Shown here: one piece after another, positions 1 to 64,000 of the stretch | Numbering within the stretch: position 1 is the stretch's first letter | How the letters are laid out: every line of letters begins with the position of its first letter | DNA from: Clostridiales bacterium | GTDB lineage: Bacteria > Bacillota > Clostridia > Christensenellales > Aristaeellaceae | Assembly: GCA_015056325.1 (NCBI GenBank) | Contig: SVGL01000004.1 | Coordinates: forward strand, 62,001 to 126,000 | Reading direction: 5' to 3' | DNA: 64,000 nt | Program-made: the position numbers and the translations under genes | Notes under the pieces: generated by a model | Seen by the model: the letters and a program-made list of their open reading frames with translations, nothing else | What the model was told of the DNA's origin: nothing | The model's database searches: none

Positions 1-342
1 GCCGGGGCCGACCATGGCGCGCAGGGCGATGTCGATGGCTTCCGATGCGCCGACGGTCACCATGATCTCCTTCCTGGGGTCATACTTCACGTCGAAACGG
101 GTAGCCATGTAGTAAGCGATCTCCTCCAGCAGCTGGGGCAGGCCGCGGTTGCCGGTGTACTGAGTTTCGCCGTCGATGATGGAGTTGATGGCGGCGTTGC
201 GGATGTGATAGGGCGTCACGAAATCCGGCTCGCCAACGCCCAGGGAGATGGCGTCCTTCATCGTGGCGGCGATGTCAAAGAAACGGCGAATTCCGCTGGG
301 AGGCACCGCTGCGATGGCCTGGTTGATAAACTTGTCGTACAT
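1..342 (-). CDS. Class I/II aminotransferase, N-terminal part (cut by window edge)
   Basis: Only the first 114 or so residues lie in the window; the gene runs off the left edge. The N-terminus (MYDKFINQAI, then ISLGVGEPDF and the TQYTGNRGLP segment) is the usual opening of PLP-dependent fold-type I aminotransferases of the aspartate/aromatic group. The active-site lysine would lie outside the window. The start ATG shares its A with the TGA stop of the upstream AsnC-type regulator (TGATG), so translation is probably coupled and the regulator may control this enzyme. The substrate cannot be read from this fragment. Confidence 0.85.
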   Translation of the reverse strand, partial: MYDKFINQAIAAVPPSGIRRFFDIAATMKDAISLGVGEPDFVTPYHIRNAAINSIIDGETQYTGNRGLPQLLEEIAYYMATRFDVKYDPRKEIMVTVGASEAIDIALRAMVGPG

Positions 343-833
343 CACGGGGAGATCACCAGCCTGTTGTCGGCCTTCTCGCCCTCAAAGACGATGCCGTCCT
401 CCTTGTAGCGCTTGAGGACGAAGCAGGTCTGGGTGCCTGTGACCTGCTCCAGCGCGCTCAGCTTGGAGGACACGAAGAGCGCCAGCTCCTTGAGGTTCTT
501 GCCTTCCACCAGCACCAGCAGGTCGTAGCCGCCGCTCATCAAATAAACGGACTTGACCTCTTCAAAGCGGTAGATGCGGCCGGCCACCTCGTCAAAGCCC
601 TTGTCCCGCTGGGGGGTGACGTTGACCTGGATCATGGCCTCCACGCGCTCGCGGTCGGTCTTGTCCCAGTTGATGGTGGGCGCATAGTGCAGGATAATGC
701 GCTCCTCCTCCAGGCGGTCGATGGTCTCGGCGACGACCTCGGTGGTGGAGCCCAGCATCACAGCCAGCTTTTCCAAGGGGAGGCGGCAATCTTCACGGAG
801 CAGATCGATCAGCTCCATTTCAAACTTCGTCAT
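342..833 (-). CDS. Lrp/AsnC-family transcriptional regulator
   Basis: A 163-residue protein of normal Lrp/AsnC length. Residues 1-50 form a winged HTH (FEMELIDLLREDCRLPLEKLA, with VAETIDRLEEERII as the recognition part). Residues 65-150 match the RAM/ACT-like ligand-binding domain (IQVNVTP, VYLMSGGYDLLVLVEG). Such proteins sense amino acids and regulate amino acid metabolism. It overlaps the following aminotransferase by one base, so the pair is probably one operon. The start follows a weak AAAGG site. A possible promoter upstream (TTGTCC, 16 bases, TATGTT) would take its -35 from the repeat at 872-956. The effector is unknown. Confidence 0.9.
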   Translation of the reverse strand: MTKFEMELIDLLREDCRLPLEKLAVMLGSTTEVVAETIDRLEEERIILHYAPTINWDKTDRERVEAMIQVNVTPQRDKGFDEVAGRIYRFEEVKSVYLMSGGYDLLVLVEGKNLKELALFVSSKLSALEQVTGTQTCFVLKRYKEDGIVFEGEKADNRLVISP

Positions 834-871
834 CAGGAATCAGCCTTTCTGAATCAGGAATAACATATTTC

Positions 872-956
872 GGCCATCCCTCGGGACAAGCCCGAGTGCT
901 GGCTACGCTCTGCCAGTGCAAGCATTGGCTGTCGATAGTCGGGCGGTGCCCGACCT
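872..956. repeat. Three-hairpin interspersed repeat, copy A
   Basis: This 85-base intergenic element contains three short inverted repeats: CTCGGG/CCCGAG (880-885 and 891-896), GCCAGTGC/GCATTGGC (912-919 and 922-929, one mismatch) and GTCGGGC/GCCCGAC (938-944 and 948-954). A clearly related copy with the same order and ends (GGCCA...CCCGACCT) lies at 1633-1715 inside queA. The two copies differ by substitutions that mostly preserve the stems, which points to a structured, non-autonomous mobile repeat (REP or MITE-like). No transposase is nearby. Confidence 0.75.
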
Positions 957-1005
957 CCAACTTATTCTACATCATCGGTGGATGATGCGCAAGTTTTTCT
1001 TCTGC

Positions 1006-2124
1006 TTACTCGATGAACATCGCATCGCCGAAGGAGAAGAAGCGATACTTCTCCTCCACGGCCTCGCGGTATACGTCCAGCGCGGTTTCGCGGCCCATGA
1101 AGGTGCTCACCAGCATCAGAAGCGTTGACTGCGGCAGGTGGAAGTTGGTGATCAGCGCGTCCACGGCCTTGATCTTCTTGCCGGGGTAGATGAAGATGGC
1201 CGTGTCGCCCGCGCCGGGGTGGACAATACCGTCTTCGGTGGCGACGGTTTCCAGCGTACGGACGCTGGTCGTGCCCACGCAGATAATGCGTCCGCCCCTG
1301 GCACGGATGCTGTTCAGCGTGTCAGCGGCCTCCTGGGTGACCTGATAATACTCGCTGTGCATGACGTGGGTGTCCACGTCCTCTACCGTCACCGGGCGGA
1401 AGGTACCAAGGCCCACGTGGAGGGTCACCGGCACGATGGTTACGCCCTTTTGCTTGACCTTTTCCAGCAGCTCGGGAGTGAAGTGGAGGCCTGCAGTGGG
1501 CGCGGCGGCGCTGCCTTCGTTCTTCGCGTAGACGGTCTGGTAGCGGCCGCGGTCCTCCAGCTTCTCGTGGATGTAGGGCGGCAGGGGCATCTCGCCCAGC
1601 TTGTCGAGGATCTCCTCGAACACACCATTACCGGCCACCCCTGGGACATGCCCGGTGCTGGCTTCGCCCGGCGATTGCACGCAATCGCTCGGGCTCGTCG
1701 GGCGTTGCCCGACCTGATCCCACATAAACCGCACGATGCGTCCGCCGATTTCCGGCACGCTGCGCATGATCTCACACTTCAGCAGTCCGTCGCCGAAAGA
1801 ACACACCGCGCCCGGTTTCAGGCGGCGGCCCGGCTTGACCAGGGCTTCCCAGTCGGTGGCGTTTTCCCGGCGCAGCAGGAGAATTTCCACGGGCACGCCG
1901 GTATCCTCCTTCACGCCCAGAAGGCGCGCAGGGATGACCTTCGTCTCGTTGATGACCAGCGCATCACCGGGATTGAGGTAGTCGATGATATCATAAAAAT
2001 GCTTGTGCTTGCGGGTGCCGTCGCCCCGGTGGACGACCATCAATCGGGAGTGGTCGCGGGGCTCCACGGGGGTCTGGGCGATGAGCTCTTCGGGGAGGAA
2101 GTAGTCGAAATCTGCGGTTCTCAT
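1006..2124 (-). CDS. queA: tRNA preQ1 S-adenosylmethionine ribosyltransferase-isomerase (QueA) with repeat-derived insertion
   Basis: QueA transfers the ribosyl part of SAM to preQ1 in tRNA, giving epoxyqueuosine. Family blocks are clear: the start [19 protein letters not shown], then [18 protein letters not shown], the [18 protein letters not shown] core, [10 protein letters not shown] and [17 protein letters not shown]. At 372 residues it is about 30 longer than usual (about 340). The surplus is residues 138-164 or so (from [10 protein letters not shown] to PGVAG), between the RIVRFM segment and [14 protein letters not shown]. This stretch is encoded by a copy of the three-hairpin repeat, inserted in frame. 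A good site, AAGGAG, precedes the ATG. The gene follows two GNAT genes at 9-base spacing. Whether the enzyme tolerates the insertion is unknown, but no stop codon has arisen. Confidence 0.95.
1633..1715. repeat. Three-hairpin interspersed repeat, copy B, inside queA
   Basis: This 83-base copy of the element at 872-956 carries perfect stems GCGATTGC/GCAATCGC (1671-1678, 1681-1688) and GTCGGGC/GCCCGAC (1697-1703, 1707-1713) plus a weaker first hairpin. It lies wholly within the queA reading frame and, with a few flanking bases, adds a multiple of three. The encoded peptide is rich in Pro, Gly, Ser and Thr and has no family counterpart. Confidence 0.8.
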
Positions 2125-2133
2125 GGGTGCTCC

Positions 2134-2679
2134 TTACAGTTTCTTGATCATCAGGTATTCATCAATCAGTTGACCGTCTGCCAGGCGGATTGCATCTGGC
2201 CTGACCTGCACGATGCGGTAGCCAAGTCGCTCATACAGCGCGCGGGCGCGGATGTTATGCGCCATGACCTCCAACTCCATCTGCGTGCAGCTGAGGGTAC
2301 GGGCGACCTCTTCTGCTGCATTCATCAGAAGGGTGGCGATGCCGAGGCTCCAGTACTCCTGCATCACGCTCACACCCAGGCGGAAGCGGTGGCGCACCTT
2401 CTTCAACGGATTGATGGAACCGTGCATCCGTGCAACAACTTCTCCGTTCACGACGCAGAAGAGCAGCAGTGTGTTCGGGTCGTTGGCAGCAGATTGCAGG
2501 GCGGCGGCGTGGCGGGCTTCGTCGGGATTGACTTCCTCCAGCAAGTGGAGCAGGAAATCCGTCTCAGCGAAAGTCGTCCGCATGCAGGCAAGGTCGCTGG
2601 CGGCGTCCGTGGGCAGAGGACCGCGAAAGGTGGCGGTCTGTCCGTTTCGCAGCGGAAATTCCCTGGGCGCAAAGTACAT
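2134..2679 (-). CDS. GNAT-family N-acetyltransferase
   Basis: A 181-residue GNAT protein. The acetyl-CoA-binding region is seen as LGVSVMQEYWSLGIATLLM (motif A, with SLGIAT in place of the usual QxxGxG/A), then MELEVMAHNIRARALYERLGY (motif B, the typical N-x-RA-x-x-LYE-x-x-GF pattern). The start at 2679 was chosen because TAAGGAGG lies 6 bases upstream; longer readings run into the preceding gene. It begins just after the stop of a second GNAT gene, its clear paralogue (shared G-x-T-x-x-x-R opening, same motif order, similar C-terminus ending KKL). This suggests a tandem duplication. The substrate is unknown. Confidence 0.9.
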   Translation of the reverse strand: MYFAPREFPLRNGQTATFRGPLPTDAASDLACMRTTFAETDFLLHLLEEVNPDEARHAAALQSAANDPNTLLLFCVVNGEVVARMHGSINPLKKVRHRFRLGVSVMQEYWSLGIATLLMNAAEEVARTLSCTQMELEVMAHNIRARALYERLGYRIVQVRPDAIRLADGQLIDEYLMIKKL

Positions 2680-2689
2680 GGCGGCCTCC

Positions 2690-3241
2690 TTACAGCTTCT
2701 TCTGCATGGCGAAAAGCGCGCACATGGTGCCGTCCTCCTGGCGGATGGCGTCGGGGTGGATGCCGACGATGCGGAAGCCGGCCTTCTCGTACAGGCCGCG
2801 GGCACGGGCGTTGCCCTCGATAAATTCGAGGTCCATCTGGATGACGCCCTCGCGCTGGCGGGCGATATCTTCCATGGCAGCGAACATGGCCGTGCCGATC
2901 CCGTTGCCCCAGTACGCCTTGCGCAGCGCAATGGCCACGGAGCAGGAATGCCGCGTCTTCACGCGCGTGTTGAAAGACAAATGGCAGTTGCCGGCGATGT
3001 GCCCGTTCACCTCGCAGACGATGAAGCAGTCGTTGCAGGAATCCAGCACGTTTTGCAAGAAGCGCTCCTCACCCTCAACGGTGTAGCGGATCTCCTCCGG
3101 CGTACGCAGGACAAAAGGCGTATCAGCGGCGGTATCGTAGAGATACTGCACCAGATCAGCTGCGTCCGCCTTGGGATCGGGGGAACGGAGAATGCCGGTG
3201 CGGCCATCCTTGAGCGTAAAGGTGACAGGGGTGAAGATCAT
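2690..3241 (-). CDS. GNAT-family N-acetyltransferase
   Basis: A 183-residue GNAT protein and paralogue of its downstream neighbour. Motif A reads AYWGNGIGTAMFAAM, with the canonical G-x-G-x-G/A-like CoA loop. The N-x-RARGLYEKAGFRIVG block is motif B. The C-terminus ends in an EDGTMCALFAMQKKL strand. A strong AAGGAGGTG site precedes the ATG at 3241. It is first in a probable operon with the second acetyltransferase and queA, with gaps of about 10 bases. No substrate can be assigned. Confidence 0.9.
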   Translation of the reverse strand: MIFTPVTFTLKDGRTGILRSPDPKADAADLVQYLYDTAADTPFVLRTPEEIRYTVEGEERFLQNVLDSCNDCFIVCEVNGHIAGNCHLSFNTRVKTRHSCSVAIALRKAYWGNGIGTAMFAAMEDIARQREGVIQMDLEFIEGNARARGLYEKAGFRIVGIHPDAIRQEDGTMCALFAMQKKL

Positions 3242-3271
3242 CTGCGAGCACCTCCTTAGTGGTAAAGTGTA

Positions 3272-3302
3272 CGCCGGGGAAGCAAATGACGCATCCCCGG
3301 CG
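3272..3302. repeat. Intergenic inverted repeat (argH to GNAT gap)
   Basis: CGCCGGGGA (3272-3280) and TCCCCGGCG (3294-3302) are perfectly complementary around a 13-base loop. They lie in the 123-base gap between argH and the acetyltransferase genes, all on the minus strand. No run of T follows on either strand, so this is not a clear intrinsic terminator. A second weak stem (GCAGG/CCTGC) lies nearer argH. Function unknown. Confidence 0.4.
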
Positions 3303-3364
3303 CAGTCGCTATCCTATTTTATTTCTCCGCAGGGATTGCTAATTCCTGCATTGCAGATTGTAAA

Positions 3365-4738
3365 TTACGCCATCAGCGCCTTGCGGCCATTGTCGATGGC
3401 CAGCTGCACCATATCCGGGGCGGGGGCGCCGGGGATGCGGCGCTTCTCCACGCAGGAGAGCATCGACAGGTCATCAAACACATCCTGCTCAAAGACGGGG
3501 TGGAAGGTCTTCAACTCTTCCAGCGTCAGGTCGAGAAGGGCTTTGTTCTCGTTCAGGCAGTGGGCAACCAGTTTGCCGACCATCTCATGGGCGTCGCGGA
3601 AGGCCACGCCGTGCTTGACCATGTAGTCCGCCGCGTCGGTGGCGTTGGTGAAGCCGCCGGATGCTCCGCGCTCCATGACCTCCTTGCGGAAGGTGCAGGT
3701 TTTGAGCATTGCGGTGAAGACAGTCAGGCCCTTGACAAGCGTGTCGCGGGCGTCGAAGAAGGCTTCCTTGTCCTCCTGCATGTCCTTGTTGTAGGCCAGC
3801 GGGATGCCCTTCATGACGGTCAGCAGGGCCATCAGATCGCCGTAGACGCGGCCCGTCTTACCACGGATGAGCTCGGCCACATCGGGGTTCTTCTTCTGGG
3901 GCATGATGGAGGAGCCGGTGGCGTAGGCGTCGTCCATCTCCACGAAGCGGAACTCGTTGGTGTTCCAGATGATCAGCTCCTCGCAGAAACGGGAGAGGTG
4001 CATCATGCAGGTGGACGCGGCGGCCAGGAAGTCCAGCAGGAAGTCGCGGTCGCTGACGCCGTCCAGGCTGTTCTCCGTGATGGCGGAGAAGCCCAGCAGC
4101 TCGGCCACGCGCTCGCGGTTGAGGGGATAGGTGGTGCCCGCCAGCGCGCCGGAGCCCAGGGGCATCACATCCGCTGCGTCGAAGGCGTTGCGGAAACGCT
4201 TGCGATCCCGCAGGAACATCTGGAAGTAGGCCATCATGTGGTGGGCCAGGGTGATGGGCTGGGCCTTCTGCATGTGGGTGTAACCGGGCATAATGGTGTG
4301 CAGGTTGTCCTGGGCGATGTCCAGGATGACCTGGAGCAGGTCGTTCAGCATCTCCACGGTTTCCTGGCAGGCGAGCTTACAGTACATGCGCACATCCAGC
4401 GCGACCTGGTCATTGCGGCTGCGGCCGGTATGGAGACGCTTGCCTGCCTCGCCAATGCGCTGGGTCAGGATGGTTTCCACGTTCATGTGGATGTCCTCTG
4501 CGTCCACCATCCACTCGATCTTGCCGGCATGCACGTCCTCGAGGATGCCCTTGAGGCCCTTGACGATCTTGTCCGCATCAGCTTGCGGGATGATGCCCTG
4601 CTCGCCCAGCATGGTGGCATGGGCGATGGAGCCGGTGATGTCCTGCTCGGCCATGCGCTGGTCAAAGGAAATGGAAGAATGGAAATCGTCCATCAGGTGA
4701 TCGGTGGATTTCGAAAAACGTCCGCCCCAAAGCTTCAT
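3365..4738 (-). CDS. argH: Argininosuccinate lyase
   Basis: ArgH splits argininosuccinate into arginine and fumarate, the last step of arginine synthesis. The 457-residue protein opens MKLWGGRFSKSTDHLMDDF and carries the superfamily signature GSSIMPQKKNPD with its flexible catalytic-serine loop. It also has HTGRSRNDQVALD and GYTHMQKAQPI, all typical. I chose 4738 rather than a start eight codons upstream because GAGGAGG sits 8 bases before it and the protein then begins exactly at the family's MKLWGGRF. A strong promoter lies just upstream. The partner gene argG is about 950 bases away on the opposite strand. Confidence 0.98.
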   Translation of the reverse strand: MKLWGGRFSKSTDHLMDDFHSSISFDQRMAEQDITGSIAHATMLGEQGIIPQADADKIVKGLKGILEDVHAGKIEWMVDAEDIHMNVETILTQRIGEAGKRLHTGRSRNDQVALDVRMYCKLACQETVEMLNDLLQVILDIAQDNLHTIMPGYTHMQKAQPITLAHHMMAYFQMFLRDRKRFRNAFDAADVMPLGSGALAGTTYPLNRERVAELLGFSAITENSLDGVSDRDFLLDFLAAASTCMMHLSRFCEELIIWNTNEFRFVEMDDAYATGSSIMPQKKNPDVAELIRGKTGRVYGDLMALLTVMKGIPLAYNKDMQEDKEAFFDARDTLVKGLTVFTAMLKTCTFRKEVMERGASGGFTNATDAADYMVKHGVAFRDAHEMVGKLVAHCLNENKALLDLTLEELKTFHPVFEQDVFDDLSMLSCVEKRRIPGAPAPDMVQLAIDNGRKALMA

Positions 4739-4788
4739 AGGGGTTGCCTCCTCAAAACGCACAGATAGTGCGGTGTGTTCAGAAAAAT

Positions 4789-4817
4789 ATTATAGCAGAT
4801 TTCGCGTCGATGTTCAA
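4789..4817 (-). promoter_or_regulatory. argH promoter
   Basis: On the minus strand, TTGAAC (4812-4817), a 17-base spacer and TATAAT (4789-4794) give a near-consensus sigma-A promoter about 50 bases upstream of the argH start. No convincing ArgR box was seen beside it. Confidence 0.8.
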
Positions 4818-4872
4818 CGGAAGAACAAGAAAGGTGCAATGTGAGTGTGGAGAACGGCAGGAATGGATAAGA

Positions 4873-4901
4873 TTGCTTTTTTCTTTGCATTTTGATATAA
4901 T
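4873..4901 (+). promoter_or_regulatory. Promoter for the small helical protein gene
   Basis: TTGCTT (4873-4878), a 17-base spacer and TATAAT (4896-4901) lie 59 bases upstream of the start codon. The -10 is perfect and the -35 matches at four positions. Confidence 0.7.
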
Positions 4902-4960
4902 GGCCTAACAATGTACGGCAGAAAACCGGTGCGACGCAGAAGAAGCAAGGAGGCATGAAT

Positions 4961-5539
4961 ATGTCTGAGATTGAATTGACGTTGGGCCAGAAGCGCGAAA
5001 AAGCCCTGGCGGCGATGGACTGCATTGTGAATATCCTGCAGAAGCAGAAGGCGGGGGCATTGATCAACGCTGAGAAAAGCCAGGAGCAGATGAAGGAGAT
5101 GTATCAGGCGGAGAACAGAAAGTCCTGGTTGGGATTTGGATTCAAGCTGGTTCTCAACCTCCTGGCAATGGTATTTCTTAAGGTGGATCATCGTTTCCTG
5201 AACTTCGGAAAGGAAGCGCCGAATCAGAACCTAAAGGATATGAGCGAGACGTTCGTGACCAAGGTCAGCCGTGGTTATGAAGATACCTTTGCAATGCTGG
5301 ACGGAATGATTGCACAGGTGAAGCGGTCGGACAGCGCGGCAGAACTATGCTATGAAAAGATGCTTGCGGTGGCTACCAATCGCTCGAATGCTGCGATGGA
5401 GCTGCTTTCCATGGGGGCGGAAATGGAGGTTTTCATCCGTTCCAGAGCCCGGGAGATGATGGAGGCATTGCGTAAGGAAGACAAGACCTTGGCTGACATC
5501 CGCAATGGGGTGTATGACATCGTGTATCCAGCGGAGTGA
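4961..5539 (+). CDS. Hypothetical helical protein, 192 residues
   Basis: I do not recognise this family. The protein is predominantly alpha-helical and charged. One hydrophobic stretch of about 20 residues (WLGFGFKLVLNLLAMVFLKV, around residues 57-76) could be a single membrane segment or an amphipathic anchor. The later part looks coiled-coil-like (AMLDGMIAQVKRSDSAAELC). Two in-frame ATGs compete: AAGGAGG ends one base before the ATG at 4955 but 7 bases before the ATG at 4961, so the second is the likely start. It has its own promoter and terminator and so is probably monocistronic, between divergent argH and argG. Nothing links it to arginine metabolism except position. Confidence 0.75.
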   Translation: MSEIELTLGQKREKALAAMDCIVNILQKQKAGALINAEKSQEQMKEMYQAENRKSWLGFGFKLVLNLLAMVFLKVDHRFLNFGKEAPNQNLKDMSETFVTKVSRGYEDTFAMLDGMIAQVKRSDSAAELCYEKMLAVATNRSNAAMELLSMGAEMEVFIRSRAREMMEALRKEDKTLADIRNGVYDIVYPAE

Positions 5540-5545
5540 GAAATG

Positions 5546-5570
5546 GGAGACGGTTGATCGTCTCCTTTTT
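5546..5570 (+). terminator. Intrinsic terminator
   Basis: GGAGACG (5546-5552), a six-base loop and CGTCTCC (5559-5565) are followed by TTTTTCTGTT, just after the stop codon of the small helical protein gene. Confidence 0.85.
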
Positions 5571-5601
5571 CTGTTGCGTAAATACAAAATAAGAACAATA
5601 T

Positions 5602-5646
5602 CCTATTGGAAATAGGCTTGCATTTTTATTCATGCAGGCGTATAAT
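5602..5646 (+). promoter_or_regulatory. argG promoter with possible operators
   Basis: TTGCAT (5618-5623), 17 bases and TATAAT (5641-5646) form a near-consensus promoter 46 bases before argG. The spacer contains TGCATTTTTATTCATGCA (5619-5636), an AT-centred inverted repeat whose ATTCA half resembles an ARG box. That would place an ArgR-type repressor over the promoter; this is inferred from similarity only. Just upstream is a second inverted repeat, CCTATT/AATAGG (5602-5607, 5611-5616). Confidence 0.65.
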
Positions 5647-5692
5647 GCCATTCATCACCCGATTACAATCCGCAAAGGAGATTTGATTTATT

Positions 5693-6901
5693 ATGGCTAA
5701 GATGCGTGTTCTGCTGGCGTACTCCGGTGGTCTGGATACGTCCATTATCGTCCCGTGGCTGAAGGAAAACTACGACTGCGACGTGGTTTGCGTTGCCGGT
5801 GACGTGGGCCAGGGCGAGGAGCTGGAGCCCCTCCACGAGAAGGCTGCCAAGTGCGGCGCTGAGAAGCTGTACATCGCCGACCTGCGCAAGGAATTCGTCG
5901 AGGAGTTCATCTGGCCTACCCTGAAGGCTGGCGCTATTTACGAGGGTAAGTACCTGCTGGGTACCTCCTTCGCCCGTCCGCTGATCGCCAAGCGCCTGGT
6001 GGAGATCGCCCACGAGGAAAACTGCACCGCCATCTGCCATGGCTGCACCGGCAAGGGTAATGACCAGGTTCGCTTCGAGCTGACCATCAAGGCCTTCGAC
6101 CCCGACATGAAAATCATTGCCCCCTGGCGTATCTGGGACCTCAAGACCCGTGAAGAGGAGATCGAGTACGCCGAGGCGCGCAACATCCCCGTGCCGGTCA
6201 AGAAGGATCGTCCCTACTCCATGGACCGCAACATCTGGCACATCTCCCACGAAGGTGCCGATCTGGAAGATCCCTGGAACGAGCCCCCGAAGGATCTGCT
6301 GCTGACCATGGTCACCCCCGAAATGGCGCCCGACCAGCCTGAGTACGTCACCGTTGATTTCGAGAAGGGCGTGCCCGTTGCTATCAACGGCGAGAAGCTG
6401 GAAGCCATCGAGTTGCTGACCAAGGCTAACGAGATTGCCGGCCGCAACGGCGTGGGCTGCGCTGATCTGGTGGAGAACCGTCTGGTGGGCATGAAGTCCC
6501 GCGGCGTGTACGAGACCCCCGGCGGCACCATGCTGTATGCTGCCCACGGCATCCTCGAAAGCATCACCCTGGATCGCCAGACCAGCCACTACAAGGAGCT
6601 GATCGCCTCCAAGTTCGCCGAGCTGGTGTACGACGGCATGTGGTACACCCCCCTGCGCGAGGCCCTGTCCGCCTTCGTGGATTCCACCCAGGAGGCCGTC
6701 AACGGCACCGTGAAGCTCAAGCTCTACAAGGGCAACTGCATCAACGCGGGCGTGAAGTCCCCCAACAGCCTGTACCTGGAAGAGATCGCTACCTTCGGCG
6801 ACTCCAAGGATCTGTACAGCCACAAGGATTCCGAGGGCTTCATCAACCTGCTGGGCCTGCCCATGAAGGTCAAGGCCATCGTGGACGCCAAGAACAAGTA
6901 A
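5693..6901 (+). CDS. argG: Argininosuccinate synthase
   Basis: ArgG joins citrulline and aspartate at the expense of ATP. The 402-residue protein has the N-type ATP-pyrophosphatase P-loop SGGLDTS at residues 11-17. It also has the [14 protein letters not shown] block and the [14 protein letters not shown] and EDPWNEPP segments diagnostic of the family. Length is normal (about 400). An AAAGGAG site lies upstream at slightly long spacing. It has its own promoter with a possible ArgR-like site and ends in a strong terminator, so it is probably transcribed alone, divergently from argH. Confidence 0.98.
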
Positions 6902-6910
6902 TTGCAAATG

Positions 6911-6942
6911 AAAACCTCCGGCCATATGGCCGGAGGTTTTTT
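6911..6942 (+). terminator. argG terminator
   Basis: A perfect 15-base-pair palindrome (6911-6940; AAAACCTCCGGCCAT and its complement) ends in TTTTTT. The symmetrical A and T runs make it potentially bidirectional, serving the convergent operon too. Confidence 0.92.
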
Positions 6943-6983
6943 GTGTCAGGATACACAAAACAACTAGGTTGCCCCGAAGTTTT

Positions 6984-7049
6984 CCAAAGGGCGATCGGAA
7001 AGCCCTTTGGTCGCCTTCACAGAGGCGAAATTATTGCTAGACAATAATT
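6984..7049. repeat. Three consecutive perfect hairpins between convergent genes
   Basis: Inverted repeats CCAAAGGGC/GCCCTTTGG (6984-6992, 7002-7010), TCGCCT/AGGCGA (7011-7016, 7023-7028) and AATTATTG/CAATAATT (7029-7036, 7042-7049) follow one another with no gap in the region between argG and the convergent FMN-protein gene. They are not the argG terminator, which lies upstream. The architecture echoes the three-hairpin element at 872-956, but the sequences differ. Confidence 0.6.
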
Positions 7050-7081
7050 GATTTGTGTGATTGCAGATGAACTTCTTGCCA

Positions 7082-7558
7082 TCACGACTCTGTCACATGC
7101 TTGCCGCAGATGTGCTCCGGCGTGAGCTTCAGCAGCCGGGTCTCATGGGCGAAAGCCTTGATCTCCCGGGCGATGTAGCTCTCGTCGTCGGTGAATTTGT
7201 GACTCAGGGCCGTCGCTACGCGGACGACCTCGTCATGGTCGTCAACGATCTCCATCCGACCAAAGACGATCACGCTGGTGACATGCTTCACCCATTCGCC
7301 GGGATGGGCCCAGCCCTGGTCGTACACGCAGTAGGACACCTTATCGCAGCGGGCGAGGGCGTCCTCCCGGTGTCCGCCATGGCCGCAGTGGAACCAGAGA
7401 CAGCCGGTATCCGCATCATACCAGTGGTTCATGGGCATGCCGTAGGGATAGCCGTCATCCCCCTGCACGGACAGCACGCCGCGCTTCTCGCTTTCAAGCA
7501 GACGGATGCATTCTTCGTGGGTGGCGGCACGGTTTTGTCGGGTCAGGTCACGGAACAT
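7082..7558 (-). CDS. Pyridoxamine-5'-phosphate-oxidase-like FMN-binding protein (NimA-like group)
   Basis: A 158-residue split-barrel flavoprotein. The family pattern shows in MFRDLTRQNRAATHEECIRLL, RGVLSVQGDDGYPYGMPMNHWYD, LWFHCGHGGHREDAL and VSYCVYD. This is the set usually annotated as pyridoxamine 5'-phosphate oxidase-related or nitroimidazole-resistance NimA-like proteins; the actual substrate is not predictable. AGGAGG lies 7 bases before the ATG at 7558 but only one base before an in-frame ATG two codons upstream, so 7558 is chosen. The ribosome binding site lies inside the end of the preceding gene, so it is the third cistron of an operon with the unknown protein and the AAA+ ATPase. 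Confidence 0.85.
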   Translation of the reverse strand: MFRDLTRQNRAATHEECIRLLESEKRGVLSVQGDDGYPYGMPMNHWYDADTGCLWFHCGHGGHREDALARCDKVSYCVYDQGWAHPGEWVKHVTSVIVFGRMEIVDDHDEVVRVATALSHKFTDDESYIAREIKAFAHETRLLKLTPEHICGKHVTES

Positions 7559-7560
7559 AG

Positions 7561-8202
7561 TCATTCCTCCTGTGTGAAATCGCCTCCGCACTCCTTTACA
7601 AAGTCCGCCGGGTCGATGAAGGCAAAACGCACCTTGTTCATCTGTGCTCGGGTGAAGGAAACGGACAGCAGGGGTTTGTCGTCCTGTGTGGCCTTGACTT
7701 CCACCGTCAACACGGGCAGCGCGGCGAACAGGTCGCGGGCGATGCGTACCGCCATGCCGCAGAGATAGGTGTCTGCGTCCTTGTCCATCAGGTCGCCGCG
7801 CACGGCAAAGCTCGCGCGGAGGGTATCCGCGTCCACTGTGGTTACGTCCAGCGCGGCGACGTAAGGCGTCAGGTCAGCCATGGGGTTCTCGTACTGCAGC
7901 ACGGCGAGATATGCGGCGATATCGCCCTTCAAAACGCCCTCAGCATGCCGGTGATACACGGCCCACTTGTCCGGAGGGGTCAGGCCGTCGGTGGGGGTAG
8001 GGGAGACGAGGATATCCGTCCAGTCGATGGTTTCATCGGCGGTCTTCCACAGGTCGCGGAAGGGCGGCAGGGCAGGCTGCTGCGCGGGGACGGGAGCGTC
8101 GGCGGTCTTGTAAACGGCGGTATTGGCGGCACGTTCACCGGGGTAGAGGTCGCCCACGATGTCAGCCATGCCGCGAAGGAGGCTGCGGCGGATGTCAGTC
8201 AT
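7561..8202 (-). CDS. Unknown protein encoded with a ClpB-like ATPase
   Basis: A 213-residue protein I cannot assign. It has no signal peptide or membrane segment and is acidic overall. A Pro-rich stretch lies near residues 40-50, a DLWKTADETIDWTDILVSPTP segment follows, and the C-terminal half is alpha/beta-like (TLRASFAVRGDLMDKDADTY, then LPVLTVEVKAT). Its ATG at 8202 overlaps the last codons of the AAA+ gene by eight bases (ATGACTGA), and AGGAGG lies 9 bases upstream. Tight coupling suggests it is a partner, adaptor or substrate of that ATPase; this is inference from position only. Confidence 0.75.
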   Translation of the reverse strand: MTDIRRSLLRGMADIVGDLYPGERAANTAVYKTADAPVPAQQPALPPFRDLWKTADETIDWTDILVSPTPTDGLTPPDKWAVYHRHAEGVLKGDIAAYLAVLQYENPMADLTPYVAALDVTTVDADTLRASFAVRGDLMDKDADTYLCGMAVRIARDLFAALPVLTVEVKATQDDKPLLSVSFTRAQMNKVRFAFIDPADFVKECGGDFTQEE

Positions 8203-10084
8203 TCTCAACACCCTCCTTTTTGCACTGTACGCAGGGCGGCTGCACCTTGGTATCGAAGTGTTCGATGGTCACGTCGGCGTTGCTGATGACCGCGTTGTCA
8301 AACAGCCAGCGGCTGAGCGGGTTGATCAGCAGGGCCTCCACCTGATTGCCCACGCCGCGTCCGCCGTTGGACAGGTCGGCAAGGGCTGCAGCGGAAAGCT
8401 CCGCGTAGGCCTCGTCGGTGACGGTGATGCGGATGTTCTTCTGCTCGGCCAGGCGGCCCACGATCTTGTCCACCTGGGCCCGGAGGATGGCTTTGCCCGC
8501 CTCCTCGCGGATGAAGTCGAATACCACGATGTTTTCGCCAATGCGGTTGAGGATCTCCGGGCGGCCCAGCTCCAGCTTGAAGTGGTCTTCCACCGCCTGG
8601 CGCAGCCGCCGCTGCACTTCTGCATAGTCCATATCCATGGTGACGTTCTGATAGCGGCGGCCCAGCTCGTCCTTGACATACATGCCCAGGTTGCTGGTGA
8701 AGATGATGATCGTCTCGGAGAAGTACACCGTGTTGCCCTGACCGTCGGTCAGGCGGCCGTCTTCGAGGATCTGCAGGAACTTGTCCAGGATGGAGGAATG
8801 GGCCTTCTCGATCTCGTCAAAGAGCACGATGGCGAAGGGGTTCTTCTTGATCGCGTTGGTCAGCTGGCCGCCGGCCTCGTAGCCCACATAGCCGGGAGGC
8901 GCGCCCATGAGCTTCTGGTCAGAATGGGGCTGTCCGTATTCGGACATATCAAAGCGGATGCAGGCGCTTTCGTCGCCGAAGAGCTTCTCTGCCAGGGCCT
9001 TGGCAGTCTCAGTTTTGCCGACACCGGTGGGGCCTGCGTAGAACAGCACGCCCTTGGGCTTTGCGGTGGAGGAGGACGACAACCCGTTCATGCCCGTCAC
9101 CGCGCGCTTGACCACGTCCAGCGTGCGCTCCAGGGCGGAATCCTGGCCCTTGATGCGCTTCTCAAAGTCCTGCTTGGCGGTGCGGAGGCTCTCTATGGAT
9201 AGGTTCTGCCAGGGGTTCTCCTTGATGCCGTACTTGTACAGATCCACGATGGAGCACAGGTCGCGGATGGGCGTCTGCTCCCGCTTGGACAGGCGGCGCA
9301 TGGCGTCCAGCTCGGTGAAGGTGAGGCCCTCCGTCAGGCCGACGAACTTCTCCCGCAGGCGGGTCAGCTCCTCCGGGTGGGCCTCGTAGAAGGGCATATC
9401 GGTGCGGTAGACCGTGCTGTCGAAGAAGGACGGAAATGCCTTGCCGGAGATGAGACGCTTGCGCTCCTCCCGGTCGGGGGCCTCGATGCGGATGGTCTTG
9501 CACAGCGGGTTGTTCAGATAGAACCAGGCCGGCAGGTCGTTGAGCTTTTCCACCAGCAGGATCAGCAGATTCTGCCTTTTGCCCATGGGGGTGCGCACGG
9601 TGGCGGTGCTCATGGCGGACTGCATCAGCAGGTTGAAGCTGTTCACGTCGTGCTGATCCATCCGCTCCGGGGTGATGATGTAGTGGCTGGCCAGCTCCAT
9701 CACGACGGCGGTGGCAGCGCTGGTCTGGCTCATCGCGCGGCGGATGATGTTGGGCGCAGTGGCTTGCGTATTGCCCTTGAACTCCGCCGGAATAGCGCCG
9801 GATTTCAACTCGCAGCCATTGGTGCGGGCGAATGAATCCAGCATATGTGGTGCATAAGGATTCATGAATCCCACCAGGTTGGAATAGAAAACGACCTGCC
9901 CGTAGCCATTGTCGGTCAGGTGTGCATTCAGGTATTCGGTGAGGGGCACGAGCTTGTCCTCCGGGATGGAGCCTTCCACCGGATAGCGGCACAGATCAGC
10001 CACATTGCCCTCCAGGATGATCAGGGGTTTGACCGCGCTGAACAGCTCCAGCTCGCGATGCCATTTGGAAATCAGGGGCGCCAT
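8195..10084 (-). CDS. AAA+ ATPase: degenerate AAA-like domain fused to a ClpB/ClpA D2-type module
   Basis: A 629-residue protein. The C-terminal part is an intact Clp/Hsp100-type AAA+ module: Walker A GPTGVGKTETAKALAE near residue 350, DMSEYGQPHSDQKLMGAPPGYVGY (pore-loop region), Walker B AIVLFDEIEKAH, sensor 1 IIIFTSNLG, the arginine-finger region RPEILNRIGENIVVFDF and a C-terminal sensor-2 domain GGRGVGNQVEALL. The first 250 residues resemble an AAA fold with no P-loop: LIILEGNVADL sits where Walker A would be, AAVVMELASHYI looks Walker-B-like, and NLLILLVEKLNDLP looks sensor-1-like. GGGAGG lies 8 bases before the ATG at 10084. No ClpP-binding loop or Clp N-domain was seen. It is probably an unfolding or remodelling machine of unknown target. 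Confidence 0.85.
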   Translation of the reverse strand: MAPLISKWHRELELFSAVKPLIILEGNVADLCRYPVEGSIPEDKLVPLTEYLNAHLTDNGYGQVVFYSNLVGFMNPYAPHMLDSFARTNGCELKSGAIPAEFKGNTQATAPNIIRRAMSQTSAATAVVMELASHYIITPERMDQHDVNSFNLLMQSAMSTATVRTPMGKRQNLLILLVEKLNDLPAWFYLNNPLCKTIRIEAPDREERKRLISGKAFPSFFDSTVYRTDMPFYEAHPEELTRLREKFVGLTEGLTFTELDAMRRLSKREQTPIRDLCSIVDLYKYGIKENPWQNLSIESLRTAKQDFEKRIKGQDSALERTLDVVKRAVTGMNGLSSSSTAKPKGVLFYAGPTGVGKTETAKALAEKLFGDESACIRFDMSEYGQPHSDQKLMGAPPGYVGYEAGGQLTNAIKKNPFAIVLFDEIEKAHSSILDKFLQILEDGRLTDGQGNTVYFSETIIIFTSNLGMYVKDELGRRYQNVTMDMDYAEVQRRLRQAVEDHFKLELGRPEILNRIGENIVVFDFIREEAGKAILRAQVDKIVGRLAEQKNIRITVTDEAYAELSAAALADLSNGGRGVGNQVEALLINPLSRWLFDNAVISNADVTIEHFDTKVQPPCVQCKKEGVEND

Positions 10085-10116
10085 ATTTTCAGCCTCCCAT
10101 GTCAGCATTTGTATTT

Positions 10117-10145
10117 ATTTTACCACGCATTGCCCTTTGTTGCAA
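10117..10145 (-). promoter_or_regulatory. Promoter of the AAA+ operon
   Basis: On the minus strand, TTGCAA (10140-10145), 17 bases and TAAAAT (10117-10122) lie about 33 bases upstream of the AAA+ start. The -35 abuts the terminator of the preceding gene. Confidence 0.7.
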
Positions 10146-10172
10146 GAAAAAAGGAGAGGCGCAGGCCGCTCC
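10145..10172 (-). terminator. Terminator of the small membrane protein gene
   Basis: On the minus strand an imperfect stem (10153-10172; GGAG-c-GGC, loop CTGC, GCC-t-CTCC) is followed by TTTTTT. It begins right after the TAA stop of the small membrane protein gene. Confidence 0.75.
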
Positions 10173-10472
10173 TTATTCCTGGGGTTTTGTGCGGTACTGA
10201 TCGTAGAAGGAAGTGAATTCCTCCTCGTCCACGTCATAGACCCGCTGGCTGCTTTCCGCCTGGGCCTGCTGGCGCTGCTTGTATGCCGCGCGGCGATGGA
10301 TGGCCAGCATGACCAGCGCCAGGGCAAGCAGGAAGCCGATGATCCACAAAACGAAGGAGAACACGCCTCCCAACAGTCCGAAGAAGCCTTCAATCAGGCT
10401 CCAGACAAGACCCAGAACCAGCTTGATGATATTGATGATGTATCCGATGACGTCCGTGATGAAAAGAATCAT
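10173..10472 (-). CDS. Small membrane protein, 99 residues
   Basis: An unrecognised family. The first 60 residues are almost entirely hydrophobic (ILFITDVIGYIINIIKLVLG and FVLWIIGFLLALALVMLAI), enough for two membrane segments joined by a glycine-rich turn. A basic, then acidic cytoplasmic-type tail follows (HRRAAYKQRQQ, then YDVDEEEFTSFYDQY). The start at 10472 is chosen because AGGAGGG lies 8 bases upstream; longer in-frame extensions have no ribosome binding site and read through the promoter region of the divergent regulator gene. It has its own terminator, so it is probably separate from the AAA+ operon. Confidence 0.7.
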   Translation of the reverse strand: MILFITDVIGYIINIIKLVLGLVWSLIEGFFGLLGGVFSFVLWIIGFLLALALVMLAIHRRAAYKQRQQAQAESSQRVYDVDEEEFTSFYDQYRTKPQE

Positions 10473-10576
10473 ATCTGTTTCCCTCCTGTTGACGAAGTTA
10501 TCATACCACATCTGTGCCCCCATGTTCCAGTAGAAAAAGATTAGAAATGCATGAGGAGTTCCTAATCCAGACAGAT

Positions 10577-10605
10577 TTGACAAAGGATGCGCCAGTGGGT
10601 ATAAT
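10577..10605 (+). promoter_or_regulatory. Consensus promoter of the large HTH regulator
   Basis: TTGACA (10577-10582), a 17-base spacer and TATAAT (10600-10605) match the sigma-A consensus at all twelve positions, with about 40 bases of leader before the gene. Confidence 0.9.
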
Positions 10606-10646
10606 ATGACCAAACAACGTCTGTATTGAGAACGGAGCATGTATAT

Positions 10647-12128
10647 ATGCATAAATATGAAACATTCAGCGAGTGCCTGAAACGGTGTCTGCAGGAGGCG
10701 GAGCTCTCTGCATCGGAGGCGGCACGGCTGGTGGGCTTTCGCAGCCGAAACAGCATTTTCCGCATTCTTTCAGGAGACACTGGCAGCGACGTGAACCTGC
10801 GCTTCCTGCAGCAGCTGTATGAGGCGCTGGGCAGCAAATGGCCGGAGGAACGCTGGTATGCCCTGCAGGAAGCCCTTAGCCGGGAAACGTTGGGCTTGGA
10901 GCGGTACCATGCCAACCAGGCCTTTCGCCGGGTGTTGCACGACGGGGAAACGGTGATCCCCGATTATGTGGTGCAGGAGATTGATTCTGCCGGCCAGGTA
11001 ACGGAACACGCCCTGGAAAAGGTGCTGCGGGAGATTGCAGCGCTGCCCCGGGCCGAAATCATCATTACCGGATGCTGCGACAGCGGTCTGGCCCGGGTGC
11101 TGGAGGATACATGCGGCGCAGCGGGCGCGCAGGGCAGATTGGCGGTACGCCACTACATTGATGTCACTGAAGAGAATGCGACCACGAATATCCTGGGGAT
11201 TCTCCCCTTGGTATCCAAGCCCTGGTATAATGCACGCCTGGTGGATCCGGAGGCCTGCCCGGCAGAGATGATGGCTATTTACCGTCTCCATGCCATCCAT
11301 GTCCAGGTGTGGGATGAACAAGGAAAACAGACCAGCGTGATGTTCATCCGTTTTGATAACATCCATTTTGCCTCCTATGTCCGCGCGGAAGGGAACTGCC
11401 CGCCGGTTATCGTGCTGGATAAATGGCGTTTTGACCTGGAGCTTCTCAAACCTATCATACGCAGCGGCGAAGGCTCGGAGGTCTTTGTGGATTATACCCG
11501 CCAGTATGCCCAGCTGGAGGACAACTGTGCCATTTACAGCATCAAGCCGGATCCGCATTTCAACTGCATCCCTACGGAGCTGCTGGAGCATGCGGTGGTG
11601 GAGGGCTTCGAGCAATCCGGCCTGGCGGCGGGCCCGGAGCTGCTGGAATTGATCGGTAAACTCAAGCAGGTGCATGACCAGCGCTTTGCCAATATGATCA
11701 ACAAGCGCCGACCTACCCATTTGGTGTACAGCCTGTCGCTCATGGAACGATTCATGCGCACGGGTGTGCTGAGCGACCAGTTCTTCCTGCAGCGTGCCTA
11801 CACGGTGGAGGAGCGGCGCAGGGTTATCCGTGTCCTGCTGGACGCCATGCGTGAAAAACCCTACTTCAATGTGCATTTGCTGAAGCCGGAGGTACCGCCG
11901 GTGAGGTATGAGATTAGCTTTTATGAGGGCAAAGGTGTGCTGCTCATGGATGCATATACCGGGTACGAGCTGAATTCGGATCATTCCGAGGCGTTGATTA
12001 CCCTGCCAGCGTTCATGGAGAGTGTCAAGTGCTTCTTCATCGATGAACTGTTGGCGCATTATGTGCTGTCCAGGGCGGATACCATCCGGGAGTTGGAACG
12101 GCTGCTGGTTATGAATGTTCAGGAATGA
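10647..12128 (+). CDS. Large HTH-domain protein, probable transcriptional regulator
   Basis: A 493-residue protein of no family I can name. Residues 1-60 look like an XRE/lambda-repressor-type HTH: FSECLKRCLQEAELSASEAA, then RLVGFRSRNSIFRILSGDTG. The rest is a large, apparently soluble domain without membrane segments. It includes an alpha/beta part (IIITGCCDSGLARVLEDTC), an FIRFDNIHFASYVRAEG strand pair and a helical C-terminus. The start at 10647 follows a CGGAG site at 9 bases; an upstream TTG is less likely. The perfect-consensus promoter suggests constitutive or tightly repressed expression. Its target could be the adjacent MarR gene or the downstream polysaccharide locus; this is inference. 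Confidence 0.75.
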   Translation: MHKYETFSECLKRCLQEAELSASEAARLVGFRSRNSIFRILSGDTGSDVNLRFLQQLYEALGSKWPEERWYALQEALSRETLGLERYHANQAFRRVLHDGETVIPDYVVQEIDSAGQVTEHALEKVLREIAALPRAEIIITGCCDSGLARVLEDTCGAAGAQGRLAVRHYIDVTEENATTNILGILPLVSKPWYNARLVDPEACPAEMMAIYRLHAIHVQVWDEQGKQTSVMFIRFDNIHFASYVRAEGNCPPVIVLDKWRFDLELLKPIIRSGEGSEVFVDYTRQYAQLEDNCAIYSIKPDPHFNCIPTELLEHAVVEGFEQSGLAAGPELLELIGKLKQVHDQRFANMINKRRPTHLVYSLSLMERFMRTGVLSDQFFLQRAYTVEERRRVIRVLLDAMREKPYFNVHLLKPEVPPVRYEISFYEGKGVLLMDAYTGYELNSDHSEALITLPAFMESVKCFFIDELLAHYVLSRADTIRELERLLVMNVQE

Positions 12129-12150
12129 TGGTGATGAACACATATTATTG

Positions 12151-12192
12151 TGTGCAGAAACTGTTGTAAATTCTGGCCATATGTGGTAAACT
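12151..12192 (+). promoter_or_regulatory. marR promoter with a repeated upstream motif
   Basis: TTGTAA (12164-12169), 17 bases and TAAACT (12187-12192) form a plausible promoter. Overlapping its -35 is TGTGCAGAAACTGTTGTAAA (12151-12170). Its near-copy TGTGCAGAAATTGTTACAAC lies at 12795-12814, just upstream of the polysaccharide promoter. Two copies flanking a MarR gene suggest its own binding sites. Confidence 0.6.
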
Positions 12193-12260
12193 TTTATGCG
12201 TAATCTGCGTCCGGGAGCGCAGGTAAGTATCCTGGGCGTATCACGAAGGAAGGCGTTACC

Positions 12261-12749
12261 ATGGCAAAGCATTGGACGGATGATACCGCTTTGGTGGATT
12301 CCATTGCAAATAATCTTTATGAGGCGCTGCCGCTGCTGCCCAAGCGCCTGGTTCGCGTAGATGCTCTGACCAAGGAATTCAGCATGCCCTTTTCCCATAT
12401 TCAGATTCTGTGCATGCTGTCGGACAAGGAGATGACCATCGGCGAGATCAGCACGAGCCTGGGCATTGCCAAGCCGAACATCACCCCCCTGCTGGATGCG
12501 CTGTACGATCGCGGTCTTCTGGAACGCTGCCGCAGCGAAAGGGACCGGCGCATTGTCAATGTGCGTTTGCGTCCGGAGGGCCAGGCGCTGACCGCTCAGA
12601 TCAAGAACAGCATTTCCGGTCAGACCCGGGAATGGCCGGCTGGGATCAGCATCAGCGATATCAAGCGGCTCAACAATGCGCTGGCTTATCTGATCGAAAT
12701 CGGAAACCGGCTTGCAGAGGCTGAGCGTACCAAGGGGAGCAACGAATAA
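12261..12749 (+). CDS. MarR-family transcriptional regulator
   Basis: A 162-residue winged-HTH protein of typical MarR length. The order is an N-terminal dimer helix, FSHIQILCMLSDKEMTIGEI, the recognition region TSLGIAKPNITPLLDALYDR, the wing LLERCRSERDRRIVNVRL, and a C-terminal dimer helix. The AGGAAGG-type site upstream of ATG 12261 is acceptable. It has its own terminator. The gene directly precedes a polysaccharide biosynthesis locus and shares a 20-base motif with that locus's promoter region, so it may repress or activate it as well as itself. The ligand is unknown. Confidence 0.92.
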   Translation: MAKHWTDDTALVDSIANNLYEALPLLPKRLVRVDALTKEFSMPFSHIQILCMLSDKEMTIGEISTSLGIAKPNITPLLDALYDRGLLERCRSERDRRIVNVRLRPEGQALTAQIKNSISGQTREWPAGISISDIKRLNNALAYLIEIGNRLAEAERTKGSNE

Positions 12750-12760
12750 TACAAAACATT

Positions 12761-12795
12761 AACCGCTGTCAGTCAATGATTGGCAGCGGTTTTTT
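12761..12795 (+). terminator. Terminator after the MarR gene
   Basis: AACCGCTG (12761-12768) pairs with CAGCGGTT (12784-12791), with further weak pairing inward, and is followed by TTTTTTG. Confidence 0.85.
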
Positions 12796-12871
12796 GTGCA
12801 GAAATTGTTACAACTTTCAGGCGCTGAAAATGGGCGTTTACATTGACATAATCAGGTAAACATGGTATGAT
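12795..12871 (+). promoter_or_regulatory. Promoter and candidate operator of the polysaccharide locus
   Basis: TTGACA (12843-12848), 17 bases and TATGAT (12866-12871) give a strong promoter. Upstream at 12795-12814 is a 20-base near-copy of the motif over the marR -35; it contains the small palindrome TTGTTACAA. The arrangement suggests co-regulation of marR and the polysaccharide genes. Confidence 0.65.
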
Positions 12872-13017
12872 TTATTGTGGGTTATTGCATATACCACTTT
12901 TATTGTTGTGCTGTTTTTCCCAGAGGCGGAATGTTGTTTTCGCCTTCAGACTGGCTGAAAGGAAGCGCCGGCACAAAGGCCCGCTTATGGGCGTTTGTGC
13001 ACAGGACACGGCTGAAG

Positions 13018-13671
13018 ATGAACGTCAATCCAAACTTGAAGGGCGACGCGCAGCTAAAACGCTGTGCCGGATATCTGCGCCTCAAGCGCATACAGGATAT
13101 TGTACTGTCGGTGCTGGGGTTGGTGCTGTTATTCCCGGCAATGGTGCTGATTGCGTTGGTGATCCTGATTGAGAGCCCGGGAGAGAGTCCCATTTTTGTA
13201 CAGACCCGGGTGGGAATGAATGGCAGGAAATTCAAATTTTTCAAATTCCGCACCATGCATCCGAATGCTGAGAAGCATCTGCAGGAGCTGCTGGATAAAA
13301 ACGAGATGAACGGCCCGGTCTTCAAGATCAAGGATGATCCCCGTATCACCAGGGTGGGAAGAATCCTTCGCAAGACCAGCATGGACGAGCTGCCTCAGCT
13401 GTGGAATATCCTCAAGGGTGATATGAGCCTTGTGGGCCCCCGGCCGGCGCTCCCCCGGGAAGTGTCCCAGTATGACAAGAATGCCTGGCAGCGCCTGATG
13501 GTCACTCCGGGCCTGACCTGCTATTGGCAGATTCAGCCCAAGCGCAACAGCCTCAGTTTTGAAAAATGGCTGGAGCTGGATCTCAAATACATCGAAGAAC
13601 GCAGCCTCCTGGTGGATTGGAAGATCATGTTCGGCACCATCAGCGCCGTTCTGCACATGGAAGGCGAGTAA
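13018..13671 (+). CDS. Undecaprenyl-phosphate sugar phosphotransferase (initiating glycosyltransferase)
   Basis: This membrane enzyme loads the first sugar-1-phosphate onto undecaprenyl phosphate, starting polysaccharide repeat-unit synthesis. The 217-residue form has the short-type (WcaJ/PglC-like) architecture. One N-terminal membrane helix (IVLSVLGLVLLFPAMVLIAL) is followed by the bacterial sugar transferase core: VGMNGRKFKFFKFRTM, KTSMDELPQLWNILKGDMSL, VGPRPALP and MVTPGLTCYWQI. The start is uncertain. The ATG at 13018 gives the usual length but lacks a good ribosome binding site, and an in-frame ATG at 12931 would add 29 residues. GTG at 12877 coincides with the likely transcription start and is improbable. 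It is first gene of the polysaccharide locus. Confidence 0.92.
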   Translation: MNVNPNLKGDAQLKRCAGYLRLKRIQDIVLSVLGLVLLFPAMVLIALVILIESPGESPIFVQTRVGMNGRKFKFFKFRTMHPNAEKHLQELLDKNEMNGPVFKIKDDPRITRVGRILRKTSMDELPQLWNILKGDMSLVGPRPALPREVSQYDKNAWQRLMVTPGLTCYWQIQPKRNSLSFEKWLELDLKYIEERSLLVDWKIMFGTISAVLHMEGE

Positions 13672-13698
13672 ACACCAACTGCTGTACAGGAGGGAAAT

Positions 13699-14823
13699 AT
13701 GCGGATTGCAATGCTTGGCCACAAGCGGGTTCCCTCCCGGGAGGGCGGCGTCGAGATTGTGGTGGAACAGCTGGCGGTCAGGATGGCCCAGCGCGGGCAT
13801 GAGGTCACCTGCTATAACCGGGGCGGCCATCATGTCAGCGGTAAAGCCTTTGACGCCAGGAAGCAAAGGGAACACAAGGGCGTCCGTCTGTTGACGGTCC
13901 CCACGGTGGATGCGAAGGGCTTTGCAGCCATGAGCGCTTCCATCTTCGCCTCCATCCGGGCTGCCTTTGGCAGGTATGATGTGGTGCACTTCCACACTGA
14001 GGGCTCCTGTGTAACGCTGTGGCTGCCCAAGCTGATGGGCAAGCGCTGCATTGTGACGGTGCATGGTCTGGACCACCAGCGCAGCAAGTGGGGCTGCCTT
14101 GCCCGCAAGTATATTCTCTGGGGCGAGAAGGCTGCAGCCCGCTGGGCGGATGAGATCATCGTGCTGAGCGAGGGTGTGCAGACCTACTTCCGCAGCGTGT
14201 ACAAGCGGGAGACGAGGCTGATCCCCAACGGCCTGACGCTGATCAACCGCCGCGGGCCGCAGATCATCACCGACAAATATGGCCTGGAGAAGGATGGGTA
14301 CATCCTGTACCTGGCCCGCATCACCCCGGAAAAGGGGGTGCATTACCTGATCGAAGCTTACAAGGCGCTGGAGACGGACAAGAAGCTGGTCATCGCCGGC
14401 GGTGCCAGCGATGCAGCGGATTACTACCGCCGTCTAAAAGAGATGGCATCAGATGATCCGCGCATCATCTTCACTGACTTTATCCAGGGCCAGGAGCTGG
14501 AGGAATGGTACTCCAATGCTCTGGTGTATGTGCTCCCCTCCGAACTGGAGGGCATGCCCATCAGCCTGCTGGAAGCCATCAGCTGCGGCAACTGCTGCCT
14601 GGTGTCCGACATTGCGGAGAACCGCAATGTGGTGGGGGAGAGCGGCTGCACCTTCAAAAGCGGCGACGCTGACGACCTTGCTGAGCAGCTGAAGGTGCTG
14701 CTGGCAGACCCTCAGAGGATTGAGTGCTGCAGAAATGCATCCCGCAAGCGCAGCCAGGAGCTGATCGGTTGGGACGAGGTGACCGACCGTACGCTGGCAG
14801 CTTATCAGGGGAGTGCTCAGTAA
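13699..14823 (+). CDS. Glycosyltransferase, GT4 family
   Basis: A 374-residue GT-B fold enzyme adding a sugar to the lipid-linked repeat unit, probably at the inner membrane face. The N-domain opens RIAMLGHKRVPSREGGVEIVV, with the glycine-rich acceptor loop, and later shows DVVHFHTEG and CIVTVHGLDHQR. The C-domain has YLARITPEKGVHYLIEAY, LVIAGGASDA and the nucleotide-sugar E-x7-E pattern LPSELEGMPISLLEAISCGN. An AGGAGG site precedes the ATG. It follows the initiating transferase by 27 bases. Donor and acceptor cannot be predicted. Confidence 0.95.
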   Translation: MRIAMLGHKRVPSREGGVEIVVEQLAVRMAQRGHEVTCYNRGGHHVSGKAFDARKQREHKGVRLLTVPTVDAKGFAAMSASIFASIRAAFGRYDVVHFHTEGSCVTLWLPKLMGKRCIVTVHGLDHQRSKWGCLARKYILWGEKAAARWADEIIVLSEGVQTYFRSVYKRETRLIPNGLTLINRRGPQIITDKYGLEKDGYILYLARITPEKGVHYLIEAYKALETDKKLVIAGGASDAADYYRRLKEMASDDPRIIFTDFIQGQELEEWYSNALVYVLPSELEGMPISLLEAISCGNCCLVSDIAENRNVVGESGCTFKSGDADDLAEQLKVLLADPQRIECCRNASRKRSQELIGWDEVTDRTLAAYQGSAQ

Positions 14824-14841
14824 GGAGTTGAAACAAACGCA

Positions 14842-15642
14842 ATGCTACACATAAAGCCAAAGATCCTGGCGGCACTGACAGCGTGCAGCATGATCATCCT
14901 GGCGATGGGCGGCATGGCCATGGGCGAGGCGGCAGGCAACGAAGCGACCATGACGATTTCGCTGCAGGTCAATGGATATGAACTCGTCTTCCAGGGTCCC
15001 CTGACCGAAGGAACGACCTGGCAGGAGATTCCTGAAACGGAGGATGTGGATATCCGGTTCTGCATGCCGGTGCGCGGCGAGGTGGATGTGCCGCTGTTCA
15101 CCATGATCCTCCTGCAGCCCATGGGCGATTATGCCATGATGCTGGAGGACGCCCAGGGCATTGAGGTGCCTGTCAGCTTCCATATGGCGCCCCGGCCGCC
15201 GGGGTTGACCGATGAAGAAAAGTGGGCGTTCACCTGGGCGCAGGCGGATGTCTTCGTCCTGATGGAAACCCTCAGGCTTACCGCCGTGCCGGATGAGAAA
15301 CAGCCATCCATCCTGGAAGAACCCATGCGCGTTGTAACGGACGCCTTTGAACTGACGTACAGCGCACAGTGGCGGGGGAGGCTCAGCGTTGAGCCGGGGG
15401 TGAATGGCAGCATTGTCTTCAATGCTGTGATTGACAGCCATCTGTATCCGGTTTTCATCCTGCGCTATGGCGCGGATGATGGCAACTACGTGATCACACT
15501 GCGAAAAGAAAACGGGCAGCTGGTGGATGTATCCTTCGATATGCTCAGCGCCTCGGCAGAGTTCTCTCCGCAGGCTCGTACGCATTTCTACGAAATACAG
15601 GAAGTGATCGCAGAGATCACTTCAAGCATCACTCTTCGTTGA
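14842..15642 (+). CDS. Secreted protein of unknown function in the polysaccharide locus
   Basis: A 266-residue protein with a clear signal peptide (KPKILAALTACSMIILAMGG, with A-x-A type cleavage around residues 28-31). The mature part is beta-rich and acidic, with no family I recognise (MTISLQVNGYELVFQG, later LMETLRLTAVPDEKQPSILE and NGSIVFNAVIDSHLYPVFIL). No lipobox or sorting signal is present. It sits 18 bases after a glycosyltransferase gene and 98 bases before the giant surface protein gene. It might therefore be a partner or assembly factor for the polysaccharide or that protein; this is inference. Confidence 0.75.
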   Translation: MLHIKPKILAALTACSMIILAMGGMAMGEAAGNEATMTISLQVNGYELVFQGPLTEGTTWQEIPETEDVDIRFCMPVRGEVDVPLFTMILLQPMGDYAMMLEDAQGIEVPVSFHMAPRPPGLTDEEKWAFTWAQADVFVLMETLRLTAVPDEKQPSILEEPMRVVTDAFELTYSAQWRGRLSVEPGVNGSIVFNAVIDSHLYPVFILRYGADDGNYVITLRKENGQLVDVSFDMLSASAEFSPQARTHFYEIQEVIAEITSSITLR

Positions 15643-15740
15643 GGGTTAAGGGCGCCTGATTCCCTCAAGTGGTTCCCTTGTTTTCCCAAGGCTACCTTGT
15701 TTTACATAGATGGAGATTCATTTCTTTAGGAGGATGAAAG

Positions 15741-18700
15741 ATGAACGTCAATTTCACCCGGCGTTGTCTGTCCATGCTGTTGGTGCTGGTCATGCTCTTC
15801 ACGATGATGCCCACGACCATCATCGCTGAGGAACTGCACGATCACACCCACGAGACGGAGTCTTCGATTGTCACTGGCAGTGACATCCTCTCTGTGCTCG
15901 AGGTGGAGCCGCTGTCCGTCAGCGCGTCTGCGTCTGCAAACTATGTGTATGCAGGCGAAGAGGCGGTGGCCGTCACGGTGAAGATTTCCGGCGGCATGGC
16001 GCCTTATACGGTGACGCTGCAGGCTGTTAAGAACAGCAGCGTGGTGTTCACCGACAGTAAGACGACGGAAGAAAACTCTGCCAAGCTGTCTTACAAACCC
16101 GCGGCCTATGGCGACTATGAGCTGGTTGTCACTGTGCGCGACGCCAGCAATGAGCAGAAGCTGACCACCGTCGGCCTGGCCGTTGCCGAGCATGACATGG
16201 AAAACGAGGCCGCCTGGGCCGCGTCTGTTTCCGGTGCTTCCGTTTCTTCTGACTGGGCCAAGAGCCTTGTTTCTGTAGCCAAGACCCAGGTCGGCTACAA
16301 GGAAAGCGAGAAGGACTTTGTCATCAAATCCGGCGAGAAGCAGGGTTACTCCCGCTACGGCGCCTGGTACGGCACGCCCTACACCGGCTGGAACAATGCT
16401 TTCCTGGCCTTTGTGGCGGAGTATGCCAAGGTGCCCAATGACGCGCTGCTGTCCGGCTCCAACTACCGCAGCTGGGTCAACGGCATGAGCGCCAAGGGCG
16501 CCTACATGAAGGACGGCTATACCCCCAAGGCGGGCGATATCGCCTTCCTGTCCGGCTCCCGCGTGGCTTTGGTCGAGAGCGTCTCCGGCAGCAACGTCAC
16601 CGTCATCGAGGGTGACGTGAATGGCGCTGTCGTTCGCAAGACCTACGCCATCTCCAAGGTGGCTGGCTTTGGCAACACCGGTCTGATGCAGGGGCTGTAC
16701 AAGGGCACTGCCACCGCCGTGCCCACCGCTGCGCCCGAGGCCACCAAGGCTCCCGAAGGCGGCGACACGCCCGTGGTGACTGCTGAACCCACCGCGACCC
16801 CCGTGCCCACTCCCGTGCCCGAGGACGAGGAGCTGGTCTTCCAGGCGACGCCCACCCCCGGTCCCGGCGTGACTGCCAAGCCCAAGGAGGACAACGATCC
16901 CCTGACCAACATGGGAAGCGCCATGGATCAGCTGATCGGCGAGCTGGATGCTGCCGCCACAGCCATTCCCATGCAGTTCTCCGAGGCGTACTACCTCATC
17001 CAGGCAGAACTGGATGCGCTGATGGAGAAGTACCTGGGCACTGCCACCCCCACCAAGGCTGAGGTTCAGGCTTTTGTGGACGCTCTGGAGCTGCAGGAAC
17101 TGTACTATATCCATCTGGAGAACGAAGACTTCTTGGCGTTTGCGGAGAGCAGCGGCATTAGCAATTATGAAATGATTGCATTGCTGGAGAGCCGGGAAAT
17201 GGCATTCCGTTTTACCGATATGGTAAGAGAGCGGTTCAATCTTCTCACGAATCAGCGTGCTACCGGCACATTCTATATTGCAAAAGACGGCCAAAACGTC
17301 CTGTCCGTCTACTATAATGGTACTAGTGGTAAGGATAATAAAGACGGTACCTATACTTTTACTGCTGCCAAGGCTACCGTAAGTGGAGAAACAACGACGA
17401 TCCGGTTGACAAATGTCACGGCGATCAAGTCCACTCTTGAATTTTCGTATTCTACTGCAAATGTTGACTGGCGAGGGGGAAAACTGAACGGTCTGTCCTC
17501 TAGTCCTACAACGGTTGTGCTTGAGCCGAATCAGTATATTGAGTTTACCATTACCGGTGGCAGTTTTCTTGCACAAGGTGCTACTGCAATAACACTGAGC
17601 AGTTTTGCTCTCACGCCTGTGATGGATACAGGCAATTTGACGATTTATCCCAGCGCCCTGGGTTCTCTTGATGTTGTTTTCTATGATGAAAGCGGCAACC
17701 GGACAACTGCTGTTCTCGCCGCTGATGCGACCGAGCCTCTGGTGCTGACGAATATTGCGATCGCTTATGGCGTGGCGGTTACGCCGCATCCGATTGGGGA
17801 TGCGCAACTGATGGGCTGGGTGAACTATGACAATCAGGCTCCGTTCCCCTGCACAAATAACGTGCTTTTCCCGCCCAAGGATACGACAACGAGCGTGATG
17901 CCGTTGTTTACAAGCGGGGGCGTGGCTTTGTGGCTGACCAATAATGCGTTGTATGACAACCTGAACACGGCGATCGCTACCGCTCAGGCGGGCAGCAGTA
18001 AGACTATCGTCCTGTATTCGGATGGTATTCTTCCTGCTGGAACCTACACCATTCCCAGCGGTGTGACGGTGCTGATTCCCTTTGATGATGCGCATACACT
18101 GTATACTACCAAGCCAGCTTTGGTGAAGTCTGGCTCTGATAAATTTGAGACTTCCATATATCGCACGCTCACAATGGCTGACGGCGCTAACTTGGTCATC
18201 AACGGTGCATTGAGCTTGTCCAACAAGGTGTTTGCGGGCGGCGGCGGTCAGGATCACTGTGGTTCTCCGTATGGTGAGCTCAGTATGATCCGGATGGAAG
18301 GCAGCAGCAATATCACGATCGAAAATGGCGGCGCGCTGTATGCCTATGGTTTCATTACCGGAAACGGTAGTGTGACGGCTAAAAGCGGCGCTGTTGTGTA
18401 TGAGTGCTTCCAGTTTGAGGGCTTCCGCGGCGGCACGAAGACGACAAGCATGAGTAACCAGGTTTTCCCGCTGAGTCAGTACTATATTCAGAACATTGAA
18501 GTGCCGATGCGTATCTATGCCGGTGCCAAGGAGTACAGTTTCACGGGCGCTGAGGTTTCAGATACGGCGGCAGGCTCTTCGGTTGATTTCCTGAGTTCGT
18601 CGTCTGGCGCAATGTTCTTGCTGAGCTCGGGTTATGTTGAAAAGCGCTACGATGGCAGTTCTGATCGCTTGCTGGTGAAGCTTGGCGGTAATGGCGTCAT

Positions 18701-21700
18701 GTCCATTTCGCCCATTGTCATGAGGCTGAATGCCCTTTATGCGGTTAACTCTGCAGAGTATGTGCTGCCGATTACCAGCAATATCACAGTTCAGGTTGAA
18801 GCTGGCTCTACTGCAAAGATTGCACAGGATATCGCGCTTCTTCCCGGCGCAAAGATTATTGTCGATGAGGGCGCGACTTGTACGCTGAACACGGGTACGA
18901 CAATTATCGTTTACGATGGCGATACCTGGGGCAACTACTGCGCTTCAACGGATAAGGCGCAGTTTATCCCGGTTCGTTATGCACCGGGCAGAACGTATAA
19001 TCGTACAAATGCTGACCTGGTGGATGCGTCGATTGTTGTCAACGGTACTGTTGATGCTTCTATCGGTAGCGCGTTTACGACGACAGGTGGTGCTGCTATT
19101 GTCAGCACTGGCGCTGGTGTTGCGAAGGTCAGCAATGTTGATAAGACGTCCAAGGTTACTTATCAATACCTCCAGGCGAGCAATACTTACCCCCAGATTG
19201 GAATTGAGTCCGCTTGGTTGAAGAACGACGACGGCTCCTTCACCAAGACCGGTGAGGTACCTGCTGATACCTACACCAAGGCGGATAACGGCTATAATGA
19301 GGTGATCTCCGGCGACGGTACCTACGCCTATACCAACGGTGTATGGAAGCTGGCCTGTGAAGGCGATGAGCATGTCTACACCAAGGTGACCTATGAGCCC
19401 ACCTGTACCGAGCCCTATACTGAGGTCTACACCTGTCAGTGCGGCGCGGTTAAGGATGTTGTGAAATCCACCCTGGATGTTGATGGCATGAAGCCCTTGG
19501 GTCACCAGGAGGAAGTCATTCCTGCTGTGGCGGCGGGCTGCGAATCCACCGGCTTGACCGAAGGCGAGAAGTGTACCCGCTGCGGCGAAATTCTGCTTGC
19601 CCAGTCTGAGGTTCCTGCGACCGGTCATACCCCCGAGGACATTCCTGCGGTCGATGCTACCTGTGAAGCCACCGGCCTGACGAAGGGCAGCAAGTGTTCT
19701 GTCTGTCAGAAGGTTCTGACGGCACAGAACGTGAGCCCCGCCCTGGGCCATGCCTGGGTCGATACGGATCACGCTGAAAACAAGGCGCCCACCTGTACCG
19801 AGGCAGGAAAGCAGTATCAGGTCTGTTCCCGCTGCGGCGATACCCAGATGGCTGTGGTGGACAAGCTGGGCCATGCGATGGATTCCGGTGTACAGATCAA
19901 CGCTACCTGTTTGAAGGGCGCACATACCCTGTTTACCTGTACCCGCGGCTGCGGTTATACCGATGAAGCCAATCTGGGAGACCCCCTGCCCCACGATTGG
20001 CAGAATGATGAGTATGTGGAAGCTACCTGCGGCGCCAACGCTTACTGGACCCAGGTTTGCAGCTATGGCTGCGGCACCAAGACTGATCCTGTTGAAGTGG
20101 AAAACACTGCTACTGGCAACCACATCTATACCATCACCTTCACGGATACCCTGAAGGAAGTCAAGGACGAGAATGGCGTTGTCACCGGCTACGCCAAGAA
20201 GGATTGTACCGTTGCCGGTACCGTCACGAAGATCTGCTCTGTTTGTGAGCATGACGCGTCCTTTGCCCTGGAAGCAACGGCTCATACCGAGGTGACTGTT
20301 CCCGGTAAGGCTGCGACCTGTACTGAGAATGGCCTGACCGATGGCAAGCAGTGCTCTGCCTGCGGCGTGATCACTCTGGAGAGAGAGATCATCCCTGCGG
20401 CACATGTCTTTGAATTTGAAGTGATTGCTCCCACCTGTACGACTCCTGGTATTACCAATGTCACTTGTGAGAACTGTAATTACTTCGGCACGAAGGATTC
20501 TGTGGATGCTACCGGCCATAACTACGTTAAGGATTCCGAACGGTCTACGGAGCCTACCTGTACCGAGAACGGTACGGAAGTCACTGTCTGTCAGAATGCA
20601 AACTGCCCTGTGCCCGAGGTGACCAATGTCGTCGACAAGCTGGGCCATGATTACAAGTCCGAGGGCGGCACCGTTGTGACCCCGCCGACTTGTAGTGTTG
20701 CAGGCTACACCACGCTGACCTGTCAGCGCGAAGGCTGTACCGCAGTCCCGGAAGTGGTGGCGGGTGAACCTGCTACCGGTATCCACGATCAGGAGATCCT
20801 GGTTCCGGGCAAGGCTGCGACTTGTACCGAGTCCGGCCTGACTGACGGCTATAACTGCTCCATGTGTGGTGATGAGCAGGTTAAGCAGACCGTCATTGAG
20901 GCCAAGCAGCATGACTGGCAGAATGCTGACCATGCCGATAACAAGGCGCCCACCTGTGATGCTGAGGGCGATCAGTACCAGATCTGTGCTAATGACAGCA
21001 GCCATACCCATTGGGTGAAGGTTGGCAAGCTGGATCACACTGCTGTCCATCAGACCATTCCTCCCAAGGCGCCGACCTGTACAGAGAAGGGCAATAACGA
21101 GTATACATACTGCCCCACCTGCGACATTACGATCGGCAAGATGGAAATCGGCGTTGATCCCGACAACCACGATATTGTAAAGGTTGGCGCGAAGGCGAAG
21201 ACCTGTACTGAGGATGGCTGGAAGGCCTATGAGTACTGCTCTCGCTGCGGCGATCCGGAGGCTGCCAAGGCGGCTGCTCTGATCCCCGCCGGCCACGACA
21301 TCGTGGAAGTGGAGGCCAAGGCGAAGACCTGTACCACCGTCGGCTGGAATGCCTACGAGTACTGTGAGTCCTGTGCTTACACGACCTACGTGGAAATCCC
21401 CGCCGGCCACGACATCGTGGAGGTGGAGGCCAAGGCGAAGACCTGTACCACCGTCGGCTGGAATGCCTACGAGTACTGTGAGTCCTGTGCTTACACGACC
21501 TATGTGGAAATCCCCGCCGGCCACGACATCGTAGAAGTGGAGGCCAAGGCGAAGACCTGTACCACCGTCGGCTGGAACGCCTACGAGTACTGTGAGTCCT
21601 GCGACTACACAACCTACGTGGAGATCCCCGCCAGCCACGATATCGTGAAGGTGGATGCTCAGGCGAAGACCTGTACCGAAAAGGGCTGGGAAGCGTATGA

Positions 21701-24700
21701 GTACTGTGAGTCCTGCGACTACACGACTTACGTGGAGATCCCTGCCAGCCACGACATCGTGAAGGTGGATGCTCAGGCGAAGACCTGTACCGAGAAGGGC
21801 TGGGAAGCCTACGAGTACTGTGAGTCCTGCGATTACACGACCTATGTGGAAATCCCCGCCAGCCATGAGCTGACCCAGGTGGAGGCCAAGGCGGCCACCT
21901 GTACCGAAAAGGGCTGGGAAGCCTACGAGTACTGTACTGTGGATGGCTGCGGTTATTCCACCTACAAGGAGATTGCTCCCTTCCACCAGAAGGTCATCAA
22001 GATCACTGAACAGGTGGATCCCACTTGTCAGGATGTGGGCCACTATGTGGATGCTGAATACTGCGAGGCCTGCACGACCTGGCTGGACGATATTCAGATC
22101 CCGCAGGTTGACCACAGCTACAAGGGCGAGGTGCTTGAGCACAAGGATCCCACCTGTTACGCGGAGGGCTACACCATCACCCAGTGTAAGTGGTGTACTG
22201 CCTCCGAGACCACTGAAACCACCCAGAAGGTTGCCCATGCCTACGACAAAGGTTACGGCGACGGCATGATGCTGGTGGACGGCGCTTGGGTCCGCGAGAA
22301 CTGTCTGGAAGGCGGTACGGTGACCTATACCTGTACTGCGGTGGGATGCCCCGAGACAGAACCCGGCCACACGAAGGTTGATGCCTACGAGGCTCTGACG
22401 GAGCACAGCGGCGCCTGGAATGAGACACTGGCTCCCACCTGTCAGACTGCGGGCACCAAGGAGCGTACCTGTGAACTGTGCCAGAAGTATGAGACGGATG
22501 TCATTGAGAAACTGACTCATACCGAGACGAATGCCTACACTGAGTATGAGGAGAAGAAGGCAACCTGTAAGGAAGCCGGCCACTCTGCATACACCCATTG
22601 TAATATCTGTAACCTGGACATCAACAGGACCGATTATGAGATCGATACTGTCAATGGCCATGATTACCAGACTGTTGCCGGCAAGCCTGCCACCTGTACC
22701 GAGACTGGTCTGGCGGACGGAAGCCAGTGTACCATTTGCAAGGAATGGGAGCTGGAACAGGCAATCATCCCCACCATCCATTCCGGTATTGCCGGCATCG
22801 AGAATGCCGTTCCCGTGACCTGCTATCAGGATGGCCACAGCGTCGGCAGCAAGTACTGTGATGTCTGCAATACCTGGTTCGAGGGCGAAACCACTGACAT
22901 GGTCGAGTGCGAAGTGGTGGAGTACGAGCGTGTTGCTGCTACCTGCACGGAGGATGGCTATGTCATCAATCAGTGTGTGTACTATACCGGCAAGGCGGAT
23001 GAGTGCGACAACACTGAGACCATCACTCTGACCAAACTCGGCCACGAGTGGGAGAGGGAAGGCGCTGCTGAGGGCTGGACGGAGACCAAGGCTCCCTCCT
23101 GCTATGAAAAGGGCGTTGAAACCCGCGAATGCGCCTGCGGCTACTCCGAGACCCGCGATATCGCCATGATCGAGCATAACTACGACAATGGCGTACCTGG
23201 CAAGGAATCCACCAAGTGGAACGATGAGACCGGCAAGTGGGAGAACTGCGTTGAAGCGGACACGATCGTGTACACCTGCCAGAACGCTGGCTGCACGGCG
23301 GACAACTCCGAAACCCATACCTACACTGACGACATCGATGTGACTGAGCATGCCTGGGTCTACGACGCCCAGGATGAACCGACCTGTACCGAACCTGGCA
23401 CTGCCAGCGGCAAGCATTGTACCCGCTGCGGTCTGGAAGAGGGCGGCGGCGAAATCCCCGCCAAGGGCCACACCTGGGATGCTGGCGTCGGTACTGGCGC
23501 CAAGTGGGACGAGGAAGCCCAGAAGTGGGTGACCGTCTCCTGTACGGAGAATGGTTCCGTGCTCTACACCTGTACCCTGTGTCAGGTGGGCAACTACACC
23601 AAGACCGAGCCTGTGACGGCTCCCGGCCATGACTGGAATGAGGGTACCGTCGCTGAGCCCGCCACCTGTACCGAGAAGGGCTCCACGACCTACAAGTGTA
23701 ATGCCTGCGGCGAAGAGGAAACCCGTGAGGACATCCCCGCCACCGGCATCCACGATCAGAAGGAACTGGTTCCCGGCAAGGATGCGACCTGTACCGAGTC
23801 CGGTCTGACCGATGGCTACAAGTGCTCCATGTGTGGTGCCGAACAGGTGAAGCAGGACGTGATTCCTGCCATCCATGACACCATCGAGGGCATCGATACG
23901 GCCATTGACGCCACCTGTACCACTCCCGGCCACGACGTGGGCAGCAAATACTGCGAAACCTGCGAGAAGTGGTTCGAGGATATCGTGATCGGCGTGAAGG
24001 CCCACGACTACACCGTTCTGGTGAAGGCTGTGGATGCCACCTGTGAAGAGGACGCATACGAAGTCAAGCAGTGTACTTGGTACAACGAGTGCGGCAAGGA
24101 ATGGACATTCAGAGATGAAGGCTCCCGCCTGGGCCATGACTGGGAGATCTCCGAGATCAAGGGCGTGGTGGCTGCCGGCGAAGTCTGGAAGCTGCTGGAT
24201 TGTGACGTTGCCGGCTTTGTCACCTATGTGTGCGGCAACGATGCTTCCCACACCAATACTCAGAACATCGAGGCGACCGGTCACCAGAATACTGAAGTGA
24301 TCCCCGGTCAGGACGCGACCTGTCTGGAGGACGGCTACAAGGACGGCCTGAAGTGTACTGACTGCGGCACGGTGATCACCGAGCGCGAAGTCATCAAGGC
24401 CAAGGGCGAGCACACCTGGGGCAGCTGGGCAACCACCACTGAGCCCAAGTGCGGCGTCGCCGGTGAGGAACGCCGTGACTGTGAGCTGTGCGACGCCTAC
24501 GAGACCAATGAGCTCGCTGCGCTGGAGCACGACTACGCCTGGGATGGCGGCAAGGTGGTTACTCCTGTCACCTGTACCACCGATGGTTACACGACCCTGG
24601 TTTGTGAGCTCTGTGGTACTCAGACCGTTGATCCTGACTCCATCATTGCCCATCAGGGCCATAAGGGACAGCTGGTTCAGGATGTTGCGGCGACCTGCGG

Positions 24701-27700
24701 CTCCGTCGGCTACACCGCTGGCGTGCAGTGCAGCGTCTGCCAGGAGTGGACGAATCCCCGTACTGAGCTGCCCAAGCTGGAGCATAAGTACGATGATGGC
24801 ATTACCACCACCGAGCCTGACTGTGAGAATGCCGGTGTGAAGACCTTCACCTGTACTCAGCCTGGCTGTACTGCGGACATTGAGGGTCACACCAAGACCG
24901 AATCCATTCCTGCCCTGGGCCATAAGCCTGTGGATGTGTCTGCGGTGGACGTCACCTGTACCACCGATGGTTGCACCGCCGGCAAGAAGTGTTCTGTCTG
25001 CGGCAAGACTCTGGAGGGCTGCGACCCCATCGAGGCTAAGGGCCACCAGGAAGAGACCATCCCCGAGGTGGAAGTGTCCTGTACGCAGGACGGCTACACT
25101 GCCGGCGTGAAGTGCTCTGTCTGTCAGGAAGTGCTGAAAGCTCCTGTGCTGACTGACGAGAAGCATCACCTGGATCTGAATCAGGTGGAAGCCCAGGCGC
25201 CCGCGTGCGAGAAGAAGGGCTGGGACGCCTACGAGTACTGCACCAAATGCGATTACACCACCTACAACGAGCTGCCTGCGCTGGAGCACAAGAAGGTTCC
25301 CGTCAAGGGCTATGCTGCAACCTGTACCGAGAACGGCCTGACTGACGGCGAGCAGTGCGAACTGTGCCGGAAGTGGTTCGTGGAGCAGACCGTAATCCTC
25401 GCAGCCCACACCTCTGTGGATGTGCCTGCGGTGGACGTCACTTGTACCGCTGATGGTTACACAGCTGGTAAGAAGTGCTCTGTCTGCGGCGAGATCCTGG
25501 AGGGCTGCGAACCCATCAAGCATGAAGGCCACAAGGAAGAAACGCTGGCGGCTGTCGCCCCCACCTGTACCGAGACCGGTCTGGAGGAAGGCAAGCAGTG
25601 TACTGTCTGCGGTACCGTGACGGTCGAGCAGGCAGTGGTGCCCAAGCTGGGCCACGAGCCCCTCACGCTGCCTGCTGTTGCTCCGACCTGTACCGAAACT
25701 GGCCTGACTGCCGGCATGGGCTGCTCTCGCTGCGATTACATCTACACCGCGCAGACTGTACTGCCCGCTGAGGGCCACAAGTACGCGGCTGTGCCCGCTA
25801 CGGATGCCACCTGTACTGAAACCGGTCTGACTGCTGGCGAGCAGTGCTCTGTCTGTGAGGACTGGAAGACCGCGCAGACCATCATCCCCGCCAAGGGTCA
25901 TACCGAAGTGCCTGTTGCCGGCGTCGAAGCTACCTGTACTGCGGCCGGCAAGACCAACGGCGTGCAGTGTTCCGTGTGTAATACCTGGATCACCGCGCAG
26001 ACCGTCATCCCCGCCAAGGGACATACCGAGAAGGATCTGCCCAAGGAAGAGGCCACCTGTACCGCTGCCGGTAGGGAAGAGGGCAAGCAGTGTACTGTCT
26101 GCGGCATCATCACCGTTGCCCAGACGGAAATCCCTGCCAAGGGCCATACCGAGATGGAAATCCCTGCGGTGGAACCGACCTGTACCGAGGCTGGCAGCAC
26201 TGCCGGCGTGGAATGCTCTGTCTGCCACACCGTGCTGACTGCGCCCACTGCTCAGGCTGCCAAGGGTCATACCGAGACCACTGTGAAGGGCTATGAAGCG
26301 ACCTGTACTGAGACTGGCCTGACTGATGGCGTGCAGTGTTCCGTCTGTGATACCTGGATTGCTGTGCAGACCGAGATTCCTGCCAAGGGTCATACCGAGG
26401 TGATCATCGATGCGGTGGCGCCCACCTGTGACAAGCCTGGTCTGACGGCTGGTAAGTACTGCTCTGTCTGTAATACGACCCTGGCTGAGCAGACCGAGGT
26501 TCCCGCCAACGGCCATACGGAAGTTGTGGATCCCGCTGTCGAGCCGACTTGTACCAAGCCTGGCAAGACCGAGGGCAAGCACTGCTCCGTCTGTAACGAA
26601 AAGATCGTTGAGCAGGAAGTGATTGACGCACTGGGCCATAATGAAGTCGTGGATGAGGCGGTTGCGCCCACCTGTACCGAAACTGGTCTGACCGAGGGCA
26701 AGCACTGCTCCGTCTGTAACGTGAAGACGATTCCCCAGAACACCATCAACGCACTGGGCCATGAGGAGGTCTTGGATGAGGCGGTTGCGCCTACCTGTAC
26801 CGAAACCGGTCTGACTGCGGGCAAGCACTGCACCGTCTGTAACGTGAAGACGGTTGAGCAGGAAGTGATTGATGCACTGGGCCATGAGGAAGTCTTGGAT
26901 GAGGCAGTTGCGCCCACCTGTACCGAAACTGGCCTGACCGAGGGTAAGCACTGCTCCGTGTGCAACGAAAAGATCGTTGAGCAGGAAGTGATCGACGCGC
27001 TGGGCCATACCGAAGTGACGGATGAAGCTGTTGCTGCTACCTGCACCGAGGCTGGTCTGACTGAAGGCAAGCACTGCTCCGTCTGTGAAGAAGTGCTCGT
27101 TGCTCAGGAACCCATCGAGGCTACCGGCCATGAGATGGATGAGGGTGAAATCACCAAGGAGCATACCTGTACTGAGGCTGGCGTGCTGACCTACACCTGT
27201 CTGAATGGCTGCGGCCATACCATTACCGAGGATATCCCTGCCAAGCATACTCCTGAAGTGGTGCCCGCAGTGCCCCCCACCTGCACCGAAACCGGTCTGA
27301 CCGAAGGCAGCGTCTGCTCCGCCTGCGGTGAGGAACTGGTGAAGCAGGAGGTTGTTGATGCTGCACATACCTGGGAGACGGTGAAGGTTCTGGCGGAAGC
27401 TGACTGTGTTAATGATGGCCGTAAGGAAGTCCGCTGTACCGTTGAAGGCTGCGGAAAGACTCAGACCATCGTGATTCCCGCGACGGGCCACACCGTGGTG
27501 GTTGATCCTGCCAAGGCTGCCACCTGTACTGAGAACGGCTTGACGCGCGGCGAGCGCTGCTCTGTCTGTAAGGCTGTGCTGGTTGCCCAGAAGGTCATCG
27601 AGGCTGCCCATACCTGGAACAAGAAGCCCTGCCAGACGGCTGGTGCAATCTGTACCCGCTGCGGCGAGACCAATGCGGAGATCCTGGTACACGATATGGC

Positions 27701-30700
27701 GCCTGCCAACTGTACCGATCCCGACACCTGTAAGTATGGCTGCGGCTATACCGAAGGCGAGGCGCTGGGCCACAAGACCGTTGTGATCGAAGCGGTCCCG
27801 GTCATGTGTGAGGATTCCGGTTGGACCGAGGGCGCCAAGTGTACTGTCTGTGGCGCGATTACCAATCACCCCAAGGAGATCCCGGCACAGGGTCATGATA
27901 TCCAGCACTACGAGGCCAAGAAGCCGACCTTCACCTCTGAAGGCTGGAAGGCTTACGACGCCTGTACCCGCTGCGCATTGTCTGACAAGGTGTCCATCCC
28001 CGCGCTGGGTGAGCAGACCATCAGCAGCTATGATGAGTTCATGAAGTACCTGCCCTATCTGGAACAGTGGGCGATTGAGTACTCCAAGCAGAACCCTGGC
28101 ACCGATCCTGTGGCACTGGTCATCAAGTACATCCGTACAGGCGTTGACCGCTACAACTCTGGTTCCTGGGGCATCATGGCTGGTTACGAGAACCCCGGCT
28201 TTGCCAAGTACGTTGGTGAGCAGGAGGATCTCCTCAATGTTGAGTTTGAGAATATTGAGGATATGATCAAGGTTTCCGGCCTGAAGAATCTGACGGAATT
28301 CCAGCTGCCCAATGGCAACAAGACTGACATCGGTCATATGTTCGGCACCATGGACATCACCTACCACAACAATGGCAGCGTGAACCATGCCGACGTCGGC
28401 GGCTGGGCGGGCGACCTGGTTGACCTGCTGAGTACTGCTGATCATACCGATCATAAGGCTGCCATTGAGAGCGCTGGCGACGATTTTGAGGCGCTGGTCT
28501 CCGTGATCCGCTATGAGCTGCTCGGCCATAGCTTCAACCATGGCGACACCTTCTCCAAGACCGATATCTACGGCGACCTGGATGCCTTCTACGTCATGGA
28601 AAACCTTGATGCTGAGCATTACAGCGCCGGCGATATGACTGCCCTGTTTGACAGCTACTTCACCACCTCCCTGGATGACAAGTTCCGTGCCGGCTACCTG
28701 CTGGAGAACCGTCTGGAGGGCGTGTCTACCCGCAGCGCAGTCCGTGAGGCTGTGTACAATGCCTACACCGGCAACAATGTCATCAATACCCTGGAAGGTA
28801 CCCGTGATTTCAACAACAGCGATCTGTCCGTGCTGCGCCAGGCTGTCTGCTACGCATTTGCTGACTACCTGTGCCAGCTGGCTGGTGACTATGTTGACGT
28901 CACCGAGAATCCCTACCTGGATGTGTTCCAGTCTTCCTACAGTTCTCTGGCGCCTGGCATCAAGATGGAAACCCACTACGCCAAGTCCGCGGACAATAAG
29001 CAGATGGTGTACTACCTCGCTTATGCTGACGTGGGCCGCGAGGATGTTGACATCCTGGCCAGCTACGAGAGCCGTTACCCCGAGCAGTGGGGTATGGCCC
29101 GCGTGCTCGACCAGGCAAACTTCGTGCAGGACCTGTACACCGATCCCGAGACGGATCTGTACATTGAGAACTTCAACGTCATCGTGGGTATCAACGGCTC
29201 TGGCTACAACATGCAGACCGGTAAGCCCTCAGGCTTGCTGATCATGCACGGCCATGAATACCATCCCATCGATGGCAACGGCTTCTTCGGCATCCACAAC
29301 AACGGATATGCCGTCATCGGCACGACCGAGGAGTACAACAGCATCTACAAGGGCCAGATCCGCGAGGCAATCGCTGGCTTTGGCACCATGCTGGTCAAGG
29401 ATGGCGAGATTGCCATCACGGCTGAGAGCAACTACTACGCCAACCGTGCATCCCGTACCGCTGTTGGCATTACGGCCACCGGCCGCGTGGTGTTCATGGT
29501 TCTGGATGGTCGTCAGGAGCCCAGAAGCTGCGGCGGTTCCATGATCGAGATTGCACAGATCATGCGCAACGCTGGCTGCGTCCAGGCTATTAACCTGGAC
29601 GGCGGCGGCTCCTCCACCTTCGTTGCCCGCGAAGCCGGCAGCGAGGATCTGGCTGTGTGCAACAATCCTTCCGACGGCGTTTCCCGTTCTGTTTCAACTG
29701 CCCTGATGATGGTCTCTACTGCTCCCAGCTCCACGGCCTTTGACCATGCGCTGGTGAAGTCTCAGTACAGCAACCTGACCATGGGCAGCAGCGTCCAGAT
29801 GGAAGCCACCGGCGTGAGCGCCACCGGCAAAGTGGTGGATCTGCCCGAGGGGACGACCTGGGCCGTCTCTGACGACTCCAAGGGCGTTATTACCGAGGAA
29901 GGTATCTTCACTGCGCTGGTCAGCGAAGGCACTGTGGATGTCCAGCTGCTGCTGGGCGAGACCATTCTGGGCCAGAAGACCCTGAACCTGGTCATCCCCG
30001 ATCAGCTCTACTTCACCAAGGAAAAGGTTGACGCTGTTTACGGTTCCTCCGTTGAACTGCCGCTGAGGGCTCGCTACCAGGGCAAGGATGTGGCATTCAA
30101 CGAGAATGACATCGTCTTCACCCTCAGCACCAATGGGGCGGGTGACATGGACGGCCTCAGCTTCAAGGCTGTGGAAGCGTCCGAAGTTGTCATGGTCAAC
30201 GTGGTTGCAGCCCTGGCCCAGAAGCCGGAGGCGAATGCTGCGATCGACATCATCCTGTACAAGCAGGGCGAGAACAGCTTTGACTTCGATCAGGCCACCG
30301 GTGGTTCCCGTATCCTGGCATGGCTGCGTCATGTGTCCAACTCCTACACTGCGGATGACTCGATCTACTACATCCTCGATCCCGCTGAGGACATGGTCAC
30401 AACCTACTCAATTGCGCTGGATATGACCCAGATTCCGATTCCCAAGCGTCTGGAAGACCTGACCTACATGCTGCCCGGCTCTGATATCGAAGGCGCATGT
30501 GCCTGGACCTTCCTGCTGCAGCTGGCCGAACGTATCTCTGTGATGACGACTGTTGAGCCCAAGATCACGTTCGATCCCAACTTCGACGTGGACTACAGCG
30601 AAATCAAGCTGATCAATGAGTACTTCACGCTTGACAGCAAGAGATTCGACGAGGAAACCAATACCTTGACCCTGACGCTGCACTGGATTGACCAGACCGC

Positions 30701-32372
30701 TGCCATCGAAGCAGCGACGGCAAACCCGCTGTGCATGGTCACCGGCTTGAAGGTTACCCCGAAGAAAGATGCAGTCTGGAATGATAAGGATCAGCTCAAG
30801 CCCGTCCATTCCGGCGACGTGAGCTACAGGATCTACATGCGTGCCAGCGGTTTGTATTCCTTCTCTCAGAAGGCTGAAAACCAGGCAATCTTCGGTCTGT
30901 ATCCCTACATCAATCCCAACGACGAGAGCGAGAAGGGCGGTTACTTCCAGGATACCTACACCGAGTTTGAGGATAGCTACACCCTGGTTCGCAGCCTCAA
31001 GAATGGCTGGTATAACGAGGATGGCGGCTTTGTCTACTACGTCAACGGTATTCGCAATACCGGCATCCAGGCGGTTGATGGACTGTACTACGACTTCGGT
31101 GAGACGGGTGTCAACATTGGTAAGAAGACCTACACCGGCATGCATGTGATGGATGGCTACACCTATTACATCCAGCTGGGCGTGATTGCCAAGGGCTGGA
31201 ACATGTACAATGGTGAATGGTACTACTTCGACAATACCGGTAAGGGTGTTAACGGTCCCCGTGATCACACTACGCCAGGCGTCACCTTTGTGTTTGAGAA
31301 TGGTAAGCTGATGGGTGGCTGTTGGCTAGAGGATGAGAAGGGACGTCAGTACTACTACGGTCCCGAGCATTACTACGGCGGCTGGAAGAGCATTGATGGC
31401 GAGGACTACTTCTTCGAGAAGTACTACGTGCTCACCGGCGTCGTTCCGGTTCATGAGTCTCATGACCTGATCGACTACTGGTACGAGTTTGCTGAGGATG
31501 GCAGGAAGATCGGCCTGGCCAAGGATGGCTTCTACGAGAACGAGGGCCAGATCTTCTTCGTCAAGGATGGTGTCTCTGATCAGAATGGTCTGATCTACTT
31601 CGAAGGCGACTACTACTACCTGCGCTATAACAGCAGTCCCGTTCGCAACGAGACATACTGGATCGTTGAGGAAAAGCTCAACGGTCTGCCCAAGGTGGCT
31701 GGCGCGTACCGCTTCGATGCGGATGGCCGCATGATTCTGGATGAGATGATCGTGGAAGAGGGCGGTTCCTACTACTACTACAAGGACGGCCCGCGTGTAG
31801 ATAGTGCTGGCGTTGTCAAGGTGGACGGCTACTATTACTACATCTCCGGCGGCGGCAAGGCCCGCGTGAACCAGGTGTACGACATCAGCACCTCCAAGAC
31901 AAATGGCTTGATCCCTGCTGGTTCCTACTGGATCGATGAGTATGGTCACATTCTCACAGATACTGCCATTGCTCCCAATAAGGATGGCAAGCTGTCCTAC
32001 TACAAGGATGGTAAGCTGACAAAGAACGCAGGTCTGGTGCTGGTGGACGGCGAGTATTACTACGTCACCAGCAACGGTACTGTCGTGACTTCTGCTGACG
32101 CCGCAGTCTCCAAGCACAACTATCTGCTCCCGAGCAGCACCTATACCTTCGATGAGACGGGTAAGATGATCTTGGAGCGTGTGCCTGGCGATGCCGACGG
32201 TGACGGCGAGGTGAACATGGATGACGTGCTGCTCATCATGGAGCATGACTCCAAGGGCAATGTTGTCATCAATGCCCGTAACGCTGAGGTCACTGAGGAT
32301 GATCTGATTGGCACCAGCGACGTGCTGCTTATCATGCAGTACCTCTCTGGCTGGGACGTGACCCTCAAGTAA
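15741..32372 (+). CDS. Giant secreted multidomain protein (5543 residues): pseudo-CHAP, Cys3-His repeats, phosphodiester glycosidase, cell-wall-binding-like repeats, dockerin
   Basis: AGGAGG precedes the ATG at 15741. Domains in order: signal peptide (1-30); Ig-like domain (about 50-150); CHAP/NlpC-like domain (about 170-320) in which the expected catalytic Cys is Asn218 (GWNNAF) and the expected His is Arg274 (SRVALVES); Thr/Pro linker (about 325-390); mixed and beta-rich region (390-1205); about 68 repeats of roughly 40 residues with three Cys and one His (1206-4090); an unrecognised domain (4090-4475); a phosphodiester glycosidase (NAGPA-type) domain with [11 protein letters not shown] (about 4476-4660); Ig-like and cohesin-like beta segments; Tyr/Trp-rich cell-wall-binding-like repeats (about 5080-5460, e.g. 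[12 protein letters not shown]); and a C-terminal dockerin ([18 protein letters not shown], second half degenerate). It is probably exported and docked on the surface. Its place between glycosyltransferase genes suggests a role with the polysaccharide. Confidence 0.93.
19356..28010 (+). repeat. Cys3-His repeat array (about 68 units) within the giant gene
   Basis: By hand count about 68 units, each near 120 bases, encode the pattern xTC-TE-x-G-L-x-x-G-x-x-C-S-x-C, about 14 residues, then G-H. Spacing is C-x9-11-C-x2-C-x12-16-H, which could bind a metal or form disulfides. The first Cys is almost always TGT within ACCTGTAC, whereas the others are more often TGC, so codon-level similarity persists between units. 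A few units have lost residues; the last reads PTFTSEGW, with Phe for the first Cys. Confidence 0.9.
21288..21858 (+). repeat. Near-identical 114-base tandem repeats
   Basis: Five consecutive periods of exactly 114 bases (equivalent points at 21288, 21402, 21516, 21630, 21744 and 21858) encode 38-residue units of the type [18 protein letters not shown], then [19 protein letters not shown]. The first three differ at only a few bases and the last two form a second near-identical pair. This shows recent duplication or gene conversion inside the older, diverged array. Confidence 0.92.
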
Positions 32373-32398
32373 TCCAACCCCAAGTGAATACCCGGGCT

Positions 32399-32430
32399 CT
32401 CTGCTGGTCAAGCAACCGCTGCCAGCAGAG
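32399..32430 (+). terminator. Possible terminator or hairpin after the giant gene
   Basis: CTCTGCTGG (32399-32407) and CCAGCAGAG (32422-32430) form a perfect nine-base-pair stem, 27 bases after the stop codon. No T-run follows, so if it terminates it is not a classical intrinsic terminator; it could be a 3'-end stabilising hairpin or pause site. Confidence 0.4.
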
Positions 32431-32452
32431 CTGCCGCGGGTGAAAATGGTGA

Positions 32453-32668
32453 CGCCGTCCATCCTGCGTGAGCGGGATGGACGGCGCATCGACTACATTC
32501 AAACATTCGCTTCTACATATCCTGAAGAAACAAATATGCTGCAAATTGGCAATGCGGATGTGCTTCCAGCCCTGGGCATCCGCAAAGACATCGGGCTGGC
32601 ACCTAGTATGCAATCAATACCCGGACAGGTGGTTTGCTGGCCGGGGTTTACCGCAAATGCGGGATAGA
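32453..32668 (+). ncRNA. Candidate structured leader RNA, possible riboswitch or pseudoknot
   Basis: The gap between the giant gene and the next glycosyltransferase holds no credible gene but dense complementarity: a perfect 12-base-pair stem CGCCGTCCATCC/GGATGGACGGCG (32453-32464, 32475-32486); then GCGGATG/CATCCGC (32554-32560, 32577-32583), whose loop contains CCAGCCC (32566-32572), complementary to downstream GGGCTGG (32593-32599). That is an H-type pseudoknot or a pair of alternative folds. CCCGG/CCGGG (32620-32624, 32641-32645) and CCGCA/TGCGG near 32651 follow. The order GGCAA, hairpin, CGCAAAG, CGGGCT, AGGT, GGGGTT-ACCG recalls c-di-GMP-I riboswitches, but the GNRA tetraloop is missing, so no class is claimed. 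Confidence 0.35.
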
Positions 32669-32749
32669 TCGAATGTGTCTGTTTGCGGGCTATGAGGCAT
32701 TCCGCGCGGCCTGCTTTGACGAAATGTAAGCATGAAAGGAGGGCTGCGG

Positions 32750-33766
32750 ATGATCATCCTGATGAACTGTCTGACCGATGCGCCGGACGAAGGCGGCGTG
32801 AAGCTGGCCAACCATCTGGCGCGGGTGATCAAGGCAGCCCGCCCCAATACCACGGTTGTCTCCTACGGCAAGGAAGCGCGGGGCTGCGATGTGCACATTC
32901 CTGTTAAGAACAAGCTGATGATGAACGGTGCGCTGGCCCGTTTTCTCAGGGGACGCAAGGAAGAGGTGCTCTATTTCCCGGCCTACACCCGCATGCTGGA
33001 TACGGCGGTGCACACCTTCGTGATCTCGCTGTTTGTGCGGAGCGGGGTAAAGACGGTAATTGCCATGCACGGCCCGATGAATGGCTTGGCAAAGCTGCTC
33101 TTCCGCCTGAGCAGGGCGCAGATCATCACGCTGTCCGATGAAACCAATGACATCTTCCGCAGCGTGGTCGGCAAACGTGCCCTGCAGCTGAAGACCGGCG
33201 TGGATACCAGTAGGTTCCACCCTGTCAGCGCAGACAAGAAGGCAGCCCTGCGGCAGAAATACGGCCTCCCTCAGGACAAGCCTGTTGTGCTGCATGTGGG
33301 CCATATGAAGGTCAGCCGCAATATCGGCGTTATGCAGCAGCTGGCGGCAGACTTCCATGGTCTGCTGGTGACCAGCACCATGACCGCAGGGGAGGCGGAC
33401 GCTGCGCTGCGGGAAGAGCTCCTGTTGCAGAGCAACCTGACCATTATCGACACGTACCAGCCCCGGGTGGAGGAGCTTTACCAGCTGGCAGACGTCTACC
33501 TGTTTCCAGTAACGCAGGCGCGCAACTGCATCGACGTGCCCCTGTCCGTGCTGGAGGCAGCGGCCTGCGGTATTCCCGTGGTGGGTACCGATTACGGCGA
33601 GATGAAGGCGCTGCTGGGTCAGCCCGGATTCTATCCGCTCAAGGATTTTGCTCCGCAGGCCATGAACAGCCTGCTCCGCCAGGCGGCAAGGGAAAGCCTG
33701 TCTCCCCGGGAAGGCGTGCTGGCTTATGACTGGCAGCTGGCGTTATCCCAGCTGGACGCTGAATAA
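32750..33766 (+). CDS. Glycosyltransferase, GT4-like
   Basis: A 338-residue GT-B type enzyme. The N-domain is short (MIILMNCLTDAPDEGGVKLANHL, then TVIAMHGPMNGLAKLLF). The C-domain has the standard VVLHVGHMKVSRNIGVMQQL start, VEELYQLADVYLFP, and the E-containing donor site DVPLSVLEAAACGIPVVGTDYGEM. The start at 32750 is preceded by AAAGGAGG at 7 bases; the in-frame ATG at 32732 precedes that site and is rejected. The gene follows the structured gap after the giant protein gene and is 16 bases from the next glycosyltransferase gene. Specificity unknown. Confidence 0.88.
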   Translation: MIILMNCLTDAPDEGGVKLANHLARVIKAARPNTTVVSYGKEARGCDVHIPVKNKLMMNGALARFLRGRKEEVLYFPAYTRMLDTAVHTFVISLFVRSGVKTVIAMHGPMNGLAKLLFRLSRAQIITLSDETNDIFRSVVGKRALQLKTGVDTSRFHPVSADKKAALRQKYGLPQDKPVVLHVGHMKVSRNIGVMQQLAADFHGLLVTSTMTAGEADAALREELLLQSNLTIIDTYQPRVEELYQLADVYLFPVTQARNCIDVPLSVLEAAACGIPVVGTDYGEMKALLGQPGFYPLKDFAPQAMNSLLRQAARESLSPREGVLAYDWQLALSQLDAE

Positions 33767-33782
33767 GCAAAGGAGCTATCGC

Positions 33783-34946
33783 GTGAAGAAGGTACTGTTC
33801 GTTATCTTTTCTCTGGGTTACGGCGGCGCTGAGCGGAGCCTGGTGAATCTGCTGGCAGAGCTGCCCAGGGACAAGTACCAGGTGGATCTGCTGCTGTTCC
33901 GGCGGCAGGGGGATTTCCTCCAGCAGGTGCCGGAATGGGTCAATGTGCTGGATACCCCGGAGGATATCCGCCGCCTGTACGGACCGATGAAAAGGGCCGG
34001 ACGGTACCTGCTGCCCAAGGTGGCGGGAATTGGTCTGGCGCGGCTGGCGCGCAGAACCCGCAAGAGCCAGATCGCCTGGCGGTGGAAGCATGTGTTCCGC
34101 CGGCGCATCGGGAAGCTGCCCGGGCATTACGACGTGGCGGTGGCCTACGCAGGCGGAGAGAACATGTACTTCATTGAGGATCATGTCTCTGCGGACCGCA
34201 AGATCGTCTTCATTCACAATGACTACCGGGCTGCGAAGTATTCCCAGAAGGACGACGCGCCCTATTTCGACCGCATGGATGCCATTGTGTCCATCTCGGT
34301 GAAGTGCGTGGACGTGCTCCGGGAGATCTTTCCCCAGCATGAAAGCAAGCTGCACTATTTGGAGAATATCACCTCCTCCGCGCTGGTGCGGGCGAGGGCA
34401 GAGGCCTTCACGCCGCCTGAGTACGAGGGGGGCGATGTCAACATCCTCTCGGTGGGGCGGCTCTGGCCTCAAAAAGGCTTCGACCTGGCCGTTGATGCGG
34501 CGGCCATCCTGCGTCAGCGGGGGCTTCATTTCCGCTGGCACATCCTGGGAGAAGGCGCACTGCGCGAGGAACTCCAGGCGCAGATCGATGCCAAAGCCCT
34601 CAAGGATGTGGTCTTCCTCCATGGCACCCGAGACAATCCCTATGCCTACATGAAGGGCTGCGACGTGCTGGTACAGTCCTCCCGGTACGAGGGGAAATCC
34701 GTTGTGCTGGATGAGGCAAAGATGATCTGCACACCCATCGTGGCCACTGCTTATCCCACCGTGGGGGATCAGGTGCAGGATGGCCGGGAGGGTATTGTCG
34801 TACCCATGACGGCGGATGGCATTGCTGACGGTGTGCAGCGCATGCTGGAGGACGCCAAGCTGCGCGGGGAGATCATCGCTTATCTGGCCGCCCACGAGTA
34901 CGGCAACCAGCAGGAAGTGACCAGGTATATGGCGCTGCTGGACTGA
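33783..34946 (+). CDS. Glycosyltransferase, GT4 family (GTG start)
   Basis: A 387-residue GT-B enzyme. The opening KKVLFVIFSLGYGGAERSLVN, with its GGAE acceptor loop, is a hallmark of GT4 polysaccharide enzymes. The C-domain shows ILSVGRLWPQKGFDLAVDAA, WHILGEGALREELQ and the donor-site stretch VQSSRYEGKSVVLDEAK. It starts with GTG at 33783, 16 bases after the previous stop, with AAAGGAG at good spacing; the 19 codons upstream in the same frame overlap the previous gene and have no ribosome binding site. It presumably adds one sugar to the repeat unit. Confidence 0.93.
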   Translation: MKKVLFVIFSLGYGGAERSLVNLLAELPRDKYQVDLLLFRRQGDFLQQVPEWVNVLDTPEDIRRLYGPMKRAGRYLLPKVAGIGLARLARRTRKSQIAWRWKHVFRRRIGKLPGHYDVAVAYAGGENMYFIEDHVSADRKIVFIHNDYRAAKYSQKDDAPYFDRMDAIVSISVKCVDVLREIFPQHESKLHYLENITSSALVRARAEAFTPPEYEGGDVNILSVGRLWPQKGFDLAVDAAAILRQRGLHFRWHILGEGALREELQAQIDAKALKDVVFLHGTRDNPYAYMKGCDVLVQSSRYEGKSVVLDEAKMICTPIVATAYPTVGDQVQDGREGIVVPMTADGIADGVQRMLEDAKLRGEIIAYLAAHEYGNQQEVTRYMALLD

Positions 34947-34982
34947 CGACGAATGAAACAATGATCGAAAGGAGGCGGAGGC

Positions 34983-36011
34983 ATGGCGGCGCTTTTCAGC
35001 CTGATATTGCCGGCGTATAACGTTGCGCCCTATTTGGAGCGATGCCTTCGCTCCATTCTTGATCAGAGCATGACGGACTATGAGGTTATCCTGGTGGACG
35101 ACGGCTCCGGGGACGATACGCCCAGCCTCTGTGATGCGTTTGCGGCGAAATACGACGGCATCCGCGTGATCCACAAGGAGAACGGCGGCTTGTCCAGTGC
35201 CCGCAATGCAGGGCTTGCACAGGCCGAGGGGGAATATGTGTGGTTCATCGATTCGGATGACTGGATCGAGCCGGACGCACTGGCAATCCTCCGCCAGGCC
35301 TGCGAAACAGACGCGGACATGGTGAAGTTCGGCTACATCCGTGCAGAAGGCGAGGGGCGCAAGGCATATCCCGGCTTCATGCCTGCAGGCGAGTACTGCG
35401 GCGAAGCCATTGGAACGTTGCTGCAGGCGGCTTTCGCTCAGGCTGGCAAGTACCAGCTTTCCGCCTGGAGTCATGTGTACCGGCGGGCGTTTCTGCTGGA
35501 AAACGGGATGCGCTTTGTCTCCGAGCGCATCATCTGCAGCGAGGACTATCTGTTCAGCCTGCAGGCCCTCGTCCAGGCGAAAACTGTGCTGGTGCTGAAG
35601 CAGCTCTTATATGTGTACGATCTGCGGCAGGGAAGTCTGACCCAGAGCTACAAACACGATCTGGCGCAGCGGTATACCGAGCTGCACCGCCAGCTGCGGG
35701 ACAGCTTCGCCCAGGCGGACAGGCTCATGCAGTATGGTCCGCTGATTGATCGCTTCTATGTATGGCACCTGATCATCGGCACGGCGATGGCCCATGAGTA
35801 CCGCCGTATCGGGGCGGGTAGCACGGCTGCGGAGGCGGGGCGAAATGTCCGGGCGATGCTGGAGATTCCAGCACTGCGTCAGGCTGCAAAGCGGGCTGAT
35901 TGCGAGGGCCTGCCGATGTCCAGGCGGCTGCTCCTGTGGGCTATCCCCCTGCGGGCTGAAAGAATATTCCGATACCGCTTCACCCGCAAGCTTACTTATC
36001 TGTTGAAATAA
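34983..36011 (+). CDS. Glycosyltransferase, GT2 family
   Basis: A 342-residue GT-A fold inverting glycosyltransferase. Family signatures are FSLILPAYNVAPYLERCLRS at the start, EVILVDDGSGDDT (nucleotide binding), ENGGLSSARNAGL and the metal-binding DxD-like FIDSDDWIEPD. SEDYLFSLQAL near residues 180-195 is the usual catalytic-base ED motif. No membrane segments are seen, so it is a cytosolic enzyme acting at the membrane. AAAGGAGG lies just upstream. It is the fourth accessory transferase of the locus. Confidence 0.95.
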   Translation: MAALFSLILPAYNVAPYLERCLRSILDQSMTDYEVILVDDGSGDDTPSLCDAFAAKYDGIRVIHKENGGLSSARNAGLAQAEGEYVWFIDSDDWIEPDALAILRQACETDADMVKFGYIRAEGEGRKAYPGFMPAGEYCGEAIGTLLQAAFAQAGKYQLSAWSHVYRRAFLLENGMRFVSERIICSEDYLFSLQALVQAKTVLVLKQLLYVYDLRQGSLTQSYKHDLAQRYTELHRQLRDSFAQADRLMQYGPLIDRFYVWHLIIGTAMAHEYRRIGAGSTAAEAGRNVRAMLEIPALRQAAKRADCEGLPMSRRLLLWAIPLRAERIFRYRFTRKLTYLLK

Positions 36012-36023
36012 AGGATTGGTATC

Positions 36024-37319
36024 ATGAAGAAGATCAGACTGCGCAGAAGCATCAGCCTCAATACGGTGATGCTGTACATCGGTTTTTTCTGCGTGGTGAC
36101 CTATGCCCTGGTGGAGCATGCCAACACTTCCATCCCCATGATTTACACGATCAAAATACCGCTGCTGCTGGCTGGCGGTGTGTGCCTGCTGGCACATGTC
36201 AAAACCATCTCCCGGGTGCTGCTGCGCAAGAATTATTTCGCGGTGCTGTTGTCGGCATTGGTGGTGTGCCTGCTGCTGGTATGGTCCATGTTCCTGAACA
36301 GGAGCGCCAGTTTCGGCGATTCTCCGCTGCGAAGAACCTTCCGTATGGTGCTCTATCTGATGGAGCTGTTCCTGTACATGATTGTCCTGGCGGAAAAGGG
36401 CCGCGGAAAACTGGTGGTGAACTTCCTGTTCTGGTACTTGCTGCTGCTGGTGGTTCTCAACGATGCGCTGATGTTCTCCGGTGTGATTAGATTCCGTGAC
36501 GGCAGGTATGAAAACTATCTGGTGGGTACCAAGTTCAACGTGGCCTATCTGCACATGAACCTGCTGACCATGTGGTTTGTGCGCAGCAAGATGCGACCCC
36601 GCCGGGTTCGTTTCGCCTGGGTGAAGATCCTGCTGATGGCGCTGCTCATCATGGTGATTTGCCTGCGCGTTGACGTGATGTCCGGTGTGCTGGGCAGCAT
36701 GGCGCTGATTGCGCTGTTCATCCTTTCCGGCAATCCCAAGGGCCGCAAGCTGGCTAAGATGGCATCGCCGACGGTGCTGGTGATGACCTTTGCGCTGAGC
36801 ATCATCTTCGTCTTTATTGCCCACTGGGTCATCAGCATTCCGGCTGTCCGCTTTGTGGTGGAAGATGTGTTCAAGCGCGATACCACCATTACCGGGCGCC
36901 TCAACATCTATGAAGACTTTGTTGTCAACATGCAGGGCCATTGGCTGACGGGCTATGGCCTGGGCAATGGCACGGCTGTTGCCCAACGGCTCTTTGGTTA
37001 TAACAATGTGCAGAATGGCGTTCTGGATTGGGTGCTGCAGGTGGGCATCTTTGCTGCCGGATCGATGCTGGCGATGATCGTAGTGGTGTTCCGCCAGCTT
37101 TCCCGCCGCCGCGGACAGGCCTTGGCGCCCATCCTGCCCCTGGTATCCCTGCTGTACATGTACATCATCCTGGGCATGATCGAGACAACGATGGATATGT
37201 CCTTCTTCCTGTGGGTGGCGATGATCTTCCTGCTGGTGAATGAGCGGCATCCGGAGGAGCGGCTGAAAGATTCACCGGCGTCCCTGACGGGCTTAACAGG
37301 AGCAGTACATGAAGATTGA
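36024..37319 (+). CDS. O-antigen-ligase/polymerase-like membrane protein (Wzy-type)
   Basis: A 431-residue polytopic membrane protein with about 10-12 hydrophobic helices. The large loop before the last helices contains DTTITGRLNIYEDFVVNMQG followed by LTGYGLGNG, the pattern of Wzy/WaaL-type proteins (TGR...GYG-x-GN). It probably polymerises lipid-linked repeat units outside the membrane. It begins 12 bases after the GT2 gene, and its end overlaps the start of the flippase gene by 11 bases, so translation is coupled. Family divergence prevents choosing between polymerase and ligase with certainty. Confidence 0.8.
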   Translation: MKKIRLRRSISLNTVMLYIGFFCVVTYALVEHANTSIPMIYTIKIPLLLAGGVCLLAHVKTISRVLLRKNYFAVLLSALVVCLLLVWSMFLNRSASFGDSPLRRTFRMVLYLMELFLYMIVLAEKGRGKLVVNFLFWYLLLLVVLNDALMFSGVIRFRDGRYENYLVGTKFNVAYLHMNLLTMWFVRSKMRPRRVRFAWVKILLMALLIMVICLRVDVMSGVLGSMALIALFILSGNPKGRKLAKMASPTVLVMTFALSIIFVFIAHWVISIPAVRFVVEDVFKRDTTITGRLNIYEDFVVNMQGHWLTGYGLGNGTAVAQRLFGYNNVQNGVLDWVLQVGIFAAGSMLAMIVVVFRQLSRRRGQALAPILPLVSLLYMYIILGMIETTMDMSFFLWVAMIFLLVNERHPEERLKDSPASLTGLTGAVHED

Positions 37320-38867
37320 TCGAACGAAAAATGCGATGCGAAGTATCGCAGCGGGCCTCGGACTGAGGATCTACCAGACGGTGGTTCCCTTCCTGATGCG
37401 CACGGTGATGATCCATTGCCTGGGTGTGGAATATCTGGGCCTGAACAGCCTGGTCTCATCTGTCCTGCACATCCTCAACATGGCGGAGCTGGGCGTGGGC
37501 GCGGCGATGGTCTTCAGCATGTACAAACCCGTAGCAGAGGATGATGGCCCCACCATCTGCGCGCTGATGCGTCTCTACCGCCGTTATTACCGGCTGATCG
37601 GTCTGTTCATTGGTGCAATGGGTCTGGTGCTGACACCCTTCATCCCACACCTGATCTCCGGTGAGGTGCCCCCGGACATTGATATCCGTATCCTGTATTT
37701 GCTCAACCTGGGCGCGACGGTGGTCAGCTACTGGCTCTTTGCATACCGAAACAGCCTGCTCCTGGCCCATCAGCGCAGGGATGTCGGCAGCATTATCTCC
37801 ATCATCGTCAGTGCAGTACAGAATATTTTGCAGCTGTTCATTCTGTTCTGGCTGAAGGACTACTACCTGTATGTGATTGCGTTCCTGCTGGGGACGGCGC
37901 TGAACAATGTTGTCACAGGCATCGTAACGATGCGCATGTTCCCCGGTACCGCCCTGAGGGTGAGCTGGAGATAGAGGCGAAAAGGCAGATTAATGGGAAA
38001 ATACGTGATCTGTTCACCGTCAAGCTGAGTACGGTGGTTCTGCACTATGCGGATACCATCGTCATGTCCGCCTTCCTGGGGCTGACGGTGCTGGCGGTAT
38101 ACCAAAACTACTATTTCATCCTCTCTGCTGTTCTGAATCTGATCGAGATGATGATCGGTTCTGTGACTGCGGGCCTGGGCAACAGCTTTGTGACCGAATC
38201 CAAGGAGAAGAACTACCGCGATCTGCTTAAGTTCACCTTCCTTTTCCTGTGGTTGACGGGGATGTGCGTGTGCTGCTTCCTGGCGCTGTACCAGCCCTTC
38301 ATGGAAATCTGGATGGGTGCGGAGCTGATGCTGCCTTTCGGCCTGGTGATCTGCTTCGCGGTGTATTTCTATGTGTATACCCTCAACCGGCTGTTGAGCA
38401 TCTACAAGGATGCGGCAGGCCTGTGGCATCAGGATCGCTTCAATCCGCTGACATGTGCGCTGGTGAATCTGGCGCTCAACCTCTTGCTGGTCAAGCCGCT
38501 GGGATTGTATGGCGTGCAGCTGGCAACCATCCTGGTGCTGGGAGGCATCGGCGCTCCGTGGCAGCTGCACAACCTGTTCACGCTCTTCTTTGAACGGAGA
38601 CAGTGCGGGCGCTTTGTCAGGCTGCTGGGGAAGTTCCTGCTGCTGACAGCAGCAGCGGGAGCCTGTACGGTGCTGATCTGCAGCCAGATCCGCCTGGGCT
38701 TGTGGCCGACGCTGCTGTTGTGCATGATCGTCTGCCTGGTGGTGAGCAATGGACTGTTTCTTCTCTTCCTGCGCAGGGATGAACAGTTCTGCCCGGCGGT
38801 GCAGTTCATCGACCGGATCACGAAACGCAAGCTCAAGCTGGAGAAGCTGCTCTTCCGCGGAAAATGA
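37309..38867 (+). pseudogene. Polysaccharide flippase (Wzx-like) split by a one-base frameshift
   Basis: Two adjacent reading frames together encode one MATE/Wzx-like exporter of about 519 residues. The first (37309-37974) gives the N-terminal half from MKIDRTKNAMRSIAAGLGLR through NVVTGIVTMRMFPG, then loses homology and stops. From CGG at 37944 the other frame reads RYRPEGELEIEAKRQINGK, then IRDLFTVKLSTVVLHYADT, and continues without a stop to LFRGK at 38867. Restoring one C to the CCCC run at 37941-37944 joins them smoothly. The defect could be a sequencing error, a slippage-prone phase-variable site or true inactivation. The product would flip lipid-linked repeat units across the membrane. 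Without it the locus would need another exporter. Confidence 0.88.
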
Positions 38868-38873
38868 AAACGA

Positions 38874-38904
38874 CGACCTCTGGAGAAATCCAGAGGTCGT
38901 TTTT
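38874..38904 (+). terminator. Terminator of the polysaccharide locus
   Basis: An 11-base-pair perfect stem, CGACCTCTGGA with loop GAAA and its complement, is followed by TTTTT, right after the flippase stop codon. Confidence 0.92.
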
Positions 38905-38981
38905 GTAAAAGGGGCTGTCCATTTAGGGCGGGATATGATATGATAAAGGAAAGCGGAATTTATGAGCAAGGAGCGGTTCTA

Positions 38982-40187
38982 ATGAAAGCATACGGCACCT
39001 ATTTTCAGAATGATCCCGAGCGGCCCCTCGTGTATGGCGAGGTGGAGCTGATTAACCCGCCCCGGCAGCGCCTGCGTGGCGAGCCGGCGAAGGAAGGCGT
39101 GTTGGTTCACCCGGTGATGGTGGGTTTCTGCGGCACGGACAATGAGTTCATGCACATGAGTCAGCAGGGGCTGCTGGGACCGAAGTTTCCCGTGGGGATG
39201 GATCGCCTCATCAACGGCCATGAGGGCGTGGTGTGGGTGCCCAGCCAGAAGCGATTTGCCATCGTGCTGATCCGTGGCGGCGACAGCATCGACCCCACCC
39301 GCTACACCGAGGATGAGACCTACTTCGAGTATGGCTGCGGTCAGGCGGACGGCCTGTTCTGCGACAGCATGTATGTCAATCCGGACATGCTGCTGGACAT
39401 TCCCGATGGCCATGTGCAGGACGGCAAACTGGCGCTGTCCTTTGCCAAGAGGATGGTTTTCCCCGATCCCTTCGCCTGCATGCTCTTCCAGCTGGAGCGC
39501 ATGGAGGATTTGGGCAGCGCCCACTGGTTCCGTCAGACGGCCCGGCGCCATCACGTCAGTCTGGAGGAGGCCCGCGAAATTGCTGCGGACGAGATATTCC
39601 AGCGCACGGTGGTCTTCGGCCTGGGTACAACGGGCATGTTCATCGGCGATATCATCCGCCGGAAGCATCCCGGCGCAAAGCTGATTTTCGTTGGCCTGGA
39701 TGAGCCGGAAAGCTTCAAGGTGCGCTTTGCCTGTCAGCAGGCCGGCGCGGAGTACCTGAAAAACGACTTTGCCTCGGAGGCGGAGCTGGCTGCTGCCATC
39801 ATCGAGCGCCTGGGCGGCCGGGCAACCATGTTCATCGCGGCCAGCGGTACAAACGCGGATCACCGCATCGCCTTTGAACACGAGGTGCTGGGCTGCAACG
39901 GTATTTACAACAGCTTTTCCCTCGGGCCGAAGGTCACGTATGACACAATGCCCTTTGGCTTTGAGAACCACCTGATCTTCGGCTCCATCAATTTCCGCCA
40001 GGATCATATGGAGCAGGCCATTCAGATGCTGGCCCGCAGCCGCTATGATGAGATCGTCGGGCTGATCGACCGGGAGGAATTCGCTGCCGATCCCATCGGT
40101 GCCTACAGGAATAAGATTTTCTGCCCCGGCGCGCCGCTGAAGACCGCCGTCATCTGGAACAAGGACTATATCGACACGACCCGTTGA
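38982..40187 (+). CDS. Zinc-dependent medium-chain dehydrogenase (glucose-1-dehydrogenase-like)
   Basis: A 401-residue MDR-family oxidoreductase. The catalytic zinc cysteine lies in GFCGTDNEFM and is followed by INGHEGVVWV, as in glucose and sorbitol dehydrogenases. The Rossmann fold shows as VFGLGTTGMFIGDII, with a GLGTTG turn and an FVGLDEPES second strand. The four-cysteine structural zinc lobe is not obvious. AAGGAG lies 8 bases before the ATG at 38982; an in-frame start 14 codons upstream lacks one. It leads a tight operon with a glycerol-1-phosphate-dehydrogenase-like gene (12-base gap) and an amidohydrolase gene (10-base gap), suggesting a sugar, sugar-acid or polyol pathway. The substrate is unknown. 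Confidence 0.85.
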   Translation: MKAYGTYFQNDPERPLVYGEVELINPPRQRLRGEPAKEGVLVHPVMVGFCGTDNEFMHMSQQGLLGPKFPVGMDRLINGHEGVVWVPSQKRFAIVLIRGGDSIDPTRYTEDETYFEYGCGQADGLFCDSMYVNPDMLLDIPDGHVQDGKLALSFAKRMVFPDPFACMLFQLERMEDLGSAHWFRQTARRHHVSLEEAREIAADEIFQRTVVFGLGTTGMFIGDIIRRKHPGAKLIFVGLDEPESFKVRFACQQAGAEYLKNDFASEAELAAAIIERLGGRATMFIAASGTNADHRIAFEHEVLGCNGIYNSFSLGPKVTYDTMPFGFENHLIFGSINFRQDHMEQAIQMLARSRYDEIVGLIDREEFAADPIGAYRNKIFCPGAPLKTAVIWNKDYIDTTR

Positions 40188-40199
40188 GGAGGAAAACAT

Positions 40200-41564
40200 A
40201 TGCCCGTCAAGGTGAGTTACGATCAGGCTTGCAGAATGACCATCACCGGTGTGGAATGTGACTGCGGCTGCGAGCACCACGCCATTGACAAGGATATCTA
40301 CATCGGCAAGGAGTTGCTGCCCCGCATTCCCGAGTTCATCCGCAAGCGCGGTCTGGGCACCCACTGTGTGCTGGTGGCGGATGACAACACCTGGCGCGTC
40401 GCCGGCGAACGGGTGGAAAAGGCCCTCACGGAGGCTGGCTTCACTGTCGTTCCCTGCGTCATCCACCGCGAGGGCGACATGCTGCCGGATGACCTTTCCT
40501 GCGGCGAGGTGCTTTTGTCCATTACCCGGGAGACGGAGTTCCTCATTGCGGTTGGTTCCGGTACGGTGACCGACACCACCCGCATCAATGCCGAGCGCAC
40601 GAAGCTGCCCTTTGTGTCCGTAGGCACGGCGCCGTCCATGGACGGTTATGCCTCCGCCGTGGCGCCGCTTTTGCATCGCGGGCTGAAGATCCAGCGTCCT
40701 GCTGTCTGCCCGGAGATCATCGTTTGTGACCTGGACGTGCTGGCCACCGCGCCCATGCCCATGATCGCCAGCGGTGTGGGCGACGTGCTGGGCAAGTACA
40801 TTGCCAAGGCGGACTGGCAGCTGGGCGAGATCATCAACGGGGAAGATTGCTGCCCCGTCTGCGTGGAGATGGTGACCAATGCTGTCAATGCCCTGGTGGA
40901 CAATGTGGACGAGATCGCCGCGAAGTCCGAGAAGGGCATGCGCATCCTCATCGAGGCGCTACTGCTGGCGGGCGTGACCATCATGATCATCGACAACACC
41001 CGTGCGGTGGCCTCCATCGAGCACAACATCGCCCAGTACTGGGAGATGATCATGGTGCAGCAGGGCCTGGAGCCCCCGATGCACGGCGCGTCAGTAGGCG
41101 TGTCCACGCTGCTGGTGTGGCCGATGTTCGAGCGCTTTGCCAAGGAAGACCTGTCCAAGCTGGACCTGGAGGCTATCCGTGCCCGCCGCATCTCCCGTGA
41201 GAAGCGGGAGCGCTGGATGCGCCATTCCTACGGAGAGGAGGGCGGCAGCCAGATCATGCGCGAGAACCCCGGCGATTTCCTCGCCTGGGAGGAGCAGGAG
41301 AGACGCATCCGCACCGCGCAGGAGCGCTTTGAGGAGATCAAGGCCGTGATCGCCGCGATGCCCCCGCTGGAAAAGATCCGCGAAACCATGCTGAAGCTGA
41401 ACGCCGAGATGACGCCCCAAGAGGAGCACATCCCGGATGATCTGCTGCGCCGTTCCATGCACTGCGGCAAGGACTACCGCACCCGCTACACGCTGTTCAA
41501 GCTGATCGACGAATGCGGACTGCTGGAGGAGTACCTGTGCGACTACCCCTATCCCTTCGAGTGA
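40200..41564 (+). CDS. sn-Glycerol-1-phosphate dehydrogenase-like protein (AraM/EgsA type)
   Basis: A 454-residue member of the metal-dependent (iron-ADH superfamily) dehydroquinate-synthase fold, closest by motif to glycerol-1-phosphate dehydrogenases. Evidence: VGSGTVTDTTRINA (nucleotide loop), VGTAPSMDGYAS, GVGDVLGKYIAKADW (metal aspartate) and PPMHGASVGVSTLL (metal histidine). It is about 60 residues longer than Bacillus AraM, with an extended helical C-terminus (residues 330-454) containing GEEGGSQIMRENPGDFLAWE. Cysteines cluster at the N-terminus (ECDCGCEHH). The bacterial family reduces dihydroxyacetone phosphate, but the sugar-dehydrogenase neighbour leaves other phosphorylated polyols open. 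The ATG follows GAGGAGG. Confidence 0.85.
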   Translation: MPVKVSYDQACRMTITGVECDCGCEHHAIDKDIYIGKELLPRIPEFIRKRGLGTHCVLVADDNTWRVAGERVEKALTEAGFTVVPCVIHREGDMLPDDLSCGEVLLSITRETEFLIAVGSGTVTDTTRINAERTKLPFVSVGTAPSMDGYASAVAPLLHRGLKIQRPAVCPEIIVCDLDVLATAPMPMIASGVGDVLGKYIAKADWQLGEIINGEDCCPVCVEMVTNAVNALVDNVDEIAAKSEKGMRILIEALLLAGVTIMIIDNTRAVASIEHNIAQYWEMIMVQQGLEPPMHGASVGVSTLLVWPMFERFAKEDLSKLDLEAIRARRISREKRERWMRHSYGEEGGSQIMRENPGDFLAWEEQERRIRTAQERFEEIKAVIAAMPPLEKIRETMLKLNAEMTPQEEHIPDDLLRRSMHCGKDYRTRYTLFKLIDECGLLEEYLCDYPYPFE

Positions 41565-41574
41565 GGTGACAACC

Positions 41575-42444
41575 ATGATTGACGCCCATCTTCACCTGTG
41601 GGAGAAGCAGCAGGGCATGGTGAACGGCCTGCCCGTGTACGACCTTGGCGGAGGCCGCAGCCAGTTTGGCGACGTGGTGCGCCAGATGATGCCCGCCTAC
41701 ATGACCGACGGCGTGAACAGTGCGGAACGTCTCCTGGCCAACATGGACTTTGCCCAGGTGGCCGGCGCGGTGGTAACTCAGGAGTACATCGACGGCAGCC
41801 AGGATGATTACCTGCGCCGGGTGCGGGCGGAAAACCCCATCCGCATCCGCGTCAGCGCGCTGTACGAAGAGACGCCCCTGGGCGACATCTCCTGGGCGGA
41901 CGGCATAAAGATCTGCGCGGGCCGCCTCACGGATCCCGACCTGACCAAGCTGGATGAAGTCTTCGCCTGCGCGGCAAGGGAGGACAAGTTTGTCGGCCTC
42001 GACCTGGCAGACGGCGACGCCCAGGTGGCCTCCCTTCGGGAGATGATCCAGCAGTACCCGGATGTTCGCATGGCCATCGGCCATTTCGGCATGGTCACCC
42101 GCCCGAACTGGCTGGAGCAGATCAAGCTCGCCCGGAACAAGAACGTCTTTGTAGAGAGCGGCGGCATCACCTGGCTGTTCAATGCGGAGTTCTATCCGTA
42201 CCCTTCTGCGGTGCTGGCCATCCGCGAAGCGGCAGACGTCTGCGGTATGGAGAAGCTGATGTGGGGCTCCGATTACCCTCGCACCATGACCGCCATCACC
42301 TACCGGATGAGCTGGGACTTTGTGGATAAGTCGCCGCTGCTCACGGCAGAGGAAAAGCAGTTCTTCTTCCATGACAATGCGGAAAAGTTCTACCGCTTCC
42401 ATGATCTGCCCCAGATGCCCTATGTGCATCACATGGCGGAGTAA
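41575..42444 (+). CDS. Amidohydrolase-family metal-dependent hydrolase (TIM barrel)
   Basis: A 289-residue amidohydrolase-2-type protein. The N-terminal metal site is the HxH in MIDAHLHLW; a third histidine lies in MAIGHFGMVT and the C-terminal aspartate in MWGSDYPRTM. These are the usual ligands of the uronate isomerase / dicarboxylate-lactonase / decarboxylase group. A GAGGTG site lies 6 bases before the ATG; a GTG three codons upstream is less favoured. It is third gene of the dehydrogenase operon and ends in a terminator. A lactone or sugar-acid hydrolase would fit the context, but the substrate cannot be read. Confidence 0.85.
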   Translation: MIDAHLHLWEKQQGMVNGLPVYDLGGGRSQFGDVVRQMMPAYMTDGVNSAERLLANMDFAQVAGAVVTQEYIDGSQDDYLRRVRAENPIRIRVSALYEETPLGDISWADGIKICAGRLTDPDLTKLDEVFACAAREDKFVGLDLADGDAQVASLREMIQQYPDVRMAIGHFGMVTRPNWLEQIKLARNKNVFVESGGITWLFNAEFYPYPSAVLAIREAADVCGMEKLMWGSDYPRTMTAITYRMSWDFVDKSPLLTAEEKQFFFHDNAEKFYRFHDLPQMPYVHHMAE

Positions 42445-42452
42445 TTGCAGGA

Positions 42453-42484
42453 AAAAGGACTCAGGTATCGCCTGAGTCCTTTTG
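42453..42484. terminator. Bidirectional terminator between convergent amidohydrolase genes
   Basis: AAAAGGACTCAGG, loop TATCG, CCTGAGTCCTTTT. A and T runs on both sides allow termination of both the plus-strand operon and the minus-strand gene that ends at 42485. Confidence 0.9.
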
Positions 42485-43321
42485 TCATATGCCGAGCAGC
42501 CGTCTTGCGGTGCCGGAGAAGATATCCTCTTTTTCAGCAACGGTAAGGGGGAGTGCCTCGATGCGTGCTGCGGCCTGGCTCATGTCATCCCAGGGAGAGT
42601 CGGTGCCGAAGACCACCCGATTGCTGCCAAAGAGCTGTACCAGCTCGCAAAAGTGCTCACCGCTTAGCAGGGGGAGCTCCTCCGGGGCGTAGTGGTCGTC
42701 GATGGGGGTGATGCTGCCCAGGGAGAAGGCGGTGTCCAGGTATGTGCCGGTGTCCAGCAGGTACTCGGGTACTTCCTGCCAGTCGCGCCAGCCTCCCATG
42801 TGAGCCGCCACCAGCGTTACCGGGCCGGCCTGCTGCAAGGCGCGTCTCAGCATCCGAGGGCTGCACATTTCCACGCCGGGGAAGCCGATATCCGCGCCGC
42901 TGTGCATCACGACGATCAGCCCAAGCTCTCCACAGCGGGCAAGGAGGCGGACGAAGCGCGGGTCGTCAATAGCGACGCCCTGATACACCGGATGAATCTT
43001 CACGCCCTTGAAGCCCAGCTGCTTCGCCCGGGTGAGCTCCGCATCCCAGTCAGGGGCGTCGGGGTGGATGGCGGCGAAATAGGTGAGGCATCCAAGGCTG
43101 TTCAGAGCATGGGAGGCATTGTTCATGGATGCGCATTTCAGGGGATTGGTTGCCACCGGCAGCACCACTGCGTGGTCGATGCCGGCGCTGTCCATGGCTT
43201 GCAGGAGCCCTGTCTGGGTGCCCTCGGTATGGGCGCGGGAATGAGCTTTCTGCTCCAGGGAGGCTACGGCGGCCGCAGCTATTTTGTCGGGGAAGGTGTG
43301 GGTGTGGAAGTCGATGATCAA
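42485..43321 (-). CDS. Amidohydrolase-family metal-dependent hydrolase (TTG start)
   Basis: A 278-residue TIM-barrel hydrolase related to, but not closely paralogous with, the convergent amidohydrolase. Metal-ligand motifs are FHTHTFP, GVKIHPVYQG, VVMHSGAD, VAAHMGGW and FGTDSPW, the full amidohydrolase-2 set. The best start is TTG at 43321: AGGAGGG lies about 7 bases upstream and the protein then begins directly with the (L)IIDFHTH strand. The nearby ATG is in another frame. It has its own promoter, divergent from the acyl-CoA ligase gene. The substrate is unknown. Confidence 0.85.
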   Translation of the reverse strand: MIIDFHTHTFPDKIAAAAVASLEQKAHSRAHTEGTQTGLLQAMDSAGIDHAVVLPVATNPLKCASMNNASHALNSLGCLTYFAAIHPDAPDWDAELTRAKQLGFKGVKIHPVYQGVAIDDPRFVRLLARCGELGLIVVMHSGADIGFPGVEMCSPRMLRRALQQAGPVTLVAAHMGGWRDWQEVPEYLLDTGTYLDTAFSLGSITPIDDHYAPEELPLLSGEHFCELVQLFGSNRVVFGTDSPWDDMSQAAARIEALPLTVAEKEDIFSGTARRLLGI

Positions 43322-43345
43322 GGGGCATCCCTCCTGTATGGCAAA

Positions 43346-43374
43346 AGTGTAGACCCAAATGGCGGGGCTGTCAA
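43346..43374 (-). promoter_or_regulatory. Promoter of the TTG-start amidohydrolase gene
   Basis: On the minus strand, TTGACA (43369-43374), 17 bases and TACACT (43346-43351) lie 24 bases upstream of the start codon. An AT-rich inverted repeat (TGTAT/ATACA, around 43381-43396) lies between this promoter and the divergent one and could bind a shared regulator. Confidence 0.75.
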
Positions 43375-43416
43375 TCATGCTGTATACAAAAATACACAAG
43401 CAGAACAGCGCATTCG

Positions 43417-43445
43417 TTGACTTATGGATGTGAAAAGAGTAAAAT
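43417..43445 (+). promoter_or_regulatory. Promoter of the acyl-CoA ligase gene
   Basis: TTGACT (43417-43422), 17 bases and TAAAAT (43440-43445) lie about 35 bases before the GTG start. Confidence 0.75.
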
Positions 43446-43479
43446 AACAAACAAATATTCAAACCGAAGGAGAATCTCC

Positions 43480-45114
43480 GTGCTGCTGACTGACTACCTG
43501 GAGCGGAACGCCCGGCTTTATGGGATGGAAACCGCTCTTGTTGAGATTAACCCCTCCGAGGAGCGCGATCAGGCTACCACCTGGCGCGACATGAACCTGA
43601 TCGAAAGTGCCAACCCGGACGCGCCTTACCGCCGGGAGATGTCCTGGGCGGAGTTTGATCGCCGGGCCAATAAGTTTGCCAACCTGCTGCTGAGCCGCGG
43701 CGTGGAGCGGGGCACAAAGGTCGCCATCCTGCTGATGAATTGCCTGGAGTGGCTGCCCATTTATTTCGGTATCCTCAAGGCGGGCTGCATCGCGGTACCG
43801 ATGAACTTCCGCTATTCCTCCGAGGAGATCAAGTACTGCCTCGACCTGGCGGACGTGGATGTGCTGGTCTTCGGCCCGGAATTTGTCTCCCGTATGGACG
43901 CCATTGCAGATGAGATCAAGCTGCACTTCACCTTCTATGTGGGCAAGAACGGCCCCGCTTACACCGAGGATTGCATCCGCCTGATGGGCTTCTGCTCCAC
44001 CAGCGCGCCGCCCGTGGCCTTGGTGGAAACCGACCACGCGGCCATTTATTTCTCCTCCGGCACCACCGGTTTCCCCAAGGCCATCCTGCACAACCAGCGT
44101 GCGCTGGCCTACGCCGCCGAGGTGGAGCACAACCACCACGGCCAGCAGAAGGAGGACGTGTTCCTGTGCATCCCGCCGCTGTATCACACCGGCGCGAAGA
44201 TGCACTGGTTCGGCAGCCTGCGCTCGGCCAGCAAGGCGGTGCTGCTGCGCGGCGTGAAGCCGGAATGGATCCTGCGTGCGGTCACCGAGGAGCGCTGCTC
44301 CATCGTGTGGCTGCTGGTGCCGTGGGCCCAGGATCTGCTGGACGCCATCGACTCCGGCCGCGTCAACATGGATGATTACTACCTTGATCAGTGGCGGCTG
44401 ATGCACATCGGCGCCCAGCCCGTCCCGCCGAGCCTGGTGGGCCGCTGGCTCAAAATTTTCCCCCACCATCAGTACGACACCAACTACGGCCTGTCCGAGT
44501 CCATAGGCCCCGGCTGCGTGCACCTGGGCGTGGAGAACGTCCACAAGGTGGGCGCCATCGGCAAGCCCGGCTACAAGTGGCAGGCGAAGATCGTCGCTAC
44601 CGACGGCAGCGAGGTCAAGCAGGGCGAGGTGGGCGAGCTGATCGTCCGCGGCGACGGTGTGATGCTCTGCTACTACAAGAACGAGGAAGCCAGCGCGGAG
44701 GTCCTCAAGGACGGCTGGCTCTACACCGGCGACATGGCCATGATGGATGAGGACGGCTTCATCTACCTCGTTGACCGCAAGAAGGACGTGGTCATCTCTG
44801 GCGGCGAAAACCTCTATCCTGTGGAGATCGAGAACTTCATGCGCCGCTTCGACAAGATCAAGGACGTGGCAGTCATCGGATTGCCGCATCCGCGTCTGGG
44901 CGAGATCGCTGCGGCTATCGTCGAGATCAAGGAAGGCGTCGAATGCACCGAAGAGGAGATCAACGCCTTCTGCGAAGGAATGCCCCGCTACAAGCGGCCC
45001 CGCAAGGTCATCTTCGACAAGGTGCCCCGCAACCCCACCGGCAAGATCGAAAAGCCCGTGCTCCGCGAAAAGTACTGCAAGGGCCGCCTGGTGGAATCCC
45101 AGATCACCGGTTGA
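43480..45114 (+). CDS. AMP-forming acyl-CoA synthetase / ligase
   Basis: A 544-residue ANL-superfamily enzyme. It adenylates a carboxylic acid and then forms the CoA thioester. Motifs in order: AAIYFSSGTTGFPKAILHNQ (P-loop), YDTNYGLSESIG, DGWLYTGDMAMMDEDGFIYL, VDRKKDVVISGGENLYPVEI (hinge) and the catalytic lysine region NPTGKIEK. The start is GTG at 43480, preceded by GAAGGAG at about 7 bases; 21 upstream codons overlap the promoter and are rejected. It may feed acids into, or activate products of, the neighbouring IorAB/PaaK-like pathway. The substrate (fatty or aryl acid) is not determined. Confidence 0.9.
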   Translation: MLLTDYLERNARLYGMETALVEINPSEERDQATTWRDMNLIESANPDAPYRREMSWAEFDRRANKFANLLLSRGVERGTKVAILLMNCLEWLPIYFGILKAGCIAVPMNFRYSSEEIKYCLDLADVDVLVFGPEFVSRMDAIADEIKLHFTFYVGKNGPAYTEDCIRLMGFCSTSAPPVALVETDHAAIYFSSGTTGFPKAILHNQRALAYAAEVEHNHHGQQKEDVFLCIPPLYHTGAKMHWFGSLRSASKAVLLRGVKPEWILRAVTEERCSIVWLLVPWAQDLLDAIDSGRVNMDDYYLDQWRLMHIGAQPVPPSLVGRWLKIFPHHQYDTNYGLSESIGPGCVHLGVENVHKVGAIGKPGYKWQAKIVATDGSEVKQGEVGELIVRGDGVMLCYYKNEEASAEVLKDGWLYTGDMAMMDEDGFIYLVDRKKDVVISGGENLYPVEIENFMRRFDKIKDVAVIGLPHPRLGEIAAAIVEIKEGVECTEEEINAFCEGMPRYKRPRKVIFDKVPRNPTGKIEKPVLREKYCKGRLVESQITG

Positions 45115-45115
45115 G

Positions 45116-45134
45116 GAGGCTTCGCCTCATTTTT
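45116..45134 (+). terminator. Short terminator after the acyl-CoA ligase gene
   Basis: GAGGC, loop TTC, GCCTC, then ATTTTT, beginning one base after the stop codon. The stem is only five base pairs, so termination may be partial. Confidence 0.55.
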
Positions 45135-45230
45135 CCGCCAATCGGGTGCGTTGACAGAGTTGATCTCCGCGCCTGGAATTGGTCTGATGCGCCCCGCAGA
45201 GGCCTGATATCTGCAAAATGTAGGTGATTG

Positions 45231-45244
45231 CAGGATGTATCCTG
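45231..45244 (+). promoter_or_regulatory. Inverted repeat upstream of the symporter gene
   Basis: CAGGAT-GT-ATCCTG is a perfect 14-base dyad 80 bases before the symporter start, directly followed by TTATCATAG, which could be a -10 region. A repressor site at the promoter is plausible, but no clear -35 was found. Confidence 0.35.
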
Positions 45245-45324
45245 TTATCATAGTAGTACCTGTAGGTTTGGTTTCCCCTGGTTCCCCGTAGCAAAGCAGA
45301 ACTGTAGAAAAGGGAGGATTCATC

Positions 45325-46872
45325 ATGTTCATCAAGATCGGTTTGCTCGTCGCGTTTTTTACCATCACCATCGCCATAGGTCTGTACTGCCGCAAGCACT
45401 CCACGGACGTGAACGGCTTCGTCCTCGGCGGACGCAGCGTTGGCCCGTGGCTGACTGCCTTTGCCTACGGTACGTCCTACTTTTCGGCGGTGGTGTTTGT
45501 TGGTTACGCCGGCCAGTTCGGCTGGAAGTACGGCATTGCGGCCACCTGGGCCGGCATCGGCAACGCCCTGTTGGGTTCGCTGATGGCCTGGGCCTTCCTG
45601 GGCCGGCGCACCCGCGTCATGACCCAGCACCTGGACAGCGCCACCATGCCCCAGTTCTTCCAGGCGCGCTTTGATTCCAAGGCGCTGAAGCTGGCGGCCT
45701 CGGCGATTATCTTCATTTTCCTGATTCCCTACACTGCGTCCCTGTACAATGGCCTGTCCCGTCTCTTCGGCATGGCCTTTGATATCGACTACTCCGTGTG
45801 CGTCATCGTCATGGCGGTGCTGACGGCCATTTACGTCATCGCAGGCGGATACATGGCTACTGCCATTAACGACTTCATCCAGGGCATCATCATGATCGGC
45901 GGCATCATTGCTGTCATCGCTGCGGTGCTCAACAGCCAGGGCGGCTTCATGGAGGCGCTGAACAAGCTCGGCCAGGTGTCCGACCCTGCGACGTCCACGA
46001 CGCCCGGTATCTTTGCTTCCTTCTTTGGTCCTGACCCGTTGAACCTCCTGGGCGTGGTGATCCTCACCAGCCTGGGTACCTGGGGCCTCCCGCAGATGGT
46101 GCAGAAGTTCTACGCCATCAAGTCCGAGCAGGCCATCAACAAGGGCATGATCATTTCCACCATCTTTGCGGCGATTGTCGCAGGCGGCTGCTACTTCCTG
46201 GGCGGCTTCGGCCGTCTGTTCGATGTGGATGTGGCTGGTCAGGGCTTTGACGCGGTCATCCCCACGATGCTGTCCGGCCTGCCAACCATCCTGATCGCAA
46301 TCGTGATCGTGCTGGTGCTGGCGGCTTCCATGTCCACGCTGTCGTCTCTGGTGCTGACTTCGTCCTCCACCCTGACGCTGGATTTCATCAAGGGCAACAT
46401 CGTCAAAAAGATGGACGAAAAGAAGCAGTTGCTCGTGATGCGCGGGCTGATTGTGGTGTTCATCCTGATCTCTGTCGTGCTGGCCATTGTGCAGTACAAG
46501 TCGAGCGTCACCTTTATCGCCCAGCTGATGGGCGTGAGCTGGGGCGCGCTGGCAGGTGCGTTCCTGGCGCCCTTCCTCTTCGGCCTCTACTGGAAGAAGG
46601 CCACCCGCGCATCCGTGTGGTGCAGCTTTGGCTTCTCCACCGTGGTGATGCTGGGCAACATCGTGGCAAAGCCGCTTTTCCCGGCCGTGCTGCAGAGCCC
46701 CATCAATGCGGGCGCATTCTGCATGATCGCGGGATTGATTATCGTCCCGGTCGTGAGCCTCATCACCCCGAAGATGGACAAGGCATACGTCGACCAGGTA
46801 TTCTCCTGCTATGACCGCCAGGTAGTCGTGAATGTGACGGACTCCATTGGCGATTCTCAACCCCAGAAGTAA
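45325..46872 (+). CDS. Sodium:solute symporter (SSS family)
   Basis: A 515-residue membrane transporter with about 13 hydrophobic helices. Typical SSS features are the early DVNGFVLGGRSVGPWLTAFAYG (first discontinuous helix region), YFSAVVFVGYAGQFGWKYGI and the conserved SLYNGLSRLF / YVIAGGYMATAINDFIQGII segment (the sodium-symporter signature region). GLPQMVQKFYAIKSE follows. A GGGAGG site precedes the ATG. It is first in a run with iorA, iorB, the PaaK-like gene and the ACT gene, at small gaps. Uptake of the acid or amino acid consumed there is the likely role, but the substrate is inferred from context only. Confidence 0.9.
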   Translation: MFIKIGLLVAFFTITIAIGLYCRKHSTDVNGFVLGGRSVGPWLTAFAYGTSYFSAVVFVGYAGQFGWKYGIAATWAGIGNALLGSLMAWAFLGRRTRVMTQHLDSATMPQFFQARFDSKALKLAASAIIFIFLIPYTASLYNGLSRLFGMAFDIDYSVCVIVMAVLTAIYVIAGGYMATAINDFIQGIIMIGGIIAVIAAVLNSQGGFMEALNKLGQVSDPATSTTPGIFASFFGPDPLNLLGVVILTSLGTWGLPQMVQKFYAIKSEQAINKGMIISTIFAAIVAGGCYFLGGFGRLFDVDVAGQGFDAVIPTMLSGLPTILIAIVIVLVLAASMSTLSSLVLTSSSTLTLDFIKGNIVKKMDEKKQLLVMRGLIVVFILISVVLAIVQYKSSVTFIAQLMGVSWGALAGAFLAPFLFGLYWKKATRASVWCSFGFSTVVMLGNIVAKPLFPAVLQSPINAGAFCMIAGLIIVPVVSLITPKMDKAYVDQVFSCYDRQVVVNVTDSIGDSQPQK

Positions 46873-46896
46873 TACATCCTGAAGGAGGATTTCTCC

Positions 46897-48654
46897 ATGA
46901 AAACCCTGATGCTGGGCAACGAAGCTGTTGCCCGCGGACTTTATGAAGCCGGCTGTGCCTTTGTGTCCAGCTACCCTGGCACGCCCTCGACGGAAATCAC
47001 TGAGGCGGTTGCCAAGTATAAGGAAGTCTACGCAGAGTGGGCGCCCAACGAGAAGGTTGCCATGGAAGCGGCGTTCGGCGCGTGCCTGGCTGGCAAGCGC
47101 AGCTTCTGCGGCATGAAGCACGTGGGCCTGAACGTGGCGGCGGATCCGCTGTTCACCATCAGCTACACGGGCGTCAATGCCGGCATGGTCATCGGTGTGG
47201 CCGATGACGCAGGCATGCACTCCTCCCAGAATGAGCAGGACTCCCGTCACTACGCCCGCGCGGCGAAGATTCCCATGCTGGAGCCTGCGGATTCCGCTGA
47301 GGCCATCGCCTTCGCGAAGCTGGCCTACGAGATGTCCGAGCAGTTCGACACTCCCGTGCTGCTGAAGATGTGCACCCGCGTCAGCCACAGCCAGAGCGTT
47401 GTGGAGCCCGGCGAGCGCATCGAGGCCATTAAGGAATACGTGAAGAACCCCGCCAAGTACATCATGATGCCCGGCAATGCCAAGAAGCGCCACCCCGTGG
47501 TGGAAGCCCGTACCAAGGCCCTCATCGAGTGGGCCGAGACCTGCGAGATCAATCGCGTGGAGGACGGCAAAGATCATTCCCGCGGCATCATCACGTCCTC
47601 TACCGCTTACCAGTACGTCAAGGAGGTCTGCGGTGACAAGTACCCGGTGATGAAGCTGGGCATGATCTGGCCGATGCCGGAGAAGAAGATCCGCGACTTT
47701 GCGGCCTCCGTGGACGAGCTGATCGTGGTCGAGGAGCTGGACAGCTTCATTGAGGCCCACTGCCGCGACATGGGCCTTGTCGTCAAGGGCAAGGAGATTT
47801 TCCCCAACATTGACGAGTTCAGCCAGAACCTCGTGGCGGAGAAGCTGGGCGAAACCGCACCTTGCGCTGGCTGCAGGGTAGGGGATGCGATTCCCGCCCG
47901 TCCGCCGGTGATGTGCGCAGGCTGCCCCCATCGCGGATTGTTCTACACCCTGTCCAAGAACAAGATCACCGTCCTGGGCGACATCGGCTGCTACACGCTG
48001 GGTGCGGTGGCACCTCTCGCGGCGGTGGATTCCGTCATCTGCATGGGCGCGTCCGTGTCCGGCGCCCACGGCTTCACCAAGGCCCTTGAGGGCAAGGCGG
48101 ACGGCAAGACCGTGGCGGTCATCGGCGACTCCACCTTCATGCACTCCGGCATCACCGGCCTGGTGAATGTGGCCTACAATGAGTCCAACGCCACGATCAT
48201 CATCGTGGATAACTCCATCACCGGCATGACCGGTCATCAGCAGAACCCCACCACCGGCTTTAACCTCAAGGGCGACCCCTGCACGAAGATCGACCTGGAG
48301 ACCCTGTGCCGCGCCGTCGGCATCCGCCGGGTGCGTGTGGTGGATCCCTACGATCTCAAGCAGACTGAGGACGCCATCAAGGAAGAGCTGGCTGCCCCGG
48401 AGGCTTCCGTCATCATCAGCCGCCGTCCCTGTGCGCTGCTGAAGTACGTCAAGCACTCGAAGCCCGTCAAGGTGGATGCGGACAAGTGCCGTTCCTGCAA
48501 GATGTGCATGAAGATCGGCTGTCCTGCCATCGCTATGAAGGCGGATGAGTCCGGCAAGATGAAGGCCGTCATTGACAATACCCTGTGCACCGGCTGCGGC
48601 GTTTGCACCCAGCTGTGCCATTTCGACGCTCTGACTGCCGCAAAGGAGGACTGA
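46897..48654 (+). CDS. iorA: Indolepyruvate:ferredoxin oxidoreductase, alpha subunit
   Basis: IorA with IorB oxidatively decarboxylates aryl pyruvates (from Trp, Phe, Tyr) to aryl-acetyl-CoA, reducing ferredoxin. The 585-residue subunit carries the pyrimidine-binding domain at the N-terminus (LGNEAVARGLYEAGCAFVSSY, then PGTPSTEI) and the TPP-binding domain near residues 350-480 (GDIGCYTLGAV, GDSTFMHSGITG, the metal site DNSITGMTGHQQ-N). A C-terminal ferredoxin domain has two 4Fe-4S motifs (CRSCKMCMKIGCPAI and CTGCGVCTQLC). Length is normal. A GGAGG site lies upstream. The iorB start follows its stop by four bases. Confidence 0.96.
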   Translation: MKTLMLGNEAVARGLYEAGCAFVSSYPGTPSTEITEAVAKYKEVYAEWAPNEKVAMEAAFGACLAGKRSFCGMKHVGLNVAADPLFTISYTGVNAGMVIGVADDAGMHSSQNEQDSRHYARAAKIPMLEPADSAEAIAFAKLAYEMSEQFDTPVLLKMCTRVSHSQSVVEPGERIEAIKEYVKNPAKYIMMPGNAKKRHPVVEARTKALIEWAETCEINRVEDGKDHSRGIITSSTAYQYVKEVCGDKYPVMKLGMIWPMPEKKIRDFAASVDELIVVEELDSFIEAHCRDMGLVVKGKEIFPNIDEFSQNLVAEKLGETAPCAGCRVGDAIPARPPVMCAGCPHRGLFYTLSKNKITVLGDIGCYTLGAVAPLAAVDSVICMGASVSGAHGFTKALEGKADGKTVAVIGDSTFMHSGITGLVNVAYNESNATIIIVDNSITGMTGHQQNPTTGFNLKGDPCTKIDLETLCRAVGIRRVRVVDPYDLKQTEDAIKEELAAPEASVIISRRPCALLKYVKHSKPVKVDADKCRSCKMCMKIGCPAIAMKADESGKMKAVIDNTLCTGCGVCTQLCHFDALTAAKED

Positions 48655-48658
48655 CGAA

Positions 48659-49231
48659 ATGAACACGAAGAATATCATGATCGTCGGCGTTGGTGGTCAG
48701 GGAAGCCTGCTGGCCTCGAAACTCCTGGGCCGTCTGCTGCTGACCAAGGGCTATGACATCAAGGTGTCCGAGGTGCACGGCATGTCCCAGCGCGGCGGCA
48801 GCGTCGTCACCTACGTGCGCTTTGGCGACAAGGTGTATTCCCCTGTGATCGACAAGGGCGAGGCGGACTACATCGTGTCCTTCGAGCTGCTGGAGGCCGC
48901 CCGCTGGACGGAGTGCCTCCGCCCCGAGGGCAAGCTGGTCACCAACATCCAGCAGATCAACCCCATGCCCGTCATCATCGGTGCGGCGAAGTACCCCAGC
49001 GAGCTGGTCGCAAAGATGCAAGCCGCCGGTATCCAGGTGGACGCCTTTGACGCGTTGACCCTGGCCGAGCAGGCGGGTTCCTCCAAGGCGGTCAACATCG
49101 TGCTGATGGGTCACCTGAGCCGCAATTTTGACTTCACCCTGGACGAGTGGATGGACGCCATCGAAAAGAGCGTGCCCCCCAAGTTCCTCGAACTCAACAA
49201 GAAGGCCTTCATGCTGGGCCGCGAAGCATGA
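48659..49231 (+). CDS. iorB: Indolepyruvate:ferredoxin oxidoreductase, beta subunit
   Basis: A 190-residue gamma/beta-type subunit of the 2-oxoacid:ferredoxin oxidoreductase superfamily. Markers are NIMIVGVGGQGSLLASKLLG at the N-terminus, the VSEVHGMSQRGGSVVTYVRFG block that contacts CoA/TPP, and FELLEAARWTECLRPEGKL. Length matches the family. It is encoded directly after iorA (four-base gap) with the ribosome binding site inside the iorA end (AAAGGAGG), indicating stoichiometric production. Confidence 0.96.
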   Translation: MNTKNIMIVGVGGQGSLLASKLLGRLLLTKGYDIKVSEVHGMSQRGGSVVTYVRFGDKVYSPVIDKGEADYIVSFELLEAARWTECLRPEGKLVTNIQQINPMPVIIGAAKYPSELVAKMQAAGIQVDAFDALTLAEQAGSSKAVNIVLMGHLSRNFDFTLDEWMDAIEKSVPPKFLELNKKAFMLGREA

Positions 49232-49282
49232 TTTGTTTGCAACGCCGTGAGCGACGTTAGCCTATAAATGGAGATGATTTCC

Positions 49283-50581
49283 ATGGCAAACTACTATCAG
49301 CCAGAGATCGAAACCGCATCGCGGGAAGAAATCCTGGCCCTGCAGAACGAGCGTCTCGTTAAGCAGGTGCAGCACGTGTGGGACAATGTGCCCTACTACC
49401 GTGCGAAGATGGAGGAGAAGGGCGTCACCCCTGCGGACATCAAGTCTGTTGATGATCTGCACAAGCTGCCCTTCCTGACCAAGGCCGATCTGCGGGACGC
49501 TTATCCCTACGGCCTGTGCGCCAAGCCCCTGTCGGAGTGCGTGCGCATCCAGTCCACCTCCGGTACCACCGGCCGCCGCGTGGTGGCCTTCTACACCCAG
49601 CACGACGTCGACCTGTGGGAAGACTGCTGCGCGCGCGCCATCGTTGCGGCCGGCGGCACCAAGGAAGACGTGGTGCAGGTGGCTTATGGCTACGGCCTGT
49701 TCACCGGCGGCCCCGGCCTGAACGGCGGCTCCCACAAGGTAGGCTGTCTGACGCTGCCCATGTCTTCCGGCAACACCGAACGCCAGCTGCAGTTTATGAC
49801 CGACCTGGAGGCCACCATCCTGTGCTGCACGCCCTCCTACGCCCAGTACCTGGCGGAGAGCATCGAAGAGGCGGGCCTGAAGGATCAGATCAAGCTCAAG
49901 GCCGGCATCTTCGGCGCGGAAGCCTGGTCCGAGGAGATGCGTCACGACATCGAGAACCGTCTTGGCATCAAGGCTTATGATATTTACGGCCTGACCGAGA
50001 CCTCCGGCCCCGGCGTCTCCTATGAGTGCTGCGAGCAGACCGGCATGCACATCAACGAAGATCACTTCATCGCCGAGATCATCAACCCCGATACGGGCGA
50101 AGTACTCCCTGAGGGCGAAAAGGGCGAGCTGGTTTTCACCGCCATCACCAAGGAAGCCTTCCCCCTGCTGCGCTACCGTACCCGTGACATCTGCGTGCTG
50201 AGCCGCAAGAAGTGCTCCTGCGGCCGCACCCACGTCAAGATGTCCAAGCCCATGGGCCGCAGCGACGACATGCTGATCGTCAAGGGTGTGAACGTGTTCC
50301 CGTCCCAGATCGAGACCGTGCTGCTGGAGCAGGGCTATGCGCCCAATTATCAGATCATCGTGGACCGCGTGAATCATTCCGACACCCTGGAGGTGCTGGT
50401 TGAAATGGCGCCGGACAAGTTCTCTGACTCCCTGGCGGCAATCGCTGAGCAGGAGAAGAACTTGGTCGCCGCCCTCAAGGCCATGCTGGGCATCTTTGCC
50501 AAGGTGCGCATCGTGTCCCCCAAGAGCATCACCCGCTCCGAGGGCAAGGCTGTGCGCATCATCGACAAGCGCAAGATTTGA
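49283..50581 (+). CDS. Phenylacetate-CoA ligase-like AMP-forming enzyme
   Basis: A 432-residue PaaK-type ANL enzyme. Signatures are IQSTSGTTGRRVVAFYTQHD (P-loop), IKAYDIYGLTETSGPGVSYE, the TRDICVLSRKKCSCGRTH cysteine cluster typical of PaaK-like proteins, and SDDMLIVKGVNVFPSQIE. GGAG lies nine bases before the ATG at 49283; an ATG five codons upstream precedes that site and is rejected. Next to iorAB such ligases commonly run in the ATP-forming or acid-activating direction for arylacetates. I infer it links aryl-acetyl-CoA with arylacetate, giving energy conservation from aromatic amino acids. It is commonly annotated paaK. Confidence 0.92.
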   Translation: MANYYQPEIETASREEILALQNERLVKQVQHVWDNVPYYRAKMEEKGVTPADIKSVDDLHKLPFLTKADLRDAYPYGLCAKPLSECVRIQSTSGTTGRRVVAFYTQHDVDLWEDCCARAIVAAGGTKEDVVQVAYGYGLFTGGPGLNGGSHKVGCLTLPMSSGNTERQLQFMTDLEATILCCTPSYAQYLAESIEEAGLKDQIKLKAGIFGAEAWSEEMRHDIENRLGIKAYDIYGLTETSGPGVSYECCEQTGMHINEDHFIAEIINPDTGEVLPEGEKGELVFTAITKEAFPLLRYRTRDICVLSRKKCSCGRTHVKMSKPMGRSDDMLIVKGVNVFPSQIETVLLEQGYAPNYQIIVDRVNHSDTLEVLVEMAPDKFSDSLAAIAEQEKNLVAALKAMLGIFAKVRIVSPKSITRSEGKAVRIIDKRKI

Positions 50582-50593
50582 CGGAGGTGCACT

Positions 50594-51025
50594 ATGAGCG
50601 TTCATCAGATTTCTGTGTTCCTGGAGAACCGCGCCGGCCAGCTGGCGGAAGTCACCCAGCTCCTGGCGGAGAACCACATCGACATGCGTGCCATCTCCAT
50701 CGCCGAAACCCGGGATTACGGTGTGCTGCGCCTGATTGTGGACGATACCGACAAGGCTGTCGAGGCCCTGCTGGCCCATGGCAACATCCTTTCCAAGACC
50801 CCGGTGACCGTGGTCTGCGTGCCGGATACGGTGGGCGGCCTGGCACCTGTTCTGGCTGTGCTGGCGGAAGGTCATCTGGACGTGGAGTACATGTACTCCC
50901 TCTTCACCCACAAGGAGGGCAAGGCATATATGGTTTTCCGCATCTCCGATGAGGAAAAGTTCACGGCTCTGCTGGCTATGCACGGCATCAAAATTGCGGG
51001 TAAGGAAGAACTGGGCCTGAAGTAA
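50594..51025 (+). CDS. Tandem ACT-domain protein
   Basis: A 143-residue protein made of two ACT modules: residues 3-70 (ISVFLENRAGQLAEVTQLLA, DMRAISIAETRDYGVLRLI) and 72-140 (PDTVGGLAPVLAVLAEGHLD, VEYMYSLF). There is no catalytic or DNA-binding domain. Such stand-alone ACT proteins accompany PaaK-like ligases and IorAB in many anaerobes and presumably sense an aromatic amino acid or its product. It begins 12 bases after the ligase stop with a GGAGG site and ends the operon. Confidence 0.92.
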   Translation: MSVHQISVFLENRAGQLAEVTQLLAENHIDMRAISIAETRDYGVLRLIVDDTDKAVEALLAHGNILSKTPVTVVCVPDTVGGLAPVLAVLAEGHLDVEYMYSLFTHKEGKAYMVFRISDEEKFTALLAMHGIKIAGKEELGLK

Positions 51026-51036
51026 TCAAATATCAT

Positions 51037-51069
51037 GAGGAGTCGGATATATCGGCTCCTCTATTTTTT
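51037..51069 (+). terminator. Terminator of the iorAB operon
   Basis: GAGGAG-T-CG and CG-G-CTCCTC form an eight-base-pair stem with one mismatch, followed by TATTTTTT. Confidence 0.85.
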
Positions 51070-51079
51070 GCTTGTGCTC

Positions 51080-51108
51080 TTTACACCCGGCGGTTGTTGT
51101 GATATAAT
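51080..51108 (+). promoter_or_regulatory. Promoter of the ABC transporter operon
   Basis: TTTACA (51080-51085), 17 bases and TATAAT (51103-51108) lie 55 bases before the substrate-binding protein start. Confidence 0.8.
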
Positions 51109-51163
51109 AAACATAACCGACAGGTTCGTTAACCCCATACAACATTTAAGGAGGAAACCCCAC

Positions 51164-52363
51164 ATGAAGAAGCTCGTTTCCCTGCTTCTGGCACTGGCGA
51201 TGGTGTTGTCCCTGTGCTCCTTCGCCGCTGCGGAAGACTACTCTGACGTGACCATCCGCATCTATTCCAACTCCAACTCCACCGAGCGCGCCAACTGGCT
51301 GAAGCAGGCCGCCAAGGATGCTGGTTTTACCATCTCCATGGACGACAATGCTGTCATCAACGGCGACGTGGCTGCCGTGCAGGCTGCCAACGAGAACAAG
51401 GACGGTGACATTCTCTTCGGCCTGAACGAAGTGCGCTGGTCCCAGGTCATCAACGGCACCTACGAGAACCTGAAGGTCATCGACTGGACTCCCTCCTGGG
51501 CGGAAGAAGTCGGCCAGTACAAGTACGACGGCAAGGCCTACGGCCTGGTCATCCAGAACATCCTGATGCTCTACCGTACTGACGATCTGGGCACCAAGGG
51601 CGCCGAGCTGAAGTTCGAGCACTGGGCTGACATCGTGAACTGCGGCTATACCTGGTACCGTCAGGGCAAGGTTGGCGGCACCACCAACGGCAACATCAAC
51701 AATTCCATGCTGTACCCCTTCGCTGATCCCACCAGCCCCGCCGGCGGCATCTCCATCGAAGGCTGGAAGACCCTGTGGGCCTACTGCCAGGGTGGCGTGT
51801 ACACCGGCGACAGCTACGGCTTCGATCCCCTCAACCGCGGCGAAGTGCAGGTGTCTACCTTCTACTCCTCCTCCCTGTACGGCAAGGTTGACGACGCTGC
51901 TTCCGGCTCCAACAATCCCCTGAAGGGCGCGCTGGATCCCGAGAACTGGGCGCTGGTTGACATCGCTGACGGTACCTACTACATTGCTGAGTACCTGGGC
52001 GTGCTGGATCGTGCTGACCGCACCGAGCGCGAGACCGAGGCCGTGAAGGCCTTCGCCGAGTGGTTCGGCTCTGCCGAGACCCAGGCTGCCTGGTCCGACG
52101 AGTTCGACTCCTATCCCTGCAACGCCGGCGCTGTGGCCGAGATCTACGGCGAGGACATCCCCGAGATCTACACCATCAAGAACTTCTCCCTGAACAAGGT
52201 GGAAGGCACCGATATGACCTACGCCGAGTACGTGGGCGCTCACTCCTCCGAGTGGACCAACATCATGACCAACCTGGGCTTCTACTGGGCTGACAACTCT
52301 GCCGCCCCCGCTGAGCCCGATTGGGAGAACCTTGACTGGGCGACCCTGACCCAGGCCAAGTAA
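51164..52363 (+). CDS. ABC transporter substrate-binding protein (family 1, iron/polyamine/phosphonate type)
   Basis: A 399-residue extracellular solute-binding protein. The signal peptide is KKLVSLLLALAMVLSLCSFA with an AAA/ED cleavage region near residue 24; a cysteine at residue 17 lacks a lipobox. The mature protein has the two-lobe pattern of the FbpA/PotD-like group: VTIRIYSNSNSTERANWLKQ, GDILFGLNEVRW, YGLVIQNILMLYRTDDLG and WALVDIADGTYYIAEYLGV. AAGGAGG lies 9 bases before the ATG. Its ATPase and permease genes follow. The ligand (ferric ion, polyamine, aminoethylphosphonate or other) cannot be told from sequence alone. Confidence 0.9.
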   Translation: MKKLVSLLLALAMVLSLCSFAAAEDYSDVTIRIYSNSNSTERANWLKQAAKDAGFTISMDDNAVINGDVAAVQAANENKDGDILFGLNEVRWSQVINGTYENLKVIDWTPSWAEEVGQYKYDGKAYGLVIQNILMLYRTDDLGTKGAELKFEHWADIVNCGYTWYRQGKVGGTTNGNINNSMLYPFADPTSPAGGISIEGWKTLWAYCQGGVYTGDSYGFDPLNRGEVQVSTFYSSSLYGKVDDAASGSNNPLKGALDPENWALVDIADGTYYIAEYLGVLDRADRTERETEAVKAFAEWFGSAETQAAWSDEFDSYPCNAGAVAEIYGEDIPEIYTIKNFSLNKVEGTDMTYAEYVGAHSSEWTNIMTNLGFYWADNSAAPAEPDWENLDWATLTQAK

Positions 52364-52380
52364 TCCAAGTAAGAGCCAAT

Positions 52381-52502
52381 GGGCGAGTCTGACATGCTCA
52401 GGCTCGCCCTCCTTTCTTCATTGCCCGTGACCCAACGGGCGAGCAGGGTCTTCGACCCGTTTTTTCTCGCCCCTACGGCCTCCGTTCCCCGTCGTAGGGG
52501 CG
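52381..52502 (+). repeat. Multi-hairpin intergenic element with internal terminator
   Basis: Four inverted repeats stack between the substrate-binding and ATPase genes. They are GGGCGAG-T-CTGA with its complement (52381-52409), GCCCGT/ACGGGC (52423-52428, 52435-52440), GGGTC-TTC-GACCC followed by GTTTTTTC (52446-52465), and CGCCCCTACG/CGTAGGGGCG (52468-52477, 52493-52502). The last, followed by ATCATTGGTCGCCCGG, is of the GTAGGGGCGA...TCGCCCG type I recall as a common intergenic repeat in clostridia (memory, not a search). The T-run hairpin probably attenuates expression of the downstream genes relative to the binding protein. Confidence 0.7.
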
Positions 52503-52552
52503 ATCATTGGTCGCCCGGCTGCCCCATACTATCCGAAGGGAGCAAAATCCCC

Positions 52553-53563
52553 ATGATTGAACTGAAGAACATCGTCGTCAAATTCGGCGACTTTGAAGCG
52601 CTGCACAACATCAACGTTGAGGTCAAGGAGGGTGAGTTCTTCACCTTCCTGGGTCCCTCCGGCTGCGGCAAAACCACCACGCTGCGTACCATCACCGGCT
52701 TTATCGAGCCGGTGGAGGGCACCGTCAACGTGAACGATGAGGATATCACCCATGTGCCGATCGAGAAACGCAATATCGGCATCGTGTTCCAGTCCTACGC
52801 GCTCTTTCCTACGATGACGGTGTACGACAACATTGCTTTCGGTCTGAAGGTGAAGAAGCTCAAGAAGCAGGAGATTGACGAGAAAGTCCGCGCCATCGCC
52901 AAGAAGGTTGATCTCTCCGACGAGCAGCTGAAGAAGGCCGTCTCCCAGCTTTCCGGCGGTCAGCAGCAGCGCGTGGCCATCGCCCGTGCTCTTGTGACTG
53001 GCCCGGCCATCATCTGCATGGACGAGCCCTTGTCCAACCTGGACGCCAAGCTCCGCGTGCAGCTGCGCAACGAGCTGAAGAAGATGCAGAAGGACTTCGG
53101 CATCACCACCATCTACGTCACCCACGATCAGGAGGAAGCCCTGACCCTCTCTGACCGCATTGCTGTGTTCAACAAGGGCTACATCGAGCAGATCGGCACG
53201 CCCAACGAGGTCTACAACCACTCCAAGACGGAGTTTGTGTGCAACTTCATCGGCGACATCAACCGCATCGAGCCGGAACTGGCGGCAAAAATGGGCCTGC
53301 CTGCTGATGAGAACCACTTTGTCCGCCTGGAGCGTCTGCGCGTCAATCAGCCCCAGCGGGAGAATGAGACGATCCTGAAGGGCACAGTGGAAAGCCGCGA
53401 ATACTACGGCTTGTACATCAAGTATTACATCCACGTGGGCAGCCAGGTGCTCAAGGTGATTGAGAAGAACGACGGCGTAAATATCTACGAGGCCGGCCAG
53501 AAGGTCACCGTCGGTATCGGTCTTGCGGACGTGATGAGCTACCCCGTGCAGGCTGCGGAGTAA
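52553..53563 (+). CDS. ABC transporter ATP-binding protein (PotA/FbpC type)
   Basis: A 336-residue ATPase. Walker A is GPSGCGKTTTL near residue 37, the Q-loop is IVFQSYALFPTMTVYDN, the signature is LSGGQQQRVAIARAL, Walker B is IICMDEPLSNLD and the switch histidine lies in IYVTHDQEEALTLSD. The C-terminal 100 residues form the TOBE/MOP-like regulatory domain usual in importers of this type. The start at 52553 is chosen because AAGGGAG lies 10 bases upstream and the protein begins at the family's MIELKNIV; upstream codons are repeat-derived. It powers uptake with the fused permease. Confidence 0.95.
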   Translation: MIELKNIVVKFGDFEALHNINVEVKEGEFFTFLGPSGCGKTTTLRTITGFIEPVEGTVNVNDEDITHVPIEKRNIGIVFQSYALFPTMTVYDNIAFGLKVKKLKKQEIDEKVRAIAKKVDLSDEQLKKAVSQLSGGQQQRVAIARALVTGPAIICMDEPLSNLDAKLRVQLRNELKKMQKDFGITTIYVTHDQEEALTLSDRIAVFNKGYIEQIGTPNEVYNHSKTEFVCNFIGDINRIEPELAAKMGLPADENHFVRLERLRVNQPQRENETILKGTVESREYYGLYIKYYIHVGSQVLKVIEKNDGVNIYEAGQKVTVGIGLADVMSYPVQAAE

Positions 53564-53574
53564 GGAGGGTTCTG

Positions 53575-55500
53575 ATGTCAACTGTCAAAGCCTCACCCCG
53601 CAAAATGGACTTTTCATTCCTGTGGAAGGTGTTTGGCATCGCATTCTTCGTGTACCTGTTTTTCGGGTTCATGCTGTTGCCTTGCCTGAATACCCTCAAG
53701 CAGATCTTTACCGCGAAGAATGCTGCCGGCGAAGTAGATCCGCTGGCGGTCATCAGGTTCTTCTTTGCGGGCAATATGCCCTCCTTTGTGTGGAATTCCC
53801 TGAAGCTGGCGCTGGCACTGGTCGTCACGGTCAACGTGGTGGGCGTGTCCATCGTGCTGTTGACGGAGTACTTCGACATCAAGGGTGCCCGTATCCTTCG
53901 CCTGGGCTACATGACCACGCTGATCTACTCCGGTGTGGCGTTGGTCACGGGCTACCTGTTCCTGTATGATAGCGACGGCATCATCACCACCTGGCTGGCC
54001 AATACCTTCCCGGAGATGAACAAGAGCTGGTTCACCGGCTTCAATGCGGTGCTGTTCACGATGACTTTTGCCTGTACGTCGAATCACGCGCTCTTCCTGC
54101 GCAACGCCATCCGCGGCATCGACTACAACACGGTGGAGGCGGCCCGCAACATGGGCGCCAGCCCCTTCCGCGTGCTTTTGAAGGTTGTATTCCCTACGCT
54201 GATTCCCACCATGTTCAGCCTGACGGTCATGACCTTTATCACGGGTCTGTGCGCCATGTCCGCGCCCACGCTGCTGGGTTATAACTCCATCAACCCGGAG
54301 ATCGTCCGTCTGGCGGGCTCCTCCGTGGCGGATGAGGCCTTCCCCCAGGCTCGCGCGGCGCTGCTGTCCATCATTCTGGCGATGTTTACCATCATTCTGC
54401 TGACGGTGCTTTCCTCCTACGAGCGCAAGGGCCATTATCTCTCCGTCTCCAAGACGAAGGCCAAGCTGGTCAAGCAGAAGATCACCAACCCTGTGGCCAA
54501 CGTGCTGGCCCACATCTACGCCTATGTGCTGTGGATTATCTACATGACCCCTGTGGTCATGATCGTGATCTTTGCTTTCCAGAACTACTCAGCTATCAAG
54601 CTCAAGACTTTCAGCTGGGATTCCTTCACGCTGGTGAACTTCATCGGCAAGCAGGACTATGAGTATATGACCAGCCGCGGCAAGCTGCGCACCCGCGTAG
54701 GCCAGATCTCCGGCGTGTTCTCCAACGAGGATACCCTGGGCGGCATCCAGACCTCCTTTATCCTCTCCGCGCTGGCTGCTGCGCTGGCCTGCGTGATCGT
54801 GGTGGTGGCAGTCAACTACATCTTCAAGCACAAGAACAAGCTCCGCTCCACCGTGCTGGAGTACTCCCTGCTCTTCCCCTGGCTGCTGCCGACCATCCTC
54901 ATCTGCTACTCCTACCGCACCTACTTCAACAACACCGACGTGTGGTATGTGCTGGGCGAGAACCTGTACTACAGGGAAAACGTGCGGTTCCTGATCGTCA
55001 TGGCTTACACGGTGGTGAAGTTGCCATTCGCGCTGAGAATGATCAAAGCCTCCTACTATGCCATCGACGAGGAACTGGAGGACGCGGCAAAGAACCTGGG
55101 CGCCAGCGAATGGCGCACCTTCATGAGGGTGAAGCTGCCCATCATATTGCCCAGCGTGCTGGCGGTGTTTGCGCTCAACTTCAATGCGCTCTTCACCGAG
55201 TATGACATGGGTGCGACCTTCCAGTCCAGCTACGGCAAGACCTACGCCATGGTCATCCAGAACATGTGCGCTGAGGAAGGCCGCGATGGCTACAATGTCA
55301 ACGCTACGGGCCGACGGAATGCTTCCACAGTATTCATCATGGCGGTCAGCGGCTTGATCCTCTACCTGGTGTACGGTGTGGGCGCCCGCGACCTGGGCGA
55401 ACGCCTGGAAGCCAAGGAGAAACGCCGCCGCATGTACCAGAAGGTCACAGCGAAGCTGCGGCTAAACAAACCCAAGCCTGAGTATCACATGCGACCGTAA
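53575..55500 (+). CDS. ABC transporter permease, two fused permease domains (FbpB type)
   Basis: A 641-residue membrane protein with about 12 helices in two homologous halves. Each half carries a cytoplasmic EAA loop that contacts the ATPase: NTVEAARNMGASPFRVLLKV in the first and LEDAAKNLGASEWRTFMRV in the second. Fused permeases of this size are typical of the ferric-iron (FbpB/SfuB) and 2-aminoethylphosphonate (PhnV-like) import families. AAGGAGGG precedes the ATG, 11 bases after the ATPase stop. The last gene of the operon, followed by a terminator. Confidence 0.93.
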   Translation: MSTVKASPRKMDFSFLWKVFGIAFFVYLFFGFMLLPCLNTLKQIFTAKNAAGEVDPLAVIRFFFAGNMPSFVWNSLKLALALVVTVNVVGVSIVLLTEYFDIKGARILRLGYMTTLIYSGVALVTGYLFLYDSDGIITTWLANTFPEMNKSWFTGFNAVLFTMTFACTSNHALFLRNAIRGIDYNTVEAARNMGASPFRVLLKVVFPTLIPTMFSLTVMTFITGLCAMSAPTLLGYNSINPEIVRLAGSSVADEAFPQARAALLSIILAMFTIILLTVLSSYERKGHYLSVSKTKAKLVKQKITNPVANVLAHIYAYVLWIIYMTPVVMIVIFAFQNYSAIKLKTFSWDSFTLVNFIGKQDYEYMTSRGKLRTRVGQISGVFSNEDTLGGIQTSFILSALAAALACVIVVVAVNYIFKHKNKLRSTVLEYSLLFPWLLPTILICYSYRTYFNNTDVWYVLGENLYYRENVRFLIVMAYTVVKLPFALRMIKASYYAIDEELEDAAKNLGASEWRTFMRVKLPIILPSVLAVFALNFNALFTEYDMGATFQSSYGKTYAMVIQNMCAEEGRDGYNVNATGRRNASTVFIMAVSGLILYLVYGVGARDLGERLEAKEKRRRMYQKVTAKLRLNKPKPEYHMRP

Positions 55501-55509
55501 GATACACAA

Positions 55510-55546
55510 ACATCCCCCGGCCACTGCGGTCGGGGGATGTGCTTTA
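55510..55546. terminator. Terminator between convergent ABC and glucosidase genes
   Basis: ACATCCCCCG (55510-55519) pairs with CGGGGGATGT (55531-55540), with extra inner pairs, followed by GCTTTATT. The T-run is poor, but the stem is strong and lies between convergent stop codons. Confidence 0.75.
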
Positions 55547-55554
55547 TTGGGGGA

Positions 55555-57207
55555 TTATTCCTGCCAGCGGTAGACACGGCATTCCCAGGGATGAAGACCT
55601 GTGCCGGGAGTGGCGTAGTTGCACAGGAGGAGCTCTGCCTGGCTGAGGTCAAAGCCCCTGGGCAGAGGGAGTTTTGTTTCTTTGCCGCTGAAGGAGCAGA
55701 CCACCAGCAGCCTTTCGCCCGGCATGGTGCGGCTGTACACATAGTGTTTGCCGCTCAGCCGGAGGTGCTCGCGGTATTCGCCGTGGCGCACCGCAGGCAG
55801 GGATTTGCGAAGGGCAATGGCCTTGCGGTAGAAGTTCAGAATGGAGTCCGGGTCAGCATCCTGCTGAGCCACGTTGATGCGCGGATAGTTGGGGTTGACG
55901 TGGAACCAGGATTTTACCGCTGTGGTAAAGCCGGCGTTGGCGCTGTCGTCCCACTGAACCAGGGTGCGGGCGCTGTCCCGGGAGGAACGCCACATCTTCT
56001 TCAGGCGGACCTCTGCCGGTTTGTTCAAGCTGCTGTGGGCGTAGGTGTAGCGGGTCTGCACATCCTCGTACATGTCGGGGTTTTCCGGCTGCCAGTTGAG
56101 CATGCCGATCTCCTGGCCCTGGTAGATGAAGGGTGTTCCCTGCTGGAAGAGCAGCGCCGTGGCAAGGGTCTTGCCGCTTTCCTTCCAGAATTTCTCGCTG
56201 CCGTAGCGGGAGATGATACGGGGATGATCGTGGTTCTCCAGGTAGAGCATGTTCCAGGCACGGCCGGCAAGCTTGTATTGCCAGTCGGTAAAGGCTTTCT
56301 TCATCCGGCGAAGGGAAAAAGGCAGGGGAATGTAATCGGTGAAGAGACAGTCCGCGCACTGGCACTGGAACTGGATCATCATGTCCATCTGGCCCCGGTG
56401 TTCGTCAATATAGCTCAGGGCCCGCTTGGGCGATACCAGCGGCGCCTCTGCCAGGGTGAAGCAGTCGTAGTGATCCAGCACGTCCCGCTTGAACTCCGCC
56501 AGGTACTCATGGATGCGGGGGCCGTGGTTGTAGTGCCGCATCCCCTTGTAGATGGGGAAGACGCGGTCGTTGGGCAATCCGTCCTTCTTGGAAATGTAGG
56601 TGATGACGTCCTCGCGGAAGCCGTCCACGCCCATGTCCAGCCAGAAACGCAGGATCTTCTTGACTTCCTCCCGCACCAGGGGATTGTCCATGTTCAGATC
56701 CGGCTGCTTGACGGCAAAGAGGTGCAGATAGTATTCGCCGCGCACTTCGTCCCATGTCCAGGCTTTGCCTTCAAAGTTGGAATCCCAGTTGTTGGGGAGC
56801 TTTCCGTCTTTTTCACCTTTGCGCCAGATGTAATAGTCGGTATAGGGTGCGATGCGCTGGCGGCTCTTTTGGAACCACTCGTGCTCATCACTGGTGTGGT
56901 TGATGACCAGGTCCATCACCAGCTTCATGCCGCGGGCATGCACGCCCTCCAGCACTTGCTTGAAGGCCTCCATGCCGCCGAATTCCGGGGAGATATCCAT
57001 GTAATCGGCGATGTCGTAGCCGCAGTCCGCGCCGGGAGAGGGATAGATGGGGGAGAACCAGATACCGTCGCAGCCCAGGGCCTTGATGTAGTCCAGCTTT
57101 TCCAGGACGCCCCAGAGATCACCCATGCCGTCCCCGTTGCCGTCCTTGAAGCTGCGGGGCCAGATCTGATAGAAAACCATGTCCTTGTACCAGCGGATGC
57201 GTTCCAT
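55555..57207 (-). CDS. GH13 alpha-glucosidase (oligo-1,6-glucosidase / trehalose-6-phosphate hydrolase type)
   Basis: A 550-residue cytoplasmic glycoside hydrolase with no signal peptide. It opens WYKDMVFYQIWPRSFKDGNG, then GDLWGVLEKLDYIKALG and VMDLVINHTSDEH (conserved region I). The nucleophile is in MGVDGFREDVITYI (region II, Asp), the acid/base in CFTLAEAPLVSP (region III, Glu) and the transition-state Asp in YLENHDHPRIISRY (region IV). Length fits oligo-1,6-glucosidase, TreA and sucrose-isomerase relatives. GGAGG lies 7 bases before the ATG at 57207. It has its own promoter next to a perfect palindrome, so substrate-dependent repression is plausible. Neighbouring ABC genes do not look like sugar importers. 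Confidence 0.93.
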   Translation of the reverse strand: MERIRWYKDMVFYQIWPRSFKDGNGDGMGDLWGVLEKLDYIKALGCDGIWFSPIYPSPGADCGYDIADYMDISPEFGGMEAFKQVLEGVHARGMKLVMDLVINHTSDEHEWFQKSRQRIAPYTDYYIWRKGEKDGKLPNNWDSNFEGKAWTWDEVRGEYYLHLFAVKQPDLNMDNPLVREEVKKILRFWLDMGVDGFREDVITYISKKDGLPNDRVFPIYKGMRHYNHGPRIHEYLAEFKRDVLDHYDCFTLAEAPLVSPKRALSYIDEHRGQMDMMIQFQCQCADCLFTDYIPLPFSLRRMKKAFTDWQYKLAGRAWNMLYLENHDHPRIISRYGSEKFWKESGKTLATALLFQQGTPFIYQGQEIGMLNWQPENPDMYEDVQTRYTYAHSSLNKPAEVRLKKMWRSSRDSARTLVQWDDSANAGFTTAVKSWFHVNPNYPRINVAQQDADPDSILNFYRKAIALRKSLPAVRHGEYREHLRLSGKHYVYSRTMPGERLLVVCSFSGKETKLPLPRGFDLSQAELLLCNYATPGTGLHPWECRVYRWQE

Positions 57208-57237
57208 GCTGATTCCTCCGATGAAGCAGTTTTCACC

Positions 57238-57285
57238 ATTATAGCACATTTTTAGCTTTGCGTCACCTGTGTTTGGCATGCCAAA
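57238..57285 (-). promoter_or_regulatory. Glucosidase promoter and adjacent palindrome
   Basis: On the minus strand TATAAT (57238-57243) is preceded at 17 bases by GTGACG (57261-57266). Upstream of that is the perfect 14-base palindrome TTTGGCATGCCAAA (57272-57285), a possible activator or repressor site. Its outer bases also contribute the T-run of the neighbouring bcp terminator, so the palindrome may be partly incidental. Confidence 0.5.
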
Positions 57286-57312
57286 AGCCCTCCGCATTCA
57301 ATGCGGAGGGCT
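57282..57312 (-). terminator. bcp terminator
   Basis: A 13-base-pair perfect stem (AGCCCTCCGCATT and its complement, 57286-57312, one-base loop C) ends in TTTTGG on the minus strand. Confidence 0.85.
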
Positions 57313-57324
57313 CGTGGTCTGTGC

Positions 57325-57783
57325 TTATTTGCCGAGCAGCGCCAGGATGTCAGCGGCGTTGGTATCGGGCTTGACCTTGGGCATCACGTGGGCAATCATG
57401 CCGTTCTCGTCGATGATGAAGGTGGTGCGTACCACGCCCATGCAGGTCTTGCCGCACATCTTCTTTTCCTGCCACACGCCATAGGGCTCGATGGCCTTCA
57501 GCTCCGGGTCGGAGAGGAGGATGAAGGGCAGATGAAACTTCTGGGCGAACTTCACATGGGAGGCCACAGAGTCCTTGCTGATGCCGATGACGACAATATC
57601 CTGGGCCTTGAAGGCCTCGTAGTTTTCAGCAAAGGCGCAGGCCTGACGGGTGCAGCCGGGGGTGTTGTCCTTGGGGTAGAAGTAGAGGACAACCTTCTTT
57701 CCGGCAAAGTCGGACAGGGAAACAGCGTTGCCGTGCTGATCGTTCAGGGTGAAATCAGGAGCCTTCATACCAATCTGCAGCAT
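57325..57783 (-). CDS. bcp: Thioredoxin-dependent peroxiredoxin (Bcp/PrxQ)
   Basis: A 152-residue peroxiredoxin reducing hydrogen peroxide and organic hydroperoxides with thiol reductants. The peroxidatic cysteine is C44 in DNTPGCTRQAC and the resolving cysteine is C49, five residues on, the classical atypical 2-Cys PrxQ arrangement. APDFTLNDQHGNAVSLSDF and FILLSDPELKAIEPYGVW are typical. GGAGG lies just before the ATG. The transcript ends in a strong terminator, and the gene appears monocistronic. In an anaerobe it would serve oxidative-stress defence. Confidence 0.96.
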   Translation of the reverse strand: MLQIGMKAPDFTLNDQHGNAVSLSDFAGKKVVLYFYPKDNTPGCTRQACAFAENYEAFKAQDIVVIGISKDSVASHVKFAQKFHLPFILLSDPELKAIEPYGVWQEKKMCGKTCMGVVRTTFIIDENGMIAHVMPKVKPDTNAADILALLGK

Positions 57784-57874
57784 ATTATACCTCCGTTTGC
57801 GGTTGCTTGAATGTTTGTGTCACCATATGTATCAACCGAAACGGAATAAGTGAAACATCCTGGCGCGAAATTCC

Positions 57875-58810
57875 TTAGTCCTCATCAAACCAGTTCCATT
57901 CTTCCTCGTCATACTCGAAGGATTCGATGCTCAGCAGCGTACCGTCAGCAGCGTAGGAAGTGATGAGGGTGATATCGCCGTTGTCGTTGTATTCGTAGAT
58001 GTACTTGCCGCCCTCTTCAGGATATTCGGTTTCGGTGATGAGCTGGCCGTCCTGATACCAGGATTCCATGGCCAGGCGGCCGAAGGAGTACTGCTTGCAC
58101 CAGACCTTGTTGATGCCGTCGTACTCGTACTCGTAGACGGTATCGCTCCAGATGGTGCCGTCCGCTTCGGTGTTCACGGTGCGGATGGGATCGCCGAAAA
58201 GGTTGTATTCACTCTGGAAGCAGGTTCCGTCCGCGAAACGGGAGGTGGTTTTGACTTCGGTGTACCAGCCATCCTCTGTCTCGGTGAACTCGCTGATGGT
58301 TTCAAAGCTCATCATGCCGTCAGCATCGAGGATGTAGGCATGCACGCAGTTGCCGTTCTCATCATACTCGTTGATGGAGGTGGAGCCATCGTCATTCCAG
58401 ACGGTCTGCTTCACAGGGATATGATCGCCTGCATAGATGGTTTCGCAGAGAAAGACGCCATCATAGAACTCATGGTCCCGTACCAGCACGCCGTTCTCGT
58501 AGGTCAGGGCGTGAACGATCTCCAGGATGATTGCACCATCGGAATTGATGCAGGTGTACCGGGTTGGATTGCCGTATTCGTCGTAGTCATAAAGATCTGC
58601 GCTGCCGTCGTCCCAGGCAAGCACCTCACAGCCGCAGATGCTGCAAATCCAGTTATCATCCAGGCTGTGGGCCTGCGCATCGGCAGGAGAACCCTGCCAG
58701 TGGTTCTGAGCGTCGCGCTGCCATTGGAATTCGGGCATGACCGGTTCTTCGGCCGTGGCAAGGGCGAAGACCAGCAGGGTGGCCAGGAGAATCACGAGAA
58801 GCTTTTTCAT
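57875..58810 (-). CDS. Secreted YD-like repeat protein of unknown function
   Basis: A 311-residue exported protein. The signal peptide is KKLLVILLATLLVFALATAE, cleaved near residue 20. A WICSICGCEV cysteine motif (C-x2-C-x-C) at about residues 54-63 is followed by six or so degenerate repeats of the form DDGS-x-x-x-YDEYGNPTRY / NDDGSTSINEYDENGNCVH. They resemble YD/RHS-like or MORN-like beta-hairpins. The protein is strongly acidic, with no anchor. AAAGGA lies before the ATG at 58810, and a good promoter is present. The CSxCG motif recalls the repeats in the giant protein, but a relationship is not shown. Confidence 0.75.
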   Translation of the reverse strand: MKKLLVILLATLLVFALATAEEPVMPEFQWQRDAQNHWQGSPADAQAHSLDDNWICSICGCEVLAWDDGSADLYDYDEYGNPTRYTCINSDGAIILEIVHALTYENGVLVRDHEFYDGVFLCETIYAGDHIPVKQTVWNDDGSTSINEYDENGNCVHAYILDADGMMSFETISEFTETEDGWYTEVKTTSRFADGTCFQSEYNLFGDPIRTVNTEADGTIWSDTVYEYEYDGINKVWCKQYSFGRLAMESWYQDGQLITETEYPEEGGKYIYEYNDNGDITLITSYAADGTLLSIESFEYDEEEWNWFDED

Positions 58811-58850
58811 GGTTTCAATCCTTTCTGGAGGGGAACTATTTATGCCCCAT

Positions 58851-58879
58851 ATTATACGACAAAGGGCTGCTGTTTTCAA
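58851..58879 (-). promoter_or_regulatory. Promoter of the secreted YD-like protein gene
   Basis: On the minus strand, TTGAAA (58874-58879), 17 bases and TATAAT (58851-58856) lie 40 bases before the start codon. Confidence 0.8.
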
Positions 58880-58895
58880 CTCCCAATGATCGACG

Positions 58896-58924
58896 TTGAC
58901 AGGATGGAAAAATGCCTATACAAT
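58896..58924 (+). promoter_or_regulatory. Promoter of the esterase gene
   Basis: TTGACA (58896-58901), 17 bases and TACAAT (58919-58924) lie about 90 bases before the esterase start, divergent from the promoter at 58851-58879. Confidence 0.8.
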
Positions 58925-59015
58925 ACAGGCAGAGAAGGCTGCACTGCCAAGATGAAGGCAGCAGGGACGAATGAGCGATCAAGATATGATGCATACGGGA
59001 AATGGAGGATGAACG

Positions 59016-60614
59016 ATGGGGATGAAGCAATTTCCGGAAATCACGATGATGCCGGGTGGAGCAAAAATCTGGGAGCACCGCTTTGCGTCGTTTCGGGTGA
59101 AGGTCTATGTGCCCCAGGGCGACCCGTTGGCGGATATTGTCAACTTTGGGTTCAAGGCGCCGTATATGCTGGTGCTTGAGGAGCAGGAAATGACAGCGCA
59201 GGAGGCGGCTGCCTTTGCGGAAGACCGTGGTTTTGCCAGGATTGCGGCGGCGTATTCTTCCAGCGTGGTGTTTGTGTACCCGGAAGGCGAAGGCGGCTGG
59301 GACGCTGCGGATGAACAGCTCTTTGTCGATCTTGTGGCCGAATCCCGCATCGGGCCGTACTACCGGGATGGTATCTTCCGCAGCAAGGATCGCTTCACGC
59401 ACCAGTGGGGCGAGCTCTTCCTGCGGGGGGCGATTTTCCGCACCTTCCTCTATGGCAGGGGCAAGTCTGCAGACTACATTGCCCGCTGCTGCATGAAGAC
59501 GCTGCAGGGCTTGTACCTGTGGGGCCCGGGGGAGATCACGCCCACAGCAGTCACGCTGGAAAACTTGTCTGGGATGCCGGATGTTCAGCGGCGGGATATT
59601 CCGGTGGTGTCCATCGGCAACAGTGCGGAGATCAACGCGGCGCTGGTGAAAGGGTGCGACCACCTGCTTGTGCAGGATAGCGCGGACGTGGAGGCAGCGT
59701 ACTATGGTTTCCTGCGCCCGTGGAAGCGCTGGTGCGGCATACTGGAGAAGGAAGAGGACATGGCTGAAATCGGCATGGTGGAGGAGCCTGCCTATGCCGT
59801 GGTGCCCACCTCGCCGGATAATCGCGGCGATGACAAGGACACCGAAAGACATCGCATCGGCTATATTGCCTGGTACAACAAGGGTTTGCTGGATCATGGC
59901 AAGGTGCCGGTGGTGCTGGCCTTCCATGGCGGCGGGGATTCTGCGCTGCATATGGCCCATGTATCCGGTTGGTATCGCGTAGCCAGGCGGAATAACTTCC
60001 TGCTGATCACGGTGGAGAACCATCTCAACAGCACCGCGACGGAGGCAGTAGCCCTGCTGGATGAGCTGAAGAAGAAGTATCCTATTGATGAGAAACGGGT
60101 CTATGCCAGCGGATTTTCCATGGGCGGTATTAAAAGCTGGGATCTGTTCCAGGAGTACCCGGACGTCTTTGCGGCGCTGGCGCCCATGAGCGCCACGGTG
60201 GACGTGGGGCACAATGTGTACTTCGGTCCGGTGGACAGAGAAATCAACCGCAGCGTACCGGTGCCCCTGTTCTATGCCGGCGGGGAAATCACCCCCTTGC
60301 CGGAGCTGCCCTTCCAGGCGCTCAAATGCGTGGATCGCATTGCCTGGGTGCTGGATGTCAACCAGGTGGATCGCGCCTATCAGGTCAAGGTAGATGAACG
60401 GGATACATGGGAGAATCCCGTCTGGGGTATTCATGGCGATCGGGTGGAGCAGGTTTACGATCCTGCCCGGGACAGCACGCTGACGATCCACTATTTCACC
60501 AGCCGTGATGGTGTGGAACGAACGGCGCTGGCCAGCATCAGCGGGCAGGGCCACGAGTGTCGCGAACACACCTGTGAGCATGCGTGGCATTTTATGTCCC
60601 GGTTTACCAGATGA
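59016..60614 (+). CDS. Alpha/beta-hydrolase esterase (PHB-depolymerase/feruloyl-esterase-like)
   Basis: A 532-residue protein without signal peptide. The C-terminal part (about 280-532) is an esterase: KVPVVLAFHGGGDSALHMAH (oxyanion strand), RVYASGFSMGGIKSWDLF (nucleophile Ser in G-x-S-x-G) and DVFAALAPMSATVDVG. The catalytic His probably lies in ISGQGHECREH near the C-terminus. The N-terminal half resembles an extra alpha/beta region (APYMLVLEEQEMTAQEAAAF, VVFVYPEGEGGWDAAD) without a nucleophile elbow, perhaps a degenerate lid or pseudo-hydrolase domain. GGAGG lies 7 bases before the ATG at 59016. The substrate is unknown. Confidence 0.85.
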   Translation: MGMKQFPEITMMPGGAKIWEHRFASFRVKVYVPQGDPLADIVNFGFKAPYMLVLEEQEMTAQEAAAFAEDRGFARIAAAYSSSVVFVYPEGEGGWDAADEQLFVDLVAESRIGPYYRDGIFRSKDRFTHQWGELFLRGAIFRTFLYGRGKSADYIARCCMKTLQGLYLWGPGEITPTAVTLENLSGMPDVQRRDIPVVSIGNSAEINAALVKGCDHLLVQDSADVEAAYYGFLRPWKRWCGILEKEEDMAEIGMVEEPAYAVVPTSPDNRGDDKDTERHRIGYIAWYNKGLLDHGKVPVVLAFHGGGDSALHMAHVSGWYRVARRNNFLLITVENHLNSTATEAVALLDELKKKYPIDEKRVYASGFSMGGIKSWDLFQEYPDVFAALAPMSATVDVGHNVYFGPVDREINRSVPVPLFYAGGEITPLPELPFQALKCVDRIAWVLDVNQVDRAYQVKVDERDTWENPVWGIHGDRVEQVYDPARDSTLTIHYFTSRDGVERTALASISGQGHECREHTCEHAWHFMSRFTR

Positions 60615-60645
60615 TGTCGCTGTGCCGGGCGGCACATAGAAATGC

Positions 60646-61590
60646 TTATTTCCTCACCAGTGCGCTGAATACGGTCAAATCCTCTTCGCGGACGATCTTG
60701 ATGTTGTTGAATCCGCCTTCGATAAAGTTGATGGGGTAGCCCAGGTTGTACATGAGCATCGTGCAGCAGGACTCGGTCAGCGCGTGCCGCTGCGCTTTGG
60801 CATGCTCAAATACATCCAGGATGAGCGACAGCCGGTGCGCCTCCGGGGACTGAAGGGCCACGATGCTGTCGCGGTCAACATACTGGGTATGGCCGCCGGA
60901 GACGTTGAACTGCACATAGTCGTTCATCATGTGGCAGGTGGTGGCGCTGCCTTTCTCCGCACAGACCTGCAGCAGTCGGGAGATCGTCTCCGGGTTGACT
61001 AAAGGACGGGTGGCTTCCTGGATGATGATGGTGTCCTCCGGGGCATAGCGTTTGCGGATGCAGTCCACGCCGTTTTTGAGGGACATGATGCCGCTGCTGC
61101 CTCCGGGGATCAGCCCACGCAGCTTTGTCAGGCGGTATTGTCGGGCGTAGGCCTTCACGATGTCCTCCCAGCCCTTGAGGCACACGACATAGATATCATC
61201 AATGGCGGGGTGCACCTGGTACGCCTCCATGCAGTAGACGATCATGGGCTTGTCGTGGATGCTGATGAACTGGCTGGGGATGTTCTGCTTGTTACGCCCG
61301 GATTTGCCGCCGGCCAGGATGATGACAGCATTGCGGCGGCCATCGGTGGTATCAGGGGGAACGAGGGTGACGACGTCATCCTCAATGGGAGAGGAGCCGG
61401 CAACCAGGGCTTCCACCGTGGTGTCCAGCACTGTGGCCAAACGCTGCAGCTTTTTCTGAGAAACGTCGTTCTCCCCGGACTCGATCTTCGCGATGGTGGA
61501 GCGGGTTTTGTAACCCATTGCGTCCGCCAGCTCCTGCTGGGACATCTTCAATTCAAAGCGCCTTTTGCGGATGTTTGCGCCCACGGACAT
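60646..61590 (-). CDS. XRE-type HTH fused to an IspD/TarI-like cytidylyltransferase domain
   Basis: A 314-residue protein of unusual architecture. Residues 1-60 are an XRE HTH (GANIRKRRFELKMSQQELAD, then MGYKTRSTIAKIESGEND). Residues 88-314 resemble IspD/TarI cytidylyltransferases: VIILAGGKSGRNKQNIPSQF, KPMIVYCMEAYQVHPAIDDI, IIIQEATRPLVNPETI, HALTESCCTM and FIEGGFNNIKIVREEDLTV. Where active enzymes have a P-K-Q lysine there is P-S-Q, and the HDAARP motif reads QEATRP, so catalysis is doubtful and a ligand-sensing role is likely. GGAGGG lies 6 bases before the ATG at 61590. It is divergent from the nucleotidyltransferase gene across a large inverted repeat. The effector may be CTP, a CDP-alcohol or a sugar/polyol phosphate (inference). 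Confidence 0.88.
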   Translation of the reverse strand: MSVGANIRKRRFELKMSQQELADAMGYKTRSTIAKIESGENDVSQKKLQRLATVLDTTVEALVAGSSPIEDDVVTLVPPDTTDGRRNAVIILAGGKSGRNKQNIPSQFISIHDKPMIVYCMEAYQVHPAIDDIYVVCLKGWEDIVKAYARQYRLTKLRGLIPGGSSGIMSLKNGVDCIRKRYAPEDTIIIQEATRPLVNPETISRLLQVCAEKGSATTCHMMNDYVQFNVSGGHTQYVDRDSIVALQSPEAHRLSLILDVFEHAKAQRHALTESCCTMLMYNLGYPINFIEGGFNNIKIVREEDLTVFSALVRK

Positions 61591-61620
61591 GGCAATCCCT
61601 CCTGTTGATGATATGAGTGT

Positions 61621-61708
61621 ATTATAAATCAACATTGGGTGATTTTCAAGGGCGAAGCCGTGAAAATATTGCCCAAATGTTGACGGAATGAGTGATTTTC
61701 GCTATAAT
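61621..61708. promoter_or_regulatory. Divergent promoters with a large inverted repeat (candidate operator)
   Basis: Minus-strand promoter: TTGAAA (61644-61649), 17 bases, TATAAT (61621-61626). Plus-strand promoter: TTGACG (61680-61685), 17 bases, TATAAT (61703-61708). An imperfect inverted repeat with arms of 20-23 bases (61629-61648 and 61661-61683; TGAAAAT-x-CCCAA-x-TGTTGA core) covers the minus-strand -35 and spacer and touches the plus-strand -35. It is ideally placed for the HTH fusion protein to control both directions. Confidence 0.8.
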
Positions 61709-61759
61709 GTCCATGATTCCACCCGCTGGGTGCATGACTGACTGAAGGAGCGTTTCATC

Positions 61760-62500
61760 ATGAAGGCGATTATTTTCAACTCTGGCCTGGGCCACCGCAT
61801 GGGCGACGAAACCAAGACTCACCACAAGTCCATGACCTTGCTGAAGAACGGCGAGACCATCTTCCACCGCCAGCTGCGTCTGTTGGTTGCCGAGGGCGTG
61901 ACGGACTTTATCATCACCACCGGCCCCTTCGCTGAGCAGCTGCAGGCTGAGGCTGCCGACTTCCCCCAGGCGACCTTCACCTTCGTGCCCAACGACATTT
62001 ACATGAAAACCAACTACATCTACTCCATGTATCTCGCCCGCGAATATATGGACGATGACATGCTCTTCCTCCACGGCGACCTGGTGTTCAATCGCAAGCT
62101 GGCTCACGACCTGATCCATTGCGCGGACAAGGACGCCGCCACCGTCAACTTCAAGAAGGCTCTGCCTGAGAAGGATTTCAAGGGCCGCGTTCAGGATGGC
62201 AAGGTGGTGGAGGTCTCCATCAAGATCTTCGACGCCGACTGCTTCGCCTTCCAGCCTTTCTACAAGCTGCAAAAGGCCGCCGCTTCTGCCTGGATCGGTA
62301 AGGTCGTTGAATTTATCCACAAGGGCGAGGATCGCTGCTATGCCGAGAACGCCCTGAATGAGATCTTCCCCGCGCTGAACGTCCGAGCCTTCCCTTATGA
62401 GGGCTACTATGTGGACGAGATCGACAACATGGACGATTACGCCCGCGTGAAGGAAGAAATTCTGCCCTTTGACGAGGCGGACGCCAAGATTTTCGGTTAA
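61760..62500 (+). CDS. Nucleotidyltransferase (sugar-/choline-phosphate cytidylyl- or nucleotidyl-transferase type)
   Basis: A 246-residue NTP-transferase fold protein. It opens MKAIIFNSGLGHRMGDETKT, a variant of the nucleotide-binding A-G-x-G-x-R-M loop, with HKSMTLLKNGETIFHRQLRL following the usual K/P contact. DDMLFLHGDLVFNRKL supplies the metal-binding Asp and VDEIDNMDDYARVKEEIL the second conserved Asp. LicC-type phosphocholine cytidylyltransferases and phosphonate or sugar-phosphate transferases share this plan; specificity is not readable. It is the first gene after the divergent operator, with AAGGAG upstream, and is followed after 10 bases by an organophosphate-antiporter-like gene. 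Activation of an imported phosphorylated compound is a reasonable inference. Confidence 0.85.
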   Translation: MKAIIFNSGLGHRMGDETKTHHKSMTLLKNGETIFHRQLRLLVAEGVTDFIITTGPFAEQLQAEAADFPQATFTFVPNDIYMKTNYIYSMYLAREYMDDDMLFLHGDLVFNRKLAHDLIHCADKDAATVNFKKALPEKDFKGRVQDGKVVEVSIKIFDADCFAFQPFYKLQKAAASAWIGKVVEFIHKGEDRCYAENALNEIFPALNVRAFPYEGYYVDEIDNMDDYARVKEEILPFDEADAKIFG

Positions 62501-62510
62501 GGAGAAGCAT

Positions 62511-63809
62511 ATGTCTGAGAAGTTCAACTACGGCTATAACGGCCAGCAGTTCCAGAAGTTCAAAAAGTACGCCTGGCTGACTCTGCTCAGCTTCGGCTTC
62601 ACTTACCTGTTCTTCTACAACGGCCGCCAGAACATTAACCTGGTGCTGCCGCTGATGAAGCAGGAGTTCCAGTCCGACCTGGGCACGCTGGGCGTGGTGT
62701 CTTCCGCGCTGTTCTGGTGCTATGCCTTTGGCCAGCTGGTCAGCGGACGCCTGGGTTCCTTCTTTGGGTACAAGAAGCTGATGATCTTCGGCGTGGCAGC
62801 CTCCGCTGTGCTGAACGTCGCGATCTCCTTCCAGAGCAACCTGGTGCTGATCGCCATCCTGTGGGGCCTGAACGGCTTCTGCCAGGCGATGGTGTGGTCC
62901 AACGGCGTGGGCGTGATCAACAAGTGGTGGCCCAAGGAAAAGCGCGGCTTTGCCTCCGGTCTGGCGACGGCCTTCTCCGGCGTAGCCCAGGCAGTCACCT
63001 ATCTGACGGTGAACTGGTGCCTGATCCTGAATCCGGAATGGACCTGGCGCGCGGGCTTCCGATTCCCCATCATCCCGATGGTGCTGATCCTGATCGCCTT
63101 TGTGTTCTTCTTCAAGGAGAAACCCGAGAACGTGGGCCTGCCCGCGTTCCAGGAAGCCGACCAGAACCTTGATGCCAGCGATGCGGCGATGGAAGCGGAA
63201 ATTGCCAAGCGCGGCTTCTTCTACCCCTATAAGCTGCTCTTCGCCGAGCCCAAAGTGCTGGTGTTCTGCCTGATCTCCGCCATCGCAGGCGTGGGCCGCT
63301 ATGGCCTGCTGACCTGGATTCCCACCTACTTCACCGAGGCCATGGGGCTGACGCTGAAGGACGATATGTTCACCTACATCGTGCTGCCCCTGGGGCAGGC
63401 CTGCGCCATGTTCGTTTTCCCCTTCATCACCGACAAGGTGTTCAAGGGCAAGCGTGAGCCGATGCTGATCCTGGCTTCTGTGATGGCCTTCATCGGTATG
63501 ATCTGCTTCCCCATGTTCAAGACGCAGATGCCCGCCACCGTGATGCTCTTTGTCGTGGGCGTGTTCAGCATGGTGACTGGTGTGATCTGGGCCATCGCGG
63601 GAGACATGGGCGGCCGCGCGCTGTCCTCCACCGTGGTTGGCGTGCTGGACTGGGCGGTCTACATGGGCGCTGCCATCCAGGCATCTGTATTTGGCTTCGT
63701 GCAGCAGACCTTCGGATGGCCGGCGATCTTCGTGACCATCGGCGTGCTGTACATTGTCATGCTGGTGCTGACGCTGCTGGCACGCAAGATGAAGATGCGC
63801 AAGCTGTGA
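62511..63809 (+). CDS. MFS transporter, organophosphate:phosphate antiporter (GlpT/UhpT) type
   Basis: A 432-residue 12-helix major-facilitator protein. The pattern fits the OPA group: AWLTLLSFGFTYLFFYNGRQ with the conserved arginine in helix 1, GQLVSGRLGSFFGYKKLMIF (MFS motif A between helices 2 and 3), GLNGFCQAMVWSNGVGVINK, WWPKEKRG and FKEKPENVGLP. Such transporters exchange glycerol-3-phosphate, hexose phosphates or phosphonates for phosphate. AAGGAG lies 6 bases before the ATG at 62511; 14 codons upstream overlap the previous gene and are rejected. It is the second gene of the unit controlled by the HTH-cytidylyltransferase fusion and is followed by a terminator. Confidence 0.9.
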   Translation: MSEKFNYGYNGQQFQKFKKYAWLTLLSFGFTYLFFYNGRQNINLVLPLMKQEFQSDLGTLGVVSSALFWCYAFGQLVSGRLGSFFGYKKLMIFGVAASAVLNVAISFQSNLVLIAILWGLNGFCQAMVWSNGVGVINKWWPKEKRGFASGLATAFSGVAQAVTYLTVNWCLILNPEWTWRAGFRFPIIPMVLILIAFVFFFKEKPENVGLPAFQEADQNLDASDAAMEAEIAKRGFFYPYKLLFAEPKVLVFCLISAIAGVGRYGLLTWIPTYFTEAMGLTLKDDMFTYIVLPLGQACAMFVFPFITDKVFKGKREPMLILASVMAFIGMICFPMFKTQMPATVMLFVVGVFSMVTGVIWAIAGDMGGRALSSTVVGVLDWAVYMGAAIQASVFGFVQQTFGWPAIFVTIGVLYIVMLVLTLLARKMKMRKL

Positions 63810-63831
63810 CATGCGGATGAATAGCATAGAG

Positions 63832-63866
63832 CAACTCCCCGCTCATATCAGAGCGGGGAGTTGTTT
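63832..63866 (+). terminator. Terminator after the MFS gene
   Basis: CAACTCCCCGCTC (63832-63844), loop ATATCA and its perfect complement (63851-63863), followed by TTTG. A 13-base-pair stem with a short T-run. Confidence 0.85.
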
Positions 63867-63983
63867 GCTTCAGGAAGTGTGCTGCATGGCGACATTGGAG
63901 ATGGAAAATCGCGACCAATGATGCGGATTCCCTTCCGTTTGAGCAGAAAATATTGCTGAGATATAGCGATGCAGGTTTTTTTC

Positions 63984-63992
63984 TGTTATAAT
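63984..63992 (+). promoter_or_regulatory. Extended -10 promoter reading out of the window
   Basis: TGTTATAAT (63984-63992) is a perfect extended -10 element. No good -35 lies 17 bases upstream (TAGCGA). It probably drives a gene that begins beyond the window. Confidence 0.5.
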
Positions 63993-64000
63993 GTGAGCAT

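What the first reader, a model, noticed from the sequence alone, without database searches (positions are those of the whole stretch)
15741..32372. A 5543-residue surface protein embedded in a polysaccharide biosynthesis operon
Seen: a single uninterrupted gene of 16.6 kb combining pseudo-CHAP, about 68 Cys/His repeats, a phosphodiester glycosidase, cell-wall-binding-like repeats and a dockerin. It is flanked on both sides and on the same strand by glycosyltransferase genes. Known: NAGPA-type enzymes cleave phosphodiester-linked sugars; dockerins bind cohesins; cell-wall-binding repeats hold proteins to wall polymers. Inferred: the protein may trim, display or be scaffolded by the locus's own polysaccharide, giving a genetically linked glycan plus giant adhesin or fibre.
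Basis: partly seen in the sequence, partly recalled or inferred. Interest (0 to 1): 0.8.

Follow-up and report, generated by a model that had tools for sequence, protein, structure and literature searches.

The report
Giant two-enzyme protein in glycan locus
A very long secreted protein of an uncultured gut-type Clostridia bacterium carries two predicted enzymes that would cut phosphate-linked sugars, and many of its relatives sit inside gene clusters that build surface sugar chains, which suggests that it may work on those chains rather than being only an adhesin.

Summary
In detail: one open gene, 15741-32372 (+), 5543 aa, between glycosyltransferase genes. The ~285-aa helical region before the phosphodiester glycosidase (NAGPA) matches no Pfam family and looks like a TelC-type lipid-phosphate hydrolase (link weak at one step). 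A TelC + NAGPA 'two-enzyme core' in large wall-binding Bacillota proteins was published in 2025 (PMC12419801) and read there as a conflict system.

What appears new here is context. The six of 308 family genomes that carry this NAGPA subtype have it in polysaccharide loci, as do 23 of 33 wider loci with readable neighbours; 10 of 33 show no such genes. Other parts vary: Cys/His repeats range from none to about 60, tails differ, and the dockerin-like end is rare. A ~670-aa N-terminal module is fused here but a separate neighbour gene in six loci. A small secreted partner gene sits just upstream.

Best reading (0.45): a wall-held enzyme that releases or trims phosphate-linked glycan made by the locus. 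Main rival (0.3): a stalked antibacterial effector. No activity was tested. New variant of a known kind.

The parts
15741..32372 (+). giant secreted protein, 5543 aa
   Evidence: open frame without stop or N; relatives in G011, G010, G288, G286
15741..15827 (+). signal-peptide-like N-terminus (about residues 1-29)
   Evidence: hydrophobic leader ending ...TIIAEE; read by eye, no predictor run
16278..16700 (+). pseudo-CHAP (NlpC/p60-like) domain without the catalytic Cys and His
   Evidence: Pfam CHAP 25.6 bits; WNNAF/SRVALVE against WCGMF, WCAMF and KHVGLVE in relatives
17361..19370 (+). N3 module (residues 541-1210): fused here, a separate neighbouring gene in 6 loci
   Evidence: blastp 34-48% identity; alignment A10; InlB-B-repeat Pfam in 11 of 17 members, no family in the window's
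19506..28007 (+). Cys/His repeat stalk, about 66 units, most of 38-53 aa
   Evidence: HMM; invariant H, C, CxxC in 3-unit alignment A6; confident beta model of three units
28038..28890 (+). TelC-like helical domain; Asp-rich motif DIYGDLDA at 28563
   Evidence: helices up to model residue 282; no Pfam/NCBIfam; profile match to L099 and to PG-binding-fused L097; L099 vs TelC 5UKH E 0.14 at the Asp-rich motif; D176 and D180 invariant in 31 of 31
28896..29720 (+). NAGPA phosphodiester glycosidase domain; DGGGSST at 29598
29727..30005 (+). Ig-like (Big-type) domain after NAGPA
31134..32090 (+). cell-wall-binding-like aromatic repeats
   Evidence: Choline_bind_3 below cut-off; PspA/PspC-type repeats in NCBIfam, below cut-off
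32184..32345 (+). dockerin-like C-terminus
   Evidence: PF00404 17.8 bits, below cut-off; 35-56% identity to 14 other places in the genome
14842..15642 (+). small secreted partner, 266 aa, two copies of a ~105-aa domain
   Evidence: mature-domain HMMs from single lineages find only such neighbours among 4781 ORFs; 4 of 308 family genomes
12877..13671 (+). initiating sugar-phosphate transferase (Bac_transf)
   Evidence: PF02397 E 1e-67
13699..14823 (+). GT4 glycosyltransferase
   Evidence: PF00534 E 1.4e-28
32732..33766 (+). GT4-type glycosyltransferase
   Evidence: PF13692 E 5.6e-12
33726..34946 (+). GT4 glycosyltransferase
   Evidence: PF00534 E 1.8e-28
34983..36011 (+). GT2 glycosyltransferase
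   Evidence: PF00535 E 2.4e-37
36024..37319 (+). Wzy-like polymerase
   Evidence: Wzy_C E 5e-6, below cut-off
37309..38867 (+). Wzx-type flippase, split in two frames (37309-37974 and 38034-38867)
   Evidence: pieces 64% and 52% identical to an intact 518-aa relative; Pfam Polysacc_synt only E 0.0076, below cut-off

Best explanation
A secreted enzyme, probably held at the wall, of the locus's own glycan pathway. The giant, with its signal-like leader, would be bound outside the membrane by its aromatic repeats. The TelC-like domain would cut the phosphate bond between undecaprenyl carrier and glycan, and NAGPA would cut phosphodiester-linked sugars, so that glycan made by the surrounding sugar transferase, glycosyltransferases, Wzy and Wzx is released, trimmed or recycled. 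The Cys/His repeats are a stalk of variable length (zinc binding by the conserved H, C, CxxC pattern is inferred), N3 is a linked accessory module, and the small secreted gene upstream is an accessory of the giant. Shown: gene, NAGPA domain, locus context, repeated co-occurrence, N3 fused or adjacent. Likely but not proven: the TelC identity. Inferred: that both enzymes are active, their substrates, anchoring, and self-directed action.
For: NAGPA by Pfam and fold. TelC-like domain: hhalign prob 97.3/E 2.2e-11 and 95.2/E 2.7e-8 to two remote relatives outside the giants, one of which meets TelC 5UKH at the Asp-rich motif; two motif Asp residues invariant in 31 of 31. Core complete in 36 of 37 loci, the 37th being contig-cut. 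Context: the six NAGPA-subtype genomes of 308 have glycan-type neighbours; 23 of 33 wider loci. Among 95 of the 96 nearest genes, 14 hit Glycos_transf_1, 9 Glycos_transf_2, 5 Polysacc_synt, against no such family with two or more members among 79 genes taken elsewhere in the window's genome (contigs chosen for their dockerins and the window's outer flanks, not at random). Complete tails with >= 8 aromatic-repeat motifs: 19 of 23 in glycan loci; other tails 0 of 5. G194 has a NAGPA giant without a TelC match, with the partner gene, also in a glycan locus.
Against: 10 of 33 loci show no glycan gene within the held flank (Pfam). The tail/context contrast is not significant once kinship is allowed for: 2-3 independent pairs, never opposite. 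The TelC link is indirect: the family's own profiles do not find 5UKH, the window stretch's best PDB sequence match is an unrelated chain named Rab family protein (E 1.3e-4 overall, no single stretch passing), and three unrelated chains outscore 5UKH for L099. TelC itself is an antibacterial toxin (PMC5555719) and the published reading of this core is conflict (PMC12419801, section 31). The window's flippase is split, so its locus may be inactive or mis-assembled. No activity, localisation or glycan structure is known.
Confidence: 0.45

Rival explanations
1. A stalked antibacterial effector. The long repeat stalk carries a TelC-type lipid II phosphatase and NAGPA to neighbouring cells; the small secreted gene upstream is its immunity protein, as TipC is for TelC. 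The glycan locus is a variable surface island in which such genes ride.
For: TelC cuts lipid II and is toxic from outside the cell (PMC5555719, passages read). Burroughs et al. interpret TelC+NAGPA proteins as conflict systems because their binding domains recombine (section 31 read). Tails and stalk length vary widely here too. A small secreted or lipobox-bearing partner lies next to the giant or N3 in the window, G011, L094, L077, L084, L086 and L088.
Against: The partner also sits beside a NAGPA giant in which no TelC-like match was found (G194). Of 21 loci with a complete N-terminus and at least 1 kb upstream, 5 have the partner. No match of the partner profile to a solved protein below E 0.2. 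Conflict alone does not predict the repeated glycan-locus setting.
Confidence: 0.3
2. A degradative, nutrient- or phosphate-gaining surface enzyme aimed at foreign phosphoglycans, part of a small cohesin/dockerin system.
For: Dockerin-like end, a cohesin domain on a Cys/His-repeat protein in the same genome and other dockerin-bearing proteins. Cell-surface phosphoesterases that use teichoic acid as phosphate store are reported for B. subtilis (PMC11488536, passages).
Against: A crude dockerin motif is in 2 of 30 complete tails of the 37 loci. In the window and many relatives glycan-making genes surround the core.
Confidence: 0.12
3. Mainly a giant adhesin or fibre; the enzyme domains are binding relics.
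For: Length, repeats, N3 and wall-binding-like tail; the CHAP domain has lost its catalytic residues here.
Against: The TelC-like and NAGPA motifs are conserved across 31 and 37 aligned sequences while repeats and tails come and go.
Confidence: 0.08

Closest known systems
TelC + NAGPA large proteins of Bacillota (Burroughs, Nicastro, Aravind 2025, PMC12419801)
   Same: two-enzyme core of TelC-type and NAGPA domains; wall-binding beta-hairpins; Ig-like domains; optional NlpC/p60-type domain
   Different: section 31 and the passages seen give no glycan-locus setting for them, no Cys/His stalk, no N3 module, no small upstream partner; its supplementary tables were not seen; it reads them as conflict proteins
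TelC of Streptococcus intermedius (PMC5555719 passages; PDB 5UKH)
   Same: Asp-rich motif; predicted action outside the cell on undecaprenyl-linked phosphate
   Different: TelC is an Esx-secreted effector with immunity protein TipC; here a signal-like leader, huge wall-binding-like protein, NAGPA fused; sequence similarity seen only through an intermediate
NAGPA / DUF2233 phosphodiester glycosidases (PF09992; 3ohg, 6pkg)
   Same: fold and DGGGS motif
   Different: part of a 5.5-kaa surface protein in a bacterial polysaccharide locus
Aap/SasG G5-B repeat stalks
   Different: no significant fold match (best E 0.18); Cys/His units
Giant surface proteins of Apilactobacillus (PMC12863079; seen in a search listing only)
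   Same: very large extracellular proteins
   Different: not compared here

Membership tests
prok-TelC (lipocone superfamily) | sequence relation to TelC toxin domain 5UKH | tested here: inconclusive
   family profiles find no 5UKH hit; relative L099 does at E 0.14, 42 residues on the Asp-rich motif, below three unrelated chains
prok-TelC (lipocone superfamily) | conserved Asp-rich motif | tested here: met
   window DIYGDLDA, L099 DDLNADVD, 5UKH DDYKADLD; D176 and D180 invariant in 31 of 31
prok-TelC (lipocone superfamily) | lipocone fold | tested here: inconclusive
prok-TelC (lipocone superfamily) | His (H2), Glu (H3), Asp (H4) active-site positions | not tested
   named in PMC12419801 section 7; not mapped onto the model
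prok-TelC (lipocone superfamily) | lipid II / C55-PP phosphatase activity | not testable with these tools
   needs enzyme assay
NAGPA phosphodiester glycosidase (PF09992) | curated profile above cut-off and matching fold | tested here: met
TelC+NAGPA large proteins (PMC12419801) | both enzyme domains plus wall-binding/Ig-like domains in one secreted protein | tested here: inconclusive
   NAGPA and Ig-like part met, wall-binding repeats below cut-off, TelC part likely but indirect
CHAP / NlpC-p60 peptidase | catalytic Cys and His | tested here: not met
   Asn and Arg in the window; intact in G288 and G286
type I dockerin (PF00404) | profile above curated cut-off | tested here: not met
   17.8 vs 22.9 bits; hence 'dockerin-like', though 35-56% identical to 14 other places of the genome
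choline-/cell-wall-binding repeats | profile above curated cut-off | tested here: not met
   19.2 vs 27 bits; called 'wall-binding-like'
TelC-TipC type immunity pair | partner found only with TelC-bearing proteins | tested here: not met
   partner also beside a NAGPA giant without TelC match in G194
TelC-TipC type immunity pair | partner neutralises the effector | not testable with these tools
   needs a toxicity assay

The most novel reading that the evidence does not exclude
The giant is a terminal processing enzyme for Wzx/Wzy-type glycans in monoderm gut bacteria: the TelC-type domain releases the finished chain from undecaprenyl pyrophosphate (or passes it on) outside the membrane and NAGPA trims the remaining phosphodiester-linked sugar, while the aromatic-repeat tail recognises that same glycan, so that a 'toxin' domain turns out to be a glycan maturation enzyme.
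Probability: 0.2. Interest if true: 0.85.

Novelty: new variant of a known kind. Interest (0 to 1): 0.6.

Why it matters
If the locus link means function, a protein class now read as weaponry may be part of how Gram-positive gut bacteria release, trim or fasten their surface polysaccharides, a step for which the Lipocone paper itself notes that terminal transferases of several polymers have escaped identification (PMC12419801, section 19 passage). It gives a defined core (about 730 aa), a fused-or-adjacent accessory module (N3), a small secreted partner and a repeat stalk with no Pfam match above cut-off in the window's protein, all directly testable.

Tried and rejected

Calls that led nowhere or were corrected: script error, redone; wrong frame; G286 row read on the wrong strand, redone in 34; sliding repeat alignment, replaced by 49; codon model from one species, replaced by 56; alignment too variable; bad codon model, redone in 104; stopped after the pair test and two counts; rest in 116; one seed was a wrong ORF, redone in 120. 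In one search the iterated search drifted to an unrelated lipoprotein ORF in L077 (minus strand), dropped; L087 and L095 partners joined only by iteration and are not counted. The up/down display mixes strands; counts come. Rows dropped: one gene of 96 from A7, one of 27 from A13; loci with cut tails and L092 from the tail table.
Full report
Observation. The window is contig C27:62001-126000 of a 3.06-Mb, 63-contig draft genome rated 84.87% complete and 5.25% contaminated. The gene at 15741-32372 (+) is one frame of 5543 codons. Pfam gives CHAP just below cut-off, NAGPA strongly, and choline-binding and dockerin matches below cut-off. The neighbours on the same strand are a Bac_transf sugar transferase, a GT4 and a small secreted gene upstream, and two GT4s, a GT2, a Wzy-like and a Wzx-type gene downstream; the Wzx is split over two frames, its pieces 64% and 52% identical to an intact 518-aa relative.

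Relatives. In the GTDB family, 5 of 308 genomes match the TelC-like stretch and 6 of 308 have the NAGPA subtype at E <= 1e-20. None of the five is among the 120 genomes rated at least 90% complete and at most 5% contaminated; one of the six is. Broad samples gave matches in 2 of 398 (phylum) and 3 of 391 (class) genomes, the window's own included. One scan of genome contigs gave 37 loci, whose titles are MAGs, many naming ruminant gut samples. In 36 of 37 the TelC-NAGPA core is complete, the other being cut by its contig.

Context. Of the 37 loci, 33 have at least one neighbour gene of >= 120 aa by my own simple gene caller; 23 of these have a GT4, GT2, sugar transferase, Wzx or Wzy type gene by iterated HMM searches seeded with window and G286 genes: 15 of 23 with upstream genes, 18 of 28 with downstream genes, 10 on both sides. 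Ten have none: L064, L069, L071, L072, L073, L074, L079, L080, L081, L092. Pfam scans of 15 genes from five of them and 26 of 27 genes from four more list no glycosyltransferase among the 25 families shown of 26 and of 52; L092 was scanned only as part of the tally. By Pfam, 95 of the 96 nearest genes include 14 Glycos_transf_1, 9 Glycos_transf_2, 5 Polysacc_synt, 4 LicD and 3-4 Stealth matches. Of 79 genes of up to 900 aa elsewhere in the window's genome, no glycosyltransferase family has two or more members (one search shows 25 of 109 families, sorted by members); these genes came from contigs fetched for other reasons. In the family set the six NAGPA-subtype genomes have glycan-type neighbours: G000 (both sides), G011 (upstream Bac_transf 77% and a GT4-type gene 28% identical; downstream is off the contig), G010 and G286 (downstream only seen), G288 (both sides) and G194. 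G116 has Bac_transf (70%), GT4 (65%), partner and a giant with CHAP-type, N3 and repeat regions, cut by the contig end inside its repeats.

Tails. Among loci with a complete tail and readable neighbours, 19 of 23 with eight or more aromatic-repeat motifs (crude pattern) are in glycan loci and 0 of 5 with other tails are (Fisher p 0.0013). The five offer only 1-5 neighbour genes each, some of them pieces of the giant itself, and a pairing that allows for kinship finds 2-3 independent pairs, never opposite, which cannot reach significance. On the tree of 36 cores plus the window the glycan label needs 8 changes against a shuffled mean of 11.4 (8 of 500 as low). So the tie between wall-binding tail and glycan locus is a lead.

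Variable parts. Cys-rich triplets by a loose pattern range from 0 to 64 per protein, several proteins being contig-cut (61 in the window). Three units fold confidently as beta units (pLDDT 94.8) with invariant C and CxxC and invariant or nearly invariant His, but have no significant PDB match. The CHAP domain lacks Cys and His in the window and G011 and has them in G288 and G286. The dockerin-like end is rare. The genome has one cohesin hit over cut-off, on a protein that itself carries Cys/His repeats, beside a cohesin-like-plus-dockerin gene (the second read by eye).

Accessories. The N3 module (residues 541-1210) is fused in the window, G011 and ten further loci, and is a separate gene next to the giant in L070, L084, L086, L088, L091 (just upstream) and L095 (third downstream). 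Such fused-or-adjacent behaviour argues for a shared task. The gene at 14842-15642 encodes two copies of a ~105-aa domain; mature-domain HMMs made from single lineages recover, at E <= 0.05 among 4781 ORFs, only the partner genes of the window, G011, L094, L077, L084, L086 and L088, all beside the giant or its N3 neighbour (the separate L087+L095 profile finds only itself). In 308 family genomes it is found in 4: G000, G011, G116 and G194; a second, weaker G194 match also lies near GT2- and GT4-type genes. Several copies carry a lipobox-like Cys (by eye). In G194 it precedes a 2397-aa NAGPA and wall-binding-type giant in which no TelC-like match was found.

Explanation. The recurring features are a secretion-type leader, NAGPA, usually TelC, usually a wall-binding-like tail, and often a glycan locus. 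Both enzymes would act on phosphate-linked sugars outside the membrane, where Wzx/Wzy-type glycan intermediates are (established pathway knowledge). I therefore favour release or trimming of the locus's own glycan (0.45) over contact-dependent antagonism (0.3). Steps shown: anatomy, conservation, context. Steps inferred: activity, substrate, anchoring, self-direction, zinc binding.

Novelty. The two-enzyme core is published; the glycan-locus setting, stalk, N3 and partner were not found in the passages read or in the search listings named under Tried and rejected. Hence a new variant of a known kind.

Noticed in passing
window 37309-37974 and 38034-38867: Wzx-type flippase split over two reading frames; relatives such as G286 have one intact gene of about 518 aa. 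Real break or assembly error is open.
   Followed up: partly
window 18945-28976 (-): a 3343-aa open frame antisense to the Cys/His repeats, most likely a by-product of the repeat codon pattern
   Followed up: no
L065:1782-2873; L068:1939-3012; also L067, L075, L084, L086, L091: a radical-SAM-type gene (by eye; Pfam tally has 3 such) 82-95% identical between these loci (98% for the near-twins L084/L086), while six of their TelC-NAGPA cores (L068 is cut) are 59-64% identical, twins 93%; a similar gene by eye in G288 11372-12463; not seen in the window's locus
   Followed up: partly
G000:C29 about 14-23 kb (L040, L041): cluster of dockerin-bearing proteins with a cohesin on an 836-aa Cys/His-repeat protein: a small cohesin/dockerin system
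   Followed up: partly
L041:10205-12097: 631-aa protein with a different Cys/His repeat type and a dockerin-like end (by eye)
   Followed up: no
window 40200-41564: glycerol-1-phosphate-dehydrogenase-like gene (NF002022 172 bits, below cut-off 413) close downstream of the glycan genes; could hint at phosphoglycerol on the glycan
   Followed up: no
L092:2143-4953: second NAGPA-like protein with wall-binding-type tail directly upstream of the giant (by eye)
   Followed up: no
G286 contig C57, oriented locus 14482-15804: 440-aa protein with CHAP Cys and His in place, kin to the giant's N-terminus, as a separate gene near the same locus
   Followed up: partly
L113:2753-9946 (-) (G194): hundreds of residues of TEEP/VEEP repeats in a NAGPA giant without a TelC match
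   Followed up: no
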